Shown here: one piece after another, positions 1 to 64,000 of the stretch
Numbering within the stretch: the first letter of the stretch is position 1
Layout of the letters: the number at the start of each line of letters is the position of its first letter
Source: Lacinutrix mariniflava
GTDB taxonomy: Bacteria > Bacteroidota > Bacteroidia > Flavobacteriales > Flavobacteriaceae
NCBI RefSeq assembly: GCF_001418015.1
Contig: NZ_LIQG01000032.1
Location: 248,001 to 312,000, forward strand
DNA: 64,000 nt
Direction of reading: 5' to 3'
Translations under genes and position numbers: made by a program
The notes under the pieces: model-generated
Told to the model about the DNA's origin: nothing
The model's input: the letters and a program-made list of their open reading frames with translations, nothing else
Database searches by the model: none

Positions 1-1
1 T

Positions 2-391
2 ATACAAACCAATCTTATGGGAATGTATTACGTAACTAAAGAGATTCTACCTTATTTAATAGACAAAAATGAAGGTGATATTATTAATGTTGCTTCTACA
101 GCTGGATTAAACGGAAATGCGAATACATCGGCCTATTCTGCTTCTAAGTTTGCCGTAATTGGTATGTCTGAGTCGTTAATGAAAGAAGTACGTAAAAACA
201 ATATTAGAGTTTGCACATTAACGCCAAGTACAATAGCGTCGGACATGTCTGTAGAATTAGGTATTGCAGATAAAGATTCTCAAGATAGCGTTTTACAACC
301 CGAAGATTTTGCAGAACTTGTAGTTGCAGGTTTAAAATTACCAAGAAGAGCAATGCTTAAAAGTGCAGCTTTATGGTCTACAAATCCTTAA
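2..391 (+). CDS. SDR-family oxidoreductase, C-terminal part (5' end outside window)
   Basis: The open frame runs in from the window edge (the first complete codon starts at base 2), so the first ATG at 17 is internal. The visible part is the second half of a short-chain dehydrogenase/reductase: the NL-x-G-x-YY helix, the NVAS strand with the catalytic serine, and the YSASK motif giving the catalytic Tyr and Lys. The Rossmann TGxxxGxG motif must lie upstream. It is an NAD(P)-dependent oxidoreductase of the 3-ketoacyl-ACP reductase-like type; the substrate cannot be told. No terminator hairpin follows, and a degenerate copy of the accessory leader repeat lies at about 447-490. Confidence 0.9.
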
Positions 392-510
392 TATTATAGT
401 TTAACACATCGTTTTAGAGTTTTAAACAAGACTTGCTTTAATAAAAAAATAGTCGACCTTCGCTAAATCCTGACGTTCGGGAATAAAAACACTGCCAACA
501 ACCTTAAGAA

Positions 511-1110
511 ATGAAAATAAAAATTCTAAAATCAGAGATCCAACTTGAAAACGACAGCGTCTTACTTCTTCCTTTTACCAATAAAAGAAACGAAGAACTT
601 AAAGACATCATTTTCGATAAAGAGATTTGGGAATTTATGGGATCGAACATAAATAACGAACAAGGTTTAAAAAACTATATCGCAAAAACAATTAAAGACA
701 AAAACAATCGCCTTTGCTATCCTTTTTTAATTATCGATAAAGAAACCAATAAAGTTGCAGGTTGCACAAGATACGGAAACGTAGATGCTGCAAATAAAAA
801 ATGTGAGATTGGCTGGACTTGGCTTGGAGTAGATTTTCAAGGCACAGGACTAAATAAAGCATGCAAGCACGAATTATTGCAATTTGGGTTTGAAACTATT
901 GGCTTTAAAAGAATACAGTTTTGTATCGATAGTAAAAACCTAAAAGCTCAAACTGCAATAGAGAAAATAGGTGCACAAAAAGAAGGTGTTTTTAGAAACA
1001 ACAACGTTGCACCAAGTGGAGATAGTAGAACCGATATTTACTACAGTATAATAAAAGACGAATGGAAGGCTTTAAAAGATGAAATTTTTCCTGAGTTTTT
1101 AGTATATTAA
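511..1110 (+). CDS. GNAT-family N-acetyltransferase (RimJ/RimL-like)
   Basis: A 199-residue protein with the fold order of RimJ/RimL-type acetyltransferases. It has the GWTWLG strand, then the acetyl-CoA pyrophosphate loop FQGTGLN, then a helix and the C-terminal NLKAQTAIEKIGAQKEGVFR segment typical of this subfamily. It would transfer an acetyl group from acetyl-CoA to an amine, often a protein N-terminus or an antibiotic; the acceptor is unknown. Start ATG at 511. The gene stands alone. Its upstream region holds a degenerate leader repeat (TAGTCGACCTTCG), and a hairpin at 1164-1183 lies downstream, so it may belong to the accessory gene set. Confidence 0.88.
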   Translation: MKIKILKSEIQLENDSVLLLPFTNKRNEELKDIIFDKEIWEFMGSNINNEQGLKNYIAKTIKDKNNRLCYPFLIIDKETNKVAGCTRYGNVDAANKKCEIGWTWLGVDFQGTGLNKACKHELLQFGFETIGFKRIQFCIDSKNLKAQTAIEKIGAQKEGVFRNNNVAPSGDSRTDIYYSIIKDEWKALKDEIFPEFLVY

Positions 1111-1163
1111 AAACTTAATACAACATTATAGCCTTTTGGCTAAATATTTAAATAAATACAAAG

Positions 1164-1183
1164 GCACAGTTTTACGACTGTGC
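1164..1183. terminator. Hairpin, inverted copy of the one at 2583
   Basis: GCACAGTTTTACGACTGTGC forms a 7-bp perfect stem (GCACAGT/ACTGTGC) followed by TTTTCTT, a plausible intrinsic terminator for the GNAT gene. The same 20 bases occur in reverse complement at 2583-2602. Confidence 0.65.
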
Positions 1184-1199
1184 TTTTCTTGTTTTATCG

Positions 1200-1275
1200 C
1201 ACTTGACTTTGTCGAAAAAATAGTCGAACTTCGTTTAACGTATGATATAAAACATTGAAACGGTTTCATATTAAA
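1200..1275 (+). repeat. Accessory leader repeat, copy 1 (TTGACTTTGTC...TTCGTTTAACGT)
   Basis: Contains CTTGACTTTGTC, then TTCGTTTAACGT at 1230-1241, then TGATATAAAACATTGAAACG. The same order of blocks recurs at 14955, 16260, 38370 and 39240, each time upstream of a small orphan gene or gene pair. It may carry a promoter or be a recombination boundary; the sequence alone does not decide. Confidence 0.7.
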
Positions 1276-1306
1276 GTCATTCTACACCATTTAAAAAAAA
1301 AACATC

Positions 1307-1657
1307 GTGCAATACAATAAACATACAGATGCGGAAAATTTCGCAGAGATATTAAAAAATGTTGTCTTGCCAAGTAAAATTTCAATTGGAATGTTTGAGT
1401 TAAAGGGAAAACGAATGCCCGAAACTTCTCAAAACTACGCTGAAAATGAGAATGACCATTTTGAGAATAAACATCAATATATTTTCCCTTTACTAACTGG
1501 AAATCTCGAAATTAGTTTGCGCCTTTATGAGAATGTTGACAACCATTTTCGTCTTTACTGTTTGACTCATAACGCCATTAATACAACGGATTCAAATTGG
1601 ACAAGACTAAAATTAGACAAAGATGGATTACTTGACGACTCACAAGACTGCAACTAA
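1307..1657 (+). CDS. Hypothetical small soluble protein
   Basis: A 116-residue frame opening with GTG at 1307, shortly after the leader repeat. No signal peptide or membrane segment is visible. The composition is that of a small soluble protein with alternating charged and aromatic residues (LEISLRLYENVDNHFRLYCLTHN). I do not recognise the family. The position, directly behind the leader repeat and 13 bases before a lipoprotein gene, is like that of the small orphan proteins elsewhere in this window, where immunity proteins are found. An immunity role is only a guess. The start codon is uncertain. Confidence 0.45.
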   Translation: MQYNKHTDAENFAEILKNVVLPSKISIGMFELKGKRMPETSQNYAENENDHFENKHQYIFPLLTGNLEISLRLYENVDNHFRLYCLTHNAINTTDSNWTRLKLDKDGLLDDSQDCN

Positions 1658-1670
1658 AAACAAAACTATT

Positions 1671-2300
1671 ATGAAAAATATATTATTAATTATAACTGCT
1701 ATTTTAACATTTATTTCGTGCAAAGCACAACAACCAATTATACCTTTATTCAATGGTTCAGATTATTTAGATACGTCAAATGCATATTATAAGGATGTAG
1801 ATGGAGATTTCACTAAACTGATAGGTACTTGGCAATATACTAATGGAAGTGAAGTTTTTAAAATTACACTAAAAAAGAAAGAACAAGATTTATATAACGA
1901 GACTAATGAAATTTCTTATTATGAAGATGTGATGTATGGAGAATATCAATATATAGATTCTAATGGCATTGAGATAATAAATTCAATTAGTAATATTGAT
2001 TCTTTTACAGATGTTTCCGAACATTTTATATATGGAGGATATATTATAGACAATAATAATTTGCCAATCTGCGATGATTGTTCAGATAACGAAAGAAGAG
2101 TAAAGGTCTTAATTGAAGACCCTTTAAGGCCATATTTAAGTTATAAGATGATTATAAGACATATTCCTGGAGAAGTGCTATTGGGTACTACTGAACAAAT
2201 TAAAATAAAAATAAAAAGAAGTACTACAGCAATTGTTCCTGAAGGTCAACCAGATAACGATAGAATTGATTTTGATGAAATAACATTAGACAAACAATAA
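1671..2300 (+). CDS. Lipoprotein, DUF6705-like
   Basis: Start ATG at 1671 is preferred over the in-frame ATG at 1623 because it begins a clean lipoprotein signal (MKNILLIITAILTFISCKAQ, lipidated Cys at 17) and avoids overlap with the preceding gene. The 209-residue product has the GDFTKLIGTWQYTNGSEVFKI block I associate with the Bacteroidota family DUF6705: a one-domain beta-rich lipoprotein of unknown function with a GTW motif after the signal. It is probably anchored at the outer membrane. A large imperfect palindrome starts about 10 bases after the stop codon. Confidence 0.7.
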   Translation: MKNILLIITAILTFISCKAQQPIIPLFNGSDYLDTSNAYYKDVDGDFTKLIGTWQYTNGSEVFKITLKKKEQDLYNETNEISYYEDVMYGEYQYIDSNGIEIINSISNIDSFTDVSEHFIYGGYIIDNNNLPICDDCSDNERRVKVLIEDPLRPYLSYKMIIRHIPGEVLLGTTEQIKIKIKRSTTAIVPEGQPDNDRIDFDEITLDKQ

Positions 2301-2309
2301 AAAACTAAC

Positions 2310-2432
2310 CACAACCACGTATATAAAAAATAGCAGTTAAGTGTTAAACTCAAAATTTAATTCTTTTCTGCTATTTTTGCTTTAAACCGAAAAAAGCACA
2401 TATAAATCTGCTACTTTCTATATACAATCACG
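2310..2432 (+). repeat. Imperfect palindrome after the DUF6705-like gene (cassette-end type A)
   Basis: Outer arms GTATATAAAAAATAGCAG (2319-2336) and CTGCTACTTTCTATATAC (2408-2425) are reverse complements at 16 of 18 positions. The element starts about 10 bases after a stop codon, as do the related elements at 16090 and 18418. A half copy (ATATAAAAAATAGCA) lies after the gene ending at 27701. Confidence 0.65.
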
Positions 2433-2545
2433 TTCTTGTTGATTGCTTCGCTTCGCGCTAAACAAGAACGTTAGGCTATAAGTCATTTTTTGAAATTTAA
2501 AAATACTTCGTATATTCAAATTTCAAAAAACAACTCATAGCCGCT
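2430..2545. repeat. Two further hairpins in the 2301-2671 gap
   Basis: GTTCTTGTT ... AACAAGAAC (about 2433-2470) encloses a second small palindrome. GGCTATAAGT with TTTTTTGAAATTT pairs with AAATTTCAAAAAA and ACTCATAGCC (about 2473-2543). No gene is visible in this gap; it holds stacked secondary structure between two converging transcription units. Confidence 0.55.
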
Positions 2546-2582
2546 AGGAGCTAAACAAACTTTCTAAAAACATAAAAAAAAA

Positions 2583-2602
2583 GCACAGTCGTAAAACTGT
2601 GC
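2583..2602. terminator. Hairpin between accessory block and E2 gene
   Basis: GCACAGTCGTAAAACTGTGC, flanked by an A-tract on the left and TTTT on the right, can terminate transcription from both sides. It is the exact reverse complement of 1164-1183. Confidence 0.7.
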
Positions 2603-2671
2603 TTTTCTATACTTTTATAACTTTATGTAATTCCTGAGATACTGAAACAAGTCCAGCACTAGAGGAGTTTG

Positions 2672-3988
2672 TTAAATCTCACGATTAATATCCCAAGCTT
2701 CTAAATAATCTTTTACTGCTTTTACAAACTGTCCACCAAGTGCACCATTTACAACTCTGTGATCGTAAGAGTGCGACAAGAACATTTTGTAACGAATACC
2801 AATAAAATCACCATCTGGAGTTTCTATAACCGCAGGTACTTTACGTATTGCACCTAAAGCTAAAATCCCTACTTGTGGTTGATTAATAATTGGTGTTCCC
2901 ATAATACTACCAAAAGTACCAACGTTAGTTACTGTATAAGTACCGCCTTGAATATCGTCTGGTTTTAATTTATTATCTCTTGCTCTACCTGCTAAATCGT
3001 TTACCGCTTTCGTCATGCCAACTAAATTAAGTTGATCTGCATTTTTAATAACAGGTACAATTAAATCACCATTACCTAATGCGGCAGCCATACCAAGATT
3101 AATATTTTTCTTTTTAATAATTGTATCACCTTGAAGAGAAATATTCATCATTGGGAAGTCGCGTAATGCTTTCGCAATAGCTTCCATAAAGATTGGTGTA
3201 AACGTAAGGTTTTCGCCTTCACGCTTCATAAAATCGCTCTTTACTTTCTTTCTCCAATTCCAGATATTTGTAACATCTGCTTCTATAAAACTCTGTACGT
3301 GTGCACTTTTCTGTACACTTTCAACCATATGATGTGCAATTAACTTGCCCATTCTAGTCATTTCTATAATTTCGTCACCTTCTGCAGAAACCACTGGAGC
3401 TGCTACTTGTTTAGCTGCAGGTTTTGCAGGTGCTTTAGTTACTGGAGCTGCAACTGCTTTCGCTGGCTGCGAACCTCTAGTTTTTAAATACGCTTGCATA
3501 TCTGCTTTAGTAACACGACTATCTTTCCCAGAACCAGGAATAGTATCTAATTCTGCTTGCGCAATACCTTCGGCTTTAGCCATATTTTTAACTAATGGCG
3601 AATAAAAACGTTCTCCATTAGAACTAATTGGTGCCGCAGTTTCTTGAGCAGCAACAACTGTTTGTGCTACATCTGCAACAGCAGGAGCCGTTTTCTCTTC
3701 TACAACTTCTTGTGCTTTTGGAGCTTCGGCAGAGGCATTACCTTCACCTTCTGTTTCAATTACAGCGATAGTTTGCCCAACTTGAACAACATCGTCTACA
3801 TTAAAAAGTATTTCTACTAAAACGCCATCTACTTCACTTGGTACCTCGCTATCTACCTTGTCTGTTGCAATTTCTAAAATCGCTTCATCCTGTTCTATAG
3901 TATCACCAATTTCTTTTAACCAAGAAGTAATTGTTGCCTCAGCAACACTTTCTCCCATTTTCGGTAACTTTAGTTCAAATCTTGCCAT
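2672..3988 (-). CDS. 2-oxo acid dehydrogenase E2 (dihydrolipoamide acyltransferase)
   Basis: A 438-residue E2 component of a 2-oxo acid dehydrogenase complex, probably the branched-chain type. Domains in order: lipoyl domain (1-80) with the lipoylated Lys44 in EIATDKVDSEV; an Ala/Pro/Val-rich linker; a peripheral subunit-binding domain (about 130-170, YSPLVKNMAKAEGI); a second linker; and the CAT-like catalytic domain (about 205-438). It moves the acyl group from lipoamide to CoA. The active-site motif reads SHSYDHRVVNGALGG, with His410 present but Asn414 where most E2 enzymes have Asp. Start ATG at 3988. A -7 box TAATTTTG lies on the minus strand at 4026-4033. Lies downstream of recR and the glycosyltransferase gene. 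Confidence 0.92.
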   Translation of the reverse strand: MARFELKLPKMGESVAEATITSWLKEIGDTIEQDEAILEIATDKVDSEVPSEVDGVLVEILFNVDDVVQVGQTIAVIETEGEGNASAEAPKAQEVVEEKTAPAVADVAQTVVAAQETAAPISSNGERFYSPLVKNMAKAEGIAQAELDTIPGSGKDSRVTKADMQAYLKTRGSQPAKAVAAPVTKAPAKPAAKQVAAPVVSAEGDEIIEMTRMGKLIAHHMVESVQKSAHVQSFIEADVTNIWNWRKKVKSDFMKREGENLTFTPIFMEAIAKALRDFPMMNISLQGDTIIKKKNINLGMAAALGNGDLIVPVIKNADQLNLVGMTKAVNDLAGRARDNKLKPDDIQGGTYTVTNVGTFGSIMGTPIINQPQVGILALGAIRKVPAVIETPDGDFIGIRYKMFLSHSYDHRVVNGALGGQFVKAVKDYLEAWDINREI

Positions 3989-4025
3989 ATTAATAAAAAA
4001 TGTGTCTTTTTGTAATTTCAGAGTG

Positions 4026-4033
4026 CAAAATTA
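4026..4033 (-). promoter_or_regulatory. -7 promoter box TAATTTTG for the E2 gene
   Basis: Matches the Bacteroidota -7 consensus TAnnTTTG on the minus strand, 38 bases before the E2 start codon. Confidence 0.5.
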
Positions 4034-4102
4034 CTAAAAAATAGTCTATTTATCTGATTATTCAATATAATTTTAAAATCTATTTTTGTAATACTTTGAT
4101 AC

Positions 4103-5206
4103 TTAAAAGTGTATCACTTCTCCTCTACTTTTCGAGGAATGACTTCCGAGTATAAAATTAGCGTTTTTTGGAAGTATTTTGAATGATATATTTTTATTTT
4201 TTTCTGAAGTTTCCATTTGCTGGATAACCTCTTGAAAACTAATATAATTCGCGTCGAAAATAATTTGAGTATTACTTTTCACTTCGGAAGAATTAGAAAC
4301 TTGTTTTACGGGTTTCAATAGCTTAATAGCTAATCTTTCATTTTTAGCATTCGAAATCAAAGTATAATCTTGAACCGTTAGTCTCTTAACTGAAACTTTA
4401 CTTTTAAATAATTTTGCAGATTGTATTCCGAAGAATACCAAAGCATCAAAAACCAAATTGCTTTTAAAATGCTTTTTGTAAAAAATTTGCATCGCACCAT
4501 AAAAACGCTTCGCATAAGTTTTATCTTTTAATGTACTTTCTCCTTTATAATGGATAACTGAAGTTTCTCCAAAATAGAAACTCTGGTAACCTGATTTTTT
4601 AATTTTATAACTTAAGTCTATGTCTTCGCCGTACATAAAGTAATCTTCGTCGAAACCTTTAACCTCATTATAAACACTACGTTTTAATAACATAAAAGCA
4701 CCAACAAAGACATCTACTTTACCAATCTCATTTTCTTTTAAATGGTTTGCGTAATAATGTTTAGAATTACCTAATGCTTTATTAATTGCAATTTTAGTTA
4801 CAGGAACATTGCGTTTACTTTCTGGCAAATAGTTTCCGATGCCATCTATTAATTTACAACCAACGATTCCGAGATTGTTTTGTTTTTCGGCGAAAGCCAA
4901 AAGTGTTTTAAAAGTATTTTCTGCTACAACAGTGTCCGGATTTAATATGCAAAGGTATTCACCTTTGGCTTGTTTAACGCCAATATTATTTCCTTTCGAG
5001 AAACCTGAGTTTACTTTATTCTCTATAAATTTTACATTTGGAAATTGCTCTTTCACCATCACACAACTACCATCTTGAGAGTTGTTGTCTATTACAATAA
5101 TTTCAGCATCTAAACCTTGAATAGCAGCTTCTACGCTTTGCAAACACAACTGTAAAAAGTAGTGTACGTTATAGTTTAATATGATGACAGAAAGTTGCAA
5201 ATGCAA
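4103..5206 (-). CDS. Glycosyltransferase family 2
   Basis: A 367-residue GT-A enzyme: LSVIILNYN start strand, VIDNNSQDGS, the nucleotide-binding NPDT (DxD position), FMLLKRSVYNEVKGFDEDYFMYGEDIDLSYKIKKSGY acceptor region, then a hydrophobic patch and a roughly 130-residue C-terminal extension (IIFDANYISF...FKILPKNANFILGS). It transfers a sugar from a nucleotide-sugar onto a surface polysaccharide or lipid acceptor; the rhamnosyltransferase-like group is the nearest resemblance. The frame opens with TTG directly abutting the recR stop codon, and a stop precedes it in frame, so translation is probably coupled to recR. A start at the next TTG is also possible. Confidence 0.85.
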   Translation of the reverse strand: MHLQLSVIILNYNVHYFLQLCLQSVEAAIQGLDAEIIVIDNNSQDGSCVMVKEQFPNVKFIENKVNSGFSKGNNIGVKQAKGEYLCILNPDTVVAENTFKTLLAFAEKQNNLGIVGCKLIDGIGNYLPESKRNVPVTKIAINKALGNSKHYYANHLKENEIGKVDVFVGAFMLLKRSVYNEVKGFDEDYFMYGEDIDLSYKIKKSGYQSFYFGETSVIHYKGESTLKDKTYAKRFYGAMQIFYKKHFKSNLVFDALVFFGIQSAKLFKSKVSVKRLTVQDYTLISNAKNERLAIKLLKPVKQVSNSSEVKSNTQIIFDANYISFQEVIQQMETSEKNKNISFKILPKNANFILGSHSSKSRGEVIHF

Positions 5207-5824
5207 TTAGTATTTTAGTGAAGCTTCAAACGGAATTCGGTTTAATATACTACGGCCAAGTGTAATTTCATCGGCATATTCTAATTCATCACCAACTGAA
5301 ATTCCTCTCGCAATTGTAGACGTTTCAACTTCTAAACCGTTTAATTGTTTAAAGATATAGAAATTAGTTGTGTCGCCTTCCATAGTTGGACTCAATGCAA
5401 AAATGAGTTCTTTTACATTTCCACTTCTTACTTTTTCGACAAGACTTACAATATTTAAATCGTGAGGACCGATACCTTCTATAGGATTAATTTTCCCTCC
5501 TAAAACATGATACAATCCTTTATGCGATGCTGTGTTTTCTATTGCCATAACATCGCGAATATCTTCGACCACACAAATAATATCGTCTTTTCTTAATGGG
5601 TTTGAGCAAATTTCACATAACTCGACGTCGCTTATATTATGACACGATTTACAAAATTTCAAATCTTCTCGCATATGTGATAATGCATTAGATAGATTTA
5701 GTGTTTGCTCCTTTGGCTGTTTTAGTAAATGTAATGCTAAACGCAATGCTGTACGCTTACCAATACCGGGTAATTGTGCGATTTCGCTGACTGCATTTTC
5801 CAAAAGTTTTGAAGAGAATTCCAT
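5207..5824 (-). CDS. recR: Recombination mediator RecR
   Basis: A 205-residue protein of normal RecR length. It has the N-terminal helix-hairpin-helix region ([17 protein letters not shown]), the four-cysteine zinc finger [16 protein letters not shown] (about 57-72), and the Toprim domain beginning [16 protein letters not shown]. RecR works with RecO and RecF to load RecA on gapped DNA. Start ATG at 5824. The glycosyltransferase gene follows with no gap, so the two form an operon read leftward toward the E2 gene. Confidence 0.97.
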
Positions 5825-5901
5825 AGCCTGCTAAATTAATCTTTTTGTTACGAATTGATGCATTTATTTATTTGATTTTTATGTGATTATTCTTGTAGGT
5901 T

Positions 5902-6097
5902 TTAGACATGGGTTTCATTTATTATCACGAATTACCATTATTATATTTGCTTACTCTTCTGTTTCTTTGACACGGATTTCGCATATTTTTACGGATTACC
6001 GCTAACTTGGCTTGGAGTACTCTTGCGTTTCTAGACACGGATTTCTCAGATTTTCACGGATTATCACTCTTCGCTGATTACTCCTATGTTTTATCAT
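5902..6097. repeat. Three diverged tandem copies of a 64-65 bp repeat
   Basis: Copies begin at about 5905 (GACATGGGTTTC), 5969 (GACACGGATTTCGCA) and 6034 (GACACGGATTTCTCA). Each contains an inner TTTTCACGGATTA-like block. No coding sequence is convincing here. Confidence 0.65.
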
Positions 6098-6260
6098 AAA
6101 CTCTATTCTCTTCATTCCATTCTCTTTCTTTTCTCTTTATTCTATTCTCTTTTCTCTTTTCTCTTTTCGCTATTCGCTATTCCCTATTCTCTTTCTTCTT
6201 TTCTCTTTCTTCTTTTCTCTTTCTTCTTTTCTCTTCATCCTATATTCTTCATTCTTATAA
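6098..6260. repeat. Polypyrimidine low-complexity tract
   Basis: Reiterated CTCTTT/TTCTTTTCTC units with almost no purines on the plus strand. A frame through it (6086-6277) gives only a Phe/Leu/Ser string and is not a gene. With the tandem repeats it fills the 519-base gap between recR and the symporter. Confidence 0.75.
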
Positions 6261-6343
6261 CTAGGACACAACTTTAAATACTTATAACTTATAACTCTTA
6301 ACTTTTTACTTTTCCGTATTTTGGCTCTCAGAAAATAATCTAC

Positions 6344-7801
6344 ATGTCAGCAACTCTAATATTACTACTAATTGCAGCCTATTTTGGCGTGCTTATACTA
6401 ATCTCATATTTTACTGGAAGAAAGTCCGGAAATGATGCCTTTTTTAAAGGTAACAAACAATCTCCTTGGTATGTTGTTGCTTTTGGAATGATAGGCGCAT
6501 CACTTTCTGGTGTTACTTTTATTTCGGTTCCTGGTTGGATTGAAGCCTCTCAGTTTAGCTATATGCAAGTTGTTTTAGGATATATTGTGGGTTATTTAGT
6601 AATTGGAACCGTTTTACTGCCTTTATACTATAAACTTAATTTAACTTCGATCTATACCTATTTAGAAGAACGTTTTGGTAATTACTCCTACAAAACAGGA
6701 GCTTCATTTTTCTTAATTTCTAGAGTAATTGGAGCGAGTTTTAGGTTGTTTTTAGTTGCTAATGTTTTACAAATTGTTTTGTTTGACGAACTTGGTGTTG
6801 AATTCTGGCAAACCGTTACTATTACCGTACTTCTAATTTGGCTTTACACGTTTAAATCTGGAATTAAAACTATTGTCTGGACCGATACTTTACAAACCTT
6901 ATTTATGCTTATTGCAGTTGGTGTAGCCATTTATTTTGTGAGTGATGAATTAGGATTAAACGGTAGTAACGTTTTAACTTTTGTATTAGAAAGCGATTTA
7001 AGTAAGACTTTCTTTTTTGATGATTTTAAATCTGGAAACTACTTCTGGAAACAGTTTATTTCTGGTGCATTTATAGCGATAGTTATGACTGGTTTAGATC
7101 AAGATATGATGCAAAAAAACCTAACCTGTAAAACATTAAAAGATGCACAAAAAAACATGTTTTGGTTTACTTTGGTACTTACAATTGTAAACTTTGTTTT
7201 TTTAAGTCTTGGTTTACTATTGACCGTTTATGCTCAGAAAAATGGGATTGATGCCCATAAGGATGATCTATTCCCTATTCTAGCAAAAAACCATTTAAGT
7301 GTTGGTGTCTTTGCTTTTTTCTTATTAGGTTTAATTGCTGCCGCATACAGCAGTGCAGATTCTGCTTTAACTTCTTTAACGACTTCTTTTAGTATTGATA
7401 TTTTAGATATAGAAAAAAAACATACGCCGCAAGAACAAGTAAAAATTAGAAAACGCATACATGTTGCAATTTCTTTTATTTTAATACTTGTTATTGTTGC
7501 TTTTAAATATATTATTAAAGATGCCAGCGTTATAGCTAAACTCTTTGTTTTTGCAGGTTACACCTATGGACCTCTTTTAGGATTATATGCTTTTGGCTTA
7601 TTTACAAAATGGCAAATTAAAGATAAAATTGTACCAATTATTGCTATACTTTCTCCTATCCTATCTTACATAATAAGTGTGAATAGTTTAAAATGGTTTG
7701 GTTTTGAATTTGGTTTCTTTATTCTAATTTTAAACGGCCTAATTACATTTTTAGGATTACTAATTATTAGAACAAAAGAAACTTCTAATACTGATTTGTA
7801 G
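6344..7801 (+). CDS. Sodium:solute symporter (SSS family)
   Basis: A 485-residue inner-membrane carrier with about 13 hydrophobic helices. The early helices carry FGMIGASLSGVTFISVPGW, the substrate and Na+ region of SSS proteins, and a later helix carries LIAAAYSSADSALTSLTTSFSIDIL, the hallmark with Na+-binding serines. It couples solute uptake to the Na+ gradient; the solute is not evident. Start ATG at 6344. The 3' end overlaps by 17 bases the convergent gene at 7785. Length and helix count are normal for the family. Confidence 0.9.
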   Translation: MSATLILLLIAAYFGVLILISYFTGRKSGNDAFFKGNKQSPWYVVAFGMIGASLSGVTFISVPGWIEASQFSYMQVVLGYIVGYLVIGTVLLPLYYKLNLTSIYTYLEERFGNYSYKTGASFFLISRVIGASFRLFLVANVLQIVLFDELGVEFWQTVTITVLLIWLYTFKSGIKTIVWTDTLQTLFMLIAVGVAIYFVSDELGLNGSNVLTFVLESDLSKTFFFDDFKSGNYFWKQFISGAFIAIVMTGLDQDMMQKNLTCKTLKDAQKNMFWFTLVLTIVNFVFLSLGLLLTVYAQKNGIDAHKDDLFPILAKNHLSVGVFAFFLLGLIAAAYSSADSALTSLTTSFSIDILDIEKKHTPQEQVKIRKRIHVAISFILILVIVAFKYIIKDASVIAKLFVFAGYTYGPLLGLYAFGLFTKWQIKDKIVPIIAILSPILSYIISVNSLKWFGFEFGFFILILNGLITFLGLLIIRTKETSNTDL

Positions 7802-8147
7802 ATAATAAAACCAAAGTACAAGCAACTTCAAACTCAATATCGTTTTTCTTTAAAATAGTATAAAATTCAGGATTCTCTGTTCCCGGATTAAAAATAACGC
7901 GCTTTGGCTTTAAAGACACAATGTAATCATAATACTGTACTTGTCTTTTTGGGTTTAAATATAAAGTAACTGTATCTATATCCTTATACGGCTTCAATTC
8001 TGTATCTATTGTAACACCATATTCTACGCCTTCTCGCAAACCAAAAGCTACAGTTTCATGATTGTAGTTTGTTAATTTTCGCATAGCCATGTTAGAATAA
8101 CGCTGCGTTTTTGTAGATGCTCCTATTACTAATGTTTTTTTATTCAT
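7785..8147 (-). CDS. CoA-binding domain protein
   Basis: A 120-residue single-domain protein with a CoA/NAD-type Rossmann fold. It opens KKTLVIGASTKTQRYSNMAM (phosphate loop) and continues with DTVTLYLNP and the RVIFNPGTENPEF segment characteristic of the stand-alone CoA-binding family (pfam CoA_binding_2). A cytosolic regulatory or CoA-thioester-related role is assumed; no reaction is known for the stand-alone form. Start ATG at 8147. It converges on the symporter gene with 17 overlapping bases, so no separate terminator fits between them. Confidence 0.85.
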   Translation of the reverse strand: MNKKTLVIGASTKTQRYSNMAMRKLTNYNHETVAFGLREGVEYGVTIDTELKPYKDIDTVTLYLNPKRQVQYYDYIVSLKPKRVIFNPGTENPEFYTILKKNDIEFEVACTLVLLSTNQY

Positions 8148-8277
8148 ATAAATTTTATTTAATACTGGGTTAATTCCGCGAAAGCGAAAACTTCTTTTTT
8201 GTTAAAACAATGTTAACGTTTATTAAAAACAGTAACACAATATAAAATTAATCGTCTTAATAATAACACCAAAACAA

Positions 8278-10801
<2,524 letters not shown>

Positions 10802-10884
10802 ACGTTAGATTTAAAATACTAATTAGTGTTTTAATAGCCTTATTAATAGTTAATGGTTAGTGTTATACAAGGTTATTAAATAAG

Positions 10885-10917
10885 AAAACCCAAAGCTTGA
10901 TCAGTTTTGGGTTTTTG
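10885..10917 (+). terminator. Intrinsic terminator of the receptor gene
   Basis: AAAACCCAAA pairs with TTTGGGTTTTT across an 11-base loop, about 85 bases after the receptor stop codon. Confidence 0.7.
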
Positions 10918-11001
10918 ATTTTTTTGAAAAACGCCTCTTATAAATAAGTCGATTATAAGTTAAATAAATACTAATTATTTTAAACGTCTAAATAACGTTA
11001 G

Positions 11002-11009
11002 TATATTTG
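11002..11009 (+). promoter_or_regulatory. -7 box TATATTTG before sRNA-like unit 1
   Basis: Exact TAnnTTTG match with no open reading frame downstream, only a structured 90-base stretch ending in a terminator. Confidence 0.5.
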
Positions 11010-11013
11010 CCCC

Positions 11014-11100
11014 GATTAATTCTTTAATCCGATTTTCTAATCGATATAGAGTTGGTTAATAGCGATGAAATCCTGAGACTTATGTTTCAGGATTTTTTTT
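11014..11100 (+). ncRNA. sRNA-like unit 1
   Basis: A short noncoding stretch after a -7 box, with the shared block GGTTAATAGC (11055-11063) and a terminal hairpin AAATCCTGA/TCAGGATTT plus T-tract (11068-11100). It is a diverged relative of units 2 and 3. No protein frame of useful length exists here. Confidence 0.5.
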
Positions 11101-11218
11101 ATAAAAAAATAGGCCTAGAATGTTAAAAACGTGTTAAATACTGATAATCAGTGTAATAAATTTACTTTTGCATCGTCTATATAGAAACACAACACAGTTA
11201 ACGAATATCTTTTATTTG

Positions 11219-11308
11219 AATTAGTCTTCCATTAAAACGTTCGTAAACACGTTAAGTTTATATGATTAATAGCAGAGAATCCCAATGTTGACGCGTTGGG
11301 ATTTTTAT
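11219..11308 (+). ncRNA. sRNA-like unit 2
   Basis: Starts with AATTAGTCTTCCA, carries GATTAATAGCA at 11264-11274, and ends in the hairpin AATCCCAATG/CGTTGGGATT with T-tract (11278-11306). It shares most positions over about 90 bases with unit 3. Promoter candidates are TACTTTTG at 11163-11170 and the imperfect TTTATTTG at 11211-11218. Confidence 0.55.
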
Positions 11309-11414
11309 TTAAAATTAACCTCGAATGTTAAACTATGTTAAAGCCTCATTTTAAGCGCAATTAAGATAAAAAAGACACATCTAAAGTAATATACAACTTA
11401 GAAAAACGAATCGT

Positions 11415-11422
11415 TAAATTTG
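11415..11422 (+). promoter_or_regulatory. -7 box TAAATTTG before sRNA-like unit 3
   Basis: Exact TAnnTTTG match abutting the conserved AATTAGTCTTCCA start of the unit. Confidence 0.5.
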
Positions 11423-11512
11423 AATTAGTCTTCCACTTTAAAGGTCGTAAAAAAGTTAAGTTTTCATGATTAATAGCAAAAAATCCCAATGTTAAATACA
11501 TTGGGATTTTTA
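11423..11512 (+). ncRNA. sRNA-like unit 3
   Basis: Same layout as unit 2: AATTAGTCTTCCA, GATTAATAGCA at 11468-11478, and the terminator ATCCCAATG/CATTGGGAT with T-tract (about 11481-11512). Changes between units 2 and 3 keep the terminator stem paired. The next gene is convergent, so this is not a leader of a downstream coding region. Confidence 0.55.
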
Positions 11513-11525
11513 GTTTCTGTTTATA

Positions 11526-11618
11526 TGTCATTCTGCGCATTGATGCAGAATCTAGCTTAATTATTTATTACTTGTAATATGAGATTGCTACGTTCCTAAA
11601 AAGTAACTCGCAATGACA
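11526..11618. repeat. Intergenic inverted-repeat element (TGTCATT...AATGACA)
   Basis: The 93-base element begins TGTCATTCTGCG and ends CTCGCAATGACA, so its ends are inverted repeats. Inside are GCAGAATCT and GAGATTGCTACG. A related partial copy (TGTCATTCAGAACGAAGC) lies at about 26592-26620 after the pyruvate carboxylase gene. It resembles the short palindromic interspersed repeats of flavobacterial genomes. Confidence 0.6.
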
Positions 11619-11654
11619 AAAAAATTATGAGTTTCCTTTTTTCTAAGGAATTTG

Positions 11655-12665
11655 TTACCATTTAATAATAACACTTCCCCAAGTAAAACCACTACCAAAG
11701 GCAGCTAAAACTACATTATCTCCTTCTTTTATTTTTCCTTCTTCCCAAGCTTCGGTTAAAGCTATTGGAATAGAAGCAGCGGTTGTGTTTCCGTATTTCT
11801 GTATGTTATTAAATACTTGATCGTCGCTTAATCCAAATTTCTTCTGTATAAACTGTGCAATACGTAAATTCGCTTGATGCGGAATTAACATATCTATCGC
11901 TTCTTTATCTAAATTATTTTTAGCCAAACCTTCCATAATAACTTCACTAAAACGAACCACTGCATTTTTAAATACAAATTGCCCATTCATGTGTGGAAAA
12001 TAACTTTCGTCATCCGGATTGTTTTCTGCTAAAATATCGTTTACCCAACGTTTTCCCATTCCGGGTGCAACAAGTACCAATTCTTCGGCATGTTCTCCTT
12101 GAGAATGTAAATGTGTAGATAAAATTCCTTTTGTATTATCTTCTTCTCTACTTAATATTGCAGCACCTGCACCATCTCCAAAAATAACGGTAACTCCTCT
12201 TCCTCGAGTAGTTTTATCTAGTCCACGAGAATGCAATTCACTTCCAATAACAAGAATGTTTTTATACATTCCAGTTTTTATAAAATTATCTGCCACAGAC
12301 AATGCGTATACAAAACCAGAACACTGGTTACGCACATCTAGCGCACCAACAGTTTTAATACCTAAAGCATGTTGCACTTGTACTCCTGGCCCAGGAAAAT
12401 ACATATCTGGACTTAAGGTTGCAAATATTATAAAATCGATATCATCTTTATCAATTCCAGAACGCTCAATAGCTTGCTTGGCAGCTTTTACTCCCATTGT
12501 AGCTGTTGTATCTCCAGACCCATCTTTTACCCAACGACGTTCTTTAATACCGGTGCGTTCGGTAATCCACTCGTCATTAGTATCCATCAATTTAGATAGA
12601 TCGCTGTTGGTTACTACATTATCTGGGACATATTTACCAAGTCCTATTATTTTTGAATTGTACAT
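11655..12665 (-). CDS. fabH: Beta-ketoacyl-ACP synthase III (FabH)
   Basis: A 336-residue thiolase-fold enzyme that starts fatty acid synthesis by condensing acyl-CoA with malonyl-ACP. Seen: IIGLGKYVPDNVVTN at the N-terminus, the WITERTGIKERR loop that contacts CoA, catalytic Cys115 in DVRNQCSGFVYAL, the catalytic His in IPHQANLRI and the catalytic Asn in GNTTAASIP. Length is normal. Start ATG at 12665. It is divergent from htpG and not beside plsX or rpmF, so it may be one of several FabH paralogues. A role in another acyl condensation cannot be excluded. Confidence 0.93.
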   Translation of the reverse strand: MYNSKIIGLGKYVPDNVVTNSDLSKLMDTNDEWITERTGIKERRWVKDGSGDTTATMGVKAAKQAIERSGIDKDDIDFIIFATLSPDMYFPGPGVQVQHALGIKTVGALDVRNQCSGFVYALSVADNFIKTGMYKNILVIGSELHSRGLDKTTRGRGVTVIFGDGAGAAILSREEDNTKGILSTHLHSQGEHAEELVLVAPGMGKRWVNDILAENNPDDESYFPHMNGQFVFKNAVVRFSEVIMEGLAKNNLDKEAIDMLIPHQANLRIAQFIQKKFGLSDDQVFNNIQKYGNTTAASIPIALTEAWEEGKIKEGDNVVLAAFGSGFTWGSVIIKW

Positions 12666-12841
12666 AGAATGCTATTTTATTTCTTCCGCGAAGACGGAAA
12701 TCTCAAGACTGTATTATTACAAGTAATCTGAAGCGCAATTTAAGTTTTTCAACTATAATGTATCTCAAATTTGTTTTAATTAATTATGCACGCATAATAA
12801 CTTGCTTTAATTATGAAATCCTCAAATTTTTTTTACAACAG

Positions 12842-12882
12842 TGTCATCTTGTCACTTTTAATCACTTGGCATTTTTGTTGAC
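12842..12882 (+). promoter_or_regulatory. Sigma-54-like promoter and TGTCA repeats upstream of htpG
   Basis: TTGGCA at 12866-12871 and TTGA at 12878-12881 have the -24/-12 spacing of sigma-54 promoters (GG to G 12 bases apart), with A replacing the usual -12 C. Just upstream TGTCA occurs twice with an 8-base period (12842-12846 and 12850-12854), a candidate activator site. The leader would be about 55 bases. Confidence 0.35.
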
Positions 12883-12948
12883 TATTACAAAGAAGAAATT
12901 AATAAGAAATTTTCGCTTAAGCGGAAATAAAAAATAAATATTATAATT

Positions 12949-14865
12949 ATGGCAAAAGGAAATATTAATGTTTCAGTAGAAAACATTTTCCCATTAATTA
13001 AAAAATTCTTGTATAGTGATCACGAAATATTTTTACGTGAACTTATAAGTAACGGTACAGATGCTACTTTAAAGTTAAAGCATTTAGCTAGTATTGGTGA
13101 ATCTAAATCTGAATACGGAAATCCTGTAATCGAAATTAAAATTGATAAAGAAGGTAAAAAACTTCACATTATCGATCAAGGTTTAGGGATGACGGAAGAC
13201 GAGGTTGAAAAATACATTAACCAAATTGCTTTTTCTGGAGCCGAAGAATTTTTAGATCAGTATAAAGACTCAGCAAAAGATTCAGGAATCATTGGTCATT
13301 TTGGTCTTGGTTTTTATTCTGCATTTATGGTAGCAGAAAAAGTAGAAATCATTACTAAATCTCACAAAGAAGGAACAACTGGTGCACACTGGACTTGCGA
13401 TGGCTCTCCAGAATTTACATTAGAAGCTTCAGATAAAACAGATAGAGGAACAGAAATTATTCTTCATATTGCAGAAGATTCTACAGAGTTTTTAGAAGAA
13501 GCACGTATTAATACTTTATTATATAAGTATAACAAGTTTATGCCTATTCCAATTAAATTTGGAACTAAAGAAGTTAACGATCCAGAGCACACACCTGCAA
13601 CTACAAAGGATGCTGAAGGTAAAGAAACAACTGAGCCTCAACAAAAAATTACTGTAGATAACATTATCAATAATCCTAATCCAGCTTGGACAAAACAACC
13701 AACAGAATTAGAAGATACAGACTATACCAACTTTTACAGAGAGTTATATCCTGCACAACACGAAGATCCATTATTCCACATTCATTTAAATGTAGATTAT
13801 CCGTTTAACTTAACAGGAATCTTATATTTCCCAAAGATGTCTCAAGATATGAGCATGCAAAAGGATAAAATTCAGTTATACCAAAACCAGGTTTATGTAA
13901 CGGATAATGTAGAAGGTATTGTACCAGAATTTTTAACCATGTTACGTGGTGTAATCGATTCTCCAGATATTCCTTTAAACGTATCGCGTTCTTACTTGCA
14001 AGCAGATGGTGCTGTAAAAAAGATTTCATCTTACATTACACGTAAGGTTGCAGATAAATTAAAATCGTTATTTAATACTAATCGTGAAGATTTTGAAGCA
14101 AAATGGAACGATATTAAAGTGGTTATAGAATATGGAATGCTATCTGAAGATAAATTCTTCGAAAAAGCAGATGCCTTTACTTTATACCCAACTGTAGATA
14201 ATAAGTATTACACATACGAAGAATTAGAAAACACTATTAAAGCCAACCAAACAGATAAGGATGGTAAAATGGTAATTCTTTATACAAGCGATCAAGATGC
14301 ACAGCACACGTATATTGAAGCTGCAAAAGCTAAAGGTTACGAAGTATTGTTATTAGACTCGCCTATTATTTCGCATTTAATGCAGAAATTAGAAAGTACT
14401 AAAGAGAACATAACATTTGCTCGTGTAGATGCAGATTCTATAGATAAGTTAATTAAGAAAGACGAAACAACGATTTCTAAATTAGACGAAGATCAAACTA
14501 AAGTATTAGACGAATTATTGAAAAGTGTAATACCTTCAGAAAAATTCATGGTACAATTAGAGCCTCAAGATAGTGATGCTTCTCCATTTATGATTACGCA
14601 GCCTGAGTTTATGCGTAGAATGAAAGAAATGCAAGCTTCTGGTGGTGGCGGTGGAATGCAAATGTTTGGTGCTATGCCAGAAATGTATAACTTAACAGTG
14701 AACACAAATTCTGAATTGGTAGGCGAAATTTTAAATACCGACAACAAAGAGATTCAAGAACGTTTAATAAACCAAAGTTTAGACTTAGCAAGACTATCTC
14801 AAGGTTTATTAAAAGGAAAAGAACTTAGTGATTTTATAAAACGTTCTTACGCGATGATTAAGTAA
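12949..14865 (+). CDS. htpG: Molecular chaperone HtpG (Hsp90)
   Basis: A 638-residue cytosolic Hsp90. The N-terminal ATPase (GHKL) domain shows FLRELISNGTDATLKL, DQGLGMTEDEV and GHFGLGFYSAFMVA. The middle domain follows a short charged insert at about 218-232, with LNVSRSYLQAD as the conserved R-bearing catalytic loop. The C-terminal dimerisation domain contains a Gly-rich segment (ASGGGGGMQMFG) before the end. It helps fold and remodel client proteins under stress. Start ATG at 12949. Promoter-like elements lie at 12842-12882, and the first terminator of the accessory island follows at 14931. Confidence 0.97.
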   Translation: MAKGNINVSVENIFPLIKKFLYSDHEIFLRELISNGTDATLKLKHLASIGESKSEYGNPVIEIKIDKEGKKLHIIDQGLGMTEDEVEKYINQIAFSGAEEFLDQYKDSAKDSGIIGHFGLGFYSAFMVAEKVEIITKSHKEGTTGAHWTCDGSPEFTLEASDKTDRGTEIILHIAEDSTEFLEEARINTLLYKYNKFMPIPIKFGTKEVNDPEHTPATTKDAEGKETTEPQQKITVDNIINNPNPAWTKQPTELEDTDYTNFYRELYPAQHEDPLFHIHLNVDYPFNLTGILYFPKMSQDMSMQKDKIQLYQNQVYVTDNVEGIVPEFLTMLRGVIDSPDIPLNVSRSYLQADGAVKKISSYITRKVADKLKSLFNTNREDFEAKWNDIKVVIEYGMLSEDKFFEKADAFTLYPTVDNKYYTYEELENTIKANQTDKDGKMVILYTSDQDAQHTYIEAAKAKGYEVLLLDSPIISHLMQKLESTKENITFARVDADSIDKLIKKDETTISKLDEDQTKVLDELLKSVIPSEKFMVQLEPQDSDASPFMITQPEFMRRMKEMQASGGGGGMQMFGAMPEMYNLTVNTNSELVGEILNTDNKEIQERLINQSLDLARLSQGLLKGKELSDFIKRSYAMIK

Positions 14866-14906
14866 GTTATTCTTTTTAACCAGAAACTACTTAAATAAAA
14901 CTATTT

Positions 14907-14925
14907 TTTCGCTTTCGCGGAAAGA
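14907..14925. repeat. Short intergenic palindrome family (CGCTTTCGCGGAAA)
   Basis: One of at least eight copies of the motif in noncoding DNA of this window: 8174-8190 and 12684-12700 (inverted or diverged), 12911-12927, 14907-14925, 27211-27224, 30109-30123, 37611-37629 and 39115-39130. Most sit just after a stop codon and before a terminator. Confidence 0.7.
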
Positions 14926-14930
14926 CTAAA

Positions 14931-14954
14931 ACCACCTTTCGAGGTGGTTTTTTT
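14931..14954 (+). terminator. Terminator ACCACCTTTCGAGGTGGT + T7
   Basis: Stem ACCACCT/AGGTGGT with a short loop and a seven-T run, after htpG. Nearly the same hairpin recurs at 16236, 18561, 30129, 37632 and 38251. Confidence 0.85.
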
Positions 14955-15038
14955 ATGCTTGACTTTGTCATTTTTTTAGGCTAACTTCGTTTAACGTCTG
15001 ATTTATAACATTGAAACGATTTTGTGTCAACGAAATAT
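14933..15038 (+). repeat. 106-bp direct repeat, left copy (terminator + leader repeat)
   Basis: From CACCTTTCGAGGTGG through TTGACTTTGTC and TTCGTTTAACGT (14986-14997) to TGTGTCAACGAAATAT. It is almost identical in sequence and equal in length to 16236-16341. The pair brackets the DUF6624 lipoprotein gene. Confidence 0.85.
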
Positions 15039-15069
15039 TGACATTCATTAACACCATACCAAGAAACCT

Positions 15070-16083
15070 ATGAAAAACATTTTAATTTTAGTATTACTAA
15101 TAATATTTTCGTCTTGTAAAAACGGAGAAAAAAATGAAGAAAATATCGTAGAGAAAACACCTACTTCAGAAGAAAGAGCAAAATATGCTGAATTGAAAAG
15201 TCAAGCTTGGAAACTTTATGAAAACGAAAACTATTTAGAATCAGCAAAGAAATATTCAGAGGCATTTACAACTCTTGGTAATAAGGGAAATACATCTGAT
15301 AGATATAATGCTGCTTGTTCTTGGGCTTTAGCAAATCAAATTGATTCATCATTTGTTCAATTATTCAGAATTGCAGAAAAAGGTAATTATAAAAATTATG
15401 CGCATATAACAACAGATAGCGATTTATCTAGGCTACATTCTGATAAAAGATGGAATGAAGTTTTAGATTTAGTCAAAAGCAATAAAGAAAAAGCAGAAGA
15501 AGATTTAGATAAACCTTTAGTTGCAATCCTTGATACAATATATCAAGAAGATCAAGGATTAAGAAGACAAATTAACGAGGTTGAGGAAAAATATGGTAGA
15601 GATTCGGACGAAATGAAAGCTCATTGGAAAACCATAAACGAAAAAGACTCTATCAATCTCATAAAAATACAAAAGATACTTGACGAAAGAGGTTGGCTCG
15701 GTCAAGACATAATTGGAGGACAAGGAAATTCGACATTATTTTTAGTCATTCAACATTCACAGATAGAAATACAGGAAAAGTATTTACCAATGATGAGAGA
15801 AGCAGTTAAGAAAAATAATGCACGCCCAAGTAGTTTAGCATTATTAGAAGACAGAGTATCTTTAAGAACTGGAAAAAGACAAATTTACGGTAGTCAAATT
15901 GGGAGAAACCAAGAATCAGGTGAATTTTATGTCTCACCAATCGAAAATCCTGAAAAAGTTGATGAAAGAAGAGCCGAAGTCGGACTTGGTACTTTACAAG
16001 AATATATATCAAATTGGAATATAACTTGGGATGTAGAAAAACATAAGGAAATGACTGCAAAATTCGAGGCTGAAAAAAAATAA
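15070..16083 (+). CDS. Lipoprotein with helical-repeat region and DUF6624 domain
   Basis: A 337-residue secreted lipoprotein: signal peptide with lipobox IIFSSC (Cys16), an N-terminal TPR-like part (about 30-130, WKLYENENYLESAKKYSEAF; RYNAACSWALAN), then a DUF6624-type domain (about 150-290) with LDERGWLGQDIIGGQGN, FLVIQHS, LPMMREA and LLEDRVSLRTGKRQIYGSQIGR. The function of DUF6624 is unknown. Start ATG at 15070. The gene sits alone between two copies of a 106-bp repeat and is followed 6 bases after its stop by a 136-bp palindrome, so it forms one unit of the repeat-bounded island. Confidence 0.8.
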   Translation: MKNILILVLLIIFSSCKNGEKNEENIVEKTPTSEERAKYAELKSQAWKLYENENYLESAKKYSEAFTTLGNKGNTSDRYNAACSWALANQIDSSFVQLFRIAEKGNYKNYAHITTDSDLSRLHSDKRWNEVLDLVKSNKEKAEEDLDKPLVAILDTIYQEDQGLRRQINEVEEKYGRDSDEMKAHWKTINEKDSINLIKIQKILDERGWLGQDIIGGQGNSTLFLVIQHSQIEIQEKYLPMMREAVKKNNARPSSLALLEDRVSLRTGKRQIYGSQIGRNQESGEFYVSPIENPEKVDERRAEVGLGTLQEYISNWNITWDVEKHKEMTAKFEAEKK

Positions 16084-16089
16084 CGAAAT

Positions 16090-16225
16090 GCCAACACCGT
16101 ATATAATTTATTGCTGGCTTCTTGCTTACTTGCGAAAGTCCTCACAGACTTTCTTGGTCGGTAATTATTTACTAAAATAGATGCTTAAAACACACAACAA
16201 ACCATATACAACAACGTTAAACGAA
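16090..16225 (+). repeat. Imperfect palindrome ending ACGTTAAACGAA (cassette-end type B, copy 1)
   Basis: Begins GCCAACACCGTATATAATTT and ends at 16214-16225 with ACGTTAAACGAA. Outer arms GTATAT.../...ATATAC pair imperfectly. The centre is a perfect hairpin GAAAGTC-ctcaca-GACTTTC (16134-16153). Sister elements: 18418-18551 and 39995-40115. Confidence 0.8.
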
Positions 16226-16235
16226 AATAAAAAAA

Positions 16236-16341
16236 CACCTTTCGAGGTGGTTTTTTTATGCTTGACTTTGTCATTTTTTTAGCATAACTTCGTTTAACGT
16301 CTGATATAAAACATTGAAACGATTTTGTGTCAACGAAATAT
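16236..16341 (+). repeat. 106-bp direct repeat, right copy
   Basis: Terminator CACCTTTCGAGGTGG with T7, TTGACTTTGTC, TTCGTTTAACGT (16289-16300), TGATATAAAACATTGAAACG and TGTGTCAACGAAATAT. It forms the leader of the effector gene. With the ACGTTAAACGAA box at 16214-16225 it makes a 12-bp perfect inverted repeat around a terminator. Confidence 0.85.
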
Positions 16342-16401
16342 AAGGCAATATTATACTCACTCAATCGGCGAAACGAAACGGATAAAAAAAAGAATAAAAA
16401 C

Positions 16402-18066
16402 ATGAGTTTCAAAGCAGTACTAATTATTAACGACGAAAGGCGAGTAATACTCAATGCAAGTCAATTCTTTTCAAGGTATTTTGACACAAATGGAAAACCT
16501 ACAACAAAACCAATTGGTGGAAAATTAATGTTTTCAATAGAATCTACAGTAGAAGACAGTTTCTTTTACGAAAATATGTTTTCACCAACAGACAAGTGTA
16601 AAGGAGAAATTATATTTTATAAACGAGATGGTTTAAGTGTACTTTTTAAAATAGAATTTGCTAACGCACAAATTCTAAATTTATCAGAACATTTTGATGC
16701 TAAAAATAATCTCCCTTTACATATGAATATTGAAATTGGTTGGGGAATTGCAAGAATAAGAGGAGTTGTTTTCGAAGAATCTTGGAATCCAAATAATCCG
16801 TTTATTGAAATTGAACCAACAATACGTGAAGAAGAAGAAGAAGAAGAAGAAGAAAACGATGAATTTGGAATTAGCATAAAACACATAGCAGATAAAAAAA
16901 CATTTGTTCCACTTGGTGTTCCTGCGTTTTCGGGAACTCCCGAAAACAAAAATATAGAATTTGAAATAGAAATTACAGAAAATGATATTGACGATTTTCA
17001 AGTAGAGTTTCTACACAATAACAAAGTTATACAAACCTATTATTCAAGAAAACAAACTCTAGATGAAGTAGTTGTAACAGCAAAAGGCTCTGGGAATTCT
17101 TCAAACTCTAATACTACAGATAATGAAAACGAGCAAAGTAATTATCCAAAAGGTAAATATAAATTAGAATGGGACGGTTTTGATAGTAATGGTATTTACC
17201 ACAACACTAATTTTATATCAGGAAAATTCAAAGCACGTGTAAAAGGTAGTAAAAATGGAAATGAAAAAACCGCAGAAAGTACAGAGTTCTCTTTTAAATA
17301 TAAAGAAGTAAATTGGGTAGATGCTAAGATTGACAAAAACAATAAACGTATTGATATTACACTTCGTGTAAACCTAAAAGATGGTGGTGCTAAAGGTTTA
17401 AGAAATTGGAATAAAATTCCAAAGAAAGATTTAACCTCAAAAGAACCCATAAAAACAAGAACAAAAAGTTTTGAAGATTTAGAAAAATTAGCAATAGATG
17501 GTTTAAACTATCATTGGGGAAGAAATAAAAATCATTACATTGCTAAAAATGTAGATATTAATGGAGAAGTTTATGAAATATTTATTAATACAATAAACAC
17601 CACAGAAAATGTAATGGATGATGTAAGTTTAATATTTAATACTAATAGAAAATGGATGCGTTCTGGGAATCCAGGAACCGTTGAAGACCCTATTTCAGCT
17701 GTTGGAAATCTTATTTCAAGAGAAGCAGTATGTTATAATGTTGGATATCTTAAGTATTCCAATGGTTGGGGTTATCAAAATAGTAATGACGAGAATATCG
17801 AGTTTAAATTTACTTCTGCTCACGAAATTGGGCATACAATTTTAAAAGCTTATGGTGGCACTTTCTATTCTTATGGTCATAAAGGAAGTGTTAACACAAT
17901 AACTCAAAAAATGAAATCTGATGCCTCTAATTATCCTGCTGATGAAGAGATTGACATAATGCCTTATTACCCAATAAGTCCACCTCCACATCTTTATAAT
18001 AGATATATTGCTTCTGAAAAAGACGTTTTAAGTCTAATTTGGTTAACTAAAATAACGAAAGAATGA
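16402..18066 (+). CDS. TssD (Hcp-like)-metallopeptidase fusion, predicted type VI secretion effector
   Basis: A 554-residue protein. The start at 16402 is chosen because MSFKAVLIIN is the canonical TssD beginning; a GTG at 16327 would add 25 unlike residues from inside the repeat. Domains: (1) residues 1-120 resemble TssD, the Bacteroidota T6SS tube protein (FDTNGKPTTKPIGGKL, SIESTVEDSFFYENM, EIIFYKRD); (2) a linker with nine Glu (143-151); (3) a beta-rich middle region (about 155-345, GKYKLEWDGFDSNGIY); (4) a C-terminal zinc-peptidase-like domain with His474-Glu-Ile-Gly-His478, His493 in SYGHKGS, and DIMPYY as a possible Met-turn. I infer an effector delivered as part of the Hcp tube. The next gene overlaps by 4 bases and encodes a lipoprotein, a probable immunity protein. 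No other T6SS gene is in the window. Confidence 0.8.
   Translation: MSFKAVLIINDERRVILNASQFFSRYFDTNGKPTTKPIGGKLMFSIESTVEDSFFYENMFSPTDKCKGEIIFYKRDGLSVLFKIEFANAQILNLSEHFDAKNNLPLHMNIEIGWGIARIRGVVFEESWNPNNPFIEIEPTIREEEEEEEEENDEFGISIKHIADKKTFVPLGVPAFSGTPENKNIEFEIEITENDIDDFQVEFLHNNKVIQTYYSRKQTLDEVVVTAKGSGNSSNSNTTDNENEQSNYPKGKYKLEWDGFDSNGIYHNTNFISGKFKARVKGSKNGNEKTAESTEFSFKYKEVNWVDAKIDKNNKRIDITLRVNLKDGGAKGLRNWNKIPKKDLTSKEPIKTRTKSFEDLEKLAIDGLNYHWGRNKNHYIAKNVDINGEVYEIFINTINTTENVMDDVSLIFNTNRKWMRSGNPGTVEDPISAVGNLISREAVCYNVGYLKYSNGWGYQNSNDENIEFKFTSAHEIGHTILKAYGGTFYSYGHKGSVNTITQKMKSDASNYPADEEIDIMPYYPISPPPHLYNRYIASEKDVLSLIWLTKITKE
16828..16854 (+). repeat. (GAA)9 in the effector linker
   Basis: Nine consecutive GAA codons encode Glu143-Glu151 between the TssD-like domain and the middle domain. 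Slippage would change linker length in frame. Confidence 0.9.
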
Positions 18067-18413
18067 AACTAATAAAACTTCTATTTCTTATTTTTTTAAT
18101 ATCTTCTTGCTCAAATAAGATATCATATTATCAAGGCTATATCTATAAAAATAATATGCCTCTAGAAAACATAAAGGTTGTGGCAAGAGATCATCCCGAC
18201 ACTATATCTATAACTAACGAAAAAGGTTATTTTAAATTAAATAAACGAGCTACTTGGATAGAAAAATATTTATATCTTTATTCTAAAAACAAAAAAATTG
18301 ATTCTATATCTATTATAAGAACGCATCCAGAATATGGAGTGAAATATTATTTTATTGAAGGTAGAAATGATACTCTATTTCTAAAGATTAATAATAACGT
18401 AATAAAAAAATAA
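18063..18413 (+). CDS. Small lipoprotein, predicted immunity partner of the TssD fusion
   Basis: A 116-residue lipoprotein: signal MKLIKLLFLIFLISSCSNK with lipobox ISSC (Cys16), then a short beta-sandwich-like region (YYQGYIYKNNMPLENIKVV...TNEKGYFKLNKR) that looks like a trimmed CarboxypepD-regulatory fold. The ATG overlaps the stop of the upstream effector gene (ATGA), so translation is coupled. A periplasm-facing lipoprotein made with a metallopeptidase effector fits an immunity protein that shields the cell envelope compartment; this role is inferred from order and topology, not from a recognised family. A 134-bp palindrome follows 5 bases after the stop. Confidence 0.7.
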   Translation: MKLIKLLFLIFLISSCSNKISYYQGYIYKNNMPLENIKVVARDHPDTISITNEKGYFKLNKRATWIEKYLYLYSKNKKIDSISIIRTHPEYGVKYYFIEGRNDTLFLKINNNVIKK

Positions 18414-18417
18414 CGTT

Positions 18418-18551
18418 GCCTAACCTCGTATAATTTATTGCTAGTTCTAGCCTGCTTACGAAAGTCTAAACGGACTTTCTTAGTTAGGATTTATTTATTA
18501 AATTAGTTGCTTAATACACGCAACAAACAAGATACAACAACGTTAAACGAA
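18418..18551 (+). repeat. Imperfect palindrome ending ACGTTAAACGAA (cassette-end type B, copy 2)
   Basis: Begins GCCTAACCTCGTATAATTT and ends ACGTTAAACGAA (18540-18551). Central perfect hairpin GAAAGTC-taaacg-GACTTTC (18460-18479): the stem is the same as in copy 1 while the loop differs. The first seven bases GCCTAAC fit the integron box RYYYAAC, and GTTAAAC near the end fits GTTRRRY. Confidence 0.8.
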
Positions 18552-18560
18552 ATTTCAAAA

Positions 18561-18582
18561 ACCACCTTTCAAGGTGGTTTTT
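18561..18582 (+). terminator. Terminator ACCACCTTTCAAGGTGGT + T7
   Basis: Closes the effector/immunity unit. It is followed by a partial leader repeat (TTGACTTTATT, TTCGTTTAA at 18618-18626) before the Imm53-like gene. Confidence 0.85.
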
Positions 18583-18699
18583 TTATACTTGACTTTATTA
18601 TCTTTTTTTAAGCTAATTTCGTTTAAAATTATTTTACATTTATTCTTTAACAGCTAAGCCTAAAACTAGCTTAAATAATATCAAAACAACTTAATACAA

Positions 18700-18999
18700 A
18701 TGGAGATTACAGAGTGGATACAACATTGGTTTAAAAACAATTGTGATGGAGATTGGGAACATGGTGACGGAATACATATTTCAACACTTGACAATCCAGG
18801 TTGGGATGTAGAAATTGATTTATCAAATACTTCATTAAAAAATATAGAAATACCAAGGATTCTTAATGAGAATAGTAAACAAGATTGGTATAGTGTGAAA
18901 ATTGAAAACCAAGTATTTAACGCTTCTGGAGATTCCGGGAAACTAGTATTTTTGTTAGGCTTATTTAAGGAGATGATAGAAAAGTTCGAAAACTCATAA
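18700..18999 (+). CDS. Imm53-like immunity protein
   Basis: A 99-residue soluble protein matching the Imm53 family pattern: ITEWIQHWFKNNCDGDWEHG, then the GIHISTLDNPGWDVEIDL block and a GTxLE-like stretch (NTSLKNIEI). Imm53 members are predicted immunity proteins of polymorphic toxin systems and are often found without their toxin. Here no toxin gene is adjacent; the nearest is the TssD fusion, which already has its own coupled partner. Start ATG at 18700, behind a partial leader repeat. I infer an orphan immunity gene kept for protection against neighbours. Family assignment is by eye from the CDGDWEH and LDNPGW motifs. Confidence 0.75.
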   Translation: MEITEWIQHWFKNNCDGDWEHGDGIHISTLDNPGWDVEIDLSNTSLKNIEIPRILNENSKQDWYSVKIENQVFNASGDSGKLVFLLGLFKEMIEKFENS

Positions 19000-19219
19000 C
19001 ACTCTTTTTTATTCGCTTCTACCAAGTTAAAAAACAGCTTCATTTTCAATAGAATTGACTTAAAATTTGAAAATACATTTTTTAAAGACAAGACTTTACA
19101 ACTGCTTTTTAATAAATAGAAATATTCTATATTGTAAAACTATAGAGTATAAAAAAGATCGAAATTAATTTCAATCAACCAAAACTAAACAGTCATAAAA
19201 AATAAAGTGCTAATAAAAC

Positions 19220-20506
19220 ATGAACGATAAAATAGGATTAAAAGAAGCCATTTCAATTGGAATTGGAGGCATGGTTGGTGGTGGTATTTTTGCTGTTCTC
19301 GGCCTTGCTGTTTCTTTAGCAAAAGGCGGAACACCAATAGCTTTTCTTTTCGCTGGTTGTATTGCGTTGTTAACTGCATATTCCTATGCCAAGTTATCTA
19401 AAGCATTTCCTGAAGATGGTGGTACTGTAAGTTTTGTACATCAACAATTTGGTAATGGTGTATTTGCTGGTAGTATTAATAATTTACTTTGGATAAGCTA
19501 CATTGTTATGCTAGCATTATATGCTTCGGCCTTTGGCTCGTATGGTGCCGAATTAATTCCTATTACTGGCGAAAAATCTGTAGATGCTCATATCTGTCAA
19601 ACCGCAATTATTGTTCTCGCTCTTGTAATTAATTATCTAAGTATAGCGCTTGTTAGTAAAATTGAATCTGTGGCTGTTATAATAAAATTAATCATTTTAA
19701 TAGCATTTATAGGCGTAGGTTTTTACGGCTTTTCTATCCATTCTGAAAACCTGAACCAACTAAAACCTAGCAATTGGGAAAGTCCAATACTTTTATTATC
19801 CGGTGGAATGGTAATATTTGTAGCCTATGAAGGCTTTGAGTTAATAGCCAACTCCATTTCCGATTTAAAAGATAGAGAGAAAAATACCGAAAAAGCCTAT
19901 TTTGGAGCCGTTGGTTTTGTAATTGTACTATATATATTAATTGCTATTGTTACGGTAGGCTCTCTTCCTTTTGCAGAAATTGCCAATGCCGAAGACTATG
20001 TATTAGCCAAAGCTGCTGAGCCCATTCTTGGTAAAATAGGATTTACAATCATTACTATCACTGCTTTAATTTCAACGTTCTCAGCAATAAACGCAACTAT
20101 TTTAGGTAGCGGAAGAGTAAATTATAATATTGCTAAGGATAACGAGTTACCCAAATACTTTTGCCATATGTTTTGGGGCAAGCCAATAGGTTTATTGTTA
20201 ACAGCTATATTATCTATTCTGCTAGTAAATATCTTTAATTTACAAAGCATCTCTACGGCAGGAAGCGCAGGTTTCCTTTTAATTTTTTCCATTGTCAATT
20301 ATATTGGCTTTAAAAAACACAAGGAATTAAAATCTAAAAAATGGATTCATTTTACAGCGAGCTTATTCTGTTTTATTGCTTTTGTAACCTTAATAATTCA
20401 GCAATTTTCAAGTAACAGAACTGGCGTTTTTATTGCACTTGGAATTATCTTATTTTGTTTTATACTTGAGTTAACCTATAAAAAGGTAATTCTAAAAGAA
20501 GCTTAA
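19220..20506 (+). CDS. APC-family amino acid permease
   Basis: A 428-residue inner-membrane transporter with 11-12 helices. The first helix has the APC hallmark IGIGGMVGGGIFAVLG (unwound GxG substrate site), followed by AYSYAKLSKAFPEDGGTVSFV on helix 3. Later motifs include FVAYEGFELIANSISDLKDREKN on helix 6 and ATILGSGRVNYNIAKD after helix 8. It probably takes up an amino acid or related amine with H+ or by exchange. Start ATG at 19220. A bidirectional terminator separates it from the convergent YitT gene. No helper genes indicate the substrate. Confidence 0.88.
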   Translation: MNDKIGLKEAISIGIGGMVGGGIFAVLGLAVSLAKGGTPIAFLFAGCIALLTAYSYAKLSKAFPEDGGTVSFVHQQFGNGVFAGSINNLLWISYIVMLALYASAFGSYGAELIPITGEKSVDAHICQTAIIVLALVINYLSIALVSKIESVAVIIKLIILIAFIGVGFYGFSIHSENLNQLKPSNWESPILLLSGGMVIFVAYEGFELIANSISDLKDREKNTEKAYFGAVGFVIVLYILIAIVTVGSLPFAEIANAEDYVLAKAAEPILGKIGFTIITITALISTFSAINATILGSGRVNYNIAKDNELPKYFCHMFWGKPIGLLLTAILSILLVNIFNLQSISTAGSAGFLLIFSIVNYIGFKKHKELKSKKWIHFTASLFCFIAFVTLIIQQFSSNRTGVFIALGIILFCFILELTYKKVILKEA

Positions 20507-20631
20507 TTAAAATCTCTATTAGATTACTTTTAGTATAGGTATTGAAATTTTCAAATATTTAATCAAAAATCAAATCTATACTATTCTATTATTTATATTT
20601 TTTATCGTTTTCACGTTCTGCACAACTGATT

Positions 20632-20671
20632 AAAAAAAAGAAACACCGCTCTATAGATGTTTCTTTTTTTT
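20632..20671. terminator. Bidirectional terminator between permease and YitT genes
   Basis: AAAAAAAGAAACA pairs with TGTTTCTTTTTTT across a short loop. A-tract on one side and T-tract on the other serve both convergent genes. Confidence 0.8.
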
Positions 20672-20675
20672 AAGT

Positions 20676-21533
20676 TTAAATAGATTCTGTATTAGATTCT
20701 AATGCACTAATATTAGCATCGGCATCCACACTATAGACAACGCTTTTAATAGCTTCTAACTGTTTAGCATTTCTGGTTATTAATATTAACTTTCCTTGAG
20801 AATCATGATGAATCAGCTTTAAAATAGTATTGGTATATTCTTCAAAGTTTAAAAAAGCTTCTTGAATAAGTAAGTTCTTTTTAGAGAACACAAAAACCGT
20901 CATATGCGTTGTCGATTTTTTAATATAATATCCTATTGTTTTACTAATAGCAATAATAGCGACAATACTATAGGCTGCCATTGTAAAATCTTTAAACACA
21001 AAAATTCCAAGTAAAATAACGACACCATCAACTATTAAAATAAGCTGACTAAAAGGAAGTTTTATTTTGGTTGCCAGAATACGAACTAAAATATCGTTTC
21101 CTCCTGTGGTCGCTCCTGCCTTCATTACCATAAAAACAGAAAAACCAACAATAACACCGCCAAATAAACAAGAGACCAAAACGTCTTCAACAAAAATTTT
21201 ATCTCCTAAAATTTTTGAAAAAATATCGATATAAAAAGAAACCAATACCATAGAAAAAGCAGTTTTAACACCTGTTTTTCCGCCCAATACTTTTGTTCCC
21301 CAAAGTAATAAAGGAATATTTATAAGTAAAGCAACTACACCTATAGACATACCTGTAAGCTTATTAATAACAATACTTAATCCCAAAATACCGCCTGGCA
21401 CTATATTGTGCGGTATAATAAATATTACATAGGCTATAGATAATATAAACGAGCCTATTAAAACGTTTGTATAGCTTTTAAGCTCTGTAAGCACTTCTTC
21501 TCTTTGTAATAATAATGTGATTCTTTTTTTCAT
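20676..21533 (-). CDS. YitT family membrane protein (DUF161/DUF2179)
   Basis: A 285-residue protein with five to six N-terminal helices, including IPHNIVPGGILGLSIVINKLTG and MKAGATTGGNDILVRILATK, the two Gly-rich motifs of the YitT family, followed by a cytosolic C-terminal DUF2179 domain (about 220-275, THMTVFVFSKKN...LEAIKSVVYSVDADANIS). The function is unknown; related proteins are ascribed transport roles without firm evidence. Start ATG at 21533. A strong terminator lies about 16 bases upstream of the start on the same strand (21551-21584), so read-through from upstream should be blocked or attenuated. Confidence 0.88.
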   Translation of the reverse strand: MKKRITLLLQREEVLTELKSYTNVLIGSFILSIAYVIFIIPHNIVPGGILGLSIVINKLTGMSIGVVALLINIPLLLWGTKVLGGKTGVKTAFSMVLVSFYIDIFSKILGDKIFVEDVLVSCLFGGVIVGFSVFMVMKAGATTGGNDILVRILATKIKLPFSQLILIVDGVVILLGIFVFKDFTMAAYSIVAIIAISKTIGYYIKKSTTHMTVFVFSKKNLLIQEAFLNFEEYTNTILKLIHHDSQGKLILITRNAKQLEAIKSVVYSVDADANISALESNTESI

Positions 21534-21544
21534 AATACTAGGTA

Positions 21545-21584
21545 TAAAAAAATCCCTTTGATTTAAAAGAAAATCAAAGGGATT
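21545..21584 (-). terminator. 14-bp-stem terminator just before the YitT start
   Basis: AATCCCTTTGATTT (21551-21564) and AAATCAAAGGGATT (21571-21584) are perfect inverted repeats. On the minus strand a T-run follows, then the YitT ATG. It ends the micro-ORF transcript or attenuates YitT. Confidence 0.8.
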
Positions 21585-21607
21585 AAAAATTTAAGTTTTA
21601 ACTCAAT

Positions 21608-21703
21608 CTAAATACTTTGATATCGGGACATATAAGACTTCTTACACATATAAATACGTGCAATCTTACTGGTATTATTCGAAATTAAGTTTAAAATATT
21701 CAT
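21608..21703 (-). CDS. Micro-ORF 2 (31 residues)
   Basis: An ATG-initiated frame on the minus strand of 31 codons: N-terminal NILNLISNNTSK, C-terminal MCKKSYMSRYQSI. A strong intrinsic terminator (21545-21584) follows 24 bases after its stop codon. The motif C-K-K-S-Y-M-S matches C-K-Q-A-W-M-S of the micro-ORF just upstream. No family is known to me. It could be a leader peptide of the YitT gene or an independent small protein; it may also be chance. Confidence 0.4.
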   Translation of the reverse strand: MNILNLISNNTSKIARIYMCKKSYMSRYQSI

Positions 21704-21722
21704 TCAGTTTTGTGTAAAAAAA

Positions 21723-21750
21723 AAGCGTTCTATAAAAAAATAGAACGCTT
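21723..21750 (-). terminator. Terminator after micro-ORF 1
   Basis: AAGCGTTCTA (21723-21732) and TAGAACGCTT (21741-21750) form a 10-bp perfect stem; on the minus strand it is followed by a T-run. It lies 27 bases after the stop of micro-ORF 1. Confidence 0.75.
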
Positions 21751-21777
21751 ATTAAATATGTAATAATAGTATACGCT

Positions 21778-21840
21778 CTAGCTTCCGGAATTTGACATCC
21801 AGGCCTGTTTACAAATACTATTTAAATTGTTGTTTTTCAT
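21778..21840 (-). CDS. Micro-ORF 1 (20 residues) with own promoter and terminator
   Basis: MKNNNLNSICKQAWMSNSGS, read from ATG at 21840 on the minus strand. A perfect -7 box TACCTTTG lies at 21851-21858, so the leader is only a few bases, and a hairpin terminator closes the unit at 21723-21750. Promoter, frame and terminator together argue for a real small transcript. The shared C-K-x3-M-S pattern with micro-ORF 2 suggests duplication. Function unknown. Confidence 0.5.
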   Translation of the reverse strand: MKNNNLNSICKQAWMSNSGS

Positions 21841-21850
21841 AATTATGAGG

Positions 21851-21858
21851 CAAAGGTA
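21851..21858 (-). promoter_or_regulatory. -7 box TACCTTTG of micro-ORF 1
   Basis: Exact TAnnTTTG match on the minus strand 11-18 bases before the micro-ORF start codon. The remaining 21860-22026 stretch holds only A+T-rich sequence upstream of the plus-strand gene. Confidence 0.55.
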
Positions 21859-22026
21859 TAATTATTTTTAATAAACAAACCATTCTAATACAGAAAATTA
21901 GAGATTATAAAAAATCCACTTCTATTTCAATTTCGTATTTACTATAAAGCTAATTATCAAAATATATTATGCATGCATTGTATTTTACGTAATTTTTAGC
22001 TAACTTATAGACTTTCCAATATAACT

Positions 22027-23088
22027 ATGAACGAAAAATTAATTTCTAAAAAAAAGCCTGCCTATCCCATTACTGCTCAACTCTCTAACTACTTAACTGT
22101 ACAAGGACGAAATATAAAAATACCAATTTTCTATGAAGACTTACTTCGCTTTCAAGGCGCTATAGAAATTTTCGACGAAAAAGATGAAGACACACTTTGG
22201 ATAAGCTGCTATTATGCAGAGCACGAACGTGAAGAAATACAAAATAGCCTAAAGCAAATGTATTCCATTTTACATTCCGATGGAAGCGATAGTATTCTAC
22301 CTTATTTAAATATTGATAGTATCGATTTTTGCACCTTTGGGAATACAAAACCATTTCGTGTTAAAGTTAGAAATGTATTAAACGACAATTATATTTTTCT
22401 TTACATAAAAAAAGCGGATGCTTCTCGTATTTATGGTTTAGAATTAGAGGATATTCTATCACCAAATCACATTAATTTTCTAGTTCATAAAGACACTTTA
22501 ATCGAAGAACATATTTCTGGAATTCCAGGAGACACCTATATAAAAGATCATTTACATACCATTACAGAGCAAGACAAAAGAGCCTTAGCAAAGGAGTTTG
22601 TTAAATTTAACGAACGTTGCTTTGTTAGATTATTGGCAGATATGCGTTCGTATAACTACGTTATTGTAATTACACACGATTTCGACCGTAAACAATACCG
22701 TATTCGTGCAGTCGATTTCGACCAGCAAAGTTATGAAGGCAACCCTAAAGTATATAAACCTCAGTTTTTAAAAGAAAACAATGCTCTTGTTCAAATGAGT
22801 ATTGAAGTTTTAGCCAAAGGTTCAATAAAACAATACAGAAAAGAGGAGCGCTCCTTACTTGCAAAACGCGCAAAGAGTGAACAAAAACGTTTGCGTCATC
22901 TAATTCTTTGTATGAAGAGAGATACGATTTCTTCACCCGAAAAAATTAAACAATTAAAACTTGGCTTGTTCGATTTAACAGGAGATGTTAAGTTTAAACG
23001 TGCTAGAAACATGGGAGAATTACTAAAAGCAGCACTAGATTTTGTAATGCGTAATTACCAAAACGAAAATCCATATATCATTAAATAA
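22027..23088 (+). CDS. Conserved hypothetical protein upstream of pyruvate carboxylase
   Basis: A 353-residue soluble protein I cannot assign. The middle (about 150-245) reads like a degenerate kinase-type fold: IEEHISGIPGDTYI, FVRLLADMRSYNYVIVI in the position of a catalytic loop, and IRAVDFDQQSYEG in the position of a DFD metal site. The C-terminal third is basic and helical (KQYRKEERSLLAKRAKSEQKRLRHLI). The gene ends 13 bases before the pyruvate carboxylase start, so the two are very likely co-transcribed and functionally linked. The kinase comparison is a weak inference. Confidence 0.7.
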   Translation: MNEKLISKKKPAYPITAQLSNYLTVQGRNIKIPIFYEDLLRFQGAIEIFDEKDEDTLWISCYYAEHEREEIQNSLKQMYSILHSDGSDSILPYLNIDSIDFCTFGNTKPFRVKVRNVLNDNYIFLYIKKADASRIYGLELEDILSPNHINFLVHKDTLIEEHISGIPGDTYIKDHLHTITEQDKRALAKEFVKFNERCFVRLLADMRSYNYVIVITHDFDRKQYRIRAVDFDQQSYEGNPKVYKPQFLKENNALVQMSIEVLAKGSIKQYRKEERSLLAKRAKSEQKRLRHLILCMKRDTISSPEKIKQLKLGLFDLTGDVKFKRARNMGELLKAALDFVMRNYQNENPYIIK

Positions 23089-23101
23089 CACACAACTACT
23101 A

Positions 23102-26100
23102 ATGAAAATTAAAAAGGTTCTTGTTGCCAACAGAGGAGAAATTGCTATTCGCGTTTTACGTGCGTGTACAGAGTTAAATATAACTACTGTTGCTATTTAT
23201 ACTTACGAAGACCGTTATTCTCAACACAGAAATAAAGCCGATGAATCTTACCAAATTGGAGAAGACAATCAGCCTTTAAAACCCTATTTAGACATTGCTC
23301 AAATTATAGATTTGGCAAAAGCTAAAAACGTAGATGCCATACATCCTGGTTATGGTTTTCTATCCGAAAACTCTGAGTTTGCAAGACAATGTGCTGCAAA
23401 CGGTATTATTTTTATAGGCCCAGAACCCGAAGTTATGGATGCTTTAGGCGATAAAATTACAGCTAAAAAAGTAGCCGTAAAATGTAACGTTCCTATTATA
23501 GAAAGTAACAAGAAAAAATTAACCTCACTTAAAGTCGCTTTATCTCAAGCGGCAACTATTGGCTATCCATTAATGCTAAAAGCCGCCTCTGGTGGTGGTG
23601 GTCGTGGTATGCGAATTATTAGAAAAGATGAGGATTTAGAATTCAATTTCGATTCTGCAAGAAACGAAGCCTTAAATGCCTTTGGAGACGACACCATGTT
23701 TTTAGAAAAATATGTAGAAAATCCAAAACATATAGAAGTACAAATTGTAGCAGATAATCATGGTAATATTCGTCATTTACACGAGCGCGATTGCTCTGTA
23801 CAACGTCGTCACCAAAAAGTAGTAGAAATTGCACCATCGCATAATGTAAGCGATTCTGTAAAACAAGATTTATACAAATACGCCGTTGCCATTGCAAAAG
23901 AGGTAAACTACAATAATATTGGTACCGTAGAATTTTTAGTAGATGGAGACGATAATATCTACTTTATAGAAGTTAATCCAAGAATACAAGTAGAACATAC
24001 CGTCACCGAAATGGTAACAGGAATAGATTTAGTAAAAACACAAATTTTTGTTGCTGGTAATTACGCATTAGACAGTCAGCAAATAAAAATATACGGTCAA
24101 GATACTATTGCAACCTATGGGTTTGCACTACAGTGTCGCTTAACAACCGAAGATCCTTCAAATAACTTCACGCCAGATTATGGTAACGTAACCACGTATA
24201 GAAGCGCCTCCGGAATGGGCATTCGTTTAGATGCTGGAAGCATTTATCAAGGCTACCAAGTGAGCCCGTTTTTCGATTCTATGCTAGTAAAAGTATCTTC
24301 TCATGGTAGAACTTTAGATGGCGCAACACGTAAAATGGTGCGTGCTCTAAAGGAGTTTAGAATTAGAGGTGTAAAAACCAATATTCATTTTTTACAAAAT
24401 GTCATTCAGCATCCAACATTTAAAGATGGTAAGGTCACTGTTAATTTTATTCAGAATACTCCTGCCCTATTTAAAATTAAACTTCCGCAAGATAGAACCT
24501 CTAAAGTGGTTAATTTTTTAGCTGAAGTCACCGTTAACGGAAATTCGGACGTAAAAAACATTGAAGACAATAAAGTCTTTAGAAACCCTAAAGTTCCAAA
24601 GTTCAGTTTATCTGAAGCCTATCCAAAAGGCACAAAAGATATGCTAACAGAATTAGGTCCAGAAAAATTCTGTGCTTGGTTAAAAGACGAGAAAAAAATT
24701 CATTTTACAGATACTACAATGCGCGATGCGCACCAATCGTTATTAGCAACCAGAATGCGTTCTTTCGATATGCTTAAGGTAGCCGAAAGCTTCGCGAAAA
24801 ACCATCCAAACACCTTTAGTATGGAAGTTTGGGGAGGTGCAACTTTCGATGTTTGCTTACGTTTCCTGCACGAAAGTCCCTGGACACGTTTAAGAGAATT
24901 GCGTAAAGCAGTACCAAATATATTATTCCAAATGTTATTGCGTGGCTCTAACGGTGTTGGTTACAAAGCGTACCCAGATAATTTAATCGAGAAATTTGTA
25001 GAAAAATCTTGGGAGAATGGTGTCGATATTTTCAGAATTTTCGATTCCCTAAACTGGGTAAAAGCCATGGAGCCAAGCATTAGTTATGTACGCAATAAAA
25101 CTGGCGGAATTGCAGAAGCAGCATTAAGTTACACTGGCGATATTTTAGACGTAAACGAAACAAAATACAATCTAAAATATTACACACAACTGGCTAAAGA
25201 TTTAGAAAACGCAGGTGCACATATGATTGCTATTAAAGACATGGCAGGATTATTAAAACCGTATGCAGCAACAGAATTAGTTGCAGCATTAAAAGATACT
25301 GTAAAGGTGCCAATACACTTACACACACACGACACCTCTTCATTACAAACAGCAACGTATTTAAAAGCTATTGAAGCCGGTGTAGATGTTGTAGACGTAG
25401 CATTAAGTGGTTTATCTGGTTTAACCTCGCAACCTAATTTTAATGCGGTTGTAGAAATGATGAAAGGCCAACCAAGAGCAAACGATTTCGATATGCCTAA
25501 ACTAAATCAGTTTTCTAATTTTTGGGAAGATACACGCGAACTGTATTATCCGTTCGAGTCTGGTTTAAAAGCAGGAACTGCTGAGGTTTTCGAACACGAA
25601 ATTCCTGGCGGACAATATAGTAATTTGCGTCCGCAAGCCACTGCTTTAGGTTTAGCAGATAGATTTGATGAGGTTAAAAAAATGTATGCCGCAGTTAATA
25701 AACTCTTTGGTAATTTGGTAAAAGTAACACCAAGCTCGAAAGTGGTTGGAGACATGGCCATTTTTATGGTTACTAATAATTTAACGACAGAAGATGTTAT
25801 GGAGCGTGGCGAAGAAATTTCGTTTCCAGATTCTGTAATTAGTTTCTTTGTTGGAGATTTAGGTCAACCATCTGGTGGTTTCCCAAAAAAGCTTCAGAAA
25901 ATAATTCTAAAAAACAGAAAACCATACACAAACAGACCAAACGCACATTTAGAACCTATAGATTTTGATGAAGAGTTTAAAGCTTTCAAAAAGAAATTCC
26001 AAAAAGGCTTTACTCGTGCTATCGAAATGGAAGATTTCTTATCGTACACCTTATACCCAAAAGTATTTGAGCAAGCGCACGAAAACTATAAAACCTATGG

Positions 26101-26554
26101 TAATTTAGCTTTAGTACCAACAAAAAACTTTTTCTATGGCATGAAACTTCGCGAGGAGATTTTAATAGAATTAGAACCTGGAAAAACCGTTATTATTAAA
26201 TTACTATCTATTGGTATTCCTAATGAAGAAGGTATGAGAACCGTCTTTTTTAAAGTTAATGGCGAAAATCGTTTTGTTGAAATTTTAGACAAATCTCTAA
26301 ACATTAAAATTGAAACCAATACCAAAATAGATCCGGCAGACACTAACCAAATTGGAGCACCTTTACAAGGTTCGCTTTATAAAGTATTGGTTAAAAAAGG
26401 ACAGGAAGTAAAAGAAAACGATCCGCTTTTTATTATCGAAGCCATGAAAATGGAAACAACGGTAACTGCCTTTAAATCTGGAACAGTAAAATCGGTGAGC
26501 CTAAAAGAAGGTAATATGGTAAAACAGGACGATTTAATTGTGACTATAGAGTAG
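23102..26554 (+). CDS. pyc: Pyruvate carboxylase
   Basis: A full-length 1150-residue biotin enzyme that carboxylates pyruvate to oxaloacetate for anaplerosis. Domains: biotin carboxylase (1-455; KVLVANRGEIAIRV, ATP-grasp loop AASGGGGRGMRII, IEVNPRIQVEHTVTE), carboxyltransferase TIM barrel (about 530-800; FTDTTMRDAHQSLLATRMR, metal-site HLHTHDTSS), PYC-OADA linker domain (about 825-1020), and the C-terminal biotinyl domain with Lys1116 in EAMKMETT. Start ATG at 23102. Probably in an operon with the unknown gene at 22027. A terminator lies at 26640. Confidence 0.97.
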   Translation: MKIKKVLVANRGEIAIRVLRACTELNITTVAIYTYEDRYSQHRNKADESYQIGEDNQPLKPYLDIAQIIDLAKAKNVDAIHPGYGFLSENSEFARQCAANGIIFIGPEPEVMDALGDKITAKKVAVKCNVPIIESNKKKLTSLKVALSQAATIGYPLMLKAASGGGGRGMRIIRKDEDLEFNFDSARNEALNAFGDDTMFLEKYVENPKHIEVQIVADNHGNIRHLHERDCSVQRRHQKVVEIAPSHNVSDSVKQDLYKYAVAIAKEVNYNNIGTVEFLVDGDDNIYFIEVNPRIQVEHTVTEMVTGIDLVKTQIFVAGNYALDSQQIKIYGQDTIATYGFALQCRLTTEDPSNNFTPDYGNVTTYRSASGMGIRLDAGSIYQGYQVSPFFDSMLVKVSSHGRTLDGATRKMVRALKEFRIRGVKTNIHFLQNVIQHPTFKDGKVTVNFIQNTPALFKIKLPQDRTSKVVNFLAEVTVNGNSDVKNIEDNKVFRNPKVPKFSLSEAYPKGTKDMLTELGPEKFCAWLKDEKKIHFTDTTMRDAHQSLLATRMRSFDMLKVAESFAKNHPNTFSMEVWGGATFDVCLRFLHESPWTRLRELRKAVPNILFQMLLRGSNGVGYKAYPDNLIEKFVEKSWENGVDIFRIFDSLNWVKAMEPSISYVRNKTGGIAEAALSYTGDILDVNETKYNLKYYTQLAKDLENAGAHMIAIKDMAGLLKPYAATELVAALKDTVKVPIHLHTHDTSSLQTATYLKAIEAGVDVVDVALSGLSGLTSQPNFNAVVEMMKGQPRANDFDMPKLNQFSNFWEDTRELYYPFESGLKAGTAEVFEHEIPGGQYSNLRPQATALGLADRFDEVKKMYAAVNKLFGNLVKVTPSSKVVGDMAIFMVTNNLTTEDVMERGEEISFPDSVISFFVGDLGQPSGGFPKKLQKIILKNRKPYTNRPNAHLEPIDFDEEFKAFKKKFQKGFTRAIEMEDFLSYTLYPKVFEQAHENYKTYGNLALVPTKNFFYGMKLREEILIELEPGKTVIIKLLSIGIPNEEGMRTVFFKVNGENRFVEILDKSLNIKIETNTKIDPADTNQIGAPLQGSLYKVLVKKGQEVKENDPLFIIEAMKMETTVTAFKSGTVKSVSLKEGNMVKQDDLIVTIE

Positions 26555-26637
26555 TATTTTTTTAATTAAGAATAGAACTGCAAAACAAGACTGTCATTCA
26601 GAACGAAGCAAAGAATCTCTAAATAACAAACACTAAA

Positions 26638-26662
26638 AACCGCCTAAATCAGGTGGTTTTTT
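26638..26662 (+). terminator. Terminator after pyruvate carboxylase
   Basis: AAACCGCCT pairs with AGGTGGTTTTTT (with G-T wobble). It lies just after a partial copy of the TGTCATT-type interspersed repeat (about 26592-26620). Confidence 0.75.
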
Positions 26663-26737
26663 GTTTTTATAAACAATACTAAAAACCTTATAACAAGTAT
26701 AATATAAATTTCTTACATTTATAAAAACTAACCAAAC

Positions 26738-27202
26738 ATGAAAAAACTAGCCATCCTCCTATTCTTTATCACAGCAAGTGTTGTGGCACAGAAAAAAGAA
26801 AAAATAGACAGAGACCAACTCTATAGCTATTCCGAAAACTTAGAATTTACTATCTACAAAATTGGCAGAACACGCATGACCGATAGAGGAAACGTGAGTT
26901 ATATTGCTGAAAAAGGAAAACGGTTTATCTCAATGATGTTTCAGTTTAAAAATAACAGTAGCGAAAAACAAATTATAGATTTCGCAAACATACAATTAGT
27001 CGATAAAGACCAAAATCTAATTAAAATAGATATGGTTGTAAAAGCTTTAAAACTAACCTCAAAATTAAACCGTTACGAGCAGAGTTTAAAAGGAAACAAA
27101 AAGCGAATTTTTGCCGTAGAGTTTGAAATCCCCATAGATAAAAAAGAAAAAATAAGTGCTCTAAAAGTAAAAGATAAAATTATTGAACTCGTTTATAAAT
27201 AA
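26738..27202 (+). CDS. Secreted small beta-rich protein (DUF4352-like)
   Basis: A 154-residue exported protein: signal peptide MKKLAILLFFITASVVAQ, then one beta-sandwich-like domain whose layout (FTIYKIGRTR...GKRFISMMFQFKNNSSEKQIIDFANIQLVDKDQ...RIFAVEFEIP) resembles DUF4352/telomere-type immunoglobulin-like extracellular domains. No lipobox Cys, so it is probably periplasmic. Function unknown. Start ATG at 26738. Its stop is followed by a CGCTTTCGCGGAAA motif at 27211 and then the DinB-like gene 31 bases on. Confidence 0.65.
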   Translation: MKKLAILLFFITASVVAQKKEKIDRDQLYSYSENLEFTIYKIGRTRMTDRGNVSYIAEKGKRFISMMFQFKNNSSEKQIIDFANIQLVDKDQNLIKIDMVVKALKLTSKLNRYEQSLKGNKKRIFAVEFEIPIDKKEKISALKVKDKIIELVYK

Positions 27203-27233
27203 GCGTTTATCGCTTTCGCGGAAATAAAAAATA

Positions 27234-27701
27234 ATGACAAAACTTAATTTTAAATTTATTTTTCAGAACGCATTCGATTCCTTCAAGGCTTTCGAAACGA
27301 TTCCGATTGAAATAAGCGGAATTTTAATAGAAGGACACTCTAAAACTATTTGGCAGACTTTAAATCATTTAATAAAATGGAGAGAATTTCAAATATTAAA
27401 AATTGCAGATATTGAGAAAAAATCTGATTTTATAGAATCTGAATCTTGGATTACCGAATTAGAACCAAATAATCCCAATGATTGGAAAAAAAAGATAAGC
27501 ATATTTAAAAGTCAGTCAGAACAAATTGAAAATCAAATTAAAAATCTTGATTTATCAGATTTGAGATTAGAGGAAAAACTCAAGTTGATTCAAGATTCAA
27601 GCACGCATTTATCATTTCATTTAGGAGAAATAATACTAATTGCAAGACAGAAGAACAAATATCCTCAACCGAACGAAATGAACGAATTTCTGGCTGAATA
27701 A
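27234..27701 (+). CDS. DinB/YfiT-like four-helix protein
   Basis: A 155-residue helical protein. IWQTLNHLIKWREFQ and STHLSFHLGEIILIARQKNKYPQP occupy the places of the histidine-bearing helices of the DinB superfamily, whose members bind a metal and often act as thiol-dependent (bacillithiol-type) transferases or stress proteins. The histidines are His47 in the first motif and two in the second (THLSFH). The substrate is unknown. Start ATG at 27234. Ten bases after the stop a half copy of the type A palindrome begins (GCATATAAAAAATAGCA, about 27719-27735), which marks this gene as part of the repeat-associated set. Confidence 0.7.
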   Translation: MTKLNFKFIFQNAFDSFKAFETIPIEISGILIEGHSKTIWQTLNHLIKWREFQILKIADIEKKSDFIESESWITELEPNNPNDWKKKISIFKSQSEQIENQIKNLDLSDLRLEEKLKLIQDSSTHLSFHLGEIILIARQKNKYPQPNEMNEFLAE

Positions 27702-27827
27702 AAACCGCTTACAACACTGCATATAAAAAATAGCACAAGTTATTGCTAAGACTAAAGTTTGCGCTTTTTCAGAAAACCCACAAAACCTTTCAACCCAAAA
27801 CCCAATATAAACAATTAACAAAACATA

Positions 27828-27847
27828 AACATACCAACTGGTATTTT
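27828..27847. promoter_or_regulatory. Operator 1 of the TetR regulator
   Basis: AACATACCAACTGGTATTTT has an ATACCA/TGGTAT palindrome 16 bases before the regulator's start codon. A matching site sits at 28484-28503. Confidence 0.65.
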
Positions 27848-27851
27848 TTAT

Positions 27852-27859
27852 TAAATTTG
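27852..27859 (+). promoter_or_regulatory. -7 box TAAATTTG of the tetR-type gene
   Basis: Exact TAnnTTTG match four bases before the ATG at 27864, so the transcript is almost leaderless. Operator 1 lies directly upstream. Confidence 0.55.
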
Positions 27860-27863
27860 TAGC

Positions 27864-28466
27864 ATGCAACAAGAATTAAAATCGGAAATTACTAAACAGC
27901 TAATTATTGATAAGGCCTTTAATTTATTTTATCAGAATGGTTTTAAAACAACCAGTATCGATAAAATAATGAAAGAAACCACATTAAGCAAAGGTGCATT
28001 CTATCACCATTACAAAAGCAAGAAAGAGCTAGGTTTAGAGGTTATTAGTTTAAAGGTTGAAAAAAGAGTTGTTAAAGGCATGATTGCGCCTTTAAAGGAA
28101 CCCGGAAACGCCTACCAGATTATTAAAGATGTTTTTACAAATAGATTAAAAGAATTTTCTACAAACGAAAAACAACAAGGTTGCCCAATGAACAACCTAA
28201 TTAATGAAATCGGAAATAACGAACGCGCTTATCAAAACGCTCTAAAAAATATTATAGAGCTCTGGAAAACCGCTTTAGTACAAATACTAGAAAGAGGTAA
28301 ACAAGAACATTCAATAAAAGAAGGCGTCTCAAGCCAAGCGGTTGCCACCTATTTAATAAGTGCTTTCGAAGGCATTAGAGGCATCAGAAAATTATATACT
28401 AACGACACTGTTTTAGACGAGTATATTTCTGGCCTTACTTTTTACTTAAATCAAATAAAGAAATAA
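27864..28466 (+). CDS. TetR/AcrR-family transcriptional regulator
   Basis: A 200-residue repressor. The N-terminal helix-turn-helix is clear: LIIDKAFNLFYQNGFKTTSIDKIMKETTLSKGAFYHHYKSKKELGLEVI (about 13-60). The C-terminal ligand domain resembles the TetR_C group with QGCPMNNLINEIGNNE, where the Cys in GCPMNNL is typical of regulators that sense electrophiles or haloalkyl-like compounds. Two near-identical palindromes, upstream of this gene and of the dehalogenase gene, are the probable binding sites. Autoregulation and control of the next two genes is inferred from those sites. Confidence 0.9.
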   Translation: MQQELKSEITKQLIIDKAFNLFYQNGFKTTSIDKIMKETTLSKGAFYHHYKSKKELGLEVISLKVEKRVVKGMIAPLKEPGNAYQIIKDVFTNRLKEFSTNEKQQGCPMNNLINEIGNNERAYQNALKNIIELWKTALVQILERGKQEHSIKEGVSSQAVATYLISAFEGIRGIRKLYTNDTVLDEYISGLTFYLNQIKK

Positions 28467-28483
28467 TTTTTTTTTAACCCAAA

Positions 28484-28505
28484 AACATACCTATTAGTAT
28501 GTTTG
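28484..28505 (+). promoter_or_regulatory. Operator 2 overlapping a -7 box (TATGTTTG)
   Basis: AACATAC-CTATTA-GTATGTT at 28484-28503 has the same half-site as operator 1. The -7 box TATGTTTG (28498-28505) lies inside its right half, so a bound repressor would cover the promoter of the dehalogenase gene. Confidence 0.7.
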
Positions 28506-28522
28506 TTTAAATACACACTACA

Positions 28523-29329
28523 ATGAAAAATAACAGAAGAGATTTTATTAAAAAATCGACCTTATTAGGATTAGGACTTGCCACTACCTCTCAATTTGCA
28601 AATGCGGCAACGGCAGTCAATGCTTCAGATGACACTATTGGAATTAACAAAACAAGACCTAAAGTGTTATTTTTCGATGTAAACGAAACACTTTTAGACC
28701 TAACAGCCATGAAAGATAGCGTTGGTAAAGTACTTGGTAATAGAAGCGATTTACTACCACTTTGGTTTACAACCATGCTACAATACTCTCTAGTATCTAC
28801 AGTTGGTAGGCAGTATAACGATTTTGGAATTATTGGCGCAGCCGCTTTACAAATGGTAGCAGCAAACCATAACATTAAAATAACCGAAACCGAAGCTAGA
28901 GAAGCTATCCTTACGCCTATTCGCTCTTTACCGGCACATCCAGAAGTAAAAGCATCGTTACAGCGATTAAAAGATGCTGGTTATAAATTGGTTTCATTTA
29001 CAAACTCGTCTAATAAAGGTGTGGAAACGCAATTTACAAACGCTGGATTATTGGAGTATTTTGACGAAAGATTAAGTATTGAAGACATGGGCAAGTTTAA
29101 ACCAGATCAAGATGCATACGCATGGGCTTCTAGAAAAATGGGTATTCAACCTAACGAGTGCTTATTAGTAGCAGCACACGGTTGGGATATTGCAGGTGCC
29201 ATTTGGGCCAACTGGAGAACGGCGTTTATTAGCAGACCTGGAGCACAATTATATCCGCTTGCACCTAATCCAGAAATTAATGCGTCCGATTTAAAATTAG
29301 TTACAGATATTTTAGTATCGTATAAATAA
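28523..29329 (+). CDS. HAD-type L-2-haloacid dehalogenase-like protein with Tat signal
   Basis: A 268-residue exported HAD hydrolase. The N-terminus NNRRDFIKKSTLLGLG with a hydrophobic stretch and ATTSQFANAA is a twin-arginine signal. The mature part carries HAD motif I FFDVNETLLDL (nucleophile Asp), motif II FTNSSNKG, motif III Lys in GKFKPDQDAY, and AAHGWDIAGA, which together match 2-haloacid dehalogenases. It would hydrolyse 2-haloacids to hydroxyacids, here in the periplasm, which is unusual since most relatives are cytosolic. The gene is controlled by a TetR operator on its -7 box and is followed by an SDR gene. Confidence 0.88.
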   Translation: MKNNRRDFIKKSTLLGLGLATTSQFANAATAVNASDDTIGINKTRPKVLFFDVNETLLDLTAMKDSVGKVLGNRSDLLPLWFTTMLQYSLVSTVGRQYNDFGIIGAAALQMVAANHNIKITETEAREAILTPIRSLPAHPEVKASLQRLKDAGYKLVSFTNSSNKGVETQFTNAGLLEYFDERLSIEDMGKFKPDQDAYAWASRKMGIQPNECLLVAAHGWDIAGAIWANWRTAFISRPGAQLYPLAPNPEINASDLKLVTDILVSYK

Positions 29330-29366
29330 AAGTCCAATTTTTATAAATTAAAACAAACGCAGAATC

Positions 29367-30104
29367 ATGAAAAAAGTAGACAACAAAGTTATTATTGTTA
29401 CAGGTTCTTCTAAAGGCATTGGAAAAGAAGTAGCTATACTATTAGCTAAAAACGGAGCTAAAGTTATAGTAAACCACTCTAACAGCCAGAAAGAAGCAGA
29501 TGCGACTGTAAACACAATTATAGAAAATGGTGGCAAAGCAATTGCCGTAAAAGCAGATGTTAGCGATAGAGAGCAAGTGACCCAACTATTCGATAAAGCC
29601 ATACAAGAATTTGGTAAAATTGATGTTTTAGTTAATAATGCTGGAACAATGATTTCTAAACAACTAAAAGACAATACACAAGACGATTTCACAAAGCAAT
29701 TTAATGTTAATGTAAGAGGCATTTTTAATACGTTACAAGAAGCAGATAGTAAGCTAGCAGATAATGGTATTATTATAAACTTCTCCTCTAGTACTACTAA
29801 ATTAATGTTACCAACTTATGCGCTATATTCTGCAACAAAGGCAGCTGTAGAGCAAATAACAAGAGTGTTTTCTAAAGAAATAGGACGCGGCATATCGGTT
29901 AACGCCATTGCACCTGGAGCTACAGAAACAGAATTGTTTTTAACCGGAAAATCTCAAGAACAAATAGATAAGTTAAGTAGCATGAATGCTTTTAATAGAT
30001 TAGCAAAACCTATAGACATTGCAAAAGTGGTCTTGTTTTTAGCTAGTGACGATTCTAAATGGATTTCTGGTCAAGTTATAGGCGCCAACGGTGCTTTGGT
30101 TTAA
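29367..30104 (+). CDS. SDR-family oxidoreductase
   Basis: A 245-residue classical short-chain dehydrogenase. TGSSKGIGKEVA (cofactor loop), DVLVNNAGTM, catalytic Ser in INFSSSTTKL, catalytic Tyr/Lys in LYSATKAAV, and a C-terminal SGQVIGANGALV. It resembles 3-oxoacyl-ACP reductases and glucose dehydrogenase-like enzymes. Only 37 bases separate it from the dehalogenase gene, so it is probably in the TetR-controlled operon and may oxidise the product of an upstream step. Start ATG at 29367. A terminator lies at 30129. Confidence 0.9.
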   Translation: MKKVDNKVIIVTGSSKGIGKEVAILLAKNGAKVIVNHSNSQKEADATVNTIIENGGKAIAVKADVSDREQVTQLFDKAIQEFGKIDVLVNNAGTMISKQLKDNTQDDFTKQFNVNVRGIFNTLQEADSKLADNGIIINFSSSTTKLMLPTYALYSATKAAVEQITRVFSKEIGRGISVNAIAPGATETELFLTGKSQEQIDKLSSMNAFNRLAKPIDIAKVVLFLASDDSKWISGQVIGANGALV

Positions 30105-30128
30105 ATAACGCTTTCGCGGAAATACAAA

Positions 30129-30152
30129 ACCACCTTTTTAGGTGGTTTTTTT
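30129..30152 (+). terminator. Terminator after the SDR gene
   Basis: ACCACCTTTTTAGGTGGT with a T7 run, preceded by the CGCTTTCGCGGAAA motif (30109-30123). It is followed by TTACGGAAAACCGTAAAA, also seen at 39163. Confidence 0.85.
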
Positions 30153-30354
30153 ATGCTTTTATTTTACGATTACGGAAAACCGTAAAATAGATTGGTTTAC
30201 TTGTTTTAACTTGACTTTTGTTAGAGAAAAATACGTAGTTCTACGTATAGATTTTCTAGCTTAAAACGATTAACTTCGGTGAACTTTTGATGAAAAATTA
30301 AAATGATTTTTTATTAGAGGAACATTGTACACAATTAAAACAAAAATTATCGCC

Positions 30355-31458
30355 ATGGAAAAAGAAGATGAAAAAAATAATGAGGAAATAGAATCTTCTG
30401 ATAGAAATATTGATGAAAAAATCGAAAAAGAAAAGAGTGAATTACTCAATAAGGTTTTGAGCGGAAATCTCGAAACTAAACGAGATAAAGTTGGTTTTAT
30501 TCTTAATAACAACACATCAGCCAGAAACTCAGACATTGAGTTAGCTTGGAGTTATTGGAATACATTTGAAGACCACCTATTTAATGGGAATTCTATTACA
30601 AAAGAAGTACTGAAACAATTAACTAGTATTAATTCTTTGACTCGTTCTAGAGCTAGAATTCAAAACGAATACAAACTATTTCAAGCTAATCATGCTGTAA
30701 AAAAGCATAGAGGTGTATTAGCTAACGAAATGAAAAACTTAGCCGTTGAAGAAAAACCTGAAGGATTAGAAACGTATTCTGTATATATAGATGAGACAGG
30801 TAAAACTCAAAACTATTTATCTGTAGGTAGTTTATGGGTTGTAGATGGTTTTAAAGCATACCAAGCATACAATGAAATCAAAAAATGGAAAGATCAAAAC
30901 AATATTAAATATGAATTTCATTTTTCACAATTAAGTAAAAATAAATTAGAAAAATACAAAGAATTCTTTTTGACTTTTTTAAAACTAAATCCGACGGTCG
31001 GTTTTAAGGTTATAATACTAAATAAGAAAGGAATAACTAATATAAACTCTGCAGTAACTGACTTAACATTCCATATAATTCACAAAGGTATTAACCATGA
31101 ACATAGTACAGGTAGAGCTCCTTTACCTAGATTATTACAAGTATGGATTGATAATGAAGAAAAAGGAAGTGATCAACTCAAAATAGAAAATTTAAAAGAA
31201 AGAATAACAGGTCAATCTATATCTAACCTGTATCTTGGTGATTTTCAAGCTGTAGATTCCAAAGAAAATTTTGGTATTCAGATTGTAGATATTTTTATAG
31301 CATCAATTAATAGAAAAATACATAATCCTGAAAGTAGCGGAAACCATAAGGATGAATTAGCAAATTATGTTTTAGAACTTCTTAAGTTTGACTTTAAAAG
31401 TATTAATCTTGAAAATAACAAGACAGATAAGTCAACTGTATTTAACTTGAATTATTAA
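30355..31458 (+). CDS. DUF3800 domain protein
   Basis: A 367-residue protein; ATG at 30355 is chosen over a GTG at 30325. The first 100 residues are charged and helical with a coiled-coil look. From about 140 there is a DUF3800-type domain: YSVYIDETGK with Asp146 and Glu147, EFHFSQLSK, and FQAVDSKENFGIQIVDIFIASINR with Asp312. The paired acidic residues at both ends suggest an RNase H-like nuclease fold; the family is mobile and often seen near phage defence genes. Nothing in the window proves a nuclease or defence role. It is isolated, with a leader remnant upstream and a palindromic region downstream. Confidence 0.75.
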   Translation: MEKEDEKNNEEIESSDRNIDEKIEKEKSELLNKVLSGNLETKRDKVGFILNNNTSARNSDIELAWSYWNTFEDHLFNGNSITKEVLKQLTSINSLTRSRARIQNEYKLFQANHAVKKHRGVLANEMKNLAVEEKPEGLETYSVYIDETGKTQNYLSVGSLWVVDGFKAYQAYNEIKKWKDQNNIKYEFHFSQLSKNKLEKYKEFFLTFLKLNPTVGFKVIILNKKGITNINSAVTDLTFHIIHKGINHEHSTGRAPLPRLLQVWIDNEEKGSDQLKIENLKERITGQSISNLYLGDFQAVDSKENFGIQIVDIFIASINRKIHNPESSGNHKDELANYVLELLKFDFKSINLENNKTDKSTVFNLNY

Positions 31459-31464
31459 TAGACC

Positions 31465-31680
31465 TGTCTATAACAAAATGTATAAAGCATAGCTAATAAG
31501 TGTTTAACCGAAAAACTCGTGTTTATTTGCGAAAATCGCCAAATTTTTAATTTGGCTTAAAAACTGAAAAGTTAAAAGTTAAAACAAAATATAAAAAATT
31601 GGCTCTGTGCTAAACCCGAAATATAGTATATTTTTAAACGCTACGTTTCATGTATAGACCGCTCAACGTACAAACCAATA
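31465..31680. repeat. Structured noncoding stretch after the DUF3800 gene
   Basis: The 417-base gap to the ATP-grasp gene holds a cassette-end-like stretch: TGTATAAAGCATAGC near the start, a central hairpin GCCAAAtttttaaTTTGGC (about 31546-31560), and an end reading TGTATAGACCGCTCAACGT (about 31652-31671). The arms pair only loosely. No gene is visible in the rest of the gap. Confidence 0.45.
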
Positions 31681-31875
31681 TTACATTTCTTAACTCCCAC
31701 AATTCTCTTAAAGCTTAACGACTTCTTGATATCGAATTAAAAAAGACTATAACCAACAAATTATTCCTATCAGTTAATATAAAAAACAACCCAAAAATAA
31801 TTTTTAAAGCAATGTAAAACCAATTAAAAAATAATATACATTTACTTAAAATTATAATAGCGTTATGCGCTCTAA

Positions 31876-33321
31876 ATGAACAAATACATTGTTGTAAATC
31901 AACCTGAAAAATGGAATTTTTCAATTGATAATATTACAGTAATTTCTCCTCAAGATTATCTTACAAATCCTAAGTATTCCCTATTAAAGAATGCGCGAAT
32001 TTTCAATTTGTGTAAGGATTACTCGTACCAATCTAAAGGGTATTACGTGTCGCTTTTGGCAGAAGCTAGAGGCCATTTACCAATACCAACTACTAAAAAC
32101 ATTGTAGATTTAAAAACATTAAAACTGGTTAGAATAGTTTCCGATGAGTTTGACGATGTTATTCAGCAAAGCTTAAAAAATATAAAGTCGCAAGATTTTA
32201 CTTTAAGCATCTATTTTGGGCAAAACGTAGCGCAAAAATACAAGACCCTAAGCGCCATGTTTTACAAGCATTTTCAAGTGCCTTTTTTACGTGTAAATTT
32301 TAACCATACTACAAAGTGGAACATACAGAGTATTAAAGCGGTTTCGGAAGCCGAAATTCCTGTAGAACACATACCAAGTGTTCATGAATTTGCAAACCAG
32401 TATTTTGCAAAAAAACGTTACGATACTGCTAAGGTTGCTAATTACGATTTCGATTTAGCAATATTGGTTAACCCAAACGATCCTGCGCCACCAAGCAATA
32501 CAAAGGCTTTAAAAAAGTTTATAGAAACAGCAGAGAAAATGAATATCTATGCCGAAATTATAGAACCTAAAGACTTATCGCGCTTATCGTCTTTTGATGC
32601 TTTATTTTTAAGACAAAGCACAGAAGTAAACAACGAAGCTTACATGTTTGCCAGAAAAGCACAACAAGAAGGCATTGCTATTATAGATTATCCAGATGCT
32701 ATTTTAAAATGCTGCAATAAAGTGTATATGGCAGAAGCCTTAAACAATGCTAATATTAACACACCAAAAACAGTAATTGTACACAGTAATAATAGACATG
32801 CTGTTTTAGAGCAAACAGGATTACCTTGTGTTTTAAAAGCACCAGATTCTACTTTTTCGTTTGGCGTAAAAAAAGCCAAAACTGTTGAGGAGTACGATGT
32901 TTTGGTAACCGAAATGCTAAAGGAATCTGATCTCATTATTGCACAAGAGTTTTGTCCATCGGATTACGATTGGCGTATTGGCATTATTGACAACAAGCCT
33001 TTTTTTGCTTGTAAATATTACATGGCAAAAGGCCATTGGCAAATTTACAACTGGAAAGCAACCAACAAAAACGAACAAGATGGAGATGCAGATTGTTTAC
33101 CTATTGAAGACGTACCAAAAAACGTTATCGATATGGCTTTGAAATCGGCTAAATTAATGGGATTAGGTCTTTATGGCATTGACATTAAAGTGGTAGATAA
33201 TAAATTAATGGTCATAGAAATTAACGACAACCCAAATATTGATTTTGGTGTAGAAGACGCGTATTATGGCGATTTAGTTTACACTGAAATACTTTCAGCA
33301 TTAAAAAAACGCTTAGCATAA
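31876..33321 (+). CDS. RimK-like ATP-grasp ligase with N-terminal RLAN domain
   Basis: A 481-residue protein. The N-terminal part (1-180; VVNQPEKWNFSI, LCKDYSYQSKGYYVSLLAEARGHLPIPT) is the RimK-like ATP-grasp N-terminal (RLAN) type. The C-terminal two thirds form an ATP-grasp ligase: CVLKAPDSTFSFGVKKAK (ATP loop), LIIAQEFCPSDYDWRIGII, and GLYGIDIKVVDNKLMVIEINDNPNID (Mg-ATP site). Such enzymes join an acyl-phosphate to an amine, as in adding amino acids to a peptide or protein. Two bases separate it from the next gene; the three-gene cluster is surely one operon. The substrate is unknown. Confidence 0.88.
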   Translation: MNKYIVVNQPEKWNFSIDNITVISPQDYLTNPKYSLLKNARIFNLCKDYSYQSKGYYVSLLAEARGHLPIPTTKNIVDLKTLKLVRIVSDEFDDVIQQSLKNIKSQDFTLSIYFGQNVAQKYKTLSAMFYKHFQVPFLRVNFNHTTKWNIQSIKAVSEAEIPVEHIPSVHEFANQYFAKKRYDTAKVANYDFDLAILVNPNDPAPPSNTKALKKFIETAEKMNIYAEIIEPKDLSRLSSFDALFLRQSTEVNNEAYMFARKAQQEGIAIIDYPDAILKCCNKVYMAEALNNANINTPKTVIVHSNNRHAVLEQTGLPCVLKAPDSTFSFGVKKAKTVEEYDVLVTEMLKESDLIIAQEFCPSDYDWRIGIIDNKPFFACKYYMAKGHWQIYNWKATNKNEQDGDADCLPIEDVPKNVIDMALKSAKLMGLGLYGIDIKVVDNKLMVIEINDNPNIDFGVEDAYYGDLVYTEILSALKKRLA

Positions 33322-33323
33322 TT

Positions 33324-34550
33324 ATGAAAAAACCTTATCACTTATTCGATGTTTATGGCATTGAATTAGAATACATGCTTGTTAATAAAAAAACGTTTAA
33401 AGTCGCTCCACAAGTAGACGAACTCCTAACAAAAAAAGCTGGCAAACTAAAAGCAGACTTAGAGAATGGCGATATTGCATGGAGTAACGAATTGGTTGCA
33501 CATGTAATCGAATTAAAAACCAATGGTCCTAAAAAAAGCACAGACGACTTGGCTGCAAAATTTCATGCCAATATTTTAGAGATTGATACACTTTTAAAAC
33601 CATTAAATTTGCAACTTTTAGGTTCTGCTTCGCATCCATTAATGAATCCTGATGCAGACACGCAACTTTGGAAACACAGTTATAGCGAAGTCTATGCGCT
33701 TTACAATACTATTTTTAATTGCAAAGGCCATGGCTGGAGCAATGTACAAAGCACACATATAAATTTACCGTTTTATAATGATAAGGAATTCGAAAAACTG
33801 CATGCAGCCATTCGTATTATTCTACCATTATTACCAGGGCTTTCTGCGAGTTCTCCAATTTTAGAAGGAAAAATTACAGGCTTTAAAGACACACGATTAG
33901 AGTTTTATAAAACAAATCAAAAAGAGATTCCGGAATTAACAGGACTTGTAATTCCAGAACGTGTGTTTTCGAAATTAGATTACCATGCTACTATTTTCGA
34001 GCCTATAAAAAAGGCCATTACACCTTACGATAAAGACAAGATATTAGATCAGCATTTTTTGAACTCTCGTGGTGCTATTGCGCGTTTCGATCGTAATGCT
34101 ATAGAAATTAGATTAGTAGATATTCAAGAATCTCCTAAAGCAGACATTGCCATTTGTGCATTAATTATTGAAGTTTTAAAGGCTTTGGTTAAAAAAGAGT
34201 TTTGTTCTTTAAAAGAACAAAAAAGTTGGACTAAAGAAGATTTGTTTCTAATTTTAAATGATGCCATAAAACACGCAGAATATTCTAAAATTGAAAATGA
34301 AGCTTATTTAAAATTATTTGGCCTTAAAGCTCCTGCAACTATACATGATGTTTGGAATCATTTGTACCAAACGGTTAAACCTAAATTACATGCTTCGCAT
34401 TATGAGGCTATCGAACTTATTTTAGATGAAGGTACTTTGGCAACGCGCATACTAAAAGCAGTTGGCGATGACACTTCTAAAAAACATATTATTACTGTGT
34501 ATCGCGAGCTTCAAGCGTGTTTAATAACAAACACAATGTTTAAACCGTGA
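33324..34550 (+). CDS. GCS2-type carboxylate-amine ligase
   Basis: A 408-residue protein of the glutamate-cysteine ligase 2 superfamily: FDVYGIELEYMLVNKKT at the N-terminus (Glu residues that bind Mg-ATP), GHGWSNVQSTHINLPF, LPLLPGLSASSPI and SRGAIARFDRNAIEIRLVDIQE. It would activate a glutamate-like carboxylate with ATP and couple it to an amine. It is fused into an operon with a RimK-like ligase upstream (2-base gap) and an amidohydrolase downstream (4-base overlap), so it probably works on the same unknown peptide or metabolite rather than on ordinary glutathione synthesis. Confidence 0.87.
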   Translation: MKKPYHLFDVYGIELEYMLVNKKTFKVAPQVDELLTKKAGKLKADLENGDIAWSNELVAHVIELKTNGPKKSTDDLAAKFHANILEIDTLLKPLNLQLLGSASHPLMNPDADTQLWKHSYSEVYALYNTIFNCKGHGWSNVQSTHINLPFYNDKEFEKLHAAIRIILPLLPGLSASSPILEGKITGFKDTRLEFYKTNQKEIPELTGLVIPERVFSKLDYHATIFEPIKKAITPYDKDKILDQHFLNSRGAIARFDRNAIEIRLVDIQESPKADIAICALIIEVLKALVKKEFCSLKEQKSWTKEDLFLILNDAIKHAEYSKIENEAYLKLFGLKAPATIHDVWNHLYQTVKPKLHASHYEAIELILDEGTLATRILKAVGDDTSKKHIITVYRELQACLITNTMFKP

Positions 34551-35227
34551 CACTTATTTTAACCTGCGAACATGGTGGAAATGCTATTCCTAAAATTTAT
34601 AAAAAATATTTCGAAAATAAAGCTGTTTTAAAAACACATCGTGGTTACGATTTGGGCGCATTAGATGTCTTTAAAAATTTAGAACCGCTATCTCATGCTT
34701 CATATTTTAGCACAACCAGTCGTTTGTTAATTGAATTAAATCGCTCGTTACATCATAATCAGTTATTTTCAGAATTCATTAAAAATAGATCTAAAACCGA
34801 GAAAGCTAAAATTATTGAAACGTATTATGTACCGTATCGTTCTTCCGTAGAAAAAAAAATTAAAAGTGTAATTGGTACTGGTCATACTGTGCTTCATTTA
34901 TCCATTCATAGTTTTACACCTGAGCTAGACCATATAACCAGAAATTGTGATATTGGTTTATTATTCGATTCTACAAAAAAAGCAGAACAACAGTATTGTA
35001 AACGCCTAAAAACAGCACTTTTAAAACAAGATTCTAAATTAAACATTCGTTATAACTATCCTTATTTAGGAAAAGCTGATGGATTTACTACCGCCTTAAG
35101 AAAGCAGTTCTCAACGCATTATTTGGGTATTGAAATTGAAATAAATCAGAAATTTGTTTCAAAAAACAGTACAGATTTAAGCATAAAGGCAATGCTTTAC
35201 AAAGCCATCCAAGGCTTGCAACTTTAA
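34547..35227 (+). CDS. N-formylglutamate amidohydrolase-like protein
   Basis: A 226-residue protein of the N-formylglutamate amidohydrolase family: LTCEHGGNAIP (metal-site His/Glu), THRGYDLGAL, RLLIELNRSLHHNQLFSEF, and VLHLSIHSFTPEL with the His dyad. It would hydrolyse an N-acyl or amide bond. Translation starts at GTG overlapping the upstream stop (GTGA), so it is coupled to the ligase. A hydrolase beside two ligases suggests removal of a protecting or excess group, or turnover of the product. Confidence 0.85.
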   Translation: MTLILTCEHGGNAIPKIYKKYFENKAVLKTHRGYDLGALDVFKNLEPLSHASYFSTTSRLLIELNRSLHHNQLFSEFIKNRSKTEKAKIIETYYVPYRSSVEKKIKSVIGTGHTVLHLSIHSFTPELDHITRNCDIGLLFDSTKKAEQQYCKRLKTALLKQDSKLNIRYNYPYLGKADGFTTALRKQFSTHYLGIEIEINQKFVSKNSTDLSIKAMLYKAIQGLQL

Positions 35228-35319
35228 AAATTTTTAAAGCGTACAAACAGTCTTTATCTAAGTAAAAAATGCAATCATCAAAAAAAATATAAGAATTTAA
35301 CTACTTATTATATTTTAAC

Positions 35320-35327
35320 TAAATTTG
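35320..35327 (+). promoter_or_regulatory. -7 box TAAATTTG of the hybrid kinase gene
   Basis: Exact TAnnTTTG match. Transcription would start near 35334, which rules out the TTG at 35333 as a start codon and supports ATG at 35351. Confidence 0.6.
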
Positions 35328-35350
35328 CGTAATTGAACAATAGTTACCCA

Positions 35351-37555
35351 ATGACTATCAATAACCTACAAAAGACCAACGAAGTCCACGTACTTCTAAG
35401 CAACGCCTATTCTGGGCGTACATCTAATCTGCTCGAAAGTATCGTGCTTGCAAAAAAGGCACTTTCAATAAGTAAATTTTTAGAGAACAAATCTTTAATT
35501 GGAAAAAGCTTAAACCAGCTTTCTCTGTATTATATGATTAATAGCGACTTTAAAAAATCTAAGATACATTCTCAAGAAGCAATTATCTACTTTAAAGCTA
35601 TAGGAGATGAACGAGGTGTAGCAGACGCAAAGTACACTATTGGTAGTATTAATTATAAAACCGATAATTATCACCAAGGTTTAATTCACTTAAAAGAATC
35701 GCTTAGGCTATACAAGAAATTTGCTGATTTCGAAAGTCAGTCTAAGGTAGAAAAAGCTATTGGAGCTATCTACGAGTATATTGGTGACCAAGAAAATGCA
35801 TTTTCATCGTATAAATGCGCTGTAAGAAATGCTAGGAAGGTCAAAAATCTTAATTTAGAATCTAATGCATTCAATAATCTATCAGGTTTATTATTAAAAA
35901 AACAGAAACCTAGTATTGCAATGAAAATGATAGCGTACGCTATTAAATTAAAAAAGCAAACAGGAGATACTCGAGGACTTGCTTTTGCTATTTATGGGCG
36001 CGGAAAAATTTATCTTAAATTAGGTGAATTTAAAAATGCTGAAATCGATTTTTTAGACGCTATAGACATACATAATAAGTTTGTTGAAATTATAGGAGCT
36101 TGCATGAGTTATAATAAACTAGGCCAAGTTTATTATGAAGCTAAACAACTCAAGAAGGCAAAAAAAGCAGTAAAAGAAGGCTTAAAACTATCCCATTCTT
36201 ATAATATTTTAATGTCTACAATAAAAGGATACCTATTAATGTATCGTATTTATAAAGGTCAAGACAATATACCTAAAGCATTTAAATACATAGAATTATA
36301 CCTTGAAAAGAAAGAGGCTGTAATGGACAAGCAAACACAACAAGTTATGGAAAACTATAACTTAATTAATAAAATGAATGTGTTAGAAAGTGATGCTTTG
36401 CTGCAAAAAGAAAGACAAAAAATTATAAACAAAAAAAATCAAGATAAATTAAAAGCTGTAAAAGTAAAGCAAGAATTCTTATCTGTAATGAGCCATGAGA
36501 TTAGAACACCTTTAAATGCCATTACAACTATAGTTTCTATACTTGACGATCAATTACAAGGCGAAAACAAATCGTTAATAAACAGTCTACAATTCGCATC
36601 AGATAATCTTATTAATATTGTTAATAATGTTCTCGATTATACTAAGCTCGATTCTAAAAAAGAATCGTTAGAATTACAAAGTACGAACCTGTTTAATCTT
36701 TCTACTAAAATTCTAAATTTGCATCTTAATATCGCAAAAACAAAAAACTTAAAATTAGCTTTAGATAATAACATTCCAAATAACAGAAATTACCTTTTAG
36801 ACCAAACTAAACTCTCTCAAATACTTAATAACCTTATTGCAAATGCCATAAAGTTTACAGATAAAGGTGAGGTAAACTTTAACTTAAAACTAATAAAAGA
36901 AGATCCCGAATTCGATACCATAAAAATTAGCATAAAGGATACAGGCGAAGGCATTACCGCTTTAGATGTAAAAAAAATATTTTTAAGTTTTTCGCAAATT
37001 AGACCTGTAATGACACGTAAGCAAGGTGGAACCGGATTAGGTTTAGCTATTGTTAAAAAACTTATCGAGCTACATGATAGTAAAATTCAAGTAAAGAGTA
37101 AAATCCAAGAAGGCTCTGAGTTTTATTTTACGCTTAAACTTAAAAAATCGTCTGGCACTTTAATAGAAGCCAAACCAGTTTACCTTCAACTAACAAACAA
37201 AACAGTGTTATTGGCAGAAGATACAATCATGAATGCCATACTTATTAAAAAAGTCCTTTCTAAATGGGGAGTTACAACAGAGCACGTAGTAAATGGCAAG
37301 CTTGCAGTAGAAGCCTCTAAAAAGAAAAAGTACGATTATATTTTAATGGATTTACACATGCCTGAATTAAATGGTATAGATGCTACGCGATTAATTAGAA
37401 AACCAAATAACTTAAACACAGCAACTCCTATTTTTGCAATAACCGCAGATGTGATGACGTGTCAAAACAGTGAAACTAATCAGCTGTTTAATAAAGTCCT
37501 TTGGAAGCCTATTGAAATCCAGAAACTGTATGCTGCTCTCGCAGAAAAAACATAA
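35351..37555 (+). CDS. TPR-hybrid histidine kinase with receiver domain
   Basis: A 734-residue cytosolic sensor, start ATG at 35351 as set by the promoter. Residues 1-330 hold about six to seven tetratricopeptide repeats (e.g. GVADAKYTIGSINYKTDNYHQ). A coiled coil follows, then HisKA with the phosphorylated His382 in MSHEIRTPLN, an ATPase domain with QILNNLIANAIKF (N box), DTGEGI and GTGLGLAIVKKL, and a C-terminal receiver with phospho-Asp667 in YILMDLHMPE and Lys in LWKPIE. No signal peptide or membrane helix is visible, so it senses an internal cue through the TPRs. No separate regulator gene is adjacent. Confidence 0.93.
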   Translation: MTINNLQKTNEVHVLLSNAYSGRTSNLLESIVLAKKALSISKFLENKSLIGKSLNQLSLYYMINSDFKKSKIHSQEAIIYFKAIGDERGVADAKYTIGSINYKTDNYHQGLIHLKESLRLYKKFADFESQSKVEKAIGAIYEYIGDQENAFSSYKCAVRNARKVKNLNLESNAFNNLSGLLLKKQKPSIAMKMIAYAIKLKKQTGDTRGLAFAIYGRGKIYLKLGEFKNAEIDFLDAIDIHNKFVEIIGACMSYNKLGQVYYEAKQLKKAKKAVKEGLKLSHSYNILMSTIKGYLLMYRIYKGQDNIPKAFKYIELYLEKKEAVMDKQTQQVMENYNLINKMNVLESDALLQKERQKIINKKNQDKLKAVKVKQEFLSVMSHEIRTPLNAITTIVSILDDQLQGENKSLINSLQFASDNLINIVNNVLDYTKLDSKKESLELQSTNLFNLSTKILNLHLNIAKTKNLKLALDNNIPNNRNYLLDQTKLSQILNNLIANAIKFTDKGEVNFNLKLIKEDPEFDTIKISIKDTGEGITALDVKKIFLSFSQIRPVMTRKQGGTGLGLAIVKKLIELHDSKIQVKSKIQEGSEFYFTLKLKKSSGTLIEAKPVYLQLTNKTVLLAEDTIMNAILIKKVLSKWGVTTEHVVNGKLAVEASKKKKYDYILMDLHMPELNGIDATRLIRKPNNLNTATPIFAITADVMTCQNSETNQLFNKVLWKPIEIQKLYAALAEKT

Positions 37556-37631
37556 CCTTCTAATGGAAATAATTAGAACATAAAATTATTAAAACAAACA
37601 AAATCTATTTTTCGCTTCCGCGGAAAGACGA

Positions 37632-37658
37632 AACCACCTTTATATTAGGTGGTTTTTT
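37632..37658 (+). terminator. Terminator after the kinase gene
   Basis: AACCACCT pairs with AGGTGGTT, followed by TTTTT, just after a CGCTTCCGCGGAAA motif (37611-37629). Confidence 0.8.
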
Positions 37659-37782
37659 ATACTTTTATTTTACCTTTACCCATAACTACTAAATAGATTT
37701 TAACAAAAAATCTACATTCGCACTTTAATAATAAACACACTATTATTTTTTTAACCACAAACTAAATATTAAACATCAATTT

Positions 37783-38214
37783 ATGAAAAAAACTACTTTA
37801 TTAATTATGGCAATTACCATTTCTTCTTCATTTTTACTTTCCAGCTGTGGAGTCATGTTTGGAGGTAGTAAATACAATGCCGAAATAGAAGTACAAAATC
37901 ATCCTAATGCAGAAATATATGCCAATGGTGAAAAAATTGGAACTGGAGAAGCCACTAGTGCTTTTAAAAGAAATCAACCATTAAAAATTGAAGTAAAACA
38001 AGAGAATTGCGAATCTAAAACTGAAAATTTCGAAAACAAATTTAGAACAGGAAATTTTATCCTGAGTGCTTTCTCTTTTGGACTAGTTGGTATTGCTGTA
38101 GATTTAGGTACTGGAGCATCCTACAAACCTGACCATAAAAATGATTCTAATATTGAAAAATTATCTGATAAGAATTATAAATTCACAATCGACTACTCCG
38201 AATGTAAGCAATAG
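37783..38214 (+). CDS. Lipoprotein with PEGA-like domain
   Basis: A 143-residue lipoprotein: signal with lipobox LLSSC (Cys22), then CGVMFGGSKYNAEIEVQNHPNAEIYANGEKIGTGEATSAFKR, a PEGA-type beta-hairpin repeat that typically follows a GGSKY stretch in Bacteroidota lipoproteins. A hydrophobic Gly-rich segment (FILSAFSFGLVGIAVDLGTGASY) follows and could insert in or contact a membrane. Function unknown. Start ATG at 37783. A terminator hairpin lies at 38251, then a long direct repeat shared with 39153. Confidence 0.75.
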   Translation: MKKTTLLIMAITISSSFLLSSCGVMFGGSKYNAEIEVQNHPNAEIYANGEKIGTGEATSAFKRNQPLKIEVKQENCESKTENFENKFRTGNFILSAFSFGLVGIAVDLGTGASYKPDHKNDSNIEKLSDKNYKFTIDYSECKQ

Positions 38215-38250
38215 TATCAATCATTACCATTCACTTTTACAAAATATTAA

Positions 38251-38275
38251 ACCACCATTTATGGTGGTTTTTTTA
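38251..38275 (+). terminator. Terminator ACCACCATTTATGGTGGT + T7
   Basis: Eight-base perfect stem and T-run after the PEGA-like lipoprotein gene. Confidence 0.85.
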
Positions 38276-38283
38276 TACCTAAA

Positions 38284-38466
38284 TTTTTGCCTTAACGGAT
38301 AACCATAAAATGTAATAATTAAGTTATTTCACATTAGCAAATCAATGCTTTTTACTTAGTTTACTGCATTTGACTTTGTTAAAAAAAATAGTCGAACTTC
38401 GTTTAACGTAGGACACAAAATACATGTACTGAAATTGATTCAGTATTTAAACGGTTTCATATTAAC
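38284..38466 (+). repeat. About 183-bp direct repeat, left copy (includes leader repeat)
   Basis: Holds AACGGATAACCATAAAA, TAATAATTAAGTTA, TTTTTACTTAGTTTACT, TTGACTTTGTT, TTCGTTTAACGT (38398-38409) and ACTGAAATTGATTCAGTAT, in the same order as at 39153-39336. It fills most of the gap upstream of the gene at 38547. Confidence 0.8.
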
Positions 38467-38546
38467 TACATTGTATTATACTGTATTCCATTGCTCTACA
38501 ATACTAAAAATGAATGATTAACGAGATTTATAAATAACAAAGCTAA

Positions 38547-39044
38547 ATGATTCAAGCCAAACATTGTGATCTATGTGATTACCCTAAAAGGAGTCTAAAA
38601 AACGGATTAACTTGTGGTTTGACTAACAAAAAACCTGATTTCAAAGTTGCTTGTTCTGAAATAAAATTCAGTAATTCATTTAAAGAATATCTACTTGAAT
38701 TATTGAATGAAATTGAACAAGTAAAAAAGAATAAAACATATGTGTATGTTAATTTCACTATACTCGGAATAATTGGTTTAATAATAATATTAGGAAATTA
38801 TTCGCGCTTAAAAGAAAATTTTGAAATGGAATTTAACCATTCAAGTTGGATATATTTTACAGGAACATTATTACTCTATGTAGTTGGATTTCTATTGATA
38901 GCAATGGCTTTCCTAAAGCTAATTCAATATAGAAAAACATTAAACAAACTGAGATCGAACAAAAGAGAAATAGATTTGATTCTTAAAAACTATAACAACG
39001 ATATTGAAACACTATTAAATAGTAAAAACACAAGTTCCAATTAA
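38547..39044 (+). CDS. Two-helix membrane protein with N-terminal cysteine cluster
   Basis: A 165-residue protein. The first 35 residues contain a zinc-ribbon-like set (CDLCDYPKRSLKNGLTCGL...ACSE; Cys7, Cys10, Cys23, Cys36). After a helical spacer come two hydrophobic segments (about 68-85, FTILGIIGLIIILGN; and about 100-122, IYFTGTLLLYVVGFLLIAMAFL), then a basic/coiled tail. I do not recognise the family. The gene lies alone between two copies of a 183-bp repeat, the same layout as the DUF6624 gene at 15070, so it may be an accessory, possibly immunity-like, protein. Confidence 0.6.
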   Translation: MIQAKHCDLCDYPKRSLKNGLTCGLTNKKPDFKVACSEIKFSNSFKEYLLELLNEIEQVKKNKTYVYVNFTILGIIGLIIILGNYSRLKENFEMEFNHSSWIYFTGTLLLYVVGFLLIAMAFLKLIQYRKTLNKLRSNKREIDLILKNYNNDIETLLNSKNTSSN

Positions 39045-39152
39045 AAGCATTCCGGTAATCCGCAACTAAACTATTGCTCAGAATAAAATAGCTTCTTAAA
39101 GCTAAAACTTTTATCGCTTTCGCGGAAAGACGAAACCACCTTTTCATGTCTT

Positions 39153-39336
39153 TAATTTCACGTTTACGGAAAACCGTAAAATTTAATAATTAAGTTAATT
39201 TACATTAGCCAAACAATACTTTTTACTTAGTTTACTACACTTGACTTTGTCAAAAAAACAGTCAAACTTCGTTTAACATATGATATAAAACACTTGTACT
39301 GAAATTGATTCAGTATTGAAACGATTTTATATAAAC
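39153..39336 (+). repeat. About 184-bp direct repeat, right copy (includes leader repeat)
   Basis: Same block order as 38284-38466, with TTACGGAAAACCGTAAAA, TTGACTTTGTC, TTCGTTTAACAT (39268-39279) and ACTGAAATTGATTCAGTAT. It lies in the gap 39045-39463, which otherwise holds only a CGCTTTCGCGGAAA motif (39115-39130) and A+T-rich sequence. Confidence 0.8.
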
Positions 39337-39463
39337 GAAACATTGGCAACAAGGCTGACTCACTCTAATGGTTTAAAATGTATGAAAAACAGAAGACAAA
39401 AATTATTACGAATAAATAGCCCTCAAAATTATTTTTAATAGATTAGTAGAATATAAATCAATT

Positions 39464-39847
39464 ATGAAAACAACAAAAATTATATGCATCATGTTTTTTG
39501 CATTAATAATAAATTCTTGCAACAATGATGATGATAATGGAAACAGTGATTCATTCTGTGTAATAGAAAGAACTTTAAATGAAAGTATAACAGAGAAAAC
39601 AGCTCAACTAATTTACTTAGATTCAAAAAACAAGTATGCTTTAAAGTTTTATCCCAATTCCTCTTCAATTGATGAAGTTACATTTTGTGTGCTTTGTAAT
39701 AAACCTGAGGGAGTAGCAGTTGATGATGCTGTGAAATTTACTGGCGAATTATTTTTTTTTAATTCTAATGAAAACTTTAATCCTCCAATTGGTGGGCTAA
39801 ACTATTATTTTACAAAAATTGAACAAATTCAAAAACTAACCTTTTAA
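39464..39847 (+). CDS. Small lipoprotein of unknown function
   Basis: A 127-residue lipoprotein: MKTTKIICIMFFALIINSC signal with lipidated Cys19, followed by NNDDDNGNSD, an acidic spacer common after the lipid anchor in Bacteroidota. The mature part is beta-rich with a CVLCNK pair and an FTGELFFFNS block, but no family is recognised. Two bases after its stop codon lies the ATG of a frameshifted, truncated secreted-protein gene, so the two were an operon. A leader repeat precedes it at 39153-39336. Confidence 0.65.
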   Translation: MKTTKIICIMFFALIINSCNNDDDNGNSDSFCVIERTLNESITEKTAQLIYLDSKNKYALKFYPNSSSIDEVTFCVLCNKPEGVAVDDAVKFTGELFFFNSNENFNPPIGGLNYYFTKIEQIQKLTF

Positions 39848-39849
39848 TT

Positions 39850-40015
39850 ATGAAAAAAAAATATATTTTTATTACTTGCGTTTTTATTAACGCATAGTAT
39901 TTCAGCACAAATATTATACGATAATGGAGCAATAGATGACTCAAATAACAACTTTACATTAGATGGTAGAAGTTGGGATCATAAAAAAACGTATGCCAAC
40001 AAAGTATATAATTAA
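39850..40015 (+). pseudogene. Frameshifted and truncated secreted-protein gene ending in a repeat element
   Basis: From ATG at 39850 the frame meets a stop after 15 codons. If the A9 run at 39853-39861 is read as A8, a 54-residue product appears with a good signal peptide (MKKNIFLLLAFLLTHSISAQ), then ILYDNGAIDDSNNNFTLDG and RSWDHKKTY, and then ANKVYN and a stop. The last residues come from the palindromic element that starts at 39995, so the gene was cut at the element edge. Slippage on the A-run might still restore the frame. Resembles the N-terminus of a secreted enzyme or adhesin; the rest is lost. Confidence 0.65.
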
Positions 40016-40115
40016 TGGCTGGTTTTAGCTTGCTTACGAAAATCCTCGCGGATTTTATTTGCTAAATTAGGTGCTTAAATATGCAACTAACCATACACAA
40101 ACACATTAAACGAAC
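39995..40115 (+). repeat. Imperfect palindrome (cassette-end type B, copy 3)
   Basis: Starts GCCAACAAAGTATATAATT and ends ACATTAAACGAAC. Central hairpin AAAATC-ctcgcg-GATTTT (40039-40056): both sides of the stem differ from copies 1 and 2 but still pair (AGTC/GACT replaced by AATC/GATT). It lies directly in the end of the truncated gene. Confidence 0.75.
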
Positions 40116-40219
40116 CCTTCCAAAAACCAAAACATTTACAATACTCTTAACACTTCACTCCTACTTTATTAAAAAAAAGATAATTAAATTGTAGCCTACA
40201 AATACCACAATTAATTATC

Positions 40220-42049
40220 ATGATAAAAAAGTACAATACATTAGGCTTATTTTCCATTTTATGTTTAACAGTAACACTTGGTTTTGCACAAGACAAAACC
40301 GTTCCTGTTTTTGCAGATGGAGAAGCGCAACCCGTTCAAGGTTTCACAGATACTAACGATTGGGTGAGACACGATCTTTGGGTAGAAACAACTTTCGATA
40401 CAGACGAAGATGGTAAACCGGACCGCATGCACGTTGCAGTTACGCGTCCAAAACAAACAGATACCGAAGGTTTAAAACTACCAGTAATTTATGTTACAAG
40501 TCCTTATTTTGCTGGCGTAGCAGCAGATGTTCCAGGCGTGATGTGGAATGTAGAACACGAACTTGGAGAGATTGGAGAAGAACGTGCACACCCAGAAGTA
40601 ATACGTAGAGGTGAACGCCCAATTATATCCAATTCTCATCTTAGAAAATGGGTGCCACGTGGTTATATTGTGGTACACTCATCGTCTCCAGGAACAGGTT
40701 TAAGCGATGGCGCACCAACTATTGGTGGACCAAACGAAGCGTTAGCACCTAAAGCAGTAATAGACTGGTTATGTGGAAGAGCAAAAGGCTACACAGAAAG
40801 AGATGGAAAGGAAGAAGTAACTGCTTTTTGGTCTACAGGAAAAGTAGGCATGACAGGAACATCGTACAACGGAACATTACCACTAGCTGCTGCAACAACA
40901 GGAGTTGAAGGTTTAGAAGCTATTATACCTATTGCTCCAAACACCTCATCATATCATTATTACAGATCTAACGGTTTGGTACGTTCGCCAGGTGGTTATT
41001 TAGGTGAAGATATCGATGTCCTTTACGATTTTGTACACAGTGGTGCCGAAGATAAGCGTCCAGGAAATAACAAACGCATAAGAGATACCGAAATGAAAAA
41101 CGGTATAGACAGACAAACAGGAGATTTAAACGACTTCTGGAACGATAGAGATTACTTAAACCAAATGGCACCAATGAAAGCCGCTTTGTTAATGTCTCAT
41201 GGTTTTAACGATTGGAACGTTATGCCAGAACACAGTAACCGTATTTACCAAAAAGCGAAAGCTATGGGTTTACCTACGCAATTGTATTATCACCAAAATG
41301 GACATGGTGGACCACCACCAATGATTATGATGAACCGTTGGTTTACACATTATTTACATGGTGTAGATAATGGCGTAGAAAACGATAAACAAGTTTGGAT
41401 TGTTAGAGAAAACGACACACACGATAATCCTACGGCTTACGATGCGTATCCAAACCCAAAAGCACAAGACGTAACCTTACATTTAAACAAAGGCGGAACT
41501 GTTCTTGGTGCTCTATCTACAAAGCAAAATAAGAGACAAAAAACAGAAACTTTAGTAGACGATTTTAATATTTCGGCTAAAGAGCATGCACAAATCTCGA
41601 GTTCTAAAAACAGACTATTATATGCAACACCTCATCTTACAAGAGATCTTCACCTTTCTGGTGAAGCAGAAGTAACTATTAGTTTATCGAGTAGTAAAGC
41701 CGCAGCAAATTTATCTATTATGTTAGTATCTTTACCTTACGAGAACGATGCTAAAGTAATTACAGATAATATAATTACAAGAGGTTGGGCAGACCCACAA
41801 AACCATAAATCGTTAAGAGAAAGTGAGCCTCTTAAAAAAGGTGAATTTTATAATGTAACGTTTAAATTACAACCAGACGATCAGATTATTCGTGCTGGAC
41901 AGCAAATAGGTTTACTAATCTTTTCTAGTGATAAAGAATTTACATTACATCCAAAACCTGGAACAGAATTAACTATCGATTTAGACAAAACAAGTTTAAC
42001 ATTACCTATTGTTGGCGGTTTAGAAGCTTTCGCAAAAGCAACCAAGTAA
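40220..42049 (+). CDS. X-Pro dipeptidyl-peptidase (S15 family), secreted
   Basis: A 609-residue exported serine peptidase. Signal peptide MIKKYNTLGLFSILCLTVTLGFAQ; alpha/beta-hydrolase core with DRMHVAVTRPK, YVTSPYF, the nucleophile Ser215 in GMTGTSYNGTL, Asp331 in SHGFNDWNVMPEHS and His362 in NGHGGPP; and a C-terminal jelly-roll (about 440-605, LHLSGEAEVTISL) typical of the S15/CocE group. It removes X-Pro dipeptides from peptide N-termini, probably in the periplasm or outside the cell. Start ATG at 40220. A perfect terminator follows at 42074. Confidence 0.92.
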   Translation: MIKKYNTLGLFSILCLTVTLGFAQDKTVPVFADGEAQPVQGFTDTNDWVRHDLWVETTFDTDEDGKPDRMHVAVTRPKQTDTEGLKLPVIYVTSPYFAGVAADVPGVMWNVEHELGEIGEERAHPEVIRRGERPIISNSHLRKWVPRGYIVVHSSSPGTGLSDGAPTIGGPNEALAPKAVIDWLCGRAKGYTERDGKEEVTAFWSTGKVGMTGTSYNGTLPLAAATTGVEGLEAIIPIAPNTSSYHYYRSNGLVRSPGGYLGEDIDVLYDFVHSGAEDKRPGNNKRIRDTEMKNGIDRQTGDLNDFWNDRDYLNQMAPMKAALLMSHGFNDWNVMPEHSNRIYQKAKAMGLPTQLYYHQNGHGGPPPMIMMNRWFTHYLHGVDNGVENDKQVWIVRENDTHDNPTAYDAYPNPKAQDVTLHLNKGGTVLGALSTKQNKRQKTETLVDDFNISAKEHAQISSSKNRLLYATPHLTRDLHLSGEAEVTISLSSSKAAANLSIMLVSLPYENDAKVITDNIITRGWADPQNHKSLRESEPLKKGEFYNVTFKLQPDDQIIRAGQQIGLLIFSSDKEFTLHPKPGTELTIDLDKTSLTLPIVGGLEAFAKATK

Positions 42050-42073
42050 AAGAACAAAAGCATATTTTTTTTT

Positions 42074-42102
42074 AAAACCACTTCTATTAGAAGTGGTTTT
42101 TT
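42074..42102 (+). terminator. Terminator after the S15 peptidase gene
   Basis: AAAACCACTTC/GAAGTGGTTTT, 11-bp perfect stem with a T-run. Confidence 0.9.
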
Positions 42103-42112
42103 GTTTTTAAAC

Positions 42113-42120
42113 TATATTTG
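42113..42120 (+). promoter_or_regulatory. -7 box TATATTTG of the Dus gene
   Basis: Exact TAnnTTTG match. The in-frame TTG at 42118 is part of this box and cannot be the start, which moves the start to 42139. Confidence 0.65.
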
Positions 42121-42138
42121 CCCAACTCAATATTACAC

Positions 42139-43092
42139 ATGGCAATCACCTTACTTTCTTCACCTTTACAAGGCTTTACCGATTTCAGGTTCCGTAACGC
42201 GTTTCATCATTATTTTGGTGGCATCGATACTTTTTACGCACCTTATATTCGATTAAACGGAAAGTTGAAAATTAAAAATTCGTATCAATTAGATTTACAA
42301 CCAGAAAACAATACAACGCTAGAAGTTATACCTCAAGTGATGACTAACGATCCAGACGAATTTTTGTTTGTTGTAAAATACGTGCAGAGTTTAGGTTATA
42401 AAGAGTTGAATTGGAATTTAGGCTGCCCATATCCTATGGTTACAAAATCAGGAATGGGTTCTGGTATGATTTGTAATCCTACTAAAATTGATGACGTTTT
42501 AAAAAAAGCACACAACGAAAGTGATATTACAGTCTCTATGAAAATGAGAATGGGCTACGAACATGCTGGCGAAATTTTAGACACCTTTCCTACTCTAGAT
42601 AAGTATCCACTTAAAAACGTTGCTATTCATGCTAGAATTGGTAAACAACTCTACAAAGGTCCTGTAGATTTAGAATCTTTCGAGCGCTGTATAACAAGTA
42701 CAAAGCACAAGTTGTATTACAATGGTGATATTACGAGTGTAGCATCATTTAAAAAAATGGAAGCACGCTTTCCTAGTATCGATCATTTTATGATTGGTCG
42801 TGGCTTAATAGCAGATCCATTTTTACCAAGCATGATTAAAAACAACACGACAGAATATCCTAAAAACAGATGGGAGATTTTTAGTGAGTTCCATGATACT
42901 ATTTACCAACAATACGACGAATACTTATCTGGACCAACACCAATAAAAATGAAAATGCTAGGCTTTTGGGAATTCTTTTCTCAGTCATTTTCAAATCCTC
43001 AAAAAACTTATAAAGCTATTAAAAAGGCTGGTAATCCTGTGAAATATAAGCAAGCGGTTGCTGCTATTTTAAATAATGAGAGTAAACTCTAA
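42139..43092 (+). CDS. tRNA-dihydrouridine synthase (DusC-like)
   Basis: A 317-residue FMN enzyme that reduces specific uridines in the tRNA D-loop. Start ATG at 42139 (see promoter). TIM-barrel motifs: LLSSPLQGFTDFRFRNAFH, LNWNLGCPYPMVTKSGMGSG with catalytic Cys96, VSMKMRMGYE, IHARIGKQLYKG, YYNGDITS and FMIGRGLIADPFL (FMN phosphate site). C-terminal helical tRNA-binding domain from about 235. The short length and PYPMVTK loop point to the bacterial DusC-like branch. It stands alone with its own promoter. Confidence 0.93.
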   Translation: MAITLLSSPLQGFTDFRFRNAFHHYFGGIDTFYAPYIRLNGKLKIKNSYQLDLQPENNTTLEVIPQVMTNDPDEFLFVVKYVQSLGYKELNWNLGCPYPMVTKSGMGSGMICNPTKIDDVLKKAHNESDITVSMKMRMGYEHAGEILDTFPTLDKYPLKNVAIHARIGKQLYKGPVDLESFERCITSTKHKLYYNGDITSVASFKKMEARFPSIDHFMIGRGLIADPFLPSMIKNNTTEYPKNRWEIFSEFHDTIYQQYDEYLSGPTPIKMKMLGFWEFFSQSFSNPQKTYKAIKKAGNPVKYKQAVAAILNNESKL

Positions 43093-43175
43093 ACTACAGA
43101 ATAACATAATTAAGTTCAAATTTATTTGTTAAAAATGAAATTGACTTAATATTATACACTGCATTTTAAAAAATA

Positions 43176-43202
43176 CCTGTCAGGTTTTTAAAACCTTACA
43201 GG
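43176..43202. repeat. Palindrome CCTGTCAGGTTTTT...CCTTACAGG
   Basis: The stem CCTGT/ACAGG and AGGTTTT/AAAACCT makes a 27-base near-perfect palindrome just before the promoter of the radical SAM gene. A similar sequence core (CCTGCC...GGCAGG) serves as terminator at 56087. Confidence 0.65.
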
Positions 43203-43209
43203 ATACAAC

Positions 43210-43217
43210 TATCTTTG
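43210..43217 (+). promoter_or_regulatory. -7 box TATCTTTG of the radical SAM gene
   Basis: Exact TAnnTTTG match 23 bases before the TTG start at 43240. Confidence 0.55.
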
Positions 43218-43239
43218 TAATCGTATTAAAAATTTTCAA

Positions 43240-45468
43240 TTGAAAGACCTATTACTAATAACACCACCTTTTACCCAATTAAACACACCTTATCCTGCGA
43301 CTGCATATTTAAAAGGGTTTTTAAACACTAAGGGCATTTCTGCATTTCAGATGGATTTAGGTATTGAGGTTATCCTGGAATTATTCAGTAAAACAACATT
43401 TAATAAACTTTTCGATTTAGCTATTGAAAACGAAAGTATTTCAACGGAAAATTGCCAACGTATTTACACATTAAAAGACGATTACTTACAACCTTTAGAT
43501 GCTGTAATTCTATTTTTACAAGGCAAAAACCAAACTTTAGCAAGACAAATTTGTACTACAAATTTTCTACCACAAGCTTCTCGTTTCGAGCAATTAGAAG
43601 ATATGGATTGGGCTTTTGGCGAAATGGGAATGCAAGACAAAGCCAAACATTTGGCAACCTTATATCTTGAAGATTTATCCGATTTTATTATAGAATGTAT
43701 CGATCCTAATTTTGGTTTTAGCAGGTATGCAGAACGTTTAGGGCAAAGTGCCAATGCGTTTGATGAGTTATACGATAGCTTGCAAGAAACACCAACATTT
43801 ATAGATACTATTACACTTGCGCTTTTAGAAGATAAACTAAAAGCGGTACAACCAAAACTGGTTTGTTTTTCGGTGCCTTTTCCTGGTAATTTATACAGCG
43901 CCTTTAGGTGTGCACAATTTATTAAAGCTAATTATCCTGAAATTAAAATTGCTATTGGTGGTGGTTTTCCTAATACCGAATTACGACAAGTAACAGATAA
44001 ACGTGTTTTCGATTTCTTCGATTTTATTACGTTGGATGATGGTGAGTTACCAGTAGAATTACTCTATGAAGCAGTCTGCCATTCAGAGCCTTTCGACTGC
44101 GCTCAAGATAAACTCCACGAAAGTATCTCTGAAAACGAATTCAAACGTACTTTCATCCTAGAAAACGATGTCGTTACTTATAAAAACAATACCAAAAGAC
44201 CAGACTACAAACAGCTAGAGGTTGGCACACCAGATTATTCAGATCTGTTATTAGACCAATACGTTTCGGTTATAGAAATTGCCAATCCAATGCACAGTTT
44301 ATGGAGCGATGGCAGATGGAACAAGCTCACAATGGCGCATGGTTGTTATTGGGGAAAATGTACTTTTTGCGATATCTCTTTAGATTATATTAAAATTTAC
44401 GAACCTATTGCTGCTGCACTTTTAGTAGACAGAATGGAACAGTTAATTGAACAAACTGGAGAAAATGGTTTCCATTTTGTAGATGAAGCTGCGCCTCCTG
44501 CTTTAATGAAAGCCTTGGCTTTAGAGATTATAAAACGACAGCTAACAGTTACTTGGTGGACTAACATTAGATTCGAAAAAAACTTTACCCAAGACCTTTG
44601 TTATTTATTAAAAGCATCTGGTTGCATTGCTGTTTCTGGCGGTTTAGAAGTGGCTTCAGATCGACTTTTAAAACTTATAGATAAAGGTGTAACCGTTGAG
44701 CAAGTAGCGCAAGTAACGCGCAATTTTACACAAGCCAACATTATGGTACACTCTTACTTAATGTATGGTTATCCAACACAAACAGAACAAGAAACTATTG
44801 ATAGTTTAGAGATGGTAAGACAGTTGTTTGAATTGGGTATTATACAATCTGGATTCTGGCATCAGTTTGCATTAACAGCACATAGTCCCATTGGTTTAAA
44901 TCCTTCAGAATATGGTATTACACCAAATTACAAATCGATTTCGTTTGCTAATAATGATATTGATTTTACAGATAGTACAGGTATTGATCACAGTTTGTTC
45001 AGCTTCGGATTAAAAAAATCATTATTTAATTTCATGCACGGCATTGGCTTTGACATGGATTTACAAGAATGGTTCGATTTTAGTATTCCGCAAACTTCAA
45101 TTACACCATATTATATTGAAGACTGCCTTAATACCGAGACTACGTTAAGCACAAAGCCTACAGCAAAAATTGTTTGGCTAGGTCATTTACCTCTAGTTGC
45201 AGAACGTACAAAAACTAAAAAAGGATTTACAAATGAGTTACTAGACTTAACGTTTCATGATAAAATAGAACGACTAGAAATCACTTTAAATAAGCCTGAA
45301 GGCGAATGGTTATTAGATCAGCTCGAAATATTAAAACCTACAAATGGTAAGGCGCAATCTTTTTCTGCATTAAAAAAAGACTTTGAAACCCAATTTGAAG
45401 ATTTTGAATTGTTCTGGTTTTCGAAATCAATACAAAAATTAAGAGATTTTGGATTGTTACAATTATAA
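43240..45468 (+). CDS. B12-binding domain radical SAM protein
   Basis: A 742-residue protein with N-terminal cobalamin-binding-like domain (LLLITPPFTQLNTPYPATAYLKGFL; VCFSVPFPGNLYSAFRCAQF; IAIGGGFPNTELRQV) and a radical SAM barrel whose [4Fe-4S] cysteines are Cys369, Cys374 and Cys377 (GCYWGKCTFC, C-x4-C-x2-C), the spacing seen in RiPP-maturation-type radical SAM proteins. The C-terminal 200 residues are unassigned. It would do a radical reaction, perhaps methylation, on an unknown substrate. Start is TTG at 43240. Residues 281-292 (HSEPFDCAQDKL) are encoded by what looks like an interspersed repeat inserted in frame. Confidence 0.82.
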   Translation: MKDLLLITPPFTQLNTPYPATAYLKGFLNTKGISAFQMDLGIEVILELFSKTTFNKLFDLAIENESISTENCQRIYTLKDDYLQPLDAVILFLQGKNQTLARQICTTNFLPQASRFEQLEDMDWAFGEMGMQDKAKHLATLYLEDLSDFIIECIDPNFGFSRYAERLGQSANAFDELYDSLQETPTFIDTITLALLEDKLKAVQPKLVCFSVPFPGNLYSAFRCAQFIKANYPEIKIAIGGGFPNTELRQVTDKRVFDFFDFITLDDGELPVELLYEAVCHSEPFDCAQDKLHESISENEFKRTFILENDVVTYKNNTKRPDYKQLEVGTPDYSDLLLDQYVSVIEIANPMHSLWSDGRWNKLTMAHGCYWGKCTFCDISLDYIKIYEPIAAALLVDRMEQLIEQTGENGFHFVDEAAPPALMKALALEIIKRQLTVTWWTNIRFEKNFTQDLCYLLKASGCIAVSGGLEVASDRLLKLIDKGVTVEQVAQVTRNFTQANIMVHSYLMYGYPTQTEQETIDSLEMVRQLFELGIIQSGFWHQFALTAHSPIGLNPSEYGITPNYKSISFANNDIDFTDSTGIDHSLFSFGLKKSLFNFMHGIGFDMDLQEWFDFSIPQTSITPYYIEDCLNTETTLSTKPTAKIVWLGHLPLVAERTKTKKGFTNELLDLTFHDKIERLEITLNKPEGEWLLDQLEILKPTNGKAQSFSALKKDFETQFEDFELFWFSKSIQKLRDFGLLQL
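44080..44115 (+). repeat. Interspersed repeat inside the radical SAM coding region
   Basis: CATTCAGAGCCTTTCGACTG and CGCTCAAGATAAACT match the style of the intergenic TGTCATTC.../GAGCGCAGTCGAAAGG repeats of flavobacteria, read here in frame. Confidence 0.5.
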
Positions 45469-45506
45469 ATAACACAAGATTAACCTCAATAAAAGGCATT
45501 AAAAAC

Positions 45507-45514
45507 TATCTTTG
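45507..45514 (+). promoter_or_regulatory. -7 box TATCTTTG of the FUSC gene
   Basis: Exact TAnnTTTG match eight bases before ATG 45522, giving a nearly leaderless transcript. Confidence 0.55.
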
Positions 45515-45521
45515 AGTTACT

Positions 45522-47780
45522 ATGCAGAACAAGTTAAAGGCGTACCTAAAAACTACCGAATTATTTCTTAAAGGCTCAAGCTTTTATAGAGGTGTTGTAC
45601 TTACAGTTGCAGTAATTTTACCCTTAATTGTTTTTAATGCTATAGATTTATTTGTTTTTGCTCCGGCAATTGCTTTAGGTACTTTTTTAAATGCTCCCAG
45701 CGATGTACCCGGAAGTTTAAGGCGCAAAATTAACGGTATCTTTATTAGTATTGCATTAACCATGTTGGTTACGTTTATAATATTATTAACCAAACCTATT
45801 TTTGCTTTACTAGTAATCGCTATTACTATTTTAAGTTTTGGTATTAGTTTAATATCTGTTTATGGTTTTAGAGCTTCTTTAATTTCTTTTTCTGGTCTAC
45901 TGGCAATTGTTCTAGCTTTAGCAATAGACAAACCAGATATAAAATCGATTGCAATACATGTTAGTCTTTTAGGTTTAGGAGGTTTATGGTATTTAAGCTT
46001 TTCACTATTTGCAAATTGGATTTTTCCTAAAAAAGACGACGACCAATTACTGTCTGACACCTTACAACTTACCGGACAGTTTTTAAAAGTGAGAGCTAAG
46101 CTTTTAGTAAAGCCTAATAAGCGTGAAAAGTTTTCTAAAAAAGCATTAATTCTACAAACGCAAATAAGCGAGAAACACGAAACATTAAGAGAGTTACTTT
46201 TAGAAGGTAGAAAACGTTCTGGAAGGTCCCACTCTAACGAAAGACGTTTATTAATATTTATATCTTTAGTCGATATTTTCGAATTGGCTTTAGCAAATTC
46301 TTTAGACTATTCTAAAATAGATTCTTTATTTGGTTTACGAAAAAAGCATTTGAATAGCTTTAAGAAAATGAATAAAGAAATGGGAAAACACCTTATTGCT
46401 TTATCCGAATTATTAATAAAAAAAGGAGAATTACCCAACATAGAAATATTTAACGACATCTATAAAGAGACCGACAAAGCCATATTAGATTATGTAGCCG
46501 AAATATCTTTACCAAAGGCTCGAGAAGGTGCTATTTCTTTAAGGAACCTTCAAGATTACCAAAAACAACTACTCCAAGAAGTAAAAGCAATTAGACGTGT
46601 TTTAACAAAAGTTAAAAACAACTCTAAAGCCTTTTTAAAAACAAAAGAGTCTGTTCCTTTTTTAACCTCTCAAGATTATAGATTTAATATACTATTACAA
46701 CATTTTAGTTTAAAATCGCCAATGTTAAGGCATGCCTTAAGATTAACTATTGCTATTATTTTTGGCTTTTTACTCGGTAGTTTATTAGATCTTAAAAACG
46801 CTTATTGGATTATTTTAACCATTATAGTTATTATGCGTCCTAACTATGGATTAACCAAAGAACGCTCTAAAAATAGAATTATAGGTACCATAATTGGAGC
46901 TGTAATAGCAACAGCAATTGTTTTAATTACACAAAACACAATTATTTATATGGTGTTGGCTGTTATCTCACTAACCTTCGCCTTTTCTTTAATACAACAA
47001 AGCTATAAAGCTGGTGCTGCTTTTATAACCTTAAACATTGTTTTTGTTTACGCACTTATAGATCCTAATGCCTTTACCGTTATTCAATATCGTGTTATCG
47101 ATACCGTTTTAGGTGCCGGAATTGCGGTTTTAGCAAACTATTTATTATTCCCGAGTTGGGAGTATAAAAACTTAGATTCTGTAATATTAAATGTTATTAC
47201 CACTAACAGCGATTACTTAGAAGCCACAAAACATCTATACCATAATAAAGAAGAAAATAGCTTAGAGTACAAAGTCTCAAGAAAAAAGGCTTTTCTAGCA
47301 ATGAGTAATTTAAATGCAGCTTTTCAACGTTTAACACAAGATCCAAAATCTAAACAGAAAGAATCCGCTTTAATTTACGATATGGTAACCTTAAACCATA
47401 CTATACTATCGGCGATAGCATCTATTGGGAGTTATGTATTAAATCATAATACAACTCCAGCTTCAGAAGAATTCGATACTATTATTAAAGATATTACATC
47501 GTCCTTAAAACATGCTGCTTCAAAATTAGGACATAATGAGACGGCTCATTTTTCCGAAGAAAAAGAAATACACAAAGCGCATGAAAAGCTTCAAAAACGT
47601 TACAATAATTTATCTCTAAAACGTGATAGCGATATTGAAGCCGGACAAACCGAGATAGACAATAAAACGCTTTTAAACTTGCAGGAAGCCCATTTAATTA
47701 GCAATCAATTATTGTGGTTAAAGTCCCTATCTGTTAATTTAAACAATGTAACATTGAAGTACAAATCGGTTTTTAATTAA
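45522..47780 (+). CDS. FUSC-family inner-membrane protein (YccS/YhfK-like)
   Basis: A 752-residue membrane protein with the two-block layout of the FUSC family: six hydrophobic helices (about 20-165), a long helical soluble region (about 170-390), a second set of six helices (about 400-545; LRLTIAIIFGFLLGSLLDLKNAYWIILTIIVIMRPNYGLTKERSKNRIIGTIIGAVIATAI) and a C-terminal helical tail. The RPNYGLTKERSKNRIIGT motif is conserved in the fusaric acid resistance-type half. It is likely an efflux or envelope-maintenance protein; the substrate is unknown. It has its own promoter and no membrane-fusion partner beside it. Confidence 0.88.
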   Translation: MQNKLKAYLKTTELFLKGSSFYRGVVLTVAVILPLIVFNAIDLFVFAPAIALGTFLNAPSDVPGSLRRKINGIFISIALTMLVTFIILLTKPIFALLVIAITILSFGISLISVYGFRASLISFSGLLAIVLALAIDKPDIKSIAIHVSLLGLGGLWYLSFSLFANWIFPKKDDDQLLSDTLQLTGQFLKVRAKLLVKPNKREKFSKKALILQTQISEKHETLRELLLEGRKRSGRSHSNERRLLIFISLVDIFELALANSLDYSKIDSLFGLRKKHLNSFKKMNKEMGKHLIALSELLIKKGELPNIEIFNDIYKETDKAILDYVAEISLPKAREGAISLRNLQDYQKQLLQEVKAIRRVLTKVKNNSKAFLKTKESVPFLTSQDYRFNILLQHFSLKSPMLRHALRLTIAIIFGFLLGSLLDLKNAYWIILTIIVIMRPNYGLTKERSKNRIIGTIIGAVIATAIVLITQNTIIYMVLAVISLTFAFSLIQQSYKAGAAFITLNIVFVYALIDPNAFTVIQYRVIDTVLGAGIAVLANYLLFPSWEYKNLDSVILNVITTNSDYLEATKHLYHNKEENSLEYKVSRKKAFLAMSNLNAAFQRLTQDPKSKQKESALIYDMVTLNHTILSAIASIGSYVLNHNTTPASEEFDTIIKDITSSLKHAASKLGHNETAHFSEEKEIHKAHEKLQKRYNNLSLKRDSDIEAGQTEIDNKTLLNLQEAHLISNQLLWLKSLSVNLNNVTLKYKSVFN

Positions 47781-47908
47781 CTTGCTTAATAGTTAATAAG
47801 CGCATCGAATCTCAATATTATAATTTCTTAGACTCATTAAAAGTAGTGTTTCACTCATTGAAACGTAGCGTTTACTAGTTCTGTGTTTTATAATGTTATT
47901 GTTAAGTA

Positions 47909-47916
47909 TATGTTTG
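47909..47916 (+). promoter_or_regulatory. -7 box TATGTTTG
   Basis: Exact TAnnTTTG match 30 bases before the ATG at 47946. Confidence 0.5.
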
Positions 47917-47945
47917 ATGTATATTAACACATAAAAACGGATACC

Positions 47946-48617
47946 ATGAAAAATCAAATCAGTTTAAAAATTAAAACACCTTGCCAAGAAAACTTTAAAA
48001 CATTCGCTTCCACTCCAAATGGTGGTTTCTGCAATTCTTGCGAAAAGGAAGTTATAGATTTTACAAAAATGAACACTCAAGGTATTACTGAATACTTCTC
48101 TTTAAACTATAAAGAAAACACTTGTGGAAGGTTTAAAGCAAACCAACTTAATACCTTTAAAGCAGAACCTTTACCTCCAAGAAAATATGGAATACTAAGT
48201 GGTGTTGGCTTAGCATGTTTGGCTTTATTTTCTATGTCGTCAATGCACGCACAGGATACGACACAAACGTTAGGAAGTGATACAAAAACTAACATTTCAA
48301 AATTTCAAAACAACATTCTTGTAAAAGGAACTGTTTCAGATTCAGAATTACCTTTACCTGGAGTAAACGTTATGCTAGAAGGAACAGAAACTGGAACTGT
48401 AACAGATTTTGATGGCAATTTTGAATTTCCGAAGAGACTAAAAAAAGGCGATGTATTAGTTTTTACTTCAATAGGCATGGATTCTCAAAAAATGGTTGTT
48501 GAAAATAATGGAACGACTTCTAAAATAGATTTAAAAGTAAGTATGACAACAGATACTGTTATTTTAATGGGCAAAATAGCTGTTAAAGAAGTTTACAAGT
48601 CTAATAGAAATAGATAA
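47946..48617 (+). CDS. Membrane protein with CarboxypepD-regulatory-like domain
   Basis: A 223-residue protein of a layout frequent in Bacteroidota: a short cytosolic N-terminal domain with a cysteine cluster (PCQENFKTF...GGFCNSCEKEVIDFTKM; then CGRFKANQL), one membrane helix (about 78-98, ILSGVGLACLALFSMSS), then a periplasmic CarbopepD-reg-2 fold (about 125-190, VKGTVSDSELPLPGVNVMLEGTETGTVTDFDGNFEF). The Cys-rich start may bind metal. Function unknown. It precedes a transglutaminase-like gene by 11 bases, so the two are co-transcribed. Confidence 0.75.
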   Translation: MKNQISLKIKTPCQENFKTFASTPNGGFCNSCEKEVIDFTKMNTQGITEYFSLNYKENTCGRFKANQLNTFKAEPLPPRKYGILSGVGLACLALFSMSSMHAQDTTQTLGSDTKTNISKFQNNILVKGTVSDSELPLPGVNVMLEGTETGTVTDFDGNFEFPKRLKKGDVLVFTSIGMDSQKMVVENNGTTSKIDLKVSMTTDTVILMGKIAVKEVYKSNRNR

Positions 48618-48628
48618 TCATTAATTTT

Positions 48629-49636
48629 ATGAAAAATACACTTCTTTTATTCTTGTTATTGATAGTCAATAATGCAATCGCTCAAATCTCAGATTTTGAA
48701 GCTACAGACTTTACTGTTGCAGATAATGTGGCGCAATTATATAAAGGAAGTGATTTAGATAATTTACAATTACTGGCATATAACCTCACTTTTAAACTCC
48801 CAACAGACGCTGAAAAATTTAGAGCCATTTACACATGGGTTTGTAATAATATAAAAGGAGATTCTTACCAACACGAAAAAGTAAGCAGAAAACGTAAGAA
48901 ACTTAAAAATGATAGTCAAGCCTATTTACAATGGAATAATAAATACAAAAAAACCGTTTACAAGAAGTTATATGAAGATAAAAAAACCATGTGTACTGGT
49001 TATGCTTATTTAATAAAAGAATTGTGCTTTTTTGCTAATATAGACTGTAAAATAATTGATGGTTACGGACGCTCTACCAAATCAAATATCGAAACTCTTA
49101 ACAAACCTAATCATTCATGGAATGCAGTTAAACTACATAACAAATGGTATTTAAGCGATGCCACTTGGTCTAGTGGTTATATGATTGGTGAAGGATTTTT
49201 TCTTAACGATTATAACGACGGTTACTTTTTAACAGAACCTATATTGTTTGCCAAAAACCACTTCCCATTAGAAAAAAAGTGGTTATTAAATGAAACTTTA
49301 ATACAATCAGACTTTATTGCTTCGCCTTTAGTTTATGGCGAAACGTTTAAACATAAAATAATACCTGTAAGTCCTGAAAAAATGGACTTTACAATACAAA
49401 ATGAAACTGAAATTACTTTTAGTTTTAAAAGATTAAAAAATAATACTGAAGACAAAATCTCATTAGTTCATTTCTCAGGAAGCAATGAACATACTTATAA
49501 AATTCAGGATCTTAAAACCGAAGATGGAATAACATCTTTTAAGCACCAGTTTAATAGAAAAGGCTTTTACGATGTGCACTTAAAAATTAATAATGATATT
49601 GTTGCTACTTACACTATTGAGGTGACTAAAAGTTAA
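48629..49636 (+). CDS. Secreted transglutaminase-like protein
   Basis: A 335-residue exported protein: signal peptide to about 19 (LLLFLLLIVNNAIAQ), then a transglutaminase-like core with Cys122 in MCTGYAYL, His162 in NHSWNAVKL and Asp177 in LSDATWSSGYM, the full catalytic triad. The C-terminal 120 residues look beta-rich. In Bacteroidota such proteins are thought to be peptidases or cross-linking enzymes of the periplasm; no substrate can be given. Start ATG at 48629, 11 bases after the preceding gene. The residue positions are counted from this start. Confidence 0.85.
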   Translation: MKNTLLLFLLLIVNNAIAQISDFEATDFTVADNVAQLYKGSDLDNLQLLAYNLTFKLPTDAEKFRAIYTWVCNNIKGDSYQHEKVSRKRKKLKNDSQAYLQWNNKYKKTVYKKLYEDKKTMCTGYAYLIKELCFFANIDCKIIDGYGRSTKSNIETLNKPNHSWNAVKLHNKWYLSDATWSSGYMIGEGFFLNDYNDGYFLTEPILFAKNHFPLEKKWLLNETLIQSDFIASPLVYGETFKHKIIPVSPEKMDFTIQNETEITFSFKRLKNNTEDKISLVHFSGSNEHTYKIQDLKTEDGITSFKHQFNRKGFYDVHLKINNDIVATYTIEVTKS

Positions 49637-49646
49637 ATTATAGAAC

Positions 49647-49654
49647 TACCTTTG
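49647..49654 (+). promoter_or_regulatory. -7 box TACCTTTG of the DEAD-box gene
   Basis: Exact TAnnTTTG match 17 bases before ATG 49672. Confidence 0.55.
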
Positions 49655-49671
49655 CAGCAAACATTTTTTAC

Positions 49672-50907
49672 ATGTCATTTAAAGACCTAAAACTAAACAG
49701 ACCATTACTTCGTGCCATTGCAGAGAAAGGCTACGATAACCCAACACTTATTCAAGAGCGCACGATTCCGTTAGTTTTAGATAAAAAAGATGTGATTGCT
49801 TCTGCACAAACAGGAACAGGAAAAACAGCTGCTTTTGCATTACCTATTTTACAATTGTTGTATGATAAGCAAGAGTCTGCAAAGAATCAAAAGAAAATAC
49901 GTGCACTTATTATTAGTCCAACACGTGAATTAGCAATACAAATTCAACAAAATTTCGAAGATTACGCTACGCATACCAATTTAAAGTCTGCTGTAGTTTT
50001 TGGAGGTGCGTCTATAGATCCACAAAAAGACCTACTAAGAAAAGGTGTCGATATTTTAATTGCAACACCTGGTCGTTTACTCGATTTACATAAACAAGAT
50101 ACTGTAAACCTAGATTATGTTGAAACATTAGTTTTAGACGAAGCAGATTTAATGCTTGACATGGGCTTTATTGACGATGTTAATAAAATTGAAAGACTGT
50201 GTCCTAAAGAAAAACAAACACTATTATTCTCTGCAACCATACCTTACAAGGTCGAGCAATTAGCAGAAACGATATTAAATAATCCATATCGTGTTGAAGT
50301 GTCTCAAAATTCTTCAACCTCTAAAAATGTAAATCAAGCGCTATATTACGTACCTAAACCACAAAAAATTGAATTGTGTTTGCATTTACTACGTAGCACT
50401 ATAAATGGTCGTATAATTATTTTTCGCCGTACAAAATATGGTGTCGACAAATTAGAACAAACACTTCTTAAAAATAATTATAAAGTAGACAGTATTCATG
50501 GTGACAAAAGTCAAACATTAAGACAAGAAGCTTTAAAAAATTTTAAAAAAAACAAAGTCGATATCCTAATCGCAACAGACGTTGCTGCACGTGGTATTGA
50601 TGTAGACGATGTAGATGCTGTAATTAATTTCGATTTACCAAGCGTACCAGAAACCTACGTGCATAGAATTGGAAGAACTGCAAGAGCAGGAAATACAGGA
50701 ACTGCTTATTCTTTTTGTTCTGCAGACGAAAAAGAATATGTAAAAAACATCCAGCAACTAATTCATTTACAATTAGATGTTATAGAAGAGCATCCTTATC
50801 CTTTAGATCCAAAAGCAAAACCTGTTGTGCATAAAAAACAAGGTTCTAAATATAAAAAGGGACGTAAAAGTGAGGCGTCTAAAAAGAAGAAAAAACGTTG
50901 GTATTAA
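49672..50907 (+). CDS. DEAD-box RNA helicase (RhlE-like)
   Basis: A 411-residue helicase. All core motifs are present in order: Q motif (NPTLIQERTIPLVLDKKD), Walker A SAQTGTGKT, PTRELA, TPGR, DEAD in LVLDEADLMLDMGF, SAT, and in the second domain IIFRRTKYGVDKL, DVAARGIDVDDVDAVINFDLP and HRIGRTARAG. The C-terminal tail is short and Lys/Arg-rich, which suits RNA binding. It unwinds RNA, probably in ribosome assembly or mRNA turnover. Start ATG at 49672, with its own promoter; the next gene follows after 18 bases. Confidence 0.94.
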   Translation: MSFKDLKLNRPLLRAIAEKGYDNPTLIQERTIPLVLDKKDVIASAQTGTGKTAAFALPILQLLYDKQESAKNQKKIRALIISPTRELAIQIQQNFEDYATHTNLKSAVVFGGASIDPQKDLLRKGVDILIATPGRLLDLHKQDTVNLDYVETLVLDEADLMLDMGFIDDVNKIERLCPKEKQTLLFSATIPYKVEQLAETILNNPYRVEVSQNSSTSKNVNQALYYVPKPQKIELCLHLLRSTINGRIIIFRRTKYGVDKLEQTLLKNNYKVDSIHGDKSQTLRQEALKNFKKNKVDILIATDVAARGIDVDDVDAVINFDLPSVPETYVHRIGRTARAGNTGTAYSFCSADEKEYVKNIQQLIHLQLDVIEEHPYPLDPKAKPVVHKKQGSKYKKGRKSEASKKKKKRWY

Positions 50908-50925
50908 TTTTCATATATTAATAGC

Positions 50926-51903
50926 ATGACTAAATTATATTATTTTATTATTCTTTGTGTTTTAAGTTTTAGTGTAAAAGCACAAAACACAACCATAATT
51001 TCGGAGACTGAAGAACCCGTTTCTTACGCAACGATATCTTTTGGTAATGGTAATGGATTATTTGCAGATGATGCCGGTCAGTTTTATTTCACAAAAAAAT
51101 TATATAAGGATATCGATTCGTTATTTATTTCTGCCATTGGCTTTAATGACCTTAAACTAGCAACTCAAGTTTTATCTGCTACAATTATAATGAAATCAAG
51201 TATAAATACACTTGATGAAGTCTTTTTAAGTAAACCAAAAGGAAAGTTTAAGCTCGAAAAAATAAAACCAACCGTTCATGAGGATTATTTTAAATGTTGG
51301 CTCCCAACAATAGAAAGTGAAATTGCAGTCTATTTCCCTAACAACTCTACTAAAACACAGCGTTTATCTAGTTTACAAGTACCTATAAAAGTAGAAGCTA
51401 AAGATTGGGATAAACGCAAAAGAAAGACCTCTAAAAAAAGACCATTTTCTACATTATTTAAAGTTAATTTTTATGAAAACAATAACGGCTTACCTGGCGA
51501 TGTTTTAACCTATGACAATGTTGTTTTTATTGCAAATGAAAAAAATGAAAAAATATTAGAAGTTGATATCACTAAATACGATGTCTACATGCCTAAAAAC
51601 GGCTTATTTATTTCGCTCCAAGTATTAGGCTATACAGATGCAAAAGGAAAGCTATTACCAAATAAAAAATATCAAGAAATTAAAACAAAGCGTGGTGTTG
51701 TAAAAGTATCAACAACGTTTAGACCTCTATTACCTTTTACAGACGAGATTACCGAAAAAAGAACCTTTGTAAGACGCATTTTCTTAAATGGTGGACAATG
51801 GACACTTTTCGATAAGCAGAATGTAGAAAAATCGAACCTCCTTAAAGCCGGCTTAAACAATTACGGACTAGGCTTAAATATAGAGACTTACAGGGATAAT
51901 TAA
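50926..51903 (+). CDS. Secreted protein with CarboxypepD-regulatory-like start
   Basis: A 325-residue exported protein: signal peptide MTKLYYFIILCVLSFSVKAQ, then a CarbopepD-reg-type sandwich (about 20-95, TEEPVSYATISFGNGNGLFADDAGQFYF; then IDSLFISAIGFNDLKL). The remaining 220 residues (e.g. SEIAVYFPNNSTKTQRLSSLQVPIKVEAKDW) are beta-rich with no recognised family. It may be an outer-membrane-associated or periplasmic protein. Only 18 bases follow the helicase gene, so it is probably in the same transcript, though the two functions are unlike. Confidence 0.65.
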   Translation: MTKLYYFIILCVLSFSVKAQNTTIISETEEPVSYATISFGNGNGLFADDAGQFYFTKKLYKDIDSLFISAIGFNDLKLATQVLSATIIMKSSINTLDEVFLSKPKGKFKLEKIKPTVHEDYFKCWLPTIESEIAVYFPNNSTKTQRLSSLQVPIKVEAKDWDKRKRKTSKKRPFSTLFKVNFYENNNGLPGDVLTYDNVVFIANEKNEKILEVDITKYDVYMPKNGLFISLQVLGYTDAKGKLLPNKKYQEIKTKRGVVKVSTTFRPLLPFTDEITEKRTFVRRIFLNGGQWTLFDKQNVEKSNLLKAGLNNYGLGLNIETYRDN

Positions 51904-51999
51904 TCTAAATCACCTCTTTTTAATTAGCTATTATTTCTTCATTTAAAAAATGAAAAAAAACGCCTTGCGCATTCATATTTAATTCTTATTTTTATTTAT

Positions 52000-54219
52000 A
52001 TGACGGAAGCAGAGATAGAGAAAGAAAACGCAACGATTGCAAAAGCCTATAAAGACTTATTAAAGGTTAGTTATACGTCTTTAACAGATGACGATAAAAA
52101 ACTAATTCGGAAAGCTTTTGATGTTGCTGTAGATGCACACAAAACACAGCGTAGAAAAAGTGGTGAAGCCTATATATTTCATCCTATTGCTGTAGCACGT
52201 ATTGTGGCTTCAGAAATAGGAATGGATGCTACCTCTATTGCTGCTGCTTTACTACATGATGTTGTAGAAGATAGCGACGATTATACTGTAAAAGACATTG
52301 AAAAACTATTTGGTGAAACCGTTGCAAGAATTGTAGATGGTTTAACCAAAATCTCATCTTTAAGTAAAGAAAAAGACATGGATGTGTCTCTTCAAGCAGA
52401 GAATTTTAGAAAAATGCTGCTAACACTTAATGATGATGTTCGTGTTATTATTATAAAAATTGCCGACAGACTCCACAACATGCAAACCATGGACTCCATG
52501 CGTCCTGATAAGCAAGAAAAAATTGCAAGCGAAACACTATACATTTATGCACCATTAGCACATAGAATTGGCCTTTATAATATAAAAACAGAGCTTGAAG
52601 ATTTAAGTTTAAAATATACAGAACCGGAGATTTATAACGAGATTCTTCATAAAACAAAAGAAAGCAAGCAAGATCAAGATGCTTACATTCAAGAATTTAA
52701 TAGCGTTATAAAAACCTCTTTAGATAAAGAACAATTAAATTGTGAAATAAAAGGACGTCCAAAATCTATTTTTTCTATTAAACGAAAAATGGAAAAACAA
52801 GGCGTTGCTTACGATGAAGTTTACGATAAGTTTGCCGTTAGAATTATTTACAGATCGGATAAGGAAAATGAGAAATTTCTAGCTTGGAAAATTTACTCAG
52901 TCGTTACAGATCACTTTAGACCAAATCCAACACGATTACGAGATTGGATTTCATCTCCAAAATCTACAGGTTACGAAGCGCTCCATATTACAGTAATGGG
53001 TCCTAAAGGTCGATGGGTAGAAGTACAAATTAGAAGTGAACGTATGAACGAGATAGCCGAAAAAGGTTATGCGGCCCACTATAAATACAAAAATAACGAC
53101 GATAAAGAAGATAATCTCGACATGTGGATTAATAGACTTCAAGAAGCGCTAGAAAACCACTCTACAAATGCTGTCGATTTTGTCGAGCAATTTAAACTGA
53201 ACCTCTACTCTAAAGAAATATTTGTTTTTACACCAAAAGGAGATTTAAAATCTTTACCAAAAGGCGCAACACCTTTAGATTTTGCTTTTAGTATTCATAC
53301 GGAAGTTGGTATGAGAACACGAGGTGCAAAAGTAAACGGAAAACTAGTACCATTAAGTCATGAACTTAATAGTGGTGATCAAGTAGATATATTAACAAGT
53401 GAAAACATAAAGCCTAATCCTAATTGGCTGGATTATGCCACCACATCACGCGCACGAGGTAAAATAAAATCATTACTTCGTGAAGACGAAAAAATTGTTG
53501 CCGAGGATGGTAAGGAGATTTTACGTAGAAAATTAAAACAACTTAAAATTACGCTCGATGAGAAATCGGTTAACGAAATGGTTAGCCACTTTAAACTTAA
53601 AACCAGCTTAGATCTTTTCTATCGTGTAGGAATTGGAACTATAAGCAACCCAATGCTCAAGGACTACGCAGCATCAAGAAGCAATGCTTTAGTCAGTTTT
53701 ATTAAGAATAAGATGAATCGTAAAAATTCGATTTCAAAAGAAGAACTCGAAAAAGATGAAATTACAAGTAGCTACGACATGCTTGTTTTTGGTAAGGAGG
53801 AAGAAACCTTGGACTACAAACTAGCAACCTGTTGCAATCCTATTCCTGGAGATTCTGTTTTTGGTTTCCTTACTATTAACGAAGGTATTAAAGTCCATAA
53901 AAAAAACTGCCCAAATGCATTAAGCTTGCAATCTAATTATGCGTATCGCATAATGCTTGCTAAATGGATTGACTCTTCTAAGCAAGAATACTATGCTAAT
54001 ATTAACCTTTCTGGAATCGATAATTTAGGATTGGTAAATGATATTACTAAAGTTATTTCGGAAAACATGCATGTAAACATGACGAGTATTAGTTTTCAAA
54101 GTAATCATGGTGTTTTCTCTGGAAAAATTAATGTGAGTGTTAAAAATAAAACCTTACTTAAAAAGCTAATCGATAATCTTAAAAAAATCAATGGTATCGA
54201 GAAGGTTACAAGGGCATAA
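52000..54219 (+). CDS. Bifunctional (p)ppGpp synthetase/hydrolase (RelA/SpoT)
   Basis: A 739-residue alarmone enzyme. HD hydrolase domain (about 40-190; HPIAVARIVA, AALLHDVVEDSD), synthetase domain (about 230-360; KFAVRIIYRS, RLRDWISSPKSTGYEALHITV, WVEVQIRS), TGS domain (about 400-465; IFVFTPKGDLKSLPKGATPLDFAFSIHTEVG), a conserved-Cys segment (LATCCNPIPGDSVFGFLT), and a C-terminal ACT domain. Both the HD and synthetase signatures look intact, so it can make and degrade (p)ppGpp in the stringent response. Start ATG at 52000. It is followed after 96 bases by fur. Confidence 0.96.
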   Translation: MTEAEIEKENATIAKAYKDLLKVSYTSLTDDDKKLIRKAFDVAVDAHKTQRRKSGEAYIFHPIAVARIVASEIGMDATSIAAALLHDVVEDSDDYTVKDIEKLFGETVARIVDGLTKISSLSKEKDMDVSLQAENFRKMLLTLNDDVRVIIIKIADRLHNMQTMDSMRPDKQEKIASETLYIYAPLAHRIGLYNIKTELEDLSLKYTEPEIYNEILHKTKESKQDQDAYIQEFNSVIKTSLDKEQLNCEIKGRPKSIFSIKRKMEKQGVAYDEVYDKFAVRIIYRSDKENEKFLAWKIYSVVTDHFRPNPTRLRDWISSPKSTGYEALHITVMGPKGRWVEVQIRSERMNEIAEKGYAAHYKYKNNDDKEDNLDMWINRLQEALENHSTNAVDFVEQFKLNLYSKEIFVFTPKGDLKSLPKGATPLDFAFSIHTEVGMRTRGAKVNGKLVPLSHELNSGDQVDILTSENIKPNPNWLDYATTSRARGKIKSLLREDEKIVAEDGKEILRRKLKQLKITLDEKSVNEMVSHFKLKTSLDLFYRVGIGTISNPMLKDYAASRSNALVSFIKNKMNRKNSISKEELEKDEITSSYDMLVFGKEEETLDYKLATCCNPIPGDSVFGFLTINEGIKVHKKNCPNALSLQSNYAYRIMLAKWIDSSKQEYYANINLSGIDNLGLVNDITKVISENMHVNMTSISFQSNHGVFSGKINVSVKNKTLLKKLIDNLKKINGIEKVTRA

Positions 54220-54296
54220 AATCAACCTTGTTAATAACTGCGTGATAACACTTTATTCTATCTCATAAAATTGTAGAATTACCCCAAAAAAAGATG

Positions 54297-54304
54297 TAAA
54301 TTTG
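54297..54304 (+). promoter_or_regulatory. -7 box TAAATTTG of the fur-type gene
   Basis: Exact TAnnTTTG match 12 bases before ATG 54316. Confidence 0.6.
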
Positions 54305-54315
54305 TTCCTTAAATT

Positions 54316-54774
54316 ATGAGCGCAAATACAGACACAAAAAATCAAGAGATTGTAAAAAATGTTTTTACAGCTTTTTTAGAAGGTAATGGTCACAGAAAAA
54401 CACCTGAACGATACGCTATACTTCAAGAAATTTATAATAACAAAGAACATTTTGATATAGAATCTTTGTATTTAAAAATGAAAAACAAAAAATATCGTGT
54501 TAGTCGCGCTACACTTTATAATACCATAGAATTACTTTTAGACTGTGGTTTGGTTAGAAAACACCAATTTGGAAAAAACCAAGCACATTACGAAAAATCA
54601 TATTTCGATAAGCAACACGATCATGTAATTTTAACAGATACTGGTGAAGTTATCGAATTTTGCGATCCAAGAATACAATCCATAAAAAAAACAATCGAAG
54701 AGGTTTTTGATATTACAATCACTAACCACTCGCTCTATTTTTATGGAACAAAGAATAAAACAGAAGACAACTAA
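54316..54774 (+). CDS. Fur-family transcriptional regulator
   Basis: A 152-residue metal-responsive repressor. The winged-helix half reads [60 protein letters not shown]. The metal-sensing half has the HDH pair in [22 protein letters not shown]. The C-terminal CxxC pairs of many Fur proteins are absent, as in other Bacteroidota members. It may be Fur or a Fur-like peroxide or zinc sensor. Fifteen bases separate it from purA, so the two are likely transcribed together. Confidence 0.9.
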
Positions 54775-54789
54775 AAAAAACTTACTACA

Positions 54790-56064
54790 ATGGCAGTAGA
54801 TTTACTACTAGGTTTACAATGGGGAGACGAAGGCAAAGGAAAAATTGTTGATGTATTAACCAAGAATTACAACATTATAGCACGCTTTCAAGGTGGGCCA
54901 AATGCAGGACACACACTTAAATTCGATGGCATAAAACATGTGCTTAGAACAATTCCTTCTGGAATTTTTCATAAGGAATCTATGAATGTTATTGGAAATG
55001 GCGTTGTTGTCGATCCTGTAGTATTTATTAAAGAATTAGAAGGTTTAGATCAATTTGATATTGATTATAAAGCAAAACTGATTGTATCTCGTAAAGCACA
55101 CTTAATTTTACCAACGCATCGCTTATTAGATGCTGCAAGTGAAGCTTCTAAAGGAAAAGCTAAAATTGGTTCTACTTTAAAAGGTATTGGACCAACTTAC
55201 ATGGATAAAACGGGTAGAAACGGTATTCGTGTTGGTGATTTAGAGATGCCAGATTGGAAAGAAAAATACAGAGCTTTAGCCAATAAGCATGAAGCTATGA
55301 TTGCATTCTACAATGTGGATGTACAATATGACTTAGCAGAAATGGAAGTTGAGTTTTTCGAATCTGTAGAACGTTTAAAAGAATTACAATTCATAGATAG
55401 TGAAGCTTATTTACACCAAGCGCTAAGAGATGGTAAAACTATTTTAGCAGAAGGTGCTCAAGGTTCACTTTTAGATATCGATTTTGGAACCTATCCATTT
55501 GTAACATCTTCTAACACTACTGCTGCTGGAGCTTGTACAGGTTTAGGTATTGCACCAAACCAAATAAAAGACGTTTTTGGTATTTTTAAAGCATACACTA
55601 CACGTGTTGGTTCTGGACCTTTTCCTACTGAATTATTTGATGCAGATGGCGAAGAAATGGCTAGAGTTGGTCAAGAATTTGGAGCAGTTACAGGTAGAGC
55701 AAGACGTTGTGGTTGGTTAGATTTAGTAGCTTTAAAATACACATGTCGTGTTAATGGTGTTACAAAATTAATGATGATGAAAAGTGATGTGCTTTCAGGA
55801 TTTAAGACCTTAAAAGTAGCAACAGCTTATAAATATAAAGGTGAAACTATCGAACATTTACCGTTTAATATAGAACCTGAAAACGTAGAGCCAATCTATT
55901 CAGAATTCAAAGGTTGGAGTGAAGATTTAACAGGTATGACTGAATATGCTCAATTACCTAAAGCATTAAACGAGTATATAGATTTCCTTGAAAAAGAATT
56001 AGAAATTCCTATTACTATTGTTTCTGTTGGACCAGATAGAAAACAGACTATTTTTAGAGATTAA
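54790..56064 (+). CDS. purA: Adenylosuccinate synthase
   Basis: A 424-residue enzyme that joins IMP and aspartate with GTP hydrolysis in AMP synthesis. Seen: GLQWGDEGKGKIVDVLT (GTP loop and catalytic Asp), GGPNAGHTLKFDG with the catalytic His, GSTLKGIGPTY, EGAQGSLLDIDFGTYPFVTSSNTTA, TRVGSGPFPTEL and TGRARRCGWLD. Length is normal. Start ATG at 54790, immediately after fur. A terminator follows at 56087. Confidence 0.97.
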   Translation: MAVDLLLGLQWGDEGKGKIVDVLTKNYNIIARFQGGPNAGHTLKFDGIKHVLRTIPSGIFHKESMNVIGNGVVVDPVVFIKELEGLDQFDIDYKAKLIVSRKAHLILPTHRLLDAASEASKGKAKIGSTLKGIGPTYMDKTGRNGIRVGDLEMPDWKEKYRALANKHEAMIAFYNVDVQYDLAEMEVEFFESVERLKELQFIDSEAYLHQALRDGKTILAEGAQGSLLDIDFGTYPFVTSSNTTAAGACTGLGIAPNQIKDVFGIFKAYTTRVGSGPFPTELFDADGEEMARVGQEFGAVTGRARRCGWLDLVALKYTCRVNGVTKLMMMKSDVLSGFKTLKVATAYKYKGETIEHLPFNIEPENVEPIYSEFKGWSEDLTGMTEYAQLPKALNEYIDFLEKELEIPITIVSVGPDRKQTIFRD

Positions 56065-56086
56065 TTCTAATTAATTACAACATATA

Positions 56087-56120
56087 AAACCTGCCAAGTT
56101 TAATCTTCGGCAGGTTTTTT
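56087..56120 (+). terminator. Terminator after purA
   Basis: AAACCTGCC/GGCAGGTTT, nine-base stem with a T6 run. Confidence 0.85.
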
Positions 56121-56166
56121 CATATTAAATATTTCCTAATAGATAATGCCAACTCATTTTAATCGT

Positions 56167-56174
56167 TATTTTTG
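56167..56174 (+). promoter_or_regulatory. -7 box TATTTTTG of the OstA-like gene
   Basis: Exact TAnnTTTG match. The ATG at 56146 lies upstream of it, so the start is set at 56194. Confidence 0.6.
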
Positions 56175-56193
56175 CTCAAACACTAATTACAAG

Positions 56194-58050
56194 ATGTTTA
56201 AAAACATATTTATAGTATTTCTTCTAAGCCTAATATCTTTCAACACTTTCGCGCAAAAACGCAAAAATATTGAAATTAAGGACTCCGGTGCTTTTGGTGA
56301 AATAGACGAAGAAAAATATCCAGGCGCAAGAATTCTTACAAGAAGTGATGCAGGGCAAGTACATGTTTACCATGATGGTATCGATATGTATTGCGATCAA
56401 GCTGTTTTGTATGGTAAAGAAAATTTTGTAGAAGCTTATGGCAACGTAAAAATGGTTCAAGGTGATACCATTACTATGGTTTCCAGATACGCCGAATATA
56501 GCGGAAAAACGCAATTAGCCTATGCAAAAGGAGATGTTGTTTTAACCGAGCCAAGTTCAGTTTTAACAACAGACAAGCTCTTCTTCGATCGTGCGAAGCA
56601 AGAAGCTTTTTATAATGAAGAAGGTATGGTGGTTAGAGATTCTTCCGGGACTATAACAAGTACTATTGGTCGCTATTATATGTCACAAAAGAAATACCGC
56701 TTTTTAAACACTGTAAAACTGGTGAACCCTGAGTATGTATTGACTACAAATCAATTAGATTTCTTTTCGGAAACCGGACATGCTTACATGTATGGACCTT
56801 CTAAAATTGTAGGAGAAACAAGTACTGTGTTTTGCGAACGTGGATTTTACAATACAAATAACGACACAGGCCACTTTACTAAAAACTCAAGAATAGATTA
56901 CGATAATCGTGTTGTAGTTGGTGATAGTATGTATTTTGATAGAAATCGCGATTTTGCTTCTGCTACCAACAATATTACTATTACAGATACTATTAATAAA
57001 AGTATTATAACAGGTCATTATGCCGAAGTTTACAAATCAAAAGATTCTGCTTTTGTAACTAAGCGCGCTTTAGCAGTTACCGTTCAAGAAAAAGACTCTA
57101 TTTATATTCATTCAGACACGTTAATGATTACTGGAAAAGAAGATAATAGAATTACAAGAGCTTTCAGAAATGCAAAATTGTACAAATCTGATGTCAGCGG
57201 AAAATCAGACTCCATTCATGTTAATCATCAAACAGGCTTAACACAACTTATTAATTTATCGCGTTTAGATTCAAAAGATGCCTTTGCTGTAAAAAGAAGA
57301 CCTATACTTTGGAATTTAACAAACCAAATAACAGGAGATACTATTCATTTAAAATCTAATACCGAAACTGAAAAAATAGATTCACTTATTGTTTTCGAAA
57401 ATGCTTTTGTTATTAGTAAAGATACTTTAAGCACTGACTATTACAGTCAAATTAAAGGAAAAAGACTTGTTGGGTTATTCGATGAAAATAACCAAATGAA
57501 ACAAGTTAACATCTACAAAAATGCCGAGTCTGTTTTTATTCTTAGAAATGAAGACGATGAATTTATTGGTTTAGATAAAGCGAGATCTGCAAATATTGAA
57601 ATCTATTTCGAAGAAGGTGATATTTACTATTACAAACGATTAGTTAATCCTGATGCTAATACATATCCCGAAGCCGATATATTAAAAGGAGCTTTGAGAT
57701 TAAAAGATTTTGATTGGAGAGAAGACGAAAGACCATTAAGCGTTGAAGATTTATTTAAGGACGATCCTCCTTTAGAATTACCAATAATAAAAGGCTTAGC
57801 TCCTGCTGTTCCTGAAGAAGAGTTTTTTGATGCAGACCTGTTAAATCGTGTTGACAAAGCAGATGACGAAAGCAAACCAAAGGTTCGTTTTGGAGACGCT
57901 AGAGATGACCAACCTTTAAAAGCATCAAGACAAATTCCTACTAAACAGGTTAAGCAAGAAATGATAAAAAAGAAACCACAAGAACAACCAAAGCTAAAAA
58001 GCCTAAAGTCTTCTATTGGAAAAGCAGTGAAATTAGAAGAAAAAAAGTAA
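56194..58050 (+). CDS. OstA-like/LptA-type lipopolysaccharide transport protein
   Basis: A 618-residue exported protein. Start ATG at 56194 (promoter lies between it and the upstream ATG) begins a signal peptide MFKNIFIVFLLSLISFNTFA. The mature part has repeated OstA/LptA beta-jellyroll units: YHDGIDMYCDQAVLYGKENFVEAYGNVKMVQGDTITM, then VVLTEPSSVLTTDKLFFDR, and further ones to about 480. The C-terminus is acidic then Lys-rich. Such large OstA-like proteins of Bacteroidota are thought to move LPS across the periplasm. The next gene starts on the stop codon (1-base overlap). Confidence 0.87.
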   Translation: MFKNIFIVFLLSLISFNTFAQKRKNIEIKDSGAFGEIDEEKYPGARILTRSDAGQVHVYHDGIDMYCDQAVLYGKENFVEAYGNVKMVQGDTITMVSRYAEYSGKTQLAYAKGDVVLTEPSSVLTTDKLFFDRAKQEAFYNEEGMVVRDSSGTITSTIGRYYMSQKKYRFLNTVKLVNPEYVLTTNQLDFFSETGHAYMYGPSKIVGETSTVFCERGFYNTNNDTGHFTKNSRIDYDNRVVVGDSMYFDRNRDFASATNNITITDTINKSIITGHYAEVYKSKDSAFVTKRALAVTVQEKDSIYIHSDTLMITGKEDNRITRAFRNAKLYKSDVSGKSDSIHVNHQTGLTQLINLSRLDSKDAFAVKRRPILWNLTNQITGDTIHLKSNTETEKIDSLIVFENAFVISKDTLSTDYYSQIKGKRLVGLFDENNQMKQVNIYKNAESVFILRNEDDEFIGLDKARSANIEIYFEEGDIYYYKRLVNPDANTYPEADILKGALRLKDFDWREDERPLSVEDLFKDDPPLELPIIKGLAPAVPEEEFFDADLLNRVDKADDESKPKVRFGDARDDQPLKASRQIPTKQVKQEMIKKKPQEQPKLKSLKSSIGKAVKLEEKK

Positions 58051-59234
58051 TGAAAGACCAGTTCTTTAAATACCAAGCACAAACAACACCACACCCTTTA
58101 GCTATGGAAATTTCTCACGCTAAAGGTTCTTATATATACGATACCAACAACAAAGCCTATTTAGATTTTGTTGCAGGTGTATCGGCTTGTTGTTTAGGAC
58201 ATTCACATCCAAGAGTTGTTTCAGCAATAAAAAACCAAGTAGATCGCTATTTACACGTTATGGTTTATGGTGAATACATCCAGAAACCTGCTGCCGAATT
58301 ATGCGAGTTATTAGCGAAAAACTTACCACATCCACTTGAGAAAACATACCTAGTTAATTCTGGAACAGAAGCTATTGAAGGTGCATTAAAACTTGCAAGA
58401 CGCGCAACAGGTAGAAGTCAAATTATTGCTGCGCATAATGCGTATCACGGCAACACAATGGGCTCACTTAGTTTAATGGATTTTGAAGAACGTAAAGCGC
58501 CTTTTAGACCGTTGTTACCAGAGATTAGCCACATTACTTTTAATCACGAGCCACATTTAAAACACATTACCACAAAGACAGCTTGTGTTATTTTAGAAAC
58601 CATTCAAGGTGGTGCAGGGTTTATTGAACCCATAAATAGTTACCTACAAAAAGTTAGGAAACGATGTGACGACGTTGGTGCATTATTAATATTAGACGAA
58701 ATTCAACCAGGAATTGGTAGAACAGGAAAATTATTTGGTTTCGAGAACTATAATTGTATTCCAGACATTTTAGTTACAGGTAAGGGACTTGGAGGCGGTT
58801 TGCCAATTGGAGCATTTACGGCTTCTGCTAAATTAATGGAAACCCTACAAGACAATCCTAAACTGGGTCACATTACTACTTTTGGCGGAAATCCAGTTAT
58901 TGCCTCGGCAGCTTTGGCTACATTACAAGAAATAACAGAAAGTGACTTAATGTCACAAGCTTTAGATAAAGAACAACTTATTAGAACCCATTTAAAGCAT
59001 CCTTTAATACAAGAAATTAGAGGAAAAGGCCTCATGTTAGCAGCAATATTACCATCTACAGAAATAGCTAATCAATTGATTTTAACAGCTCAAGATAATG
59101 GCCTAATTCTTTTTTGGTTATTATTCGAATCTAGAGCTATTAGAATTACTCCTCCACTTACCATTAGCAACGAAGAAATTATAGAAGGCTGTGGCATTAT
59201 TGTTGAAGTATTAAACAATATACAAAGTAAATAG
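58050..59234 (+). CDS. Class III aminotransferase
   Basis: A 394-residue PLP enzyme of the acetylornithine/4-aminobutyrate transaminase class. YDTNNKAYLDFVAGVSACCLGHSHP, LVNSGTEAIEGALKLAR (cofactor phosphate site), AAHNAYHGNTMGSLSLMD, LLILDEIQPGIGRTGKLFGFE (Asp holding PLP nitrogen), and Lys245 in LVTGKGLGGGLPIGAF as the Schiff-base Lys. It transfers an amino group between an omega-amino donor and a keto acid; the donor is uncertain. It overlaps the stop codon of the OstA-like gene by one base and is followed by a TPR gene. Confidence 0.92.
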   Translation: MKDQFFKYQAQTTPHPLAMEISHAKGSYIYDTNNKAYLDFVAGVSACCLGHSHPRVVSAIKNQVDRYLHVMVYGEYIQKPAAELCELLAKNLPHPLEKTYLVNSGTEAIEGALKLARRATGRSQIIAAHNAYHGNTMGSLSLMDFEERKAPFRPLLPEISHITFNHEPHLKHITTKTACVILETIQGGAGFIEPINSYLQKVRKRCDDVGALLILDEIQPGIGRTGKLFGFENYNCIPDILVTGKGLGGGLPIGAFTASAKLMETLQDNPKLGHITTFGGNPVIASAALATLQEITESDLMSQALDKEQLIRTHLKHPLIQEIRGKGLMLAAILPSTEIANQLILTAQDNGLILFWLLFESRAIRITPPLTISNEEIIEGCGIIVEVLNNIQSK

Positions 59235-59390
59235 ACCATTCTAAACTATTAATTGTCAATAGCAAAGCTATTGAAAGCAACCTAATGTTTTATAGTTGTT
59301 CATTACTTTGTTAAAAACATTTGCTTGTAACACATTAAAAATAGCGCTTTGAGCGTTACATTTATTACCAGCAAAGCTGAATTAATGCCT

Positions 59391-60770
59391 ATGGATTTTA
59401 GCCAAGAAGAAGAAAACAATAACGTATCGCTTACTAAATTTGAGTCTATGCTTAAAACAAACAACGTTTTGTTTTTTGACTCTAGTGAGTTTGAAAATAT
59501 TATTCACCATTACCTTAATCAAGGTAAGGTTGCGCTTGCAAAAAAAGCAATAAAATTAGGATTGCAACAACATCCTAGTTCTATTAGTTTAAAACTTTTT
59601 AAAGTTGAAATTTTTGTTTTTGAAGATGATTTAAGCAAAGCTAATGAGCTTTTAAACGAATTGTATATTCTTGAGCCTTCAAATGAAGAAATTTATATTC
59701 AGAAAGCTAATATTTTATCTAAAGAAGATAAGCACGAGGAGGCTATAGACGTTTTAAAACGCGCATTAGTTCTTGCTGAAGATACTGCCGACTTATACTC
59801 TCTCATAGGAATGGAATATTTATTTCTAGACCAATTTGACATGGCAAGAGATAGTTTCATGAAGTGTCTTGAGGCAAATCCAGAAGATTACGCTTCTCTC
59901 TATAATATTATTTATTGTTTCGATTTTTTAGACAAAAATGAAGAAGCTATAGAATACCTAAATATCTATTTAGATACAAACCCTTATTGCGAAGTTGCTT
60001 GGCACCAACTTGGTCGTGAATATTACGAGTTAAAAGATTACGATAAGGCGTTAAATGCTTACGACTTTGCTATCATTTCTGATGATACTTTTGTAGGTGC
60101 ATACATTGAAAAAGGCAAGGTTTTAGAAAAGTTAAACTTGTATAATGAGGCTATAGAAAACTACAGTATTACATTATCTTTAGAAGACCCGACATCTTTT
60201 GCTTTATTAAGAATTGGCAATTGTCACGAGATATTAAGAAACAATGATTTAGCATTACATTATTACTACAAAACAGTACATGAAGATCCACTTTTAGCCA
60301 AAGGTTGGATTGCAATAACTAAGTTTTGTTTTAATCAAAAAGAGTACCAAAAAGCACTGCATTATATTAACAAAGCGATAAGTATTGATAGCGAAAATGC
60401 TTCTTATTGGAAACATTATGCAAAAATTAATCATAGATTAAATTTTCTTGAAGAGGCTGAAAGCGGCTACAAACAAGCTTTGGAACTTGGTAATCACGAA
60501 CTAGAAACATGGTTAATTAGAACTGATATATTAGCAGAATTAGGAGAACAAGAAGCCGCAGCTTTTAATTTAATTCAAGGTCAAGAATTTTACCCAGAAA
60601 ACGCTGAAATAGAATTTAGATTAGCAGGGTTATATTTTCAATTATTAGAAACAGAGAAGGCAACTTATCACTTAAGAAATGGATTGCGTTTTGACGCAGA
60701 ACATGTTATTGTTTTAGAAAGTTTATTTCCAGACGTTTATGAGTCTTTGCTTATTAACAAACTAATTTAG
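59391..60770 (+). CDS. Tetratricopeptide repeat protein
   Basis: A roughly 459-residue cytosolic protein made almost wholly of TPR units (about 10-11 pairs from residue 35 on, e.g. EAIDVLKRALVLAEDTADLYSLIGMEYLFLDQFDMARDSF). The start is set at ATG 59391 (MDFSQEEENN); an ATG two codons earlier (59385) and a GTG-type start at 59349 are alternatives. No signal peptide is seen. TPRs mediate protein-protein contact; the partner is unknown. In flavobacteria this gene is commonly found in the aminotransferase-TPR-DUF368-aroE neighbourhood, as here. Confidence 0.85.
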   Translation: MDFSQEEENNNVSLTKFESMLKTNNVLFFDSSEFENIIHHYLNQGKVALAKKAIKLGLQQHPSSISLKLFKVEIFVFEDDLSKANELLNELYILEPSNEEIYIQKANILSKEDKHEEAIDVLKRALVLAEDTADLYSLIGMEYLFLDQFDMARDSFMKCLEANPEDYASLYNIIYCFDFLDKNEEAIEYLNIYLDTNPYCEVAWHQLGREYYELKDYDKALNAYDFAIISDDTFVGAYIEKGKVLEKLNLYNEAIENYSITLSLEDPTSFALLRIGNCHEILRNNDLALHYYYKTVHEDPLLAKGWIAITKFCFNQKEYQKALHYINKAISIDSENASYWKHYAKINHRLNFLEEAESGYKQALELGNHELETWLIRTDILAELGEQEAAAFNLIQGQEFYPENAEIEFRLAGLYFQLLETEKATYHLRNGLRFDAEHVIVLESLFPDVYESLLINKLI

Positions 60771-60829
60771 AGATGGTTTTACTTCTCGTAGAAAAAAGAC
60801 AAATAGCATCAATTAGTTAAAATCGATAA

Positions 60830-61624
60830 ATGGTACCCGAACTACTATTCCTAATTAAATTAATTGTTGCTATTGCATTCGTTATTGGTTTATCCCTTCT
60901 TGCTGAAAATGTGAGTCCTAAAGTTGCAGGTGTATTATCTGGATACCCAACTGGTTCTGCTATAACTTTATTTTTCTTTGGCTTAGAAGTCAACCCTGAA
61001 TTTGCTGCAACAAGTGCTGTCTATAACATGATTGGATTAAGTGCTGCTCTATCATTTGTCTTTATTTACTACATAGCATCAAAGTACTTCAAAAAATATA
61101 ACATTCTATTTTCTTCTTTATTTGCGATACTAGGCTATTTAGCAATTATTGGGTTATTACATCTTATTGAAATTAATAAATATATAGCTATAGTAATACC
61201 AATTGCATTTTCACTGCTTTGCGTCTACCTTTTTAAAGATATTAAGAATATTAATATACAAACTAAAGCAAAACTCAATTATAAAATCCTCTTTGTAAGA
61301 GCCTTTTTTGCTGCTTTAATTATTTTGTTAATTACAACTGTTCCAAAATTTGTTGGACCAAGTTGGGCAGGCCTTTTTTCTGCCTTTCCAACAACGCTAT
61401 TTCCATTAATGTTAATTATTCACTTTACGTATTCAAAAGAGCACGTGCATACTATTATCAAGAATGTACCCATAGGCATGTTCTCATTGATAATCTATTC
61501 TTTATCAATTTCCATTGTATACCCTTTATATGGAATATATTTAGGAACAATTATTTCATTTGGAGCCGCAACACTGTATCTAATAGTATATAACAAAATT
61601 AAAAGTGCAATAAGCAAACATTAA
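60830..61624 (+). CDS. Polytopic membrane protein, two-fold internal repeat
   Basis: A 264-residue inner-membrane protein with about eight helices. The two halves carry related motifs: AGVLSGYPTGSAITLFFFG (about 33-51) and AGLFSAFPTTLFPLMLII (about 176-193), suggesting an internal duplication. No enzyme motif is seen. The pattern fits a small transporter or a GlpM/DUF3147-like protein; the assignment is weak. Start ATG at 60830. It sits between the TPR gene and the two DUF368 genes. Confidence 0.6.
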   Translation: MVPELLFLIKLIVAIAFVIGLSLLAENVSPKVAGVLSGYPTGSAITLFFFGLEVNPEFAATSAVYNMIGLSAALSFVFIYYIASKYFKKYNILFSSLFAILGYLAIIGLLHLIEINKYIAIVIPIAFSLLCVYLFKDIKNINIQTKAKLNYKILFVRAFFAALIILLITTVPKFVGPSWAGLFSAFPTTLFPLMLIIHFTYSKEHVHTIIKNVPIGMFSLIIYSLSISIVYPLYGIYLGTIISFGAATLYLIVYNKIKSAISKH

Positions 61625-61626
61625 CG

Positions 61627-61722
61627 ATGGAGCGCATATTTACTGAATGTTTAACCCATTTAGACAACCTACAACTATCCAGTTATTCAGATATACCTTT
61701 ACAATATCAAATCAGCGAATAA
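61627..61722 (+). CDS. Possible small ORF after the membrane protein gene
   Basis: ATG two bases after the stop at 61624, 31 residues (MERIFTECLTHLDNLQLSSY...). It could be translationally coupled to the upstream gene, but no promoter, repeat or recognisable motif supports it. The rest of the 61625-61929 gap holds a CTACAAG/CTTGTAG hairpin (about 61860-61885) and the promoter at 61901. Confidence 0.2.
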   Translation: MERIFTECLTHLDNLQLSSYSDIPLQYQISE

Positions 61723-61900
61723 CAAAATAGAAATAGTTAAGAAACAAAATTGAACCATCTTTTCTCACCTATTCAAAATGATTCTTGCATGCAAATATCA
61801 TTTTACTCGTCTCTACCCTATTTAAATATTTAATCAAATAAAGATCGAGAATTTCAAAACTACAAGGTTTCAAAAAACTTGTAGAATTATTAAAATTCCA

Positions 61901-61908
61901 TACCTTTG
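61901..61908 (+). promoter_or_regulatory. -7 box TACCTTTG of the DUF368 pair
   Basis: Exact TAnnTTTG match 22 bases before ATG 61930. Confidence 0.6.
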
Positions 61909-61929
61909 ATTTGATAGAAAAATTAAAAT

Positions 61930-62892
61930 ATGCAAAGAAAACTTAAAGACTATTTTATAATCGCATTTAAAGGCATTGCTATGGGAGCAGCAGATGTTGT
62001 TCCTGGTGTTTCTGGAGGTACAATTGCCTTTATTTCTGGAATTTACGAAGAACTTTTAGAGAGTATAGATAATTTGAATCTAGCTTTTTTTAAATCCTGG
62101 AAAACCGAAGGGTTTAAAACAGCATGGCATAAAATTAATGGTAATTTTTTGCTTGCCTTATTTTCAGGAATTGCCATTAGTATTTTCTCTTTGGCCAAAG
62201 CTATTAAATGGCTTTTATTCAACGAACCAATTTTGTTATGGTCCTTTTTCTTTGGCTTAGTTTTATCGAGTATTCTCTTTATTGGAAAACAAATTAAATC
62301 ATGGAATGTTCCTGTAATTCTATTATTAATATTGGCCGCAGTTGGCTCTTATTTTATTACAATTGCAGAACCTTTTGCCTCTCCAGACAGCAACCTTTAT
62401 CTACTGTTTTGTGGAGCAATTGCAATTATAGCTATGATTCTTCCAGGAATATCTGGTGCATTTATATTACTAATTTTAGGTGCATACCAAACAGCAATTA
62501 ATACTGTAGACGACCTTCTTCAAAGCATAATAACTCTCAATTTCGAATTGTTTAAAACCGCTTTTATTAAATTTTTAATGCTAGCAATTGGAGCAATTAT
62601 CGGAATAAAATCTTTTTCAAAAATATTAAATTGGATGTTTAAAAATTATAAAAACATAACACTATCCATTTTAACAGGATTTATGATAGGGTCCTTAAAT
62701 AAAATTTGGCCTTGGAAAAAAGTATTAGAAACCCGTATAAATTCTCATGGAGAAGAAGTTCCTTTTATTGAAAAAAGCATTTCTCCTTTTATTTTTGAAG
62801 GTAACAACCAATTACTACTCTCATTAGTTTTAATAATTTTTGGTTTCCTAACCATTTTTATTTTAGAAAAAGTAGGTTCAAAAAAAGCATAA
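61930..62892 (+). CDS. DUF368 polyprenyl-phosphate translocase (first copy)
   Basis: A 320-residue inner-membrane protein of the DUF368 family, which contains the polyprenyl (undecaprenyl) phosphate translocases (PopT type) that recycle the lipid carrier for cell-wall synthesis. Two re-entrant-like motifs are clear: MGAADVVPGVSGGTIAFISGIYEELL near the N-terminus and MILPGISGAFILLILGAYQTAI in the middle, with eight to ten helices. Start ATG at 61930. The stop codon overlaps the start of a second DUF368 gene by one base. Confidence 0.88.
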   Translation: MQRKLKDYFIIAFKGIAMGAADVVPGVSGGTIAFISGIYEELLESIDNLNLAFFKSWKTEGFKTAWHKINGNFLLALFSGIAISIFSLAKAIKWLLFNEPILLWSFFFGLVLSSILFIGKQIKSWNVPVILLLILAAVGSYFITIAEPFASPDSNLYLLFCGAIAIIAMILPGISGAFILLILGAYQTAINTVDDLLQSIITLNFELFKTAFIKFLMLAIGAIIGIKSFSKILNWMFKNYKNITLSILTGFMIGSLNKIWPWKKVLETRINSHGEEVPFIEKSISPFIFEGNNQLLLSLVLIIFGFLTIFILEKVGSKKA

Positions 62893-63911
62893 TGCAAAGC
62901 ACACGTACATTTAAAGACAAGTTATTCTTAATCTTAAAAGGATTAGGAATGGGAGCTGCCAATAAGGTTCCTGGTGTGTCTGGCGGTGTTGTGGCTTTTG
63001 TTGCTGGTTTTTATGAAGAGTTTATTCATTCTCTAAAACGTGTAAATTTAACGGCGTTTAAACTTTTATTTAATGGCAGGTTTCGCTCATTCTTTAGTTA
63101 TATAAATGGTAAATTTTTAAGTCTATTATTTTTCGGAATGCTTGTTAGCTATTTTAGTGTTTCAAAAATATTAGATTATTATATTAAACATTACGAATTG
63201 TATGTTTGGAGCATTTTCTTCGGGATGATTATTGGGTCTATTTATTACATAAGTAAAGATTTTAAAGACTGGAAACCTACAACCTACTTAGCAATACTAA
63301 TTGGAGCCATTATTGGTATTAGTATTAGTTTTCTTGATCCTGCAATGGAAAACGATAACCTTTGGTTTGTATTTATTTGTGGAATCATTAGTGTTTCAGG
63401 TATGGCTTTACCCGGTTTCTCAGGATCCTTCATTTTAATTCTATTAGGAAATTATGTTCTTCTTTTGGTAGACTCTGTTAATGCCCTTTATGATACTTTC
63501 TATGAAATTCTCGGAGGTAATTTCAGCTTTATAGATAACATAGAACGCCTAAGAACTCTAAAGGTTTTAATTGTTTTTACCTTAGGTTCTATTATTGGCT
63601 TAGTTAGTTTTTCGCACGTATTAAGTTATATTTTAAAACACTATAAAAGTGTTACAACAGCATCGATTATTGGATTTATTGTAGGCTCACTAGGTGTTGT
63701 ATGGCCATGGAAAGAAACTGTTTTTAAAACAGATATTTCTGGTGCTAATATTTTAGATAAACGCGGTAAATACATTATCGAAAATTATAGACGCTATATT
63801 CCCGAGTTTGAAAGCGAAACTTATATTGCTATATTTTATATTTTAATTGGAATTGCTACTGTTCTTGGTTTAGAATGGTATGGCAGAAAAACACGACAAA
63901 CACATGCGTAG
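62892..63911 (+). CDS. DUF368 polyprenyl-phosphate translocase (second copy)
   Basis: A 339-residue paralogue of the preceding gene: MGAANKVPGVSGGVVAFVAGFYEEFI and MALPGFSGSFILILLGNYVLLL stand for the two conserved VPGVSGG/LPGxSG motifs. The DV of the first copy is replaced by NK, so the two are not identical in the putative substrate site and may have divided their roles or work as a pair. The 3' end overlaps the aroE start by eight bases. Confidence 0.88.
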   Translation: MQSTRTFKDKLFLILKGLGMGAANKVPGVSGGVVAFVAGFYEEFIHSLKRVNLTAFKLLFNGRFRSFFSYINGKFLSLLFFGMLVSYFSVSKILDYYIKHYELYVWSIFFGMIIGSIYYISKDFKDWKPTTYLAILIGAIIGISISFLDPAMENDNLWFVFICGIISVSGMALPGFSGSFILILLGNYVLLLVDSVNALYDTFYEILGGNFSFIDNIERLRTLKVLIVFTLGSIIGLVSFSHVLSYILKHYKSVTTASIIGFIVGSLGVVWPWKETVFKTDISGANILDKRGKYIIENYRRYIPEFESETYIAIFYILIGIATVLGLEWYGRKTRQTHA

Positions 63912-64000
63912 ATTTGGTTTAATAGGTAAAGACATATCATATTCTTTCTCAAGAAATTATTTTAAAAATAAGTTTGAAACTGAAGATATAAAGAATACAA
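63904..64000 (+). CDS. aroE: Shikimate dehydrogenase, N-terminal part (runs off window)
   Basis: From ATG at 63904 the 32 visible residues read MRRFGLIGKDISYSFSRNYF and then KNKFETEDIKNT. FGLIGKDISYSFSRNYF is the AroE substrate-binding start (SxS motif that binds shikimate). It reduces 3-dehydroshikimate in the aromatic amino acid pathway. The start lies within the end of the second DUF368 gene (8-base overlap), which suggests translational coupling. Confidence 0.85.
   Translation, partial: MRRFGLIGKDISYSFSRNYFKNKFETEDIKNT

Follow-up and report, generated by a model that had tools for sequence, protein, structure and literature searches.

Repeat-bounded gene units in the window

The window, a stretch of 64,000 nucleotides from the flavobacterium Lacinutrix mariniflava, contains three gene units, each of which ends in an imperfect palindrome of about 120 bp and is preceded by a second repeat, here called element B (Table 1). 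The preliminary description had picked out the three palindromes and suggested that they bound cassette-like units; element B went unnoticed there, as did a fourth, weaker unit (about 1190-2434). The three palindromes are real and lie well outside what chance would produce, and a search of the source genome with them gave 34 matches. Their stems, GAAAGTC/GACTTTC and AAAATC/GATTTT, are present and differ on both sides as claimed, and the two boxes of copy 2 fit the integron consensus, while copies 1 and 3 fail RYYYAAC. The first two copies come after stop codons (16083 and 18413); the third, thought to cut into a gene, lies behind a decayed reading frame that begins at 39851. No Rfam family is found in the window at gathering scores.

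Table 1. Features of the window. R1 is a covariance model of the sites; sites 1 to 3 are among the 20 sequences used to build it.
Feature	Position	Strand	Details
Element B-like promoter motif and palindrome, ahead of weaker fourth unit	1190..1274	+	
Weak attC-like site, fourth unit	2313..2434	+	R1 37.4 bits, E 1.1e-4
Element B1	14932..15037	+	core A15037^T15038; terminator hairpin 14932-14953; from sequence and alignment
Cassette 1	15038..16216	+	start TTGACATT; end AATGCCAAC plus site, through G of GTT
Cassette 1 gene, DUF6624 protein, 337 aa	15070..16083	+	Pfam PF20329, 77.9 bits
attC-like site 1	16093..16218	+	R1 127 bits
Element B2	16217..16340	+	start TTAAACGAA, terminator, promoter-like motif, palindrome; core A16340^T16341
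Cassette 2	16341..18542	+	start TAAGGCAA; end TTGCCTAAC plus site
Cassette 2 gene, N-terminal TssD (Hcp) domain, long C-terminal part	16402..18066	+	PF17642, 104.9 bits
Cassette 2 second gene, 116 aa, lipoprotein-like	18063..18413	+	from sequence
attC-like site 2	18422..18544	+	R1 115.7 bits; boxes GCCTAAC 18418-18424, GTTAAAC 18542-18548
Right flank of cassette 2	18543..18640	+	TTAAACGAA, terminator 18562-18584, promoter-like motif of host gene, no palindrome
Element B ahead of third unit, long-loop form	39250..39342	+	core A39342^T39343
Cassette 3	39343..40105	+	start and end complementary at 6/8
Cassette 3 gene, 127 aa, lipoprotein-like	39464-39847	+	
attC-like site 3, core ATT	39998..40107	+	R1 104.2 bits

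Element B consists of a terminator, a promoter-like motif of the form TTGACTTT..TAACTTCG, recognized by eye, and a palindrome whose core is A^TT; in B1 the motif is followed by the palindrome TTCGTTTAACG..ACGAAATA. Inverted 9-mers, TTCGTTTAA and TTAAACGAA, occur at B and after each site, with TTAAACGAA forming the start of B and TTCGTTTAA sitting ahead of its palindrome. Since this arrangement fits the logic of a cassette, B may itself be a small promoter cassette that has multiplied.

The genes inside the units had been described as orphan immunity or effector types, a description that is half correct. In cassette 2 the TssD/Hcp-domain protein, whose C-terminal part has a weak metallopeptidase match (PF06114, 13.4 bits, under the cut-off), is predicted to be effector-like, and the lipoprotein-like protein encoded behind it, to which a profile search assigned no family above cut-off, may be the cognate immunity protein. 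The other cassette of the pair carries the DUF6624 gene, and the Imm53 gene (18700) lies outside the units and is chromosomal. The start and the end of cassettes 1 and 2 are complementary at seven of eight positions each, the start of cassette 2 lacks its second T, and site 3 has ATT in place of GTT; because their arms match at only six or seven of eight positions, the cassettes of the window appear to be old or decayed.

A one-directional array with a recombinase at its head

The system extends beyond the window. Nineteen of the 34 matches in the source genome lie on one strand of another contig, C20, at 21.9-71.6 kb, and the others, those of the window included, are scattered. The covariance model R1, built from 20 copies that all come from the source genus, detects 47 plus-strand sites at C20:21892-72266, an array of 50 kb (E 1e-28 to 0.003), together with four weak minus-strand matches (E 0.1-0.7), each of which overlies a plus-strand site. 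The scan proposed in the preliminary description thus found what it anticipated, namely many copies behind differing genes. All 47 sites point the same way while some of the reading frames run opposite, and two or more subtypes of site alternate along the array. The genes are mostly unfamiliar: 14 of the 17 array proteins tested have no Pfam family above cut-off, PADLOC gave matches for 3 of 10 tested, and those with named families include an OLD/AriA-like ATPase and a type I methyltransferase, behind which a PtuA-like ATPase is encoded.

No PF00589 recombinase was found in the window or elsewhere on its contig, as had been stated for the window, and the recommended search of the genome led to the head of the array on C20, where a tyrosine recombinase of 278 aa (C20:20596-21432) diverges from the array, with its ATG 460 bp before the first site. 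The first array cassette begins at 21532, between the recombinase and the first site; no frame of 70 aa was seen in it, and two near-copies of it are found elsewhere in the array. In five genomes of the genus that carry this recombinase (G000, G007, G009, G011 and G012) the sequence upstream of the recombinase is alike up to a GTT and divergent beyond it. The same is seen on plasmids of Flagellimonas marinaquae and Arenibacter algicola, which carry a recombinase 100% identical over 272 aa and share the upstream stretch to ...CCAGTAGTT, being different from GTT on. These junctions point to an attI-like site beside the recombinase at which cassettes would be inserted at GTT.

Two stretches of the Flagellimonas plasmid are flanked by borders that match. 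One extends from GTTATGCGG (12816) to CCGCATAAC (11655) and contains erm(F), in the opposite direction; the other extends from GTTGGCATT (11526) to AATGCCAAC (10944) and contains a dihydrofolate-reductase-family gene. R1 detects the second of the two sites, and the first was seen by eye. For tet(X3) as a cassette, the left border alone fits.

The outer arm of an integron site is divided between the two ends of a cassette, one half lying at its end and the other at its start. We therefore compared the bases after GTT at each cassette start with the bases before AAC at its own end, scoring a complementary run of at least 5. In the C20 array the arms are complementary within the same cassette in 40 of 47 cases, as against 4/47 for the two sides of one site and 69/2162 for other pairs, and none of 10,000 permutations reaches the observed sum. 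The seven misses are the four copies of an IS110-family element and three short palindromic inserts. At seven further loci the corresponding counts are 21/33 within cassettes, 2/33 within sites and 10/144 for other pairs. Because the start and end arms are complementary within cassettes, the borders can be fixed at G^TT. The elements thus possess the features of attC-like sites, namely a covarying palindrome, arms complementary within one cassette and a GTT core.

The covariation of the stems, which had been noted among the three window copies, is borne out by an alignment of 103 distinct sequences, in which 94.0% of the cells pair and 19 of the 23 hairpin pairs covary, with changes on both sides. 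The cells changed on both sides number 243, as compared with 63.5 (sd 6.5) in shuffled alignments, none of 500 of which reached the observed value, and with at most 54 when the pairing is slid; the alignment was fitted to the model, and a fold obtained independently keeps the outer 9 pairs. The bottom strand has the more stable fold in 111 of 113 sites, which are related to one another, hence the counts are not independent. This resembles the bottom-strand preference known for IntI integrons, as it is described for IntI (PMC11023631).

Element B and the cassettes behind it in related genomes

The first place in the window, behind the gene that ends at 14865, was compared with its counterparts in relatives. 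Genome G012 is 93% identical there, and in it window position 15039 joins 18543 directly: both cassettes and the intervening B are gone, one B, the counterpart of B1, is kept empty, and the right flank of cassette 2 is continuous with the empty site. The breakpoints fall at A^TT and G^TT, the right one at 18542^18543. Presence and absence at the edges of the elements, which the preliminary description had named as the support to look for, is thus found at the first place, at the cores, and is not reproduced at the second. There, about 157 bp in G012 replace 37537-40133, no B is present, and the right break lies 28 bp past the core (40134 as opposed to 40106).

Other relatives carry other contents at the same places. 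At the first, where G000 has two cassettes, G005 carries another gene with a site of its own, followed by a further B, G002 lacks the palindrome, and the remaining nine relatives do not share the cassettes found behind the gene ending at 14865; at the second, G002 and G005 have other single cassettes, each behind a B. In the source genome, contig C32 shows, at 50.0-53.3 kb, an empty B followed by three units composed of B, cassette and site. Among nine docked cassettes delimited by hand, the arms match at 8/8 in three, 7/8 in three, 6/8 in one, 5/8 in one and 3/8 in one, the last with a one-base offset that was left uncorrected.

A probe for B has matches in 14 of 60 genomes, comprising 12 of the 13 of the genus (the source included) and two from other genera, with 16 matches in each of two genomes. 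The 76 matches in G000, G001, G002, G005 and G012, the five genomes of the 14 covered by the tally, divide into 47 that end at the core, 15 that run through it and are therefore empty, 12 that end earlier and 2 that are short. In G006 and G007, which fall outside this tally, many matches stop before the core, near position 72. No recombinase near this clade was found in G003 or G008, and G003 nonetheless has B elements. The units of the window correspond to a CALIN or attG-like arrangement, i.e., cassettes with sites, at a secondary site and with no adjacent integrase.

On the basis of these data we consider it highly probable that the elements are the attC-like sites of mobile cassettes, which a XerA-like recombinase exchanges and element B docks in trans. 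The cassette would be the stretch from TT to the imperfect hairpin ending in the G of GTT, with outer arms of about 10 bp that are specific to the cassette and become complete only when the circle closes. The recombinase, encoded beside the attI-like site at the head of the array, would cut at G^TT, joining two sites to release a cassette circle, probably with the folded bottom strand as its substrate; the circle could then be inserted at attI, at another site or at the core of a B. Dispersed B elements would take up circles in trans, yielding a docked cassette with its own promoter and insulated from its neighbours, and the window would hold at least three such cassettes. The main point of the original cassette reading is thereby retained; the difference lies in the enzyme family, the recombinase lacking the IntI insertion, and in the window units, which would be outposts docked at B as opposed to a stand-alone array.

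The recombinase family and competing explanations

We infer that the tyrosine recombinase beside the array is the agent. Among longer relatives (about 380 aa, 32-41% identical), sites detected by R1 occur in the fetched stretch at 13 of 19 loci, downstream and in the same direction at 12 of the 13, whereas none of 20 XerC/D-like loci has any. At least 592 relatives were found in named genomes, of which the best 80 were kept; the titles of these name Bacteroidota, or genera known as such, save for L116 and L140. R1 has matches at only 9 of the best 80 loci (22 matches). A chain of cassette borders, sought without the model, reaches a length of at least 4 at 12 of the 80 loci and at 0 of 80 reversed controls; at the other 68 it is at most 3, a length also reached by 13 of the 80 controls, and the chain test is blind to strand, the pattern being identical to its reverse complement. 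At L122, L125, L127, L146, L147 and L149 the recombinase match ends 95-107 bp before the first border, the chain at L122 being only 3 long. The sites themselves are widespread, with matches at E <= 1e-4 in 234 of 299 genomes of the family, judged from named kin to be Flavobacteriaceae, and in 209 of the 249 good ones, at most 11 being shown per genome.

The likeliest of the alternatives, though we regard it as improbable, is a classical integron with a true IntI and attC sites, the window units being an ordinary integrase-less cluster. The array, the attI junction, the G^TT core and the R'/R'' logic would all be accounted for, i.e., the entire anatomy except the enzyme. The array recombinase scores 180.5 bits with the integron integrase model TIGR02249, the cut-off of which is 265 and for which the source genome has no match above cut-off; its closest model is XerA (NF040815, 206.7 bits, below the cut-off of 220). 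IntI is defined, in the accounts given of it, by an insertion in the catalytic domain around patch III (PMC9668308, PMC8138268), which is not fully conserved in an integron-like subgroup (PMC8138268), and the view has been stated that cassette recombination needs this insertion (PMC9668308, PMC8138268). The array recombinase appears to lack it. The KGxKDR-like and HxLRH motifs are 58-59 residues apart in this protein and in 9/9 of its kin, in 79/79 scored proteins of the 80 loci and in 19/19 relatives of the association test, as against 100 in IntI1 and in 19/19 scored of 20 IntI of the phylum. The 13 proteins scored among the 20 Xer-like loci have 63-66, and elsewhere a Sinorhizobium plasmid recombinase that is not known to be linked to such sites has 58 and a Variovorax protein 65.

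In phylogenetic trees, IntI proteins form one clade (support 100 and 99.9) and Xer proteins another (99), with the array-type recombinases outside both. The first, a quick tree of 101 rows, included 42 of the 80 loci, 18 of the 19 associated loci, 14 of the 20 IntI and 13 of the 20 Xer proteins, and its 14 Xer-like rows form one clade that excludes the array recombinase; for the second, of 79 rows, two long branches and every second one of the remaining 41 rows from the 80-locus set were dropped. The Bacteroidota recombinases are scattered over several branches in the first tree, and in the second they fall together to one side of a branch supported at 86.8. Of 395 genomes of the phylum, 105 have a true IntI above cut-off, and the 107 genomes listed with an IntI match include one from the class of the source genome and none from its order or family. 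With the insertion missing and the model score under the cut-off, we rejected the classical IntI integron as a description; that the system works like an integron is nevertheless well supported. Xer dimer resolution was likewise rejected as a classification of the array recombinase, which falls outside the XerC/XerD clade, the control loci of that type being devoid of sites; other XerC/D-like genes are also present in the source genome.

Less probable still is the view that the elements serve as terminators or belong to REP-like extragenic repeats that spread in some other way, with homologous recombination between them causing the gene content to vary. It draws on their position after stop codons, their folding and their repetition across the family, and some duplicated segments take in both flanking repeats. 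Part of the duplications could be explained by homologous recombination between repeats of 120 bp. What it leaves unexplained is the match between the start and the end of each cassette, the breakpoints at GTT at attI and on the two plasmids, and the tie to one group of recombinases and not to XerC/D-like genes. Least probable is a transposon-like unit of B, gene and site, bounded by the inverted 9-mers and moved by a transposase, which is disfavoured by the retention in G012 of one whole B without the genes, and no transposase family has a match in either window cassette of the first place.

The mobile-cassette reading places the system close to sedentary chromosomal integrons, which likewise have a recombinase beside attI, a one-directional array of small genes mostly without families, palindromic sites with cassette-specific outer arms, a G^TT core and stronger folding of the bottom strand. 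The differences lie in the recombinase, which lacks the IntI insertion and branches apart from the IntI clade, in the sites, which are about 120 bp long and in which the bases after GTT need not fit RRRY, and in the downstream, codirectional sites of the longer relatives. Treponema integrons have a true IntI, unlike the system considered here. Their recombinase and cassettes, the former encoded by genes called intI, are described as having the same direction (PMC3607928), as at the 12 of 13 site-linked loci of the longer relatives. The enzymes closest by model are those of the XerA type; the recombinase here is linked to cassette arrays. A system of this kind, integron-like, outside the IntI class and equipped with promoter-armed docking sites, would represent a new variant, recombination being deduced from sequence. 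Loot and colleagues in 2024 are said to have described attG integration, which places cassettes outside the integron at secondary sites; the secondary site here, by comparison, is a repeated, built element with a terminator and a promoter-like motif. To our knowledge, there is no other example of repeated docking sites that bring their own promoter motif and terminator.

Integron surveys rely on IntI and on known attC models. For Bacteroidetes proper, the IntegronFinder 2.0 paper mentions lone integrases from earlier work and a single complete integron, that of Salinibacter ruber M1 (PMC9024848). We found no description of a system such as the present one among the open-access titles and abstract openings searched, a scope to which preprints and most subscription journals do not belong. 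We incline, by a narrow margin, to a broader proposal, according to which Bacteroidota possess a second integron lineage, widespread in the class, whose recombinases are XerA-like and lack the IntI insertion and which may be near the origin of IntI; in one genus it would have become distributed, one recombinase serving dozens of scattered terminator-promoter docks and each captured gene obtaining its own promoter. If the cassette reading is true, a system with sites in most genomes of the family falls outside the definitions used in surveys, and the need for the IntI insertion in cassette recombination becomes testable. It would also provide a candidate path for resistance genes, both inside the phylum and leading out of it, the Flagellimonas plasmid with erm(F) between cassette borders being mobilizable.

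The IS110-family element of the C20 array, the transposase of which has 330 aa in the one copy tested, has a parallel in the IS1111-attC insertion sequences. Both are of the IS110 type, and all four copies here start with identical bases at the same point, the 3' end of a site; the host array differs in being of the Bacteroidota type.

Cassette-like unit and elements associated with sites

The window carries a fourth, weaker unit, in which a motif and palindrome resembling those of element B (the proposed docking site that precedes docked cassettes) are followed by two frames and then by a site, the attC-like hairpin that ends a cassette. Window positions 2434-2542 contain a pair of short palindromes, TTCTTGTTGATTGC.. 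and GGCTATAAG.., which recur jointly three times within the array of sites on C20, another contig of the same genome; they may be very small cassettes, or a parasite that exploits the sites. Four near-identical copies of an IS110-family element are also present in this array, and the position within a site at which the element starts is identical in all four.

Positions of the features in the window and in the C20 array
Feature	Sequence	Positions	Score
Fourth unit	window	1190-2434	
Frames of fourth unit	window	1307-1657, 1672-2300	
Closing site of fourth unit	window	2313-2434	37 bits
Recurrences of palindrome pair	C20	24902-25116, 26484-26698, 45431-45641	
IS110-family copies (in L032, L033, L034)	C20	near 34149-35406, 38731-39988, 51184-52437, 66659-67916	

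Recombinase relatives and resistance genes

The longer recombinases possess an additional N-terminal part of ~75-110 residues, which had no Pfam match in either of the two examined (L125, L218). In the locus L265 (FJ012881.1, 35558-44259), tet(X3) is preceded by tpnF, a shortened relative of the Flagellimonas plasmid recombinase (47% over 86% of the query). Between the two genes lies an attI-like stretch with GTT at its end; a right cassette border was sought for tet(X3) in this locus and none was found. The sequence hints that tet(X3) may be a former first cassette. On the Flagellimonas marinaquae plasmid (L098, 11655-12816), erm(F) is enclosed by matching cassette borders and is oriented opposite to the direction of its cassette.

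TssD cassette

In one cassette of the window, positions 16402-18413 encode a TssD (Hcp) domain fused to a long C-terminal part, followed by a lipoprotein-like gene; the two look like a type VI secretion effector/immunity pair.
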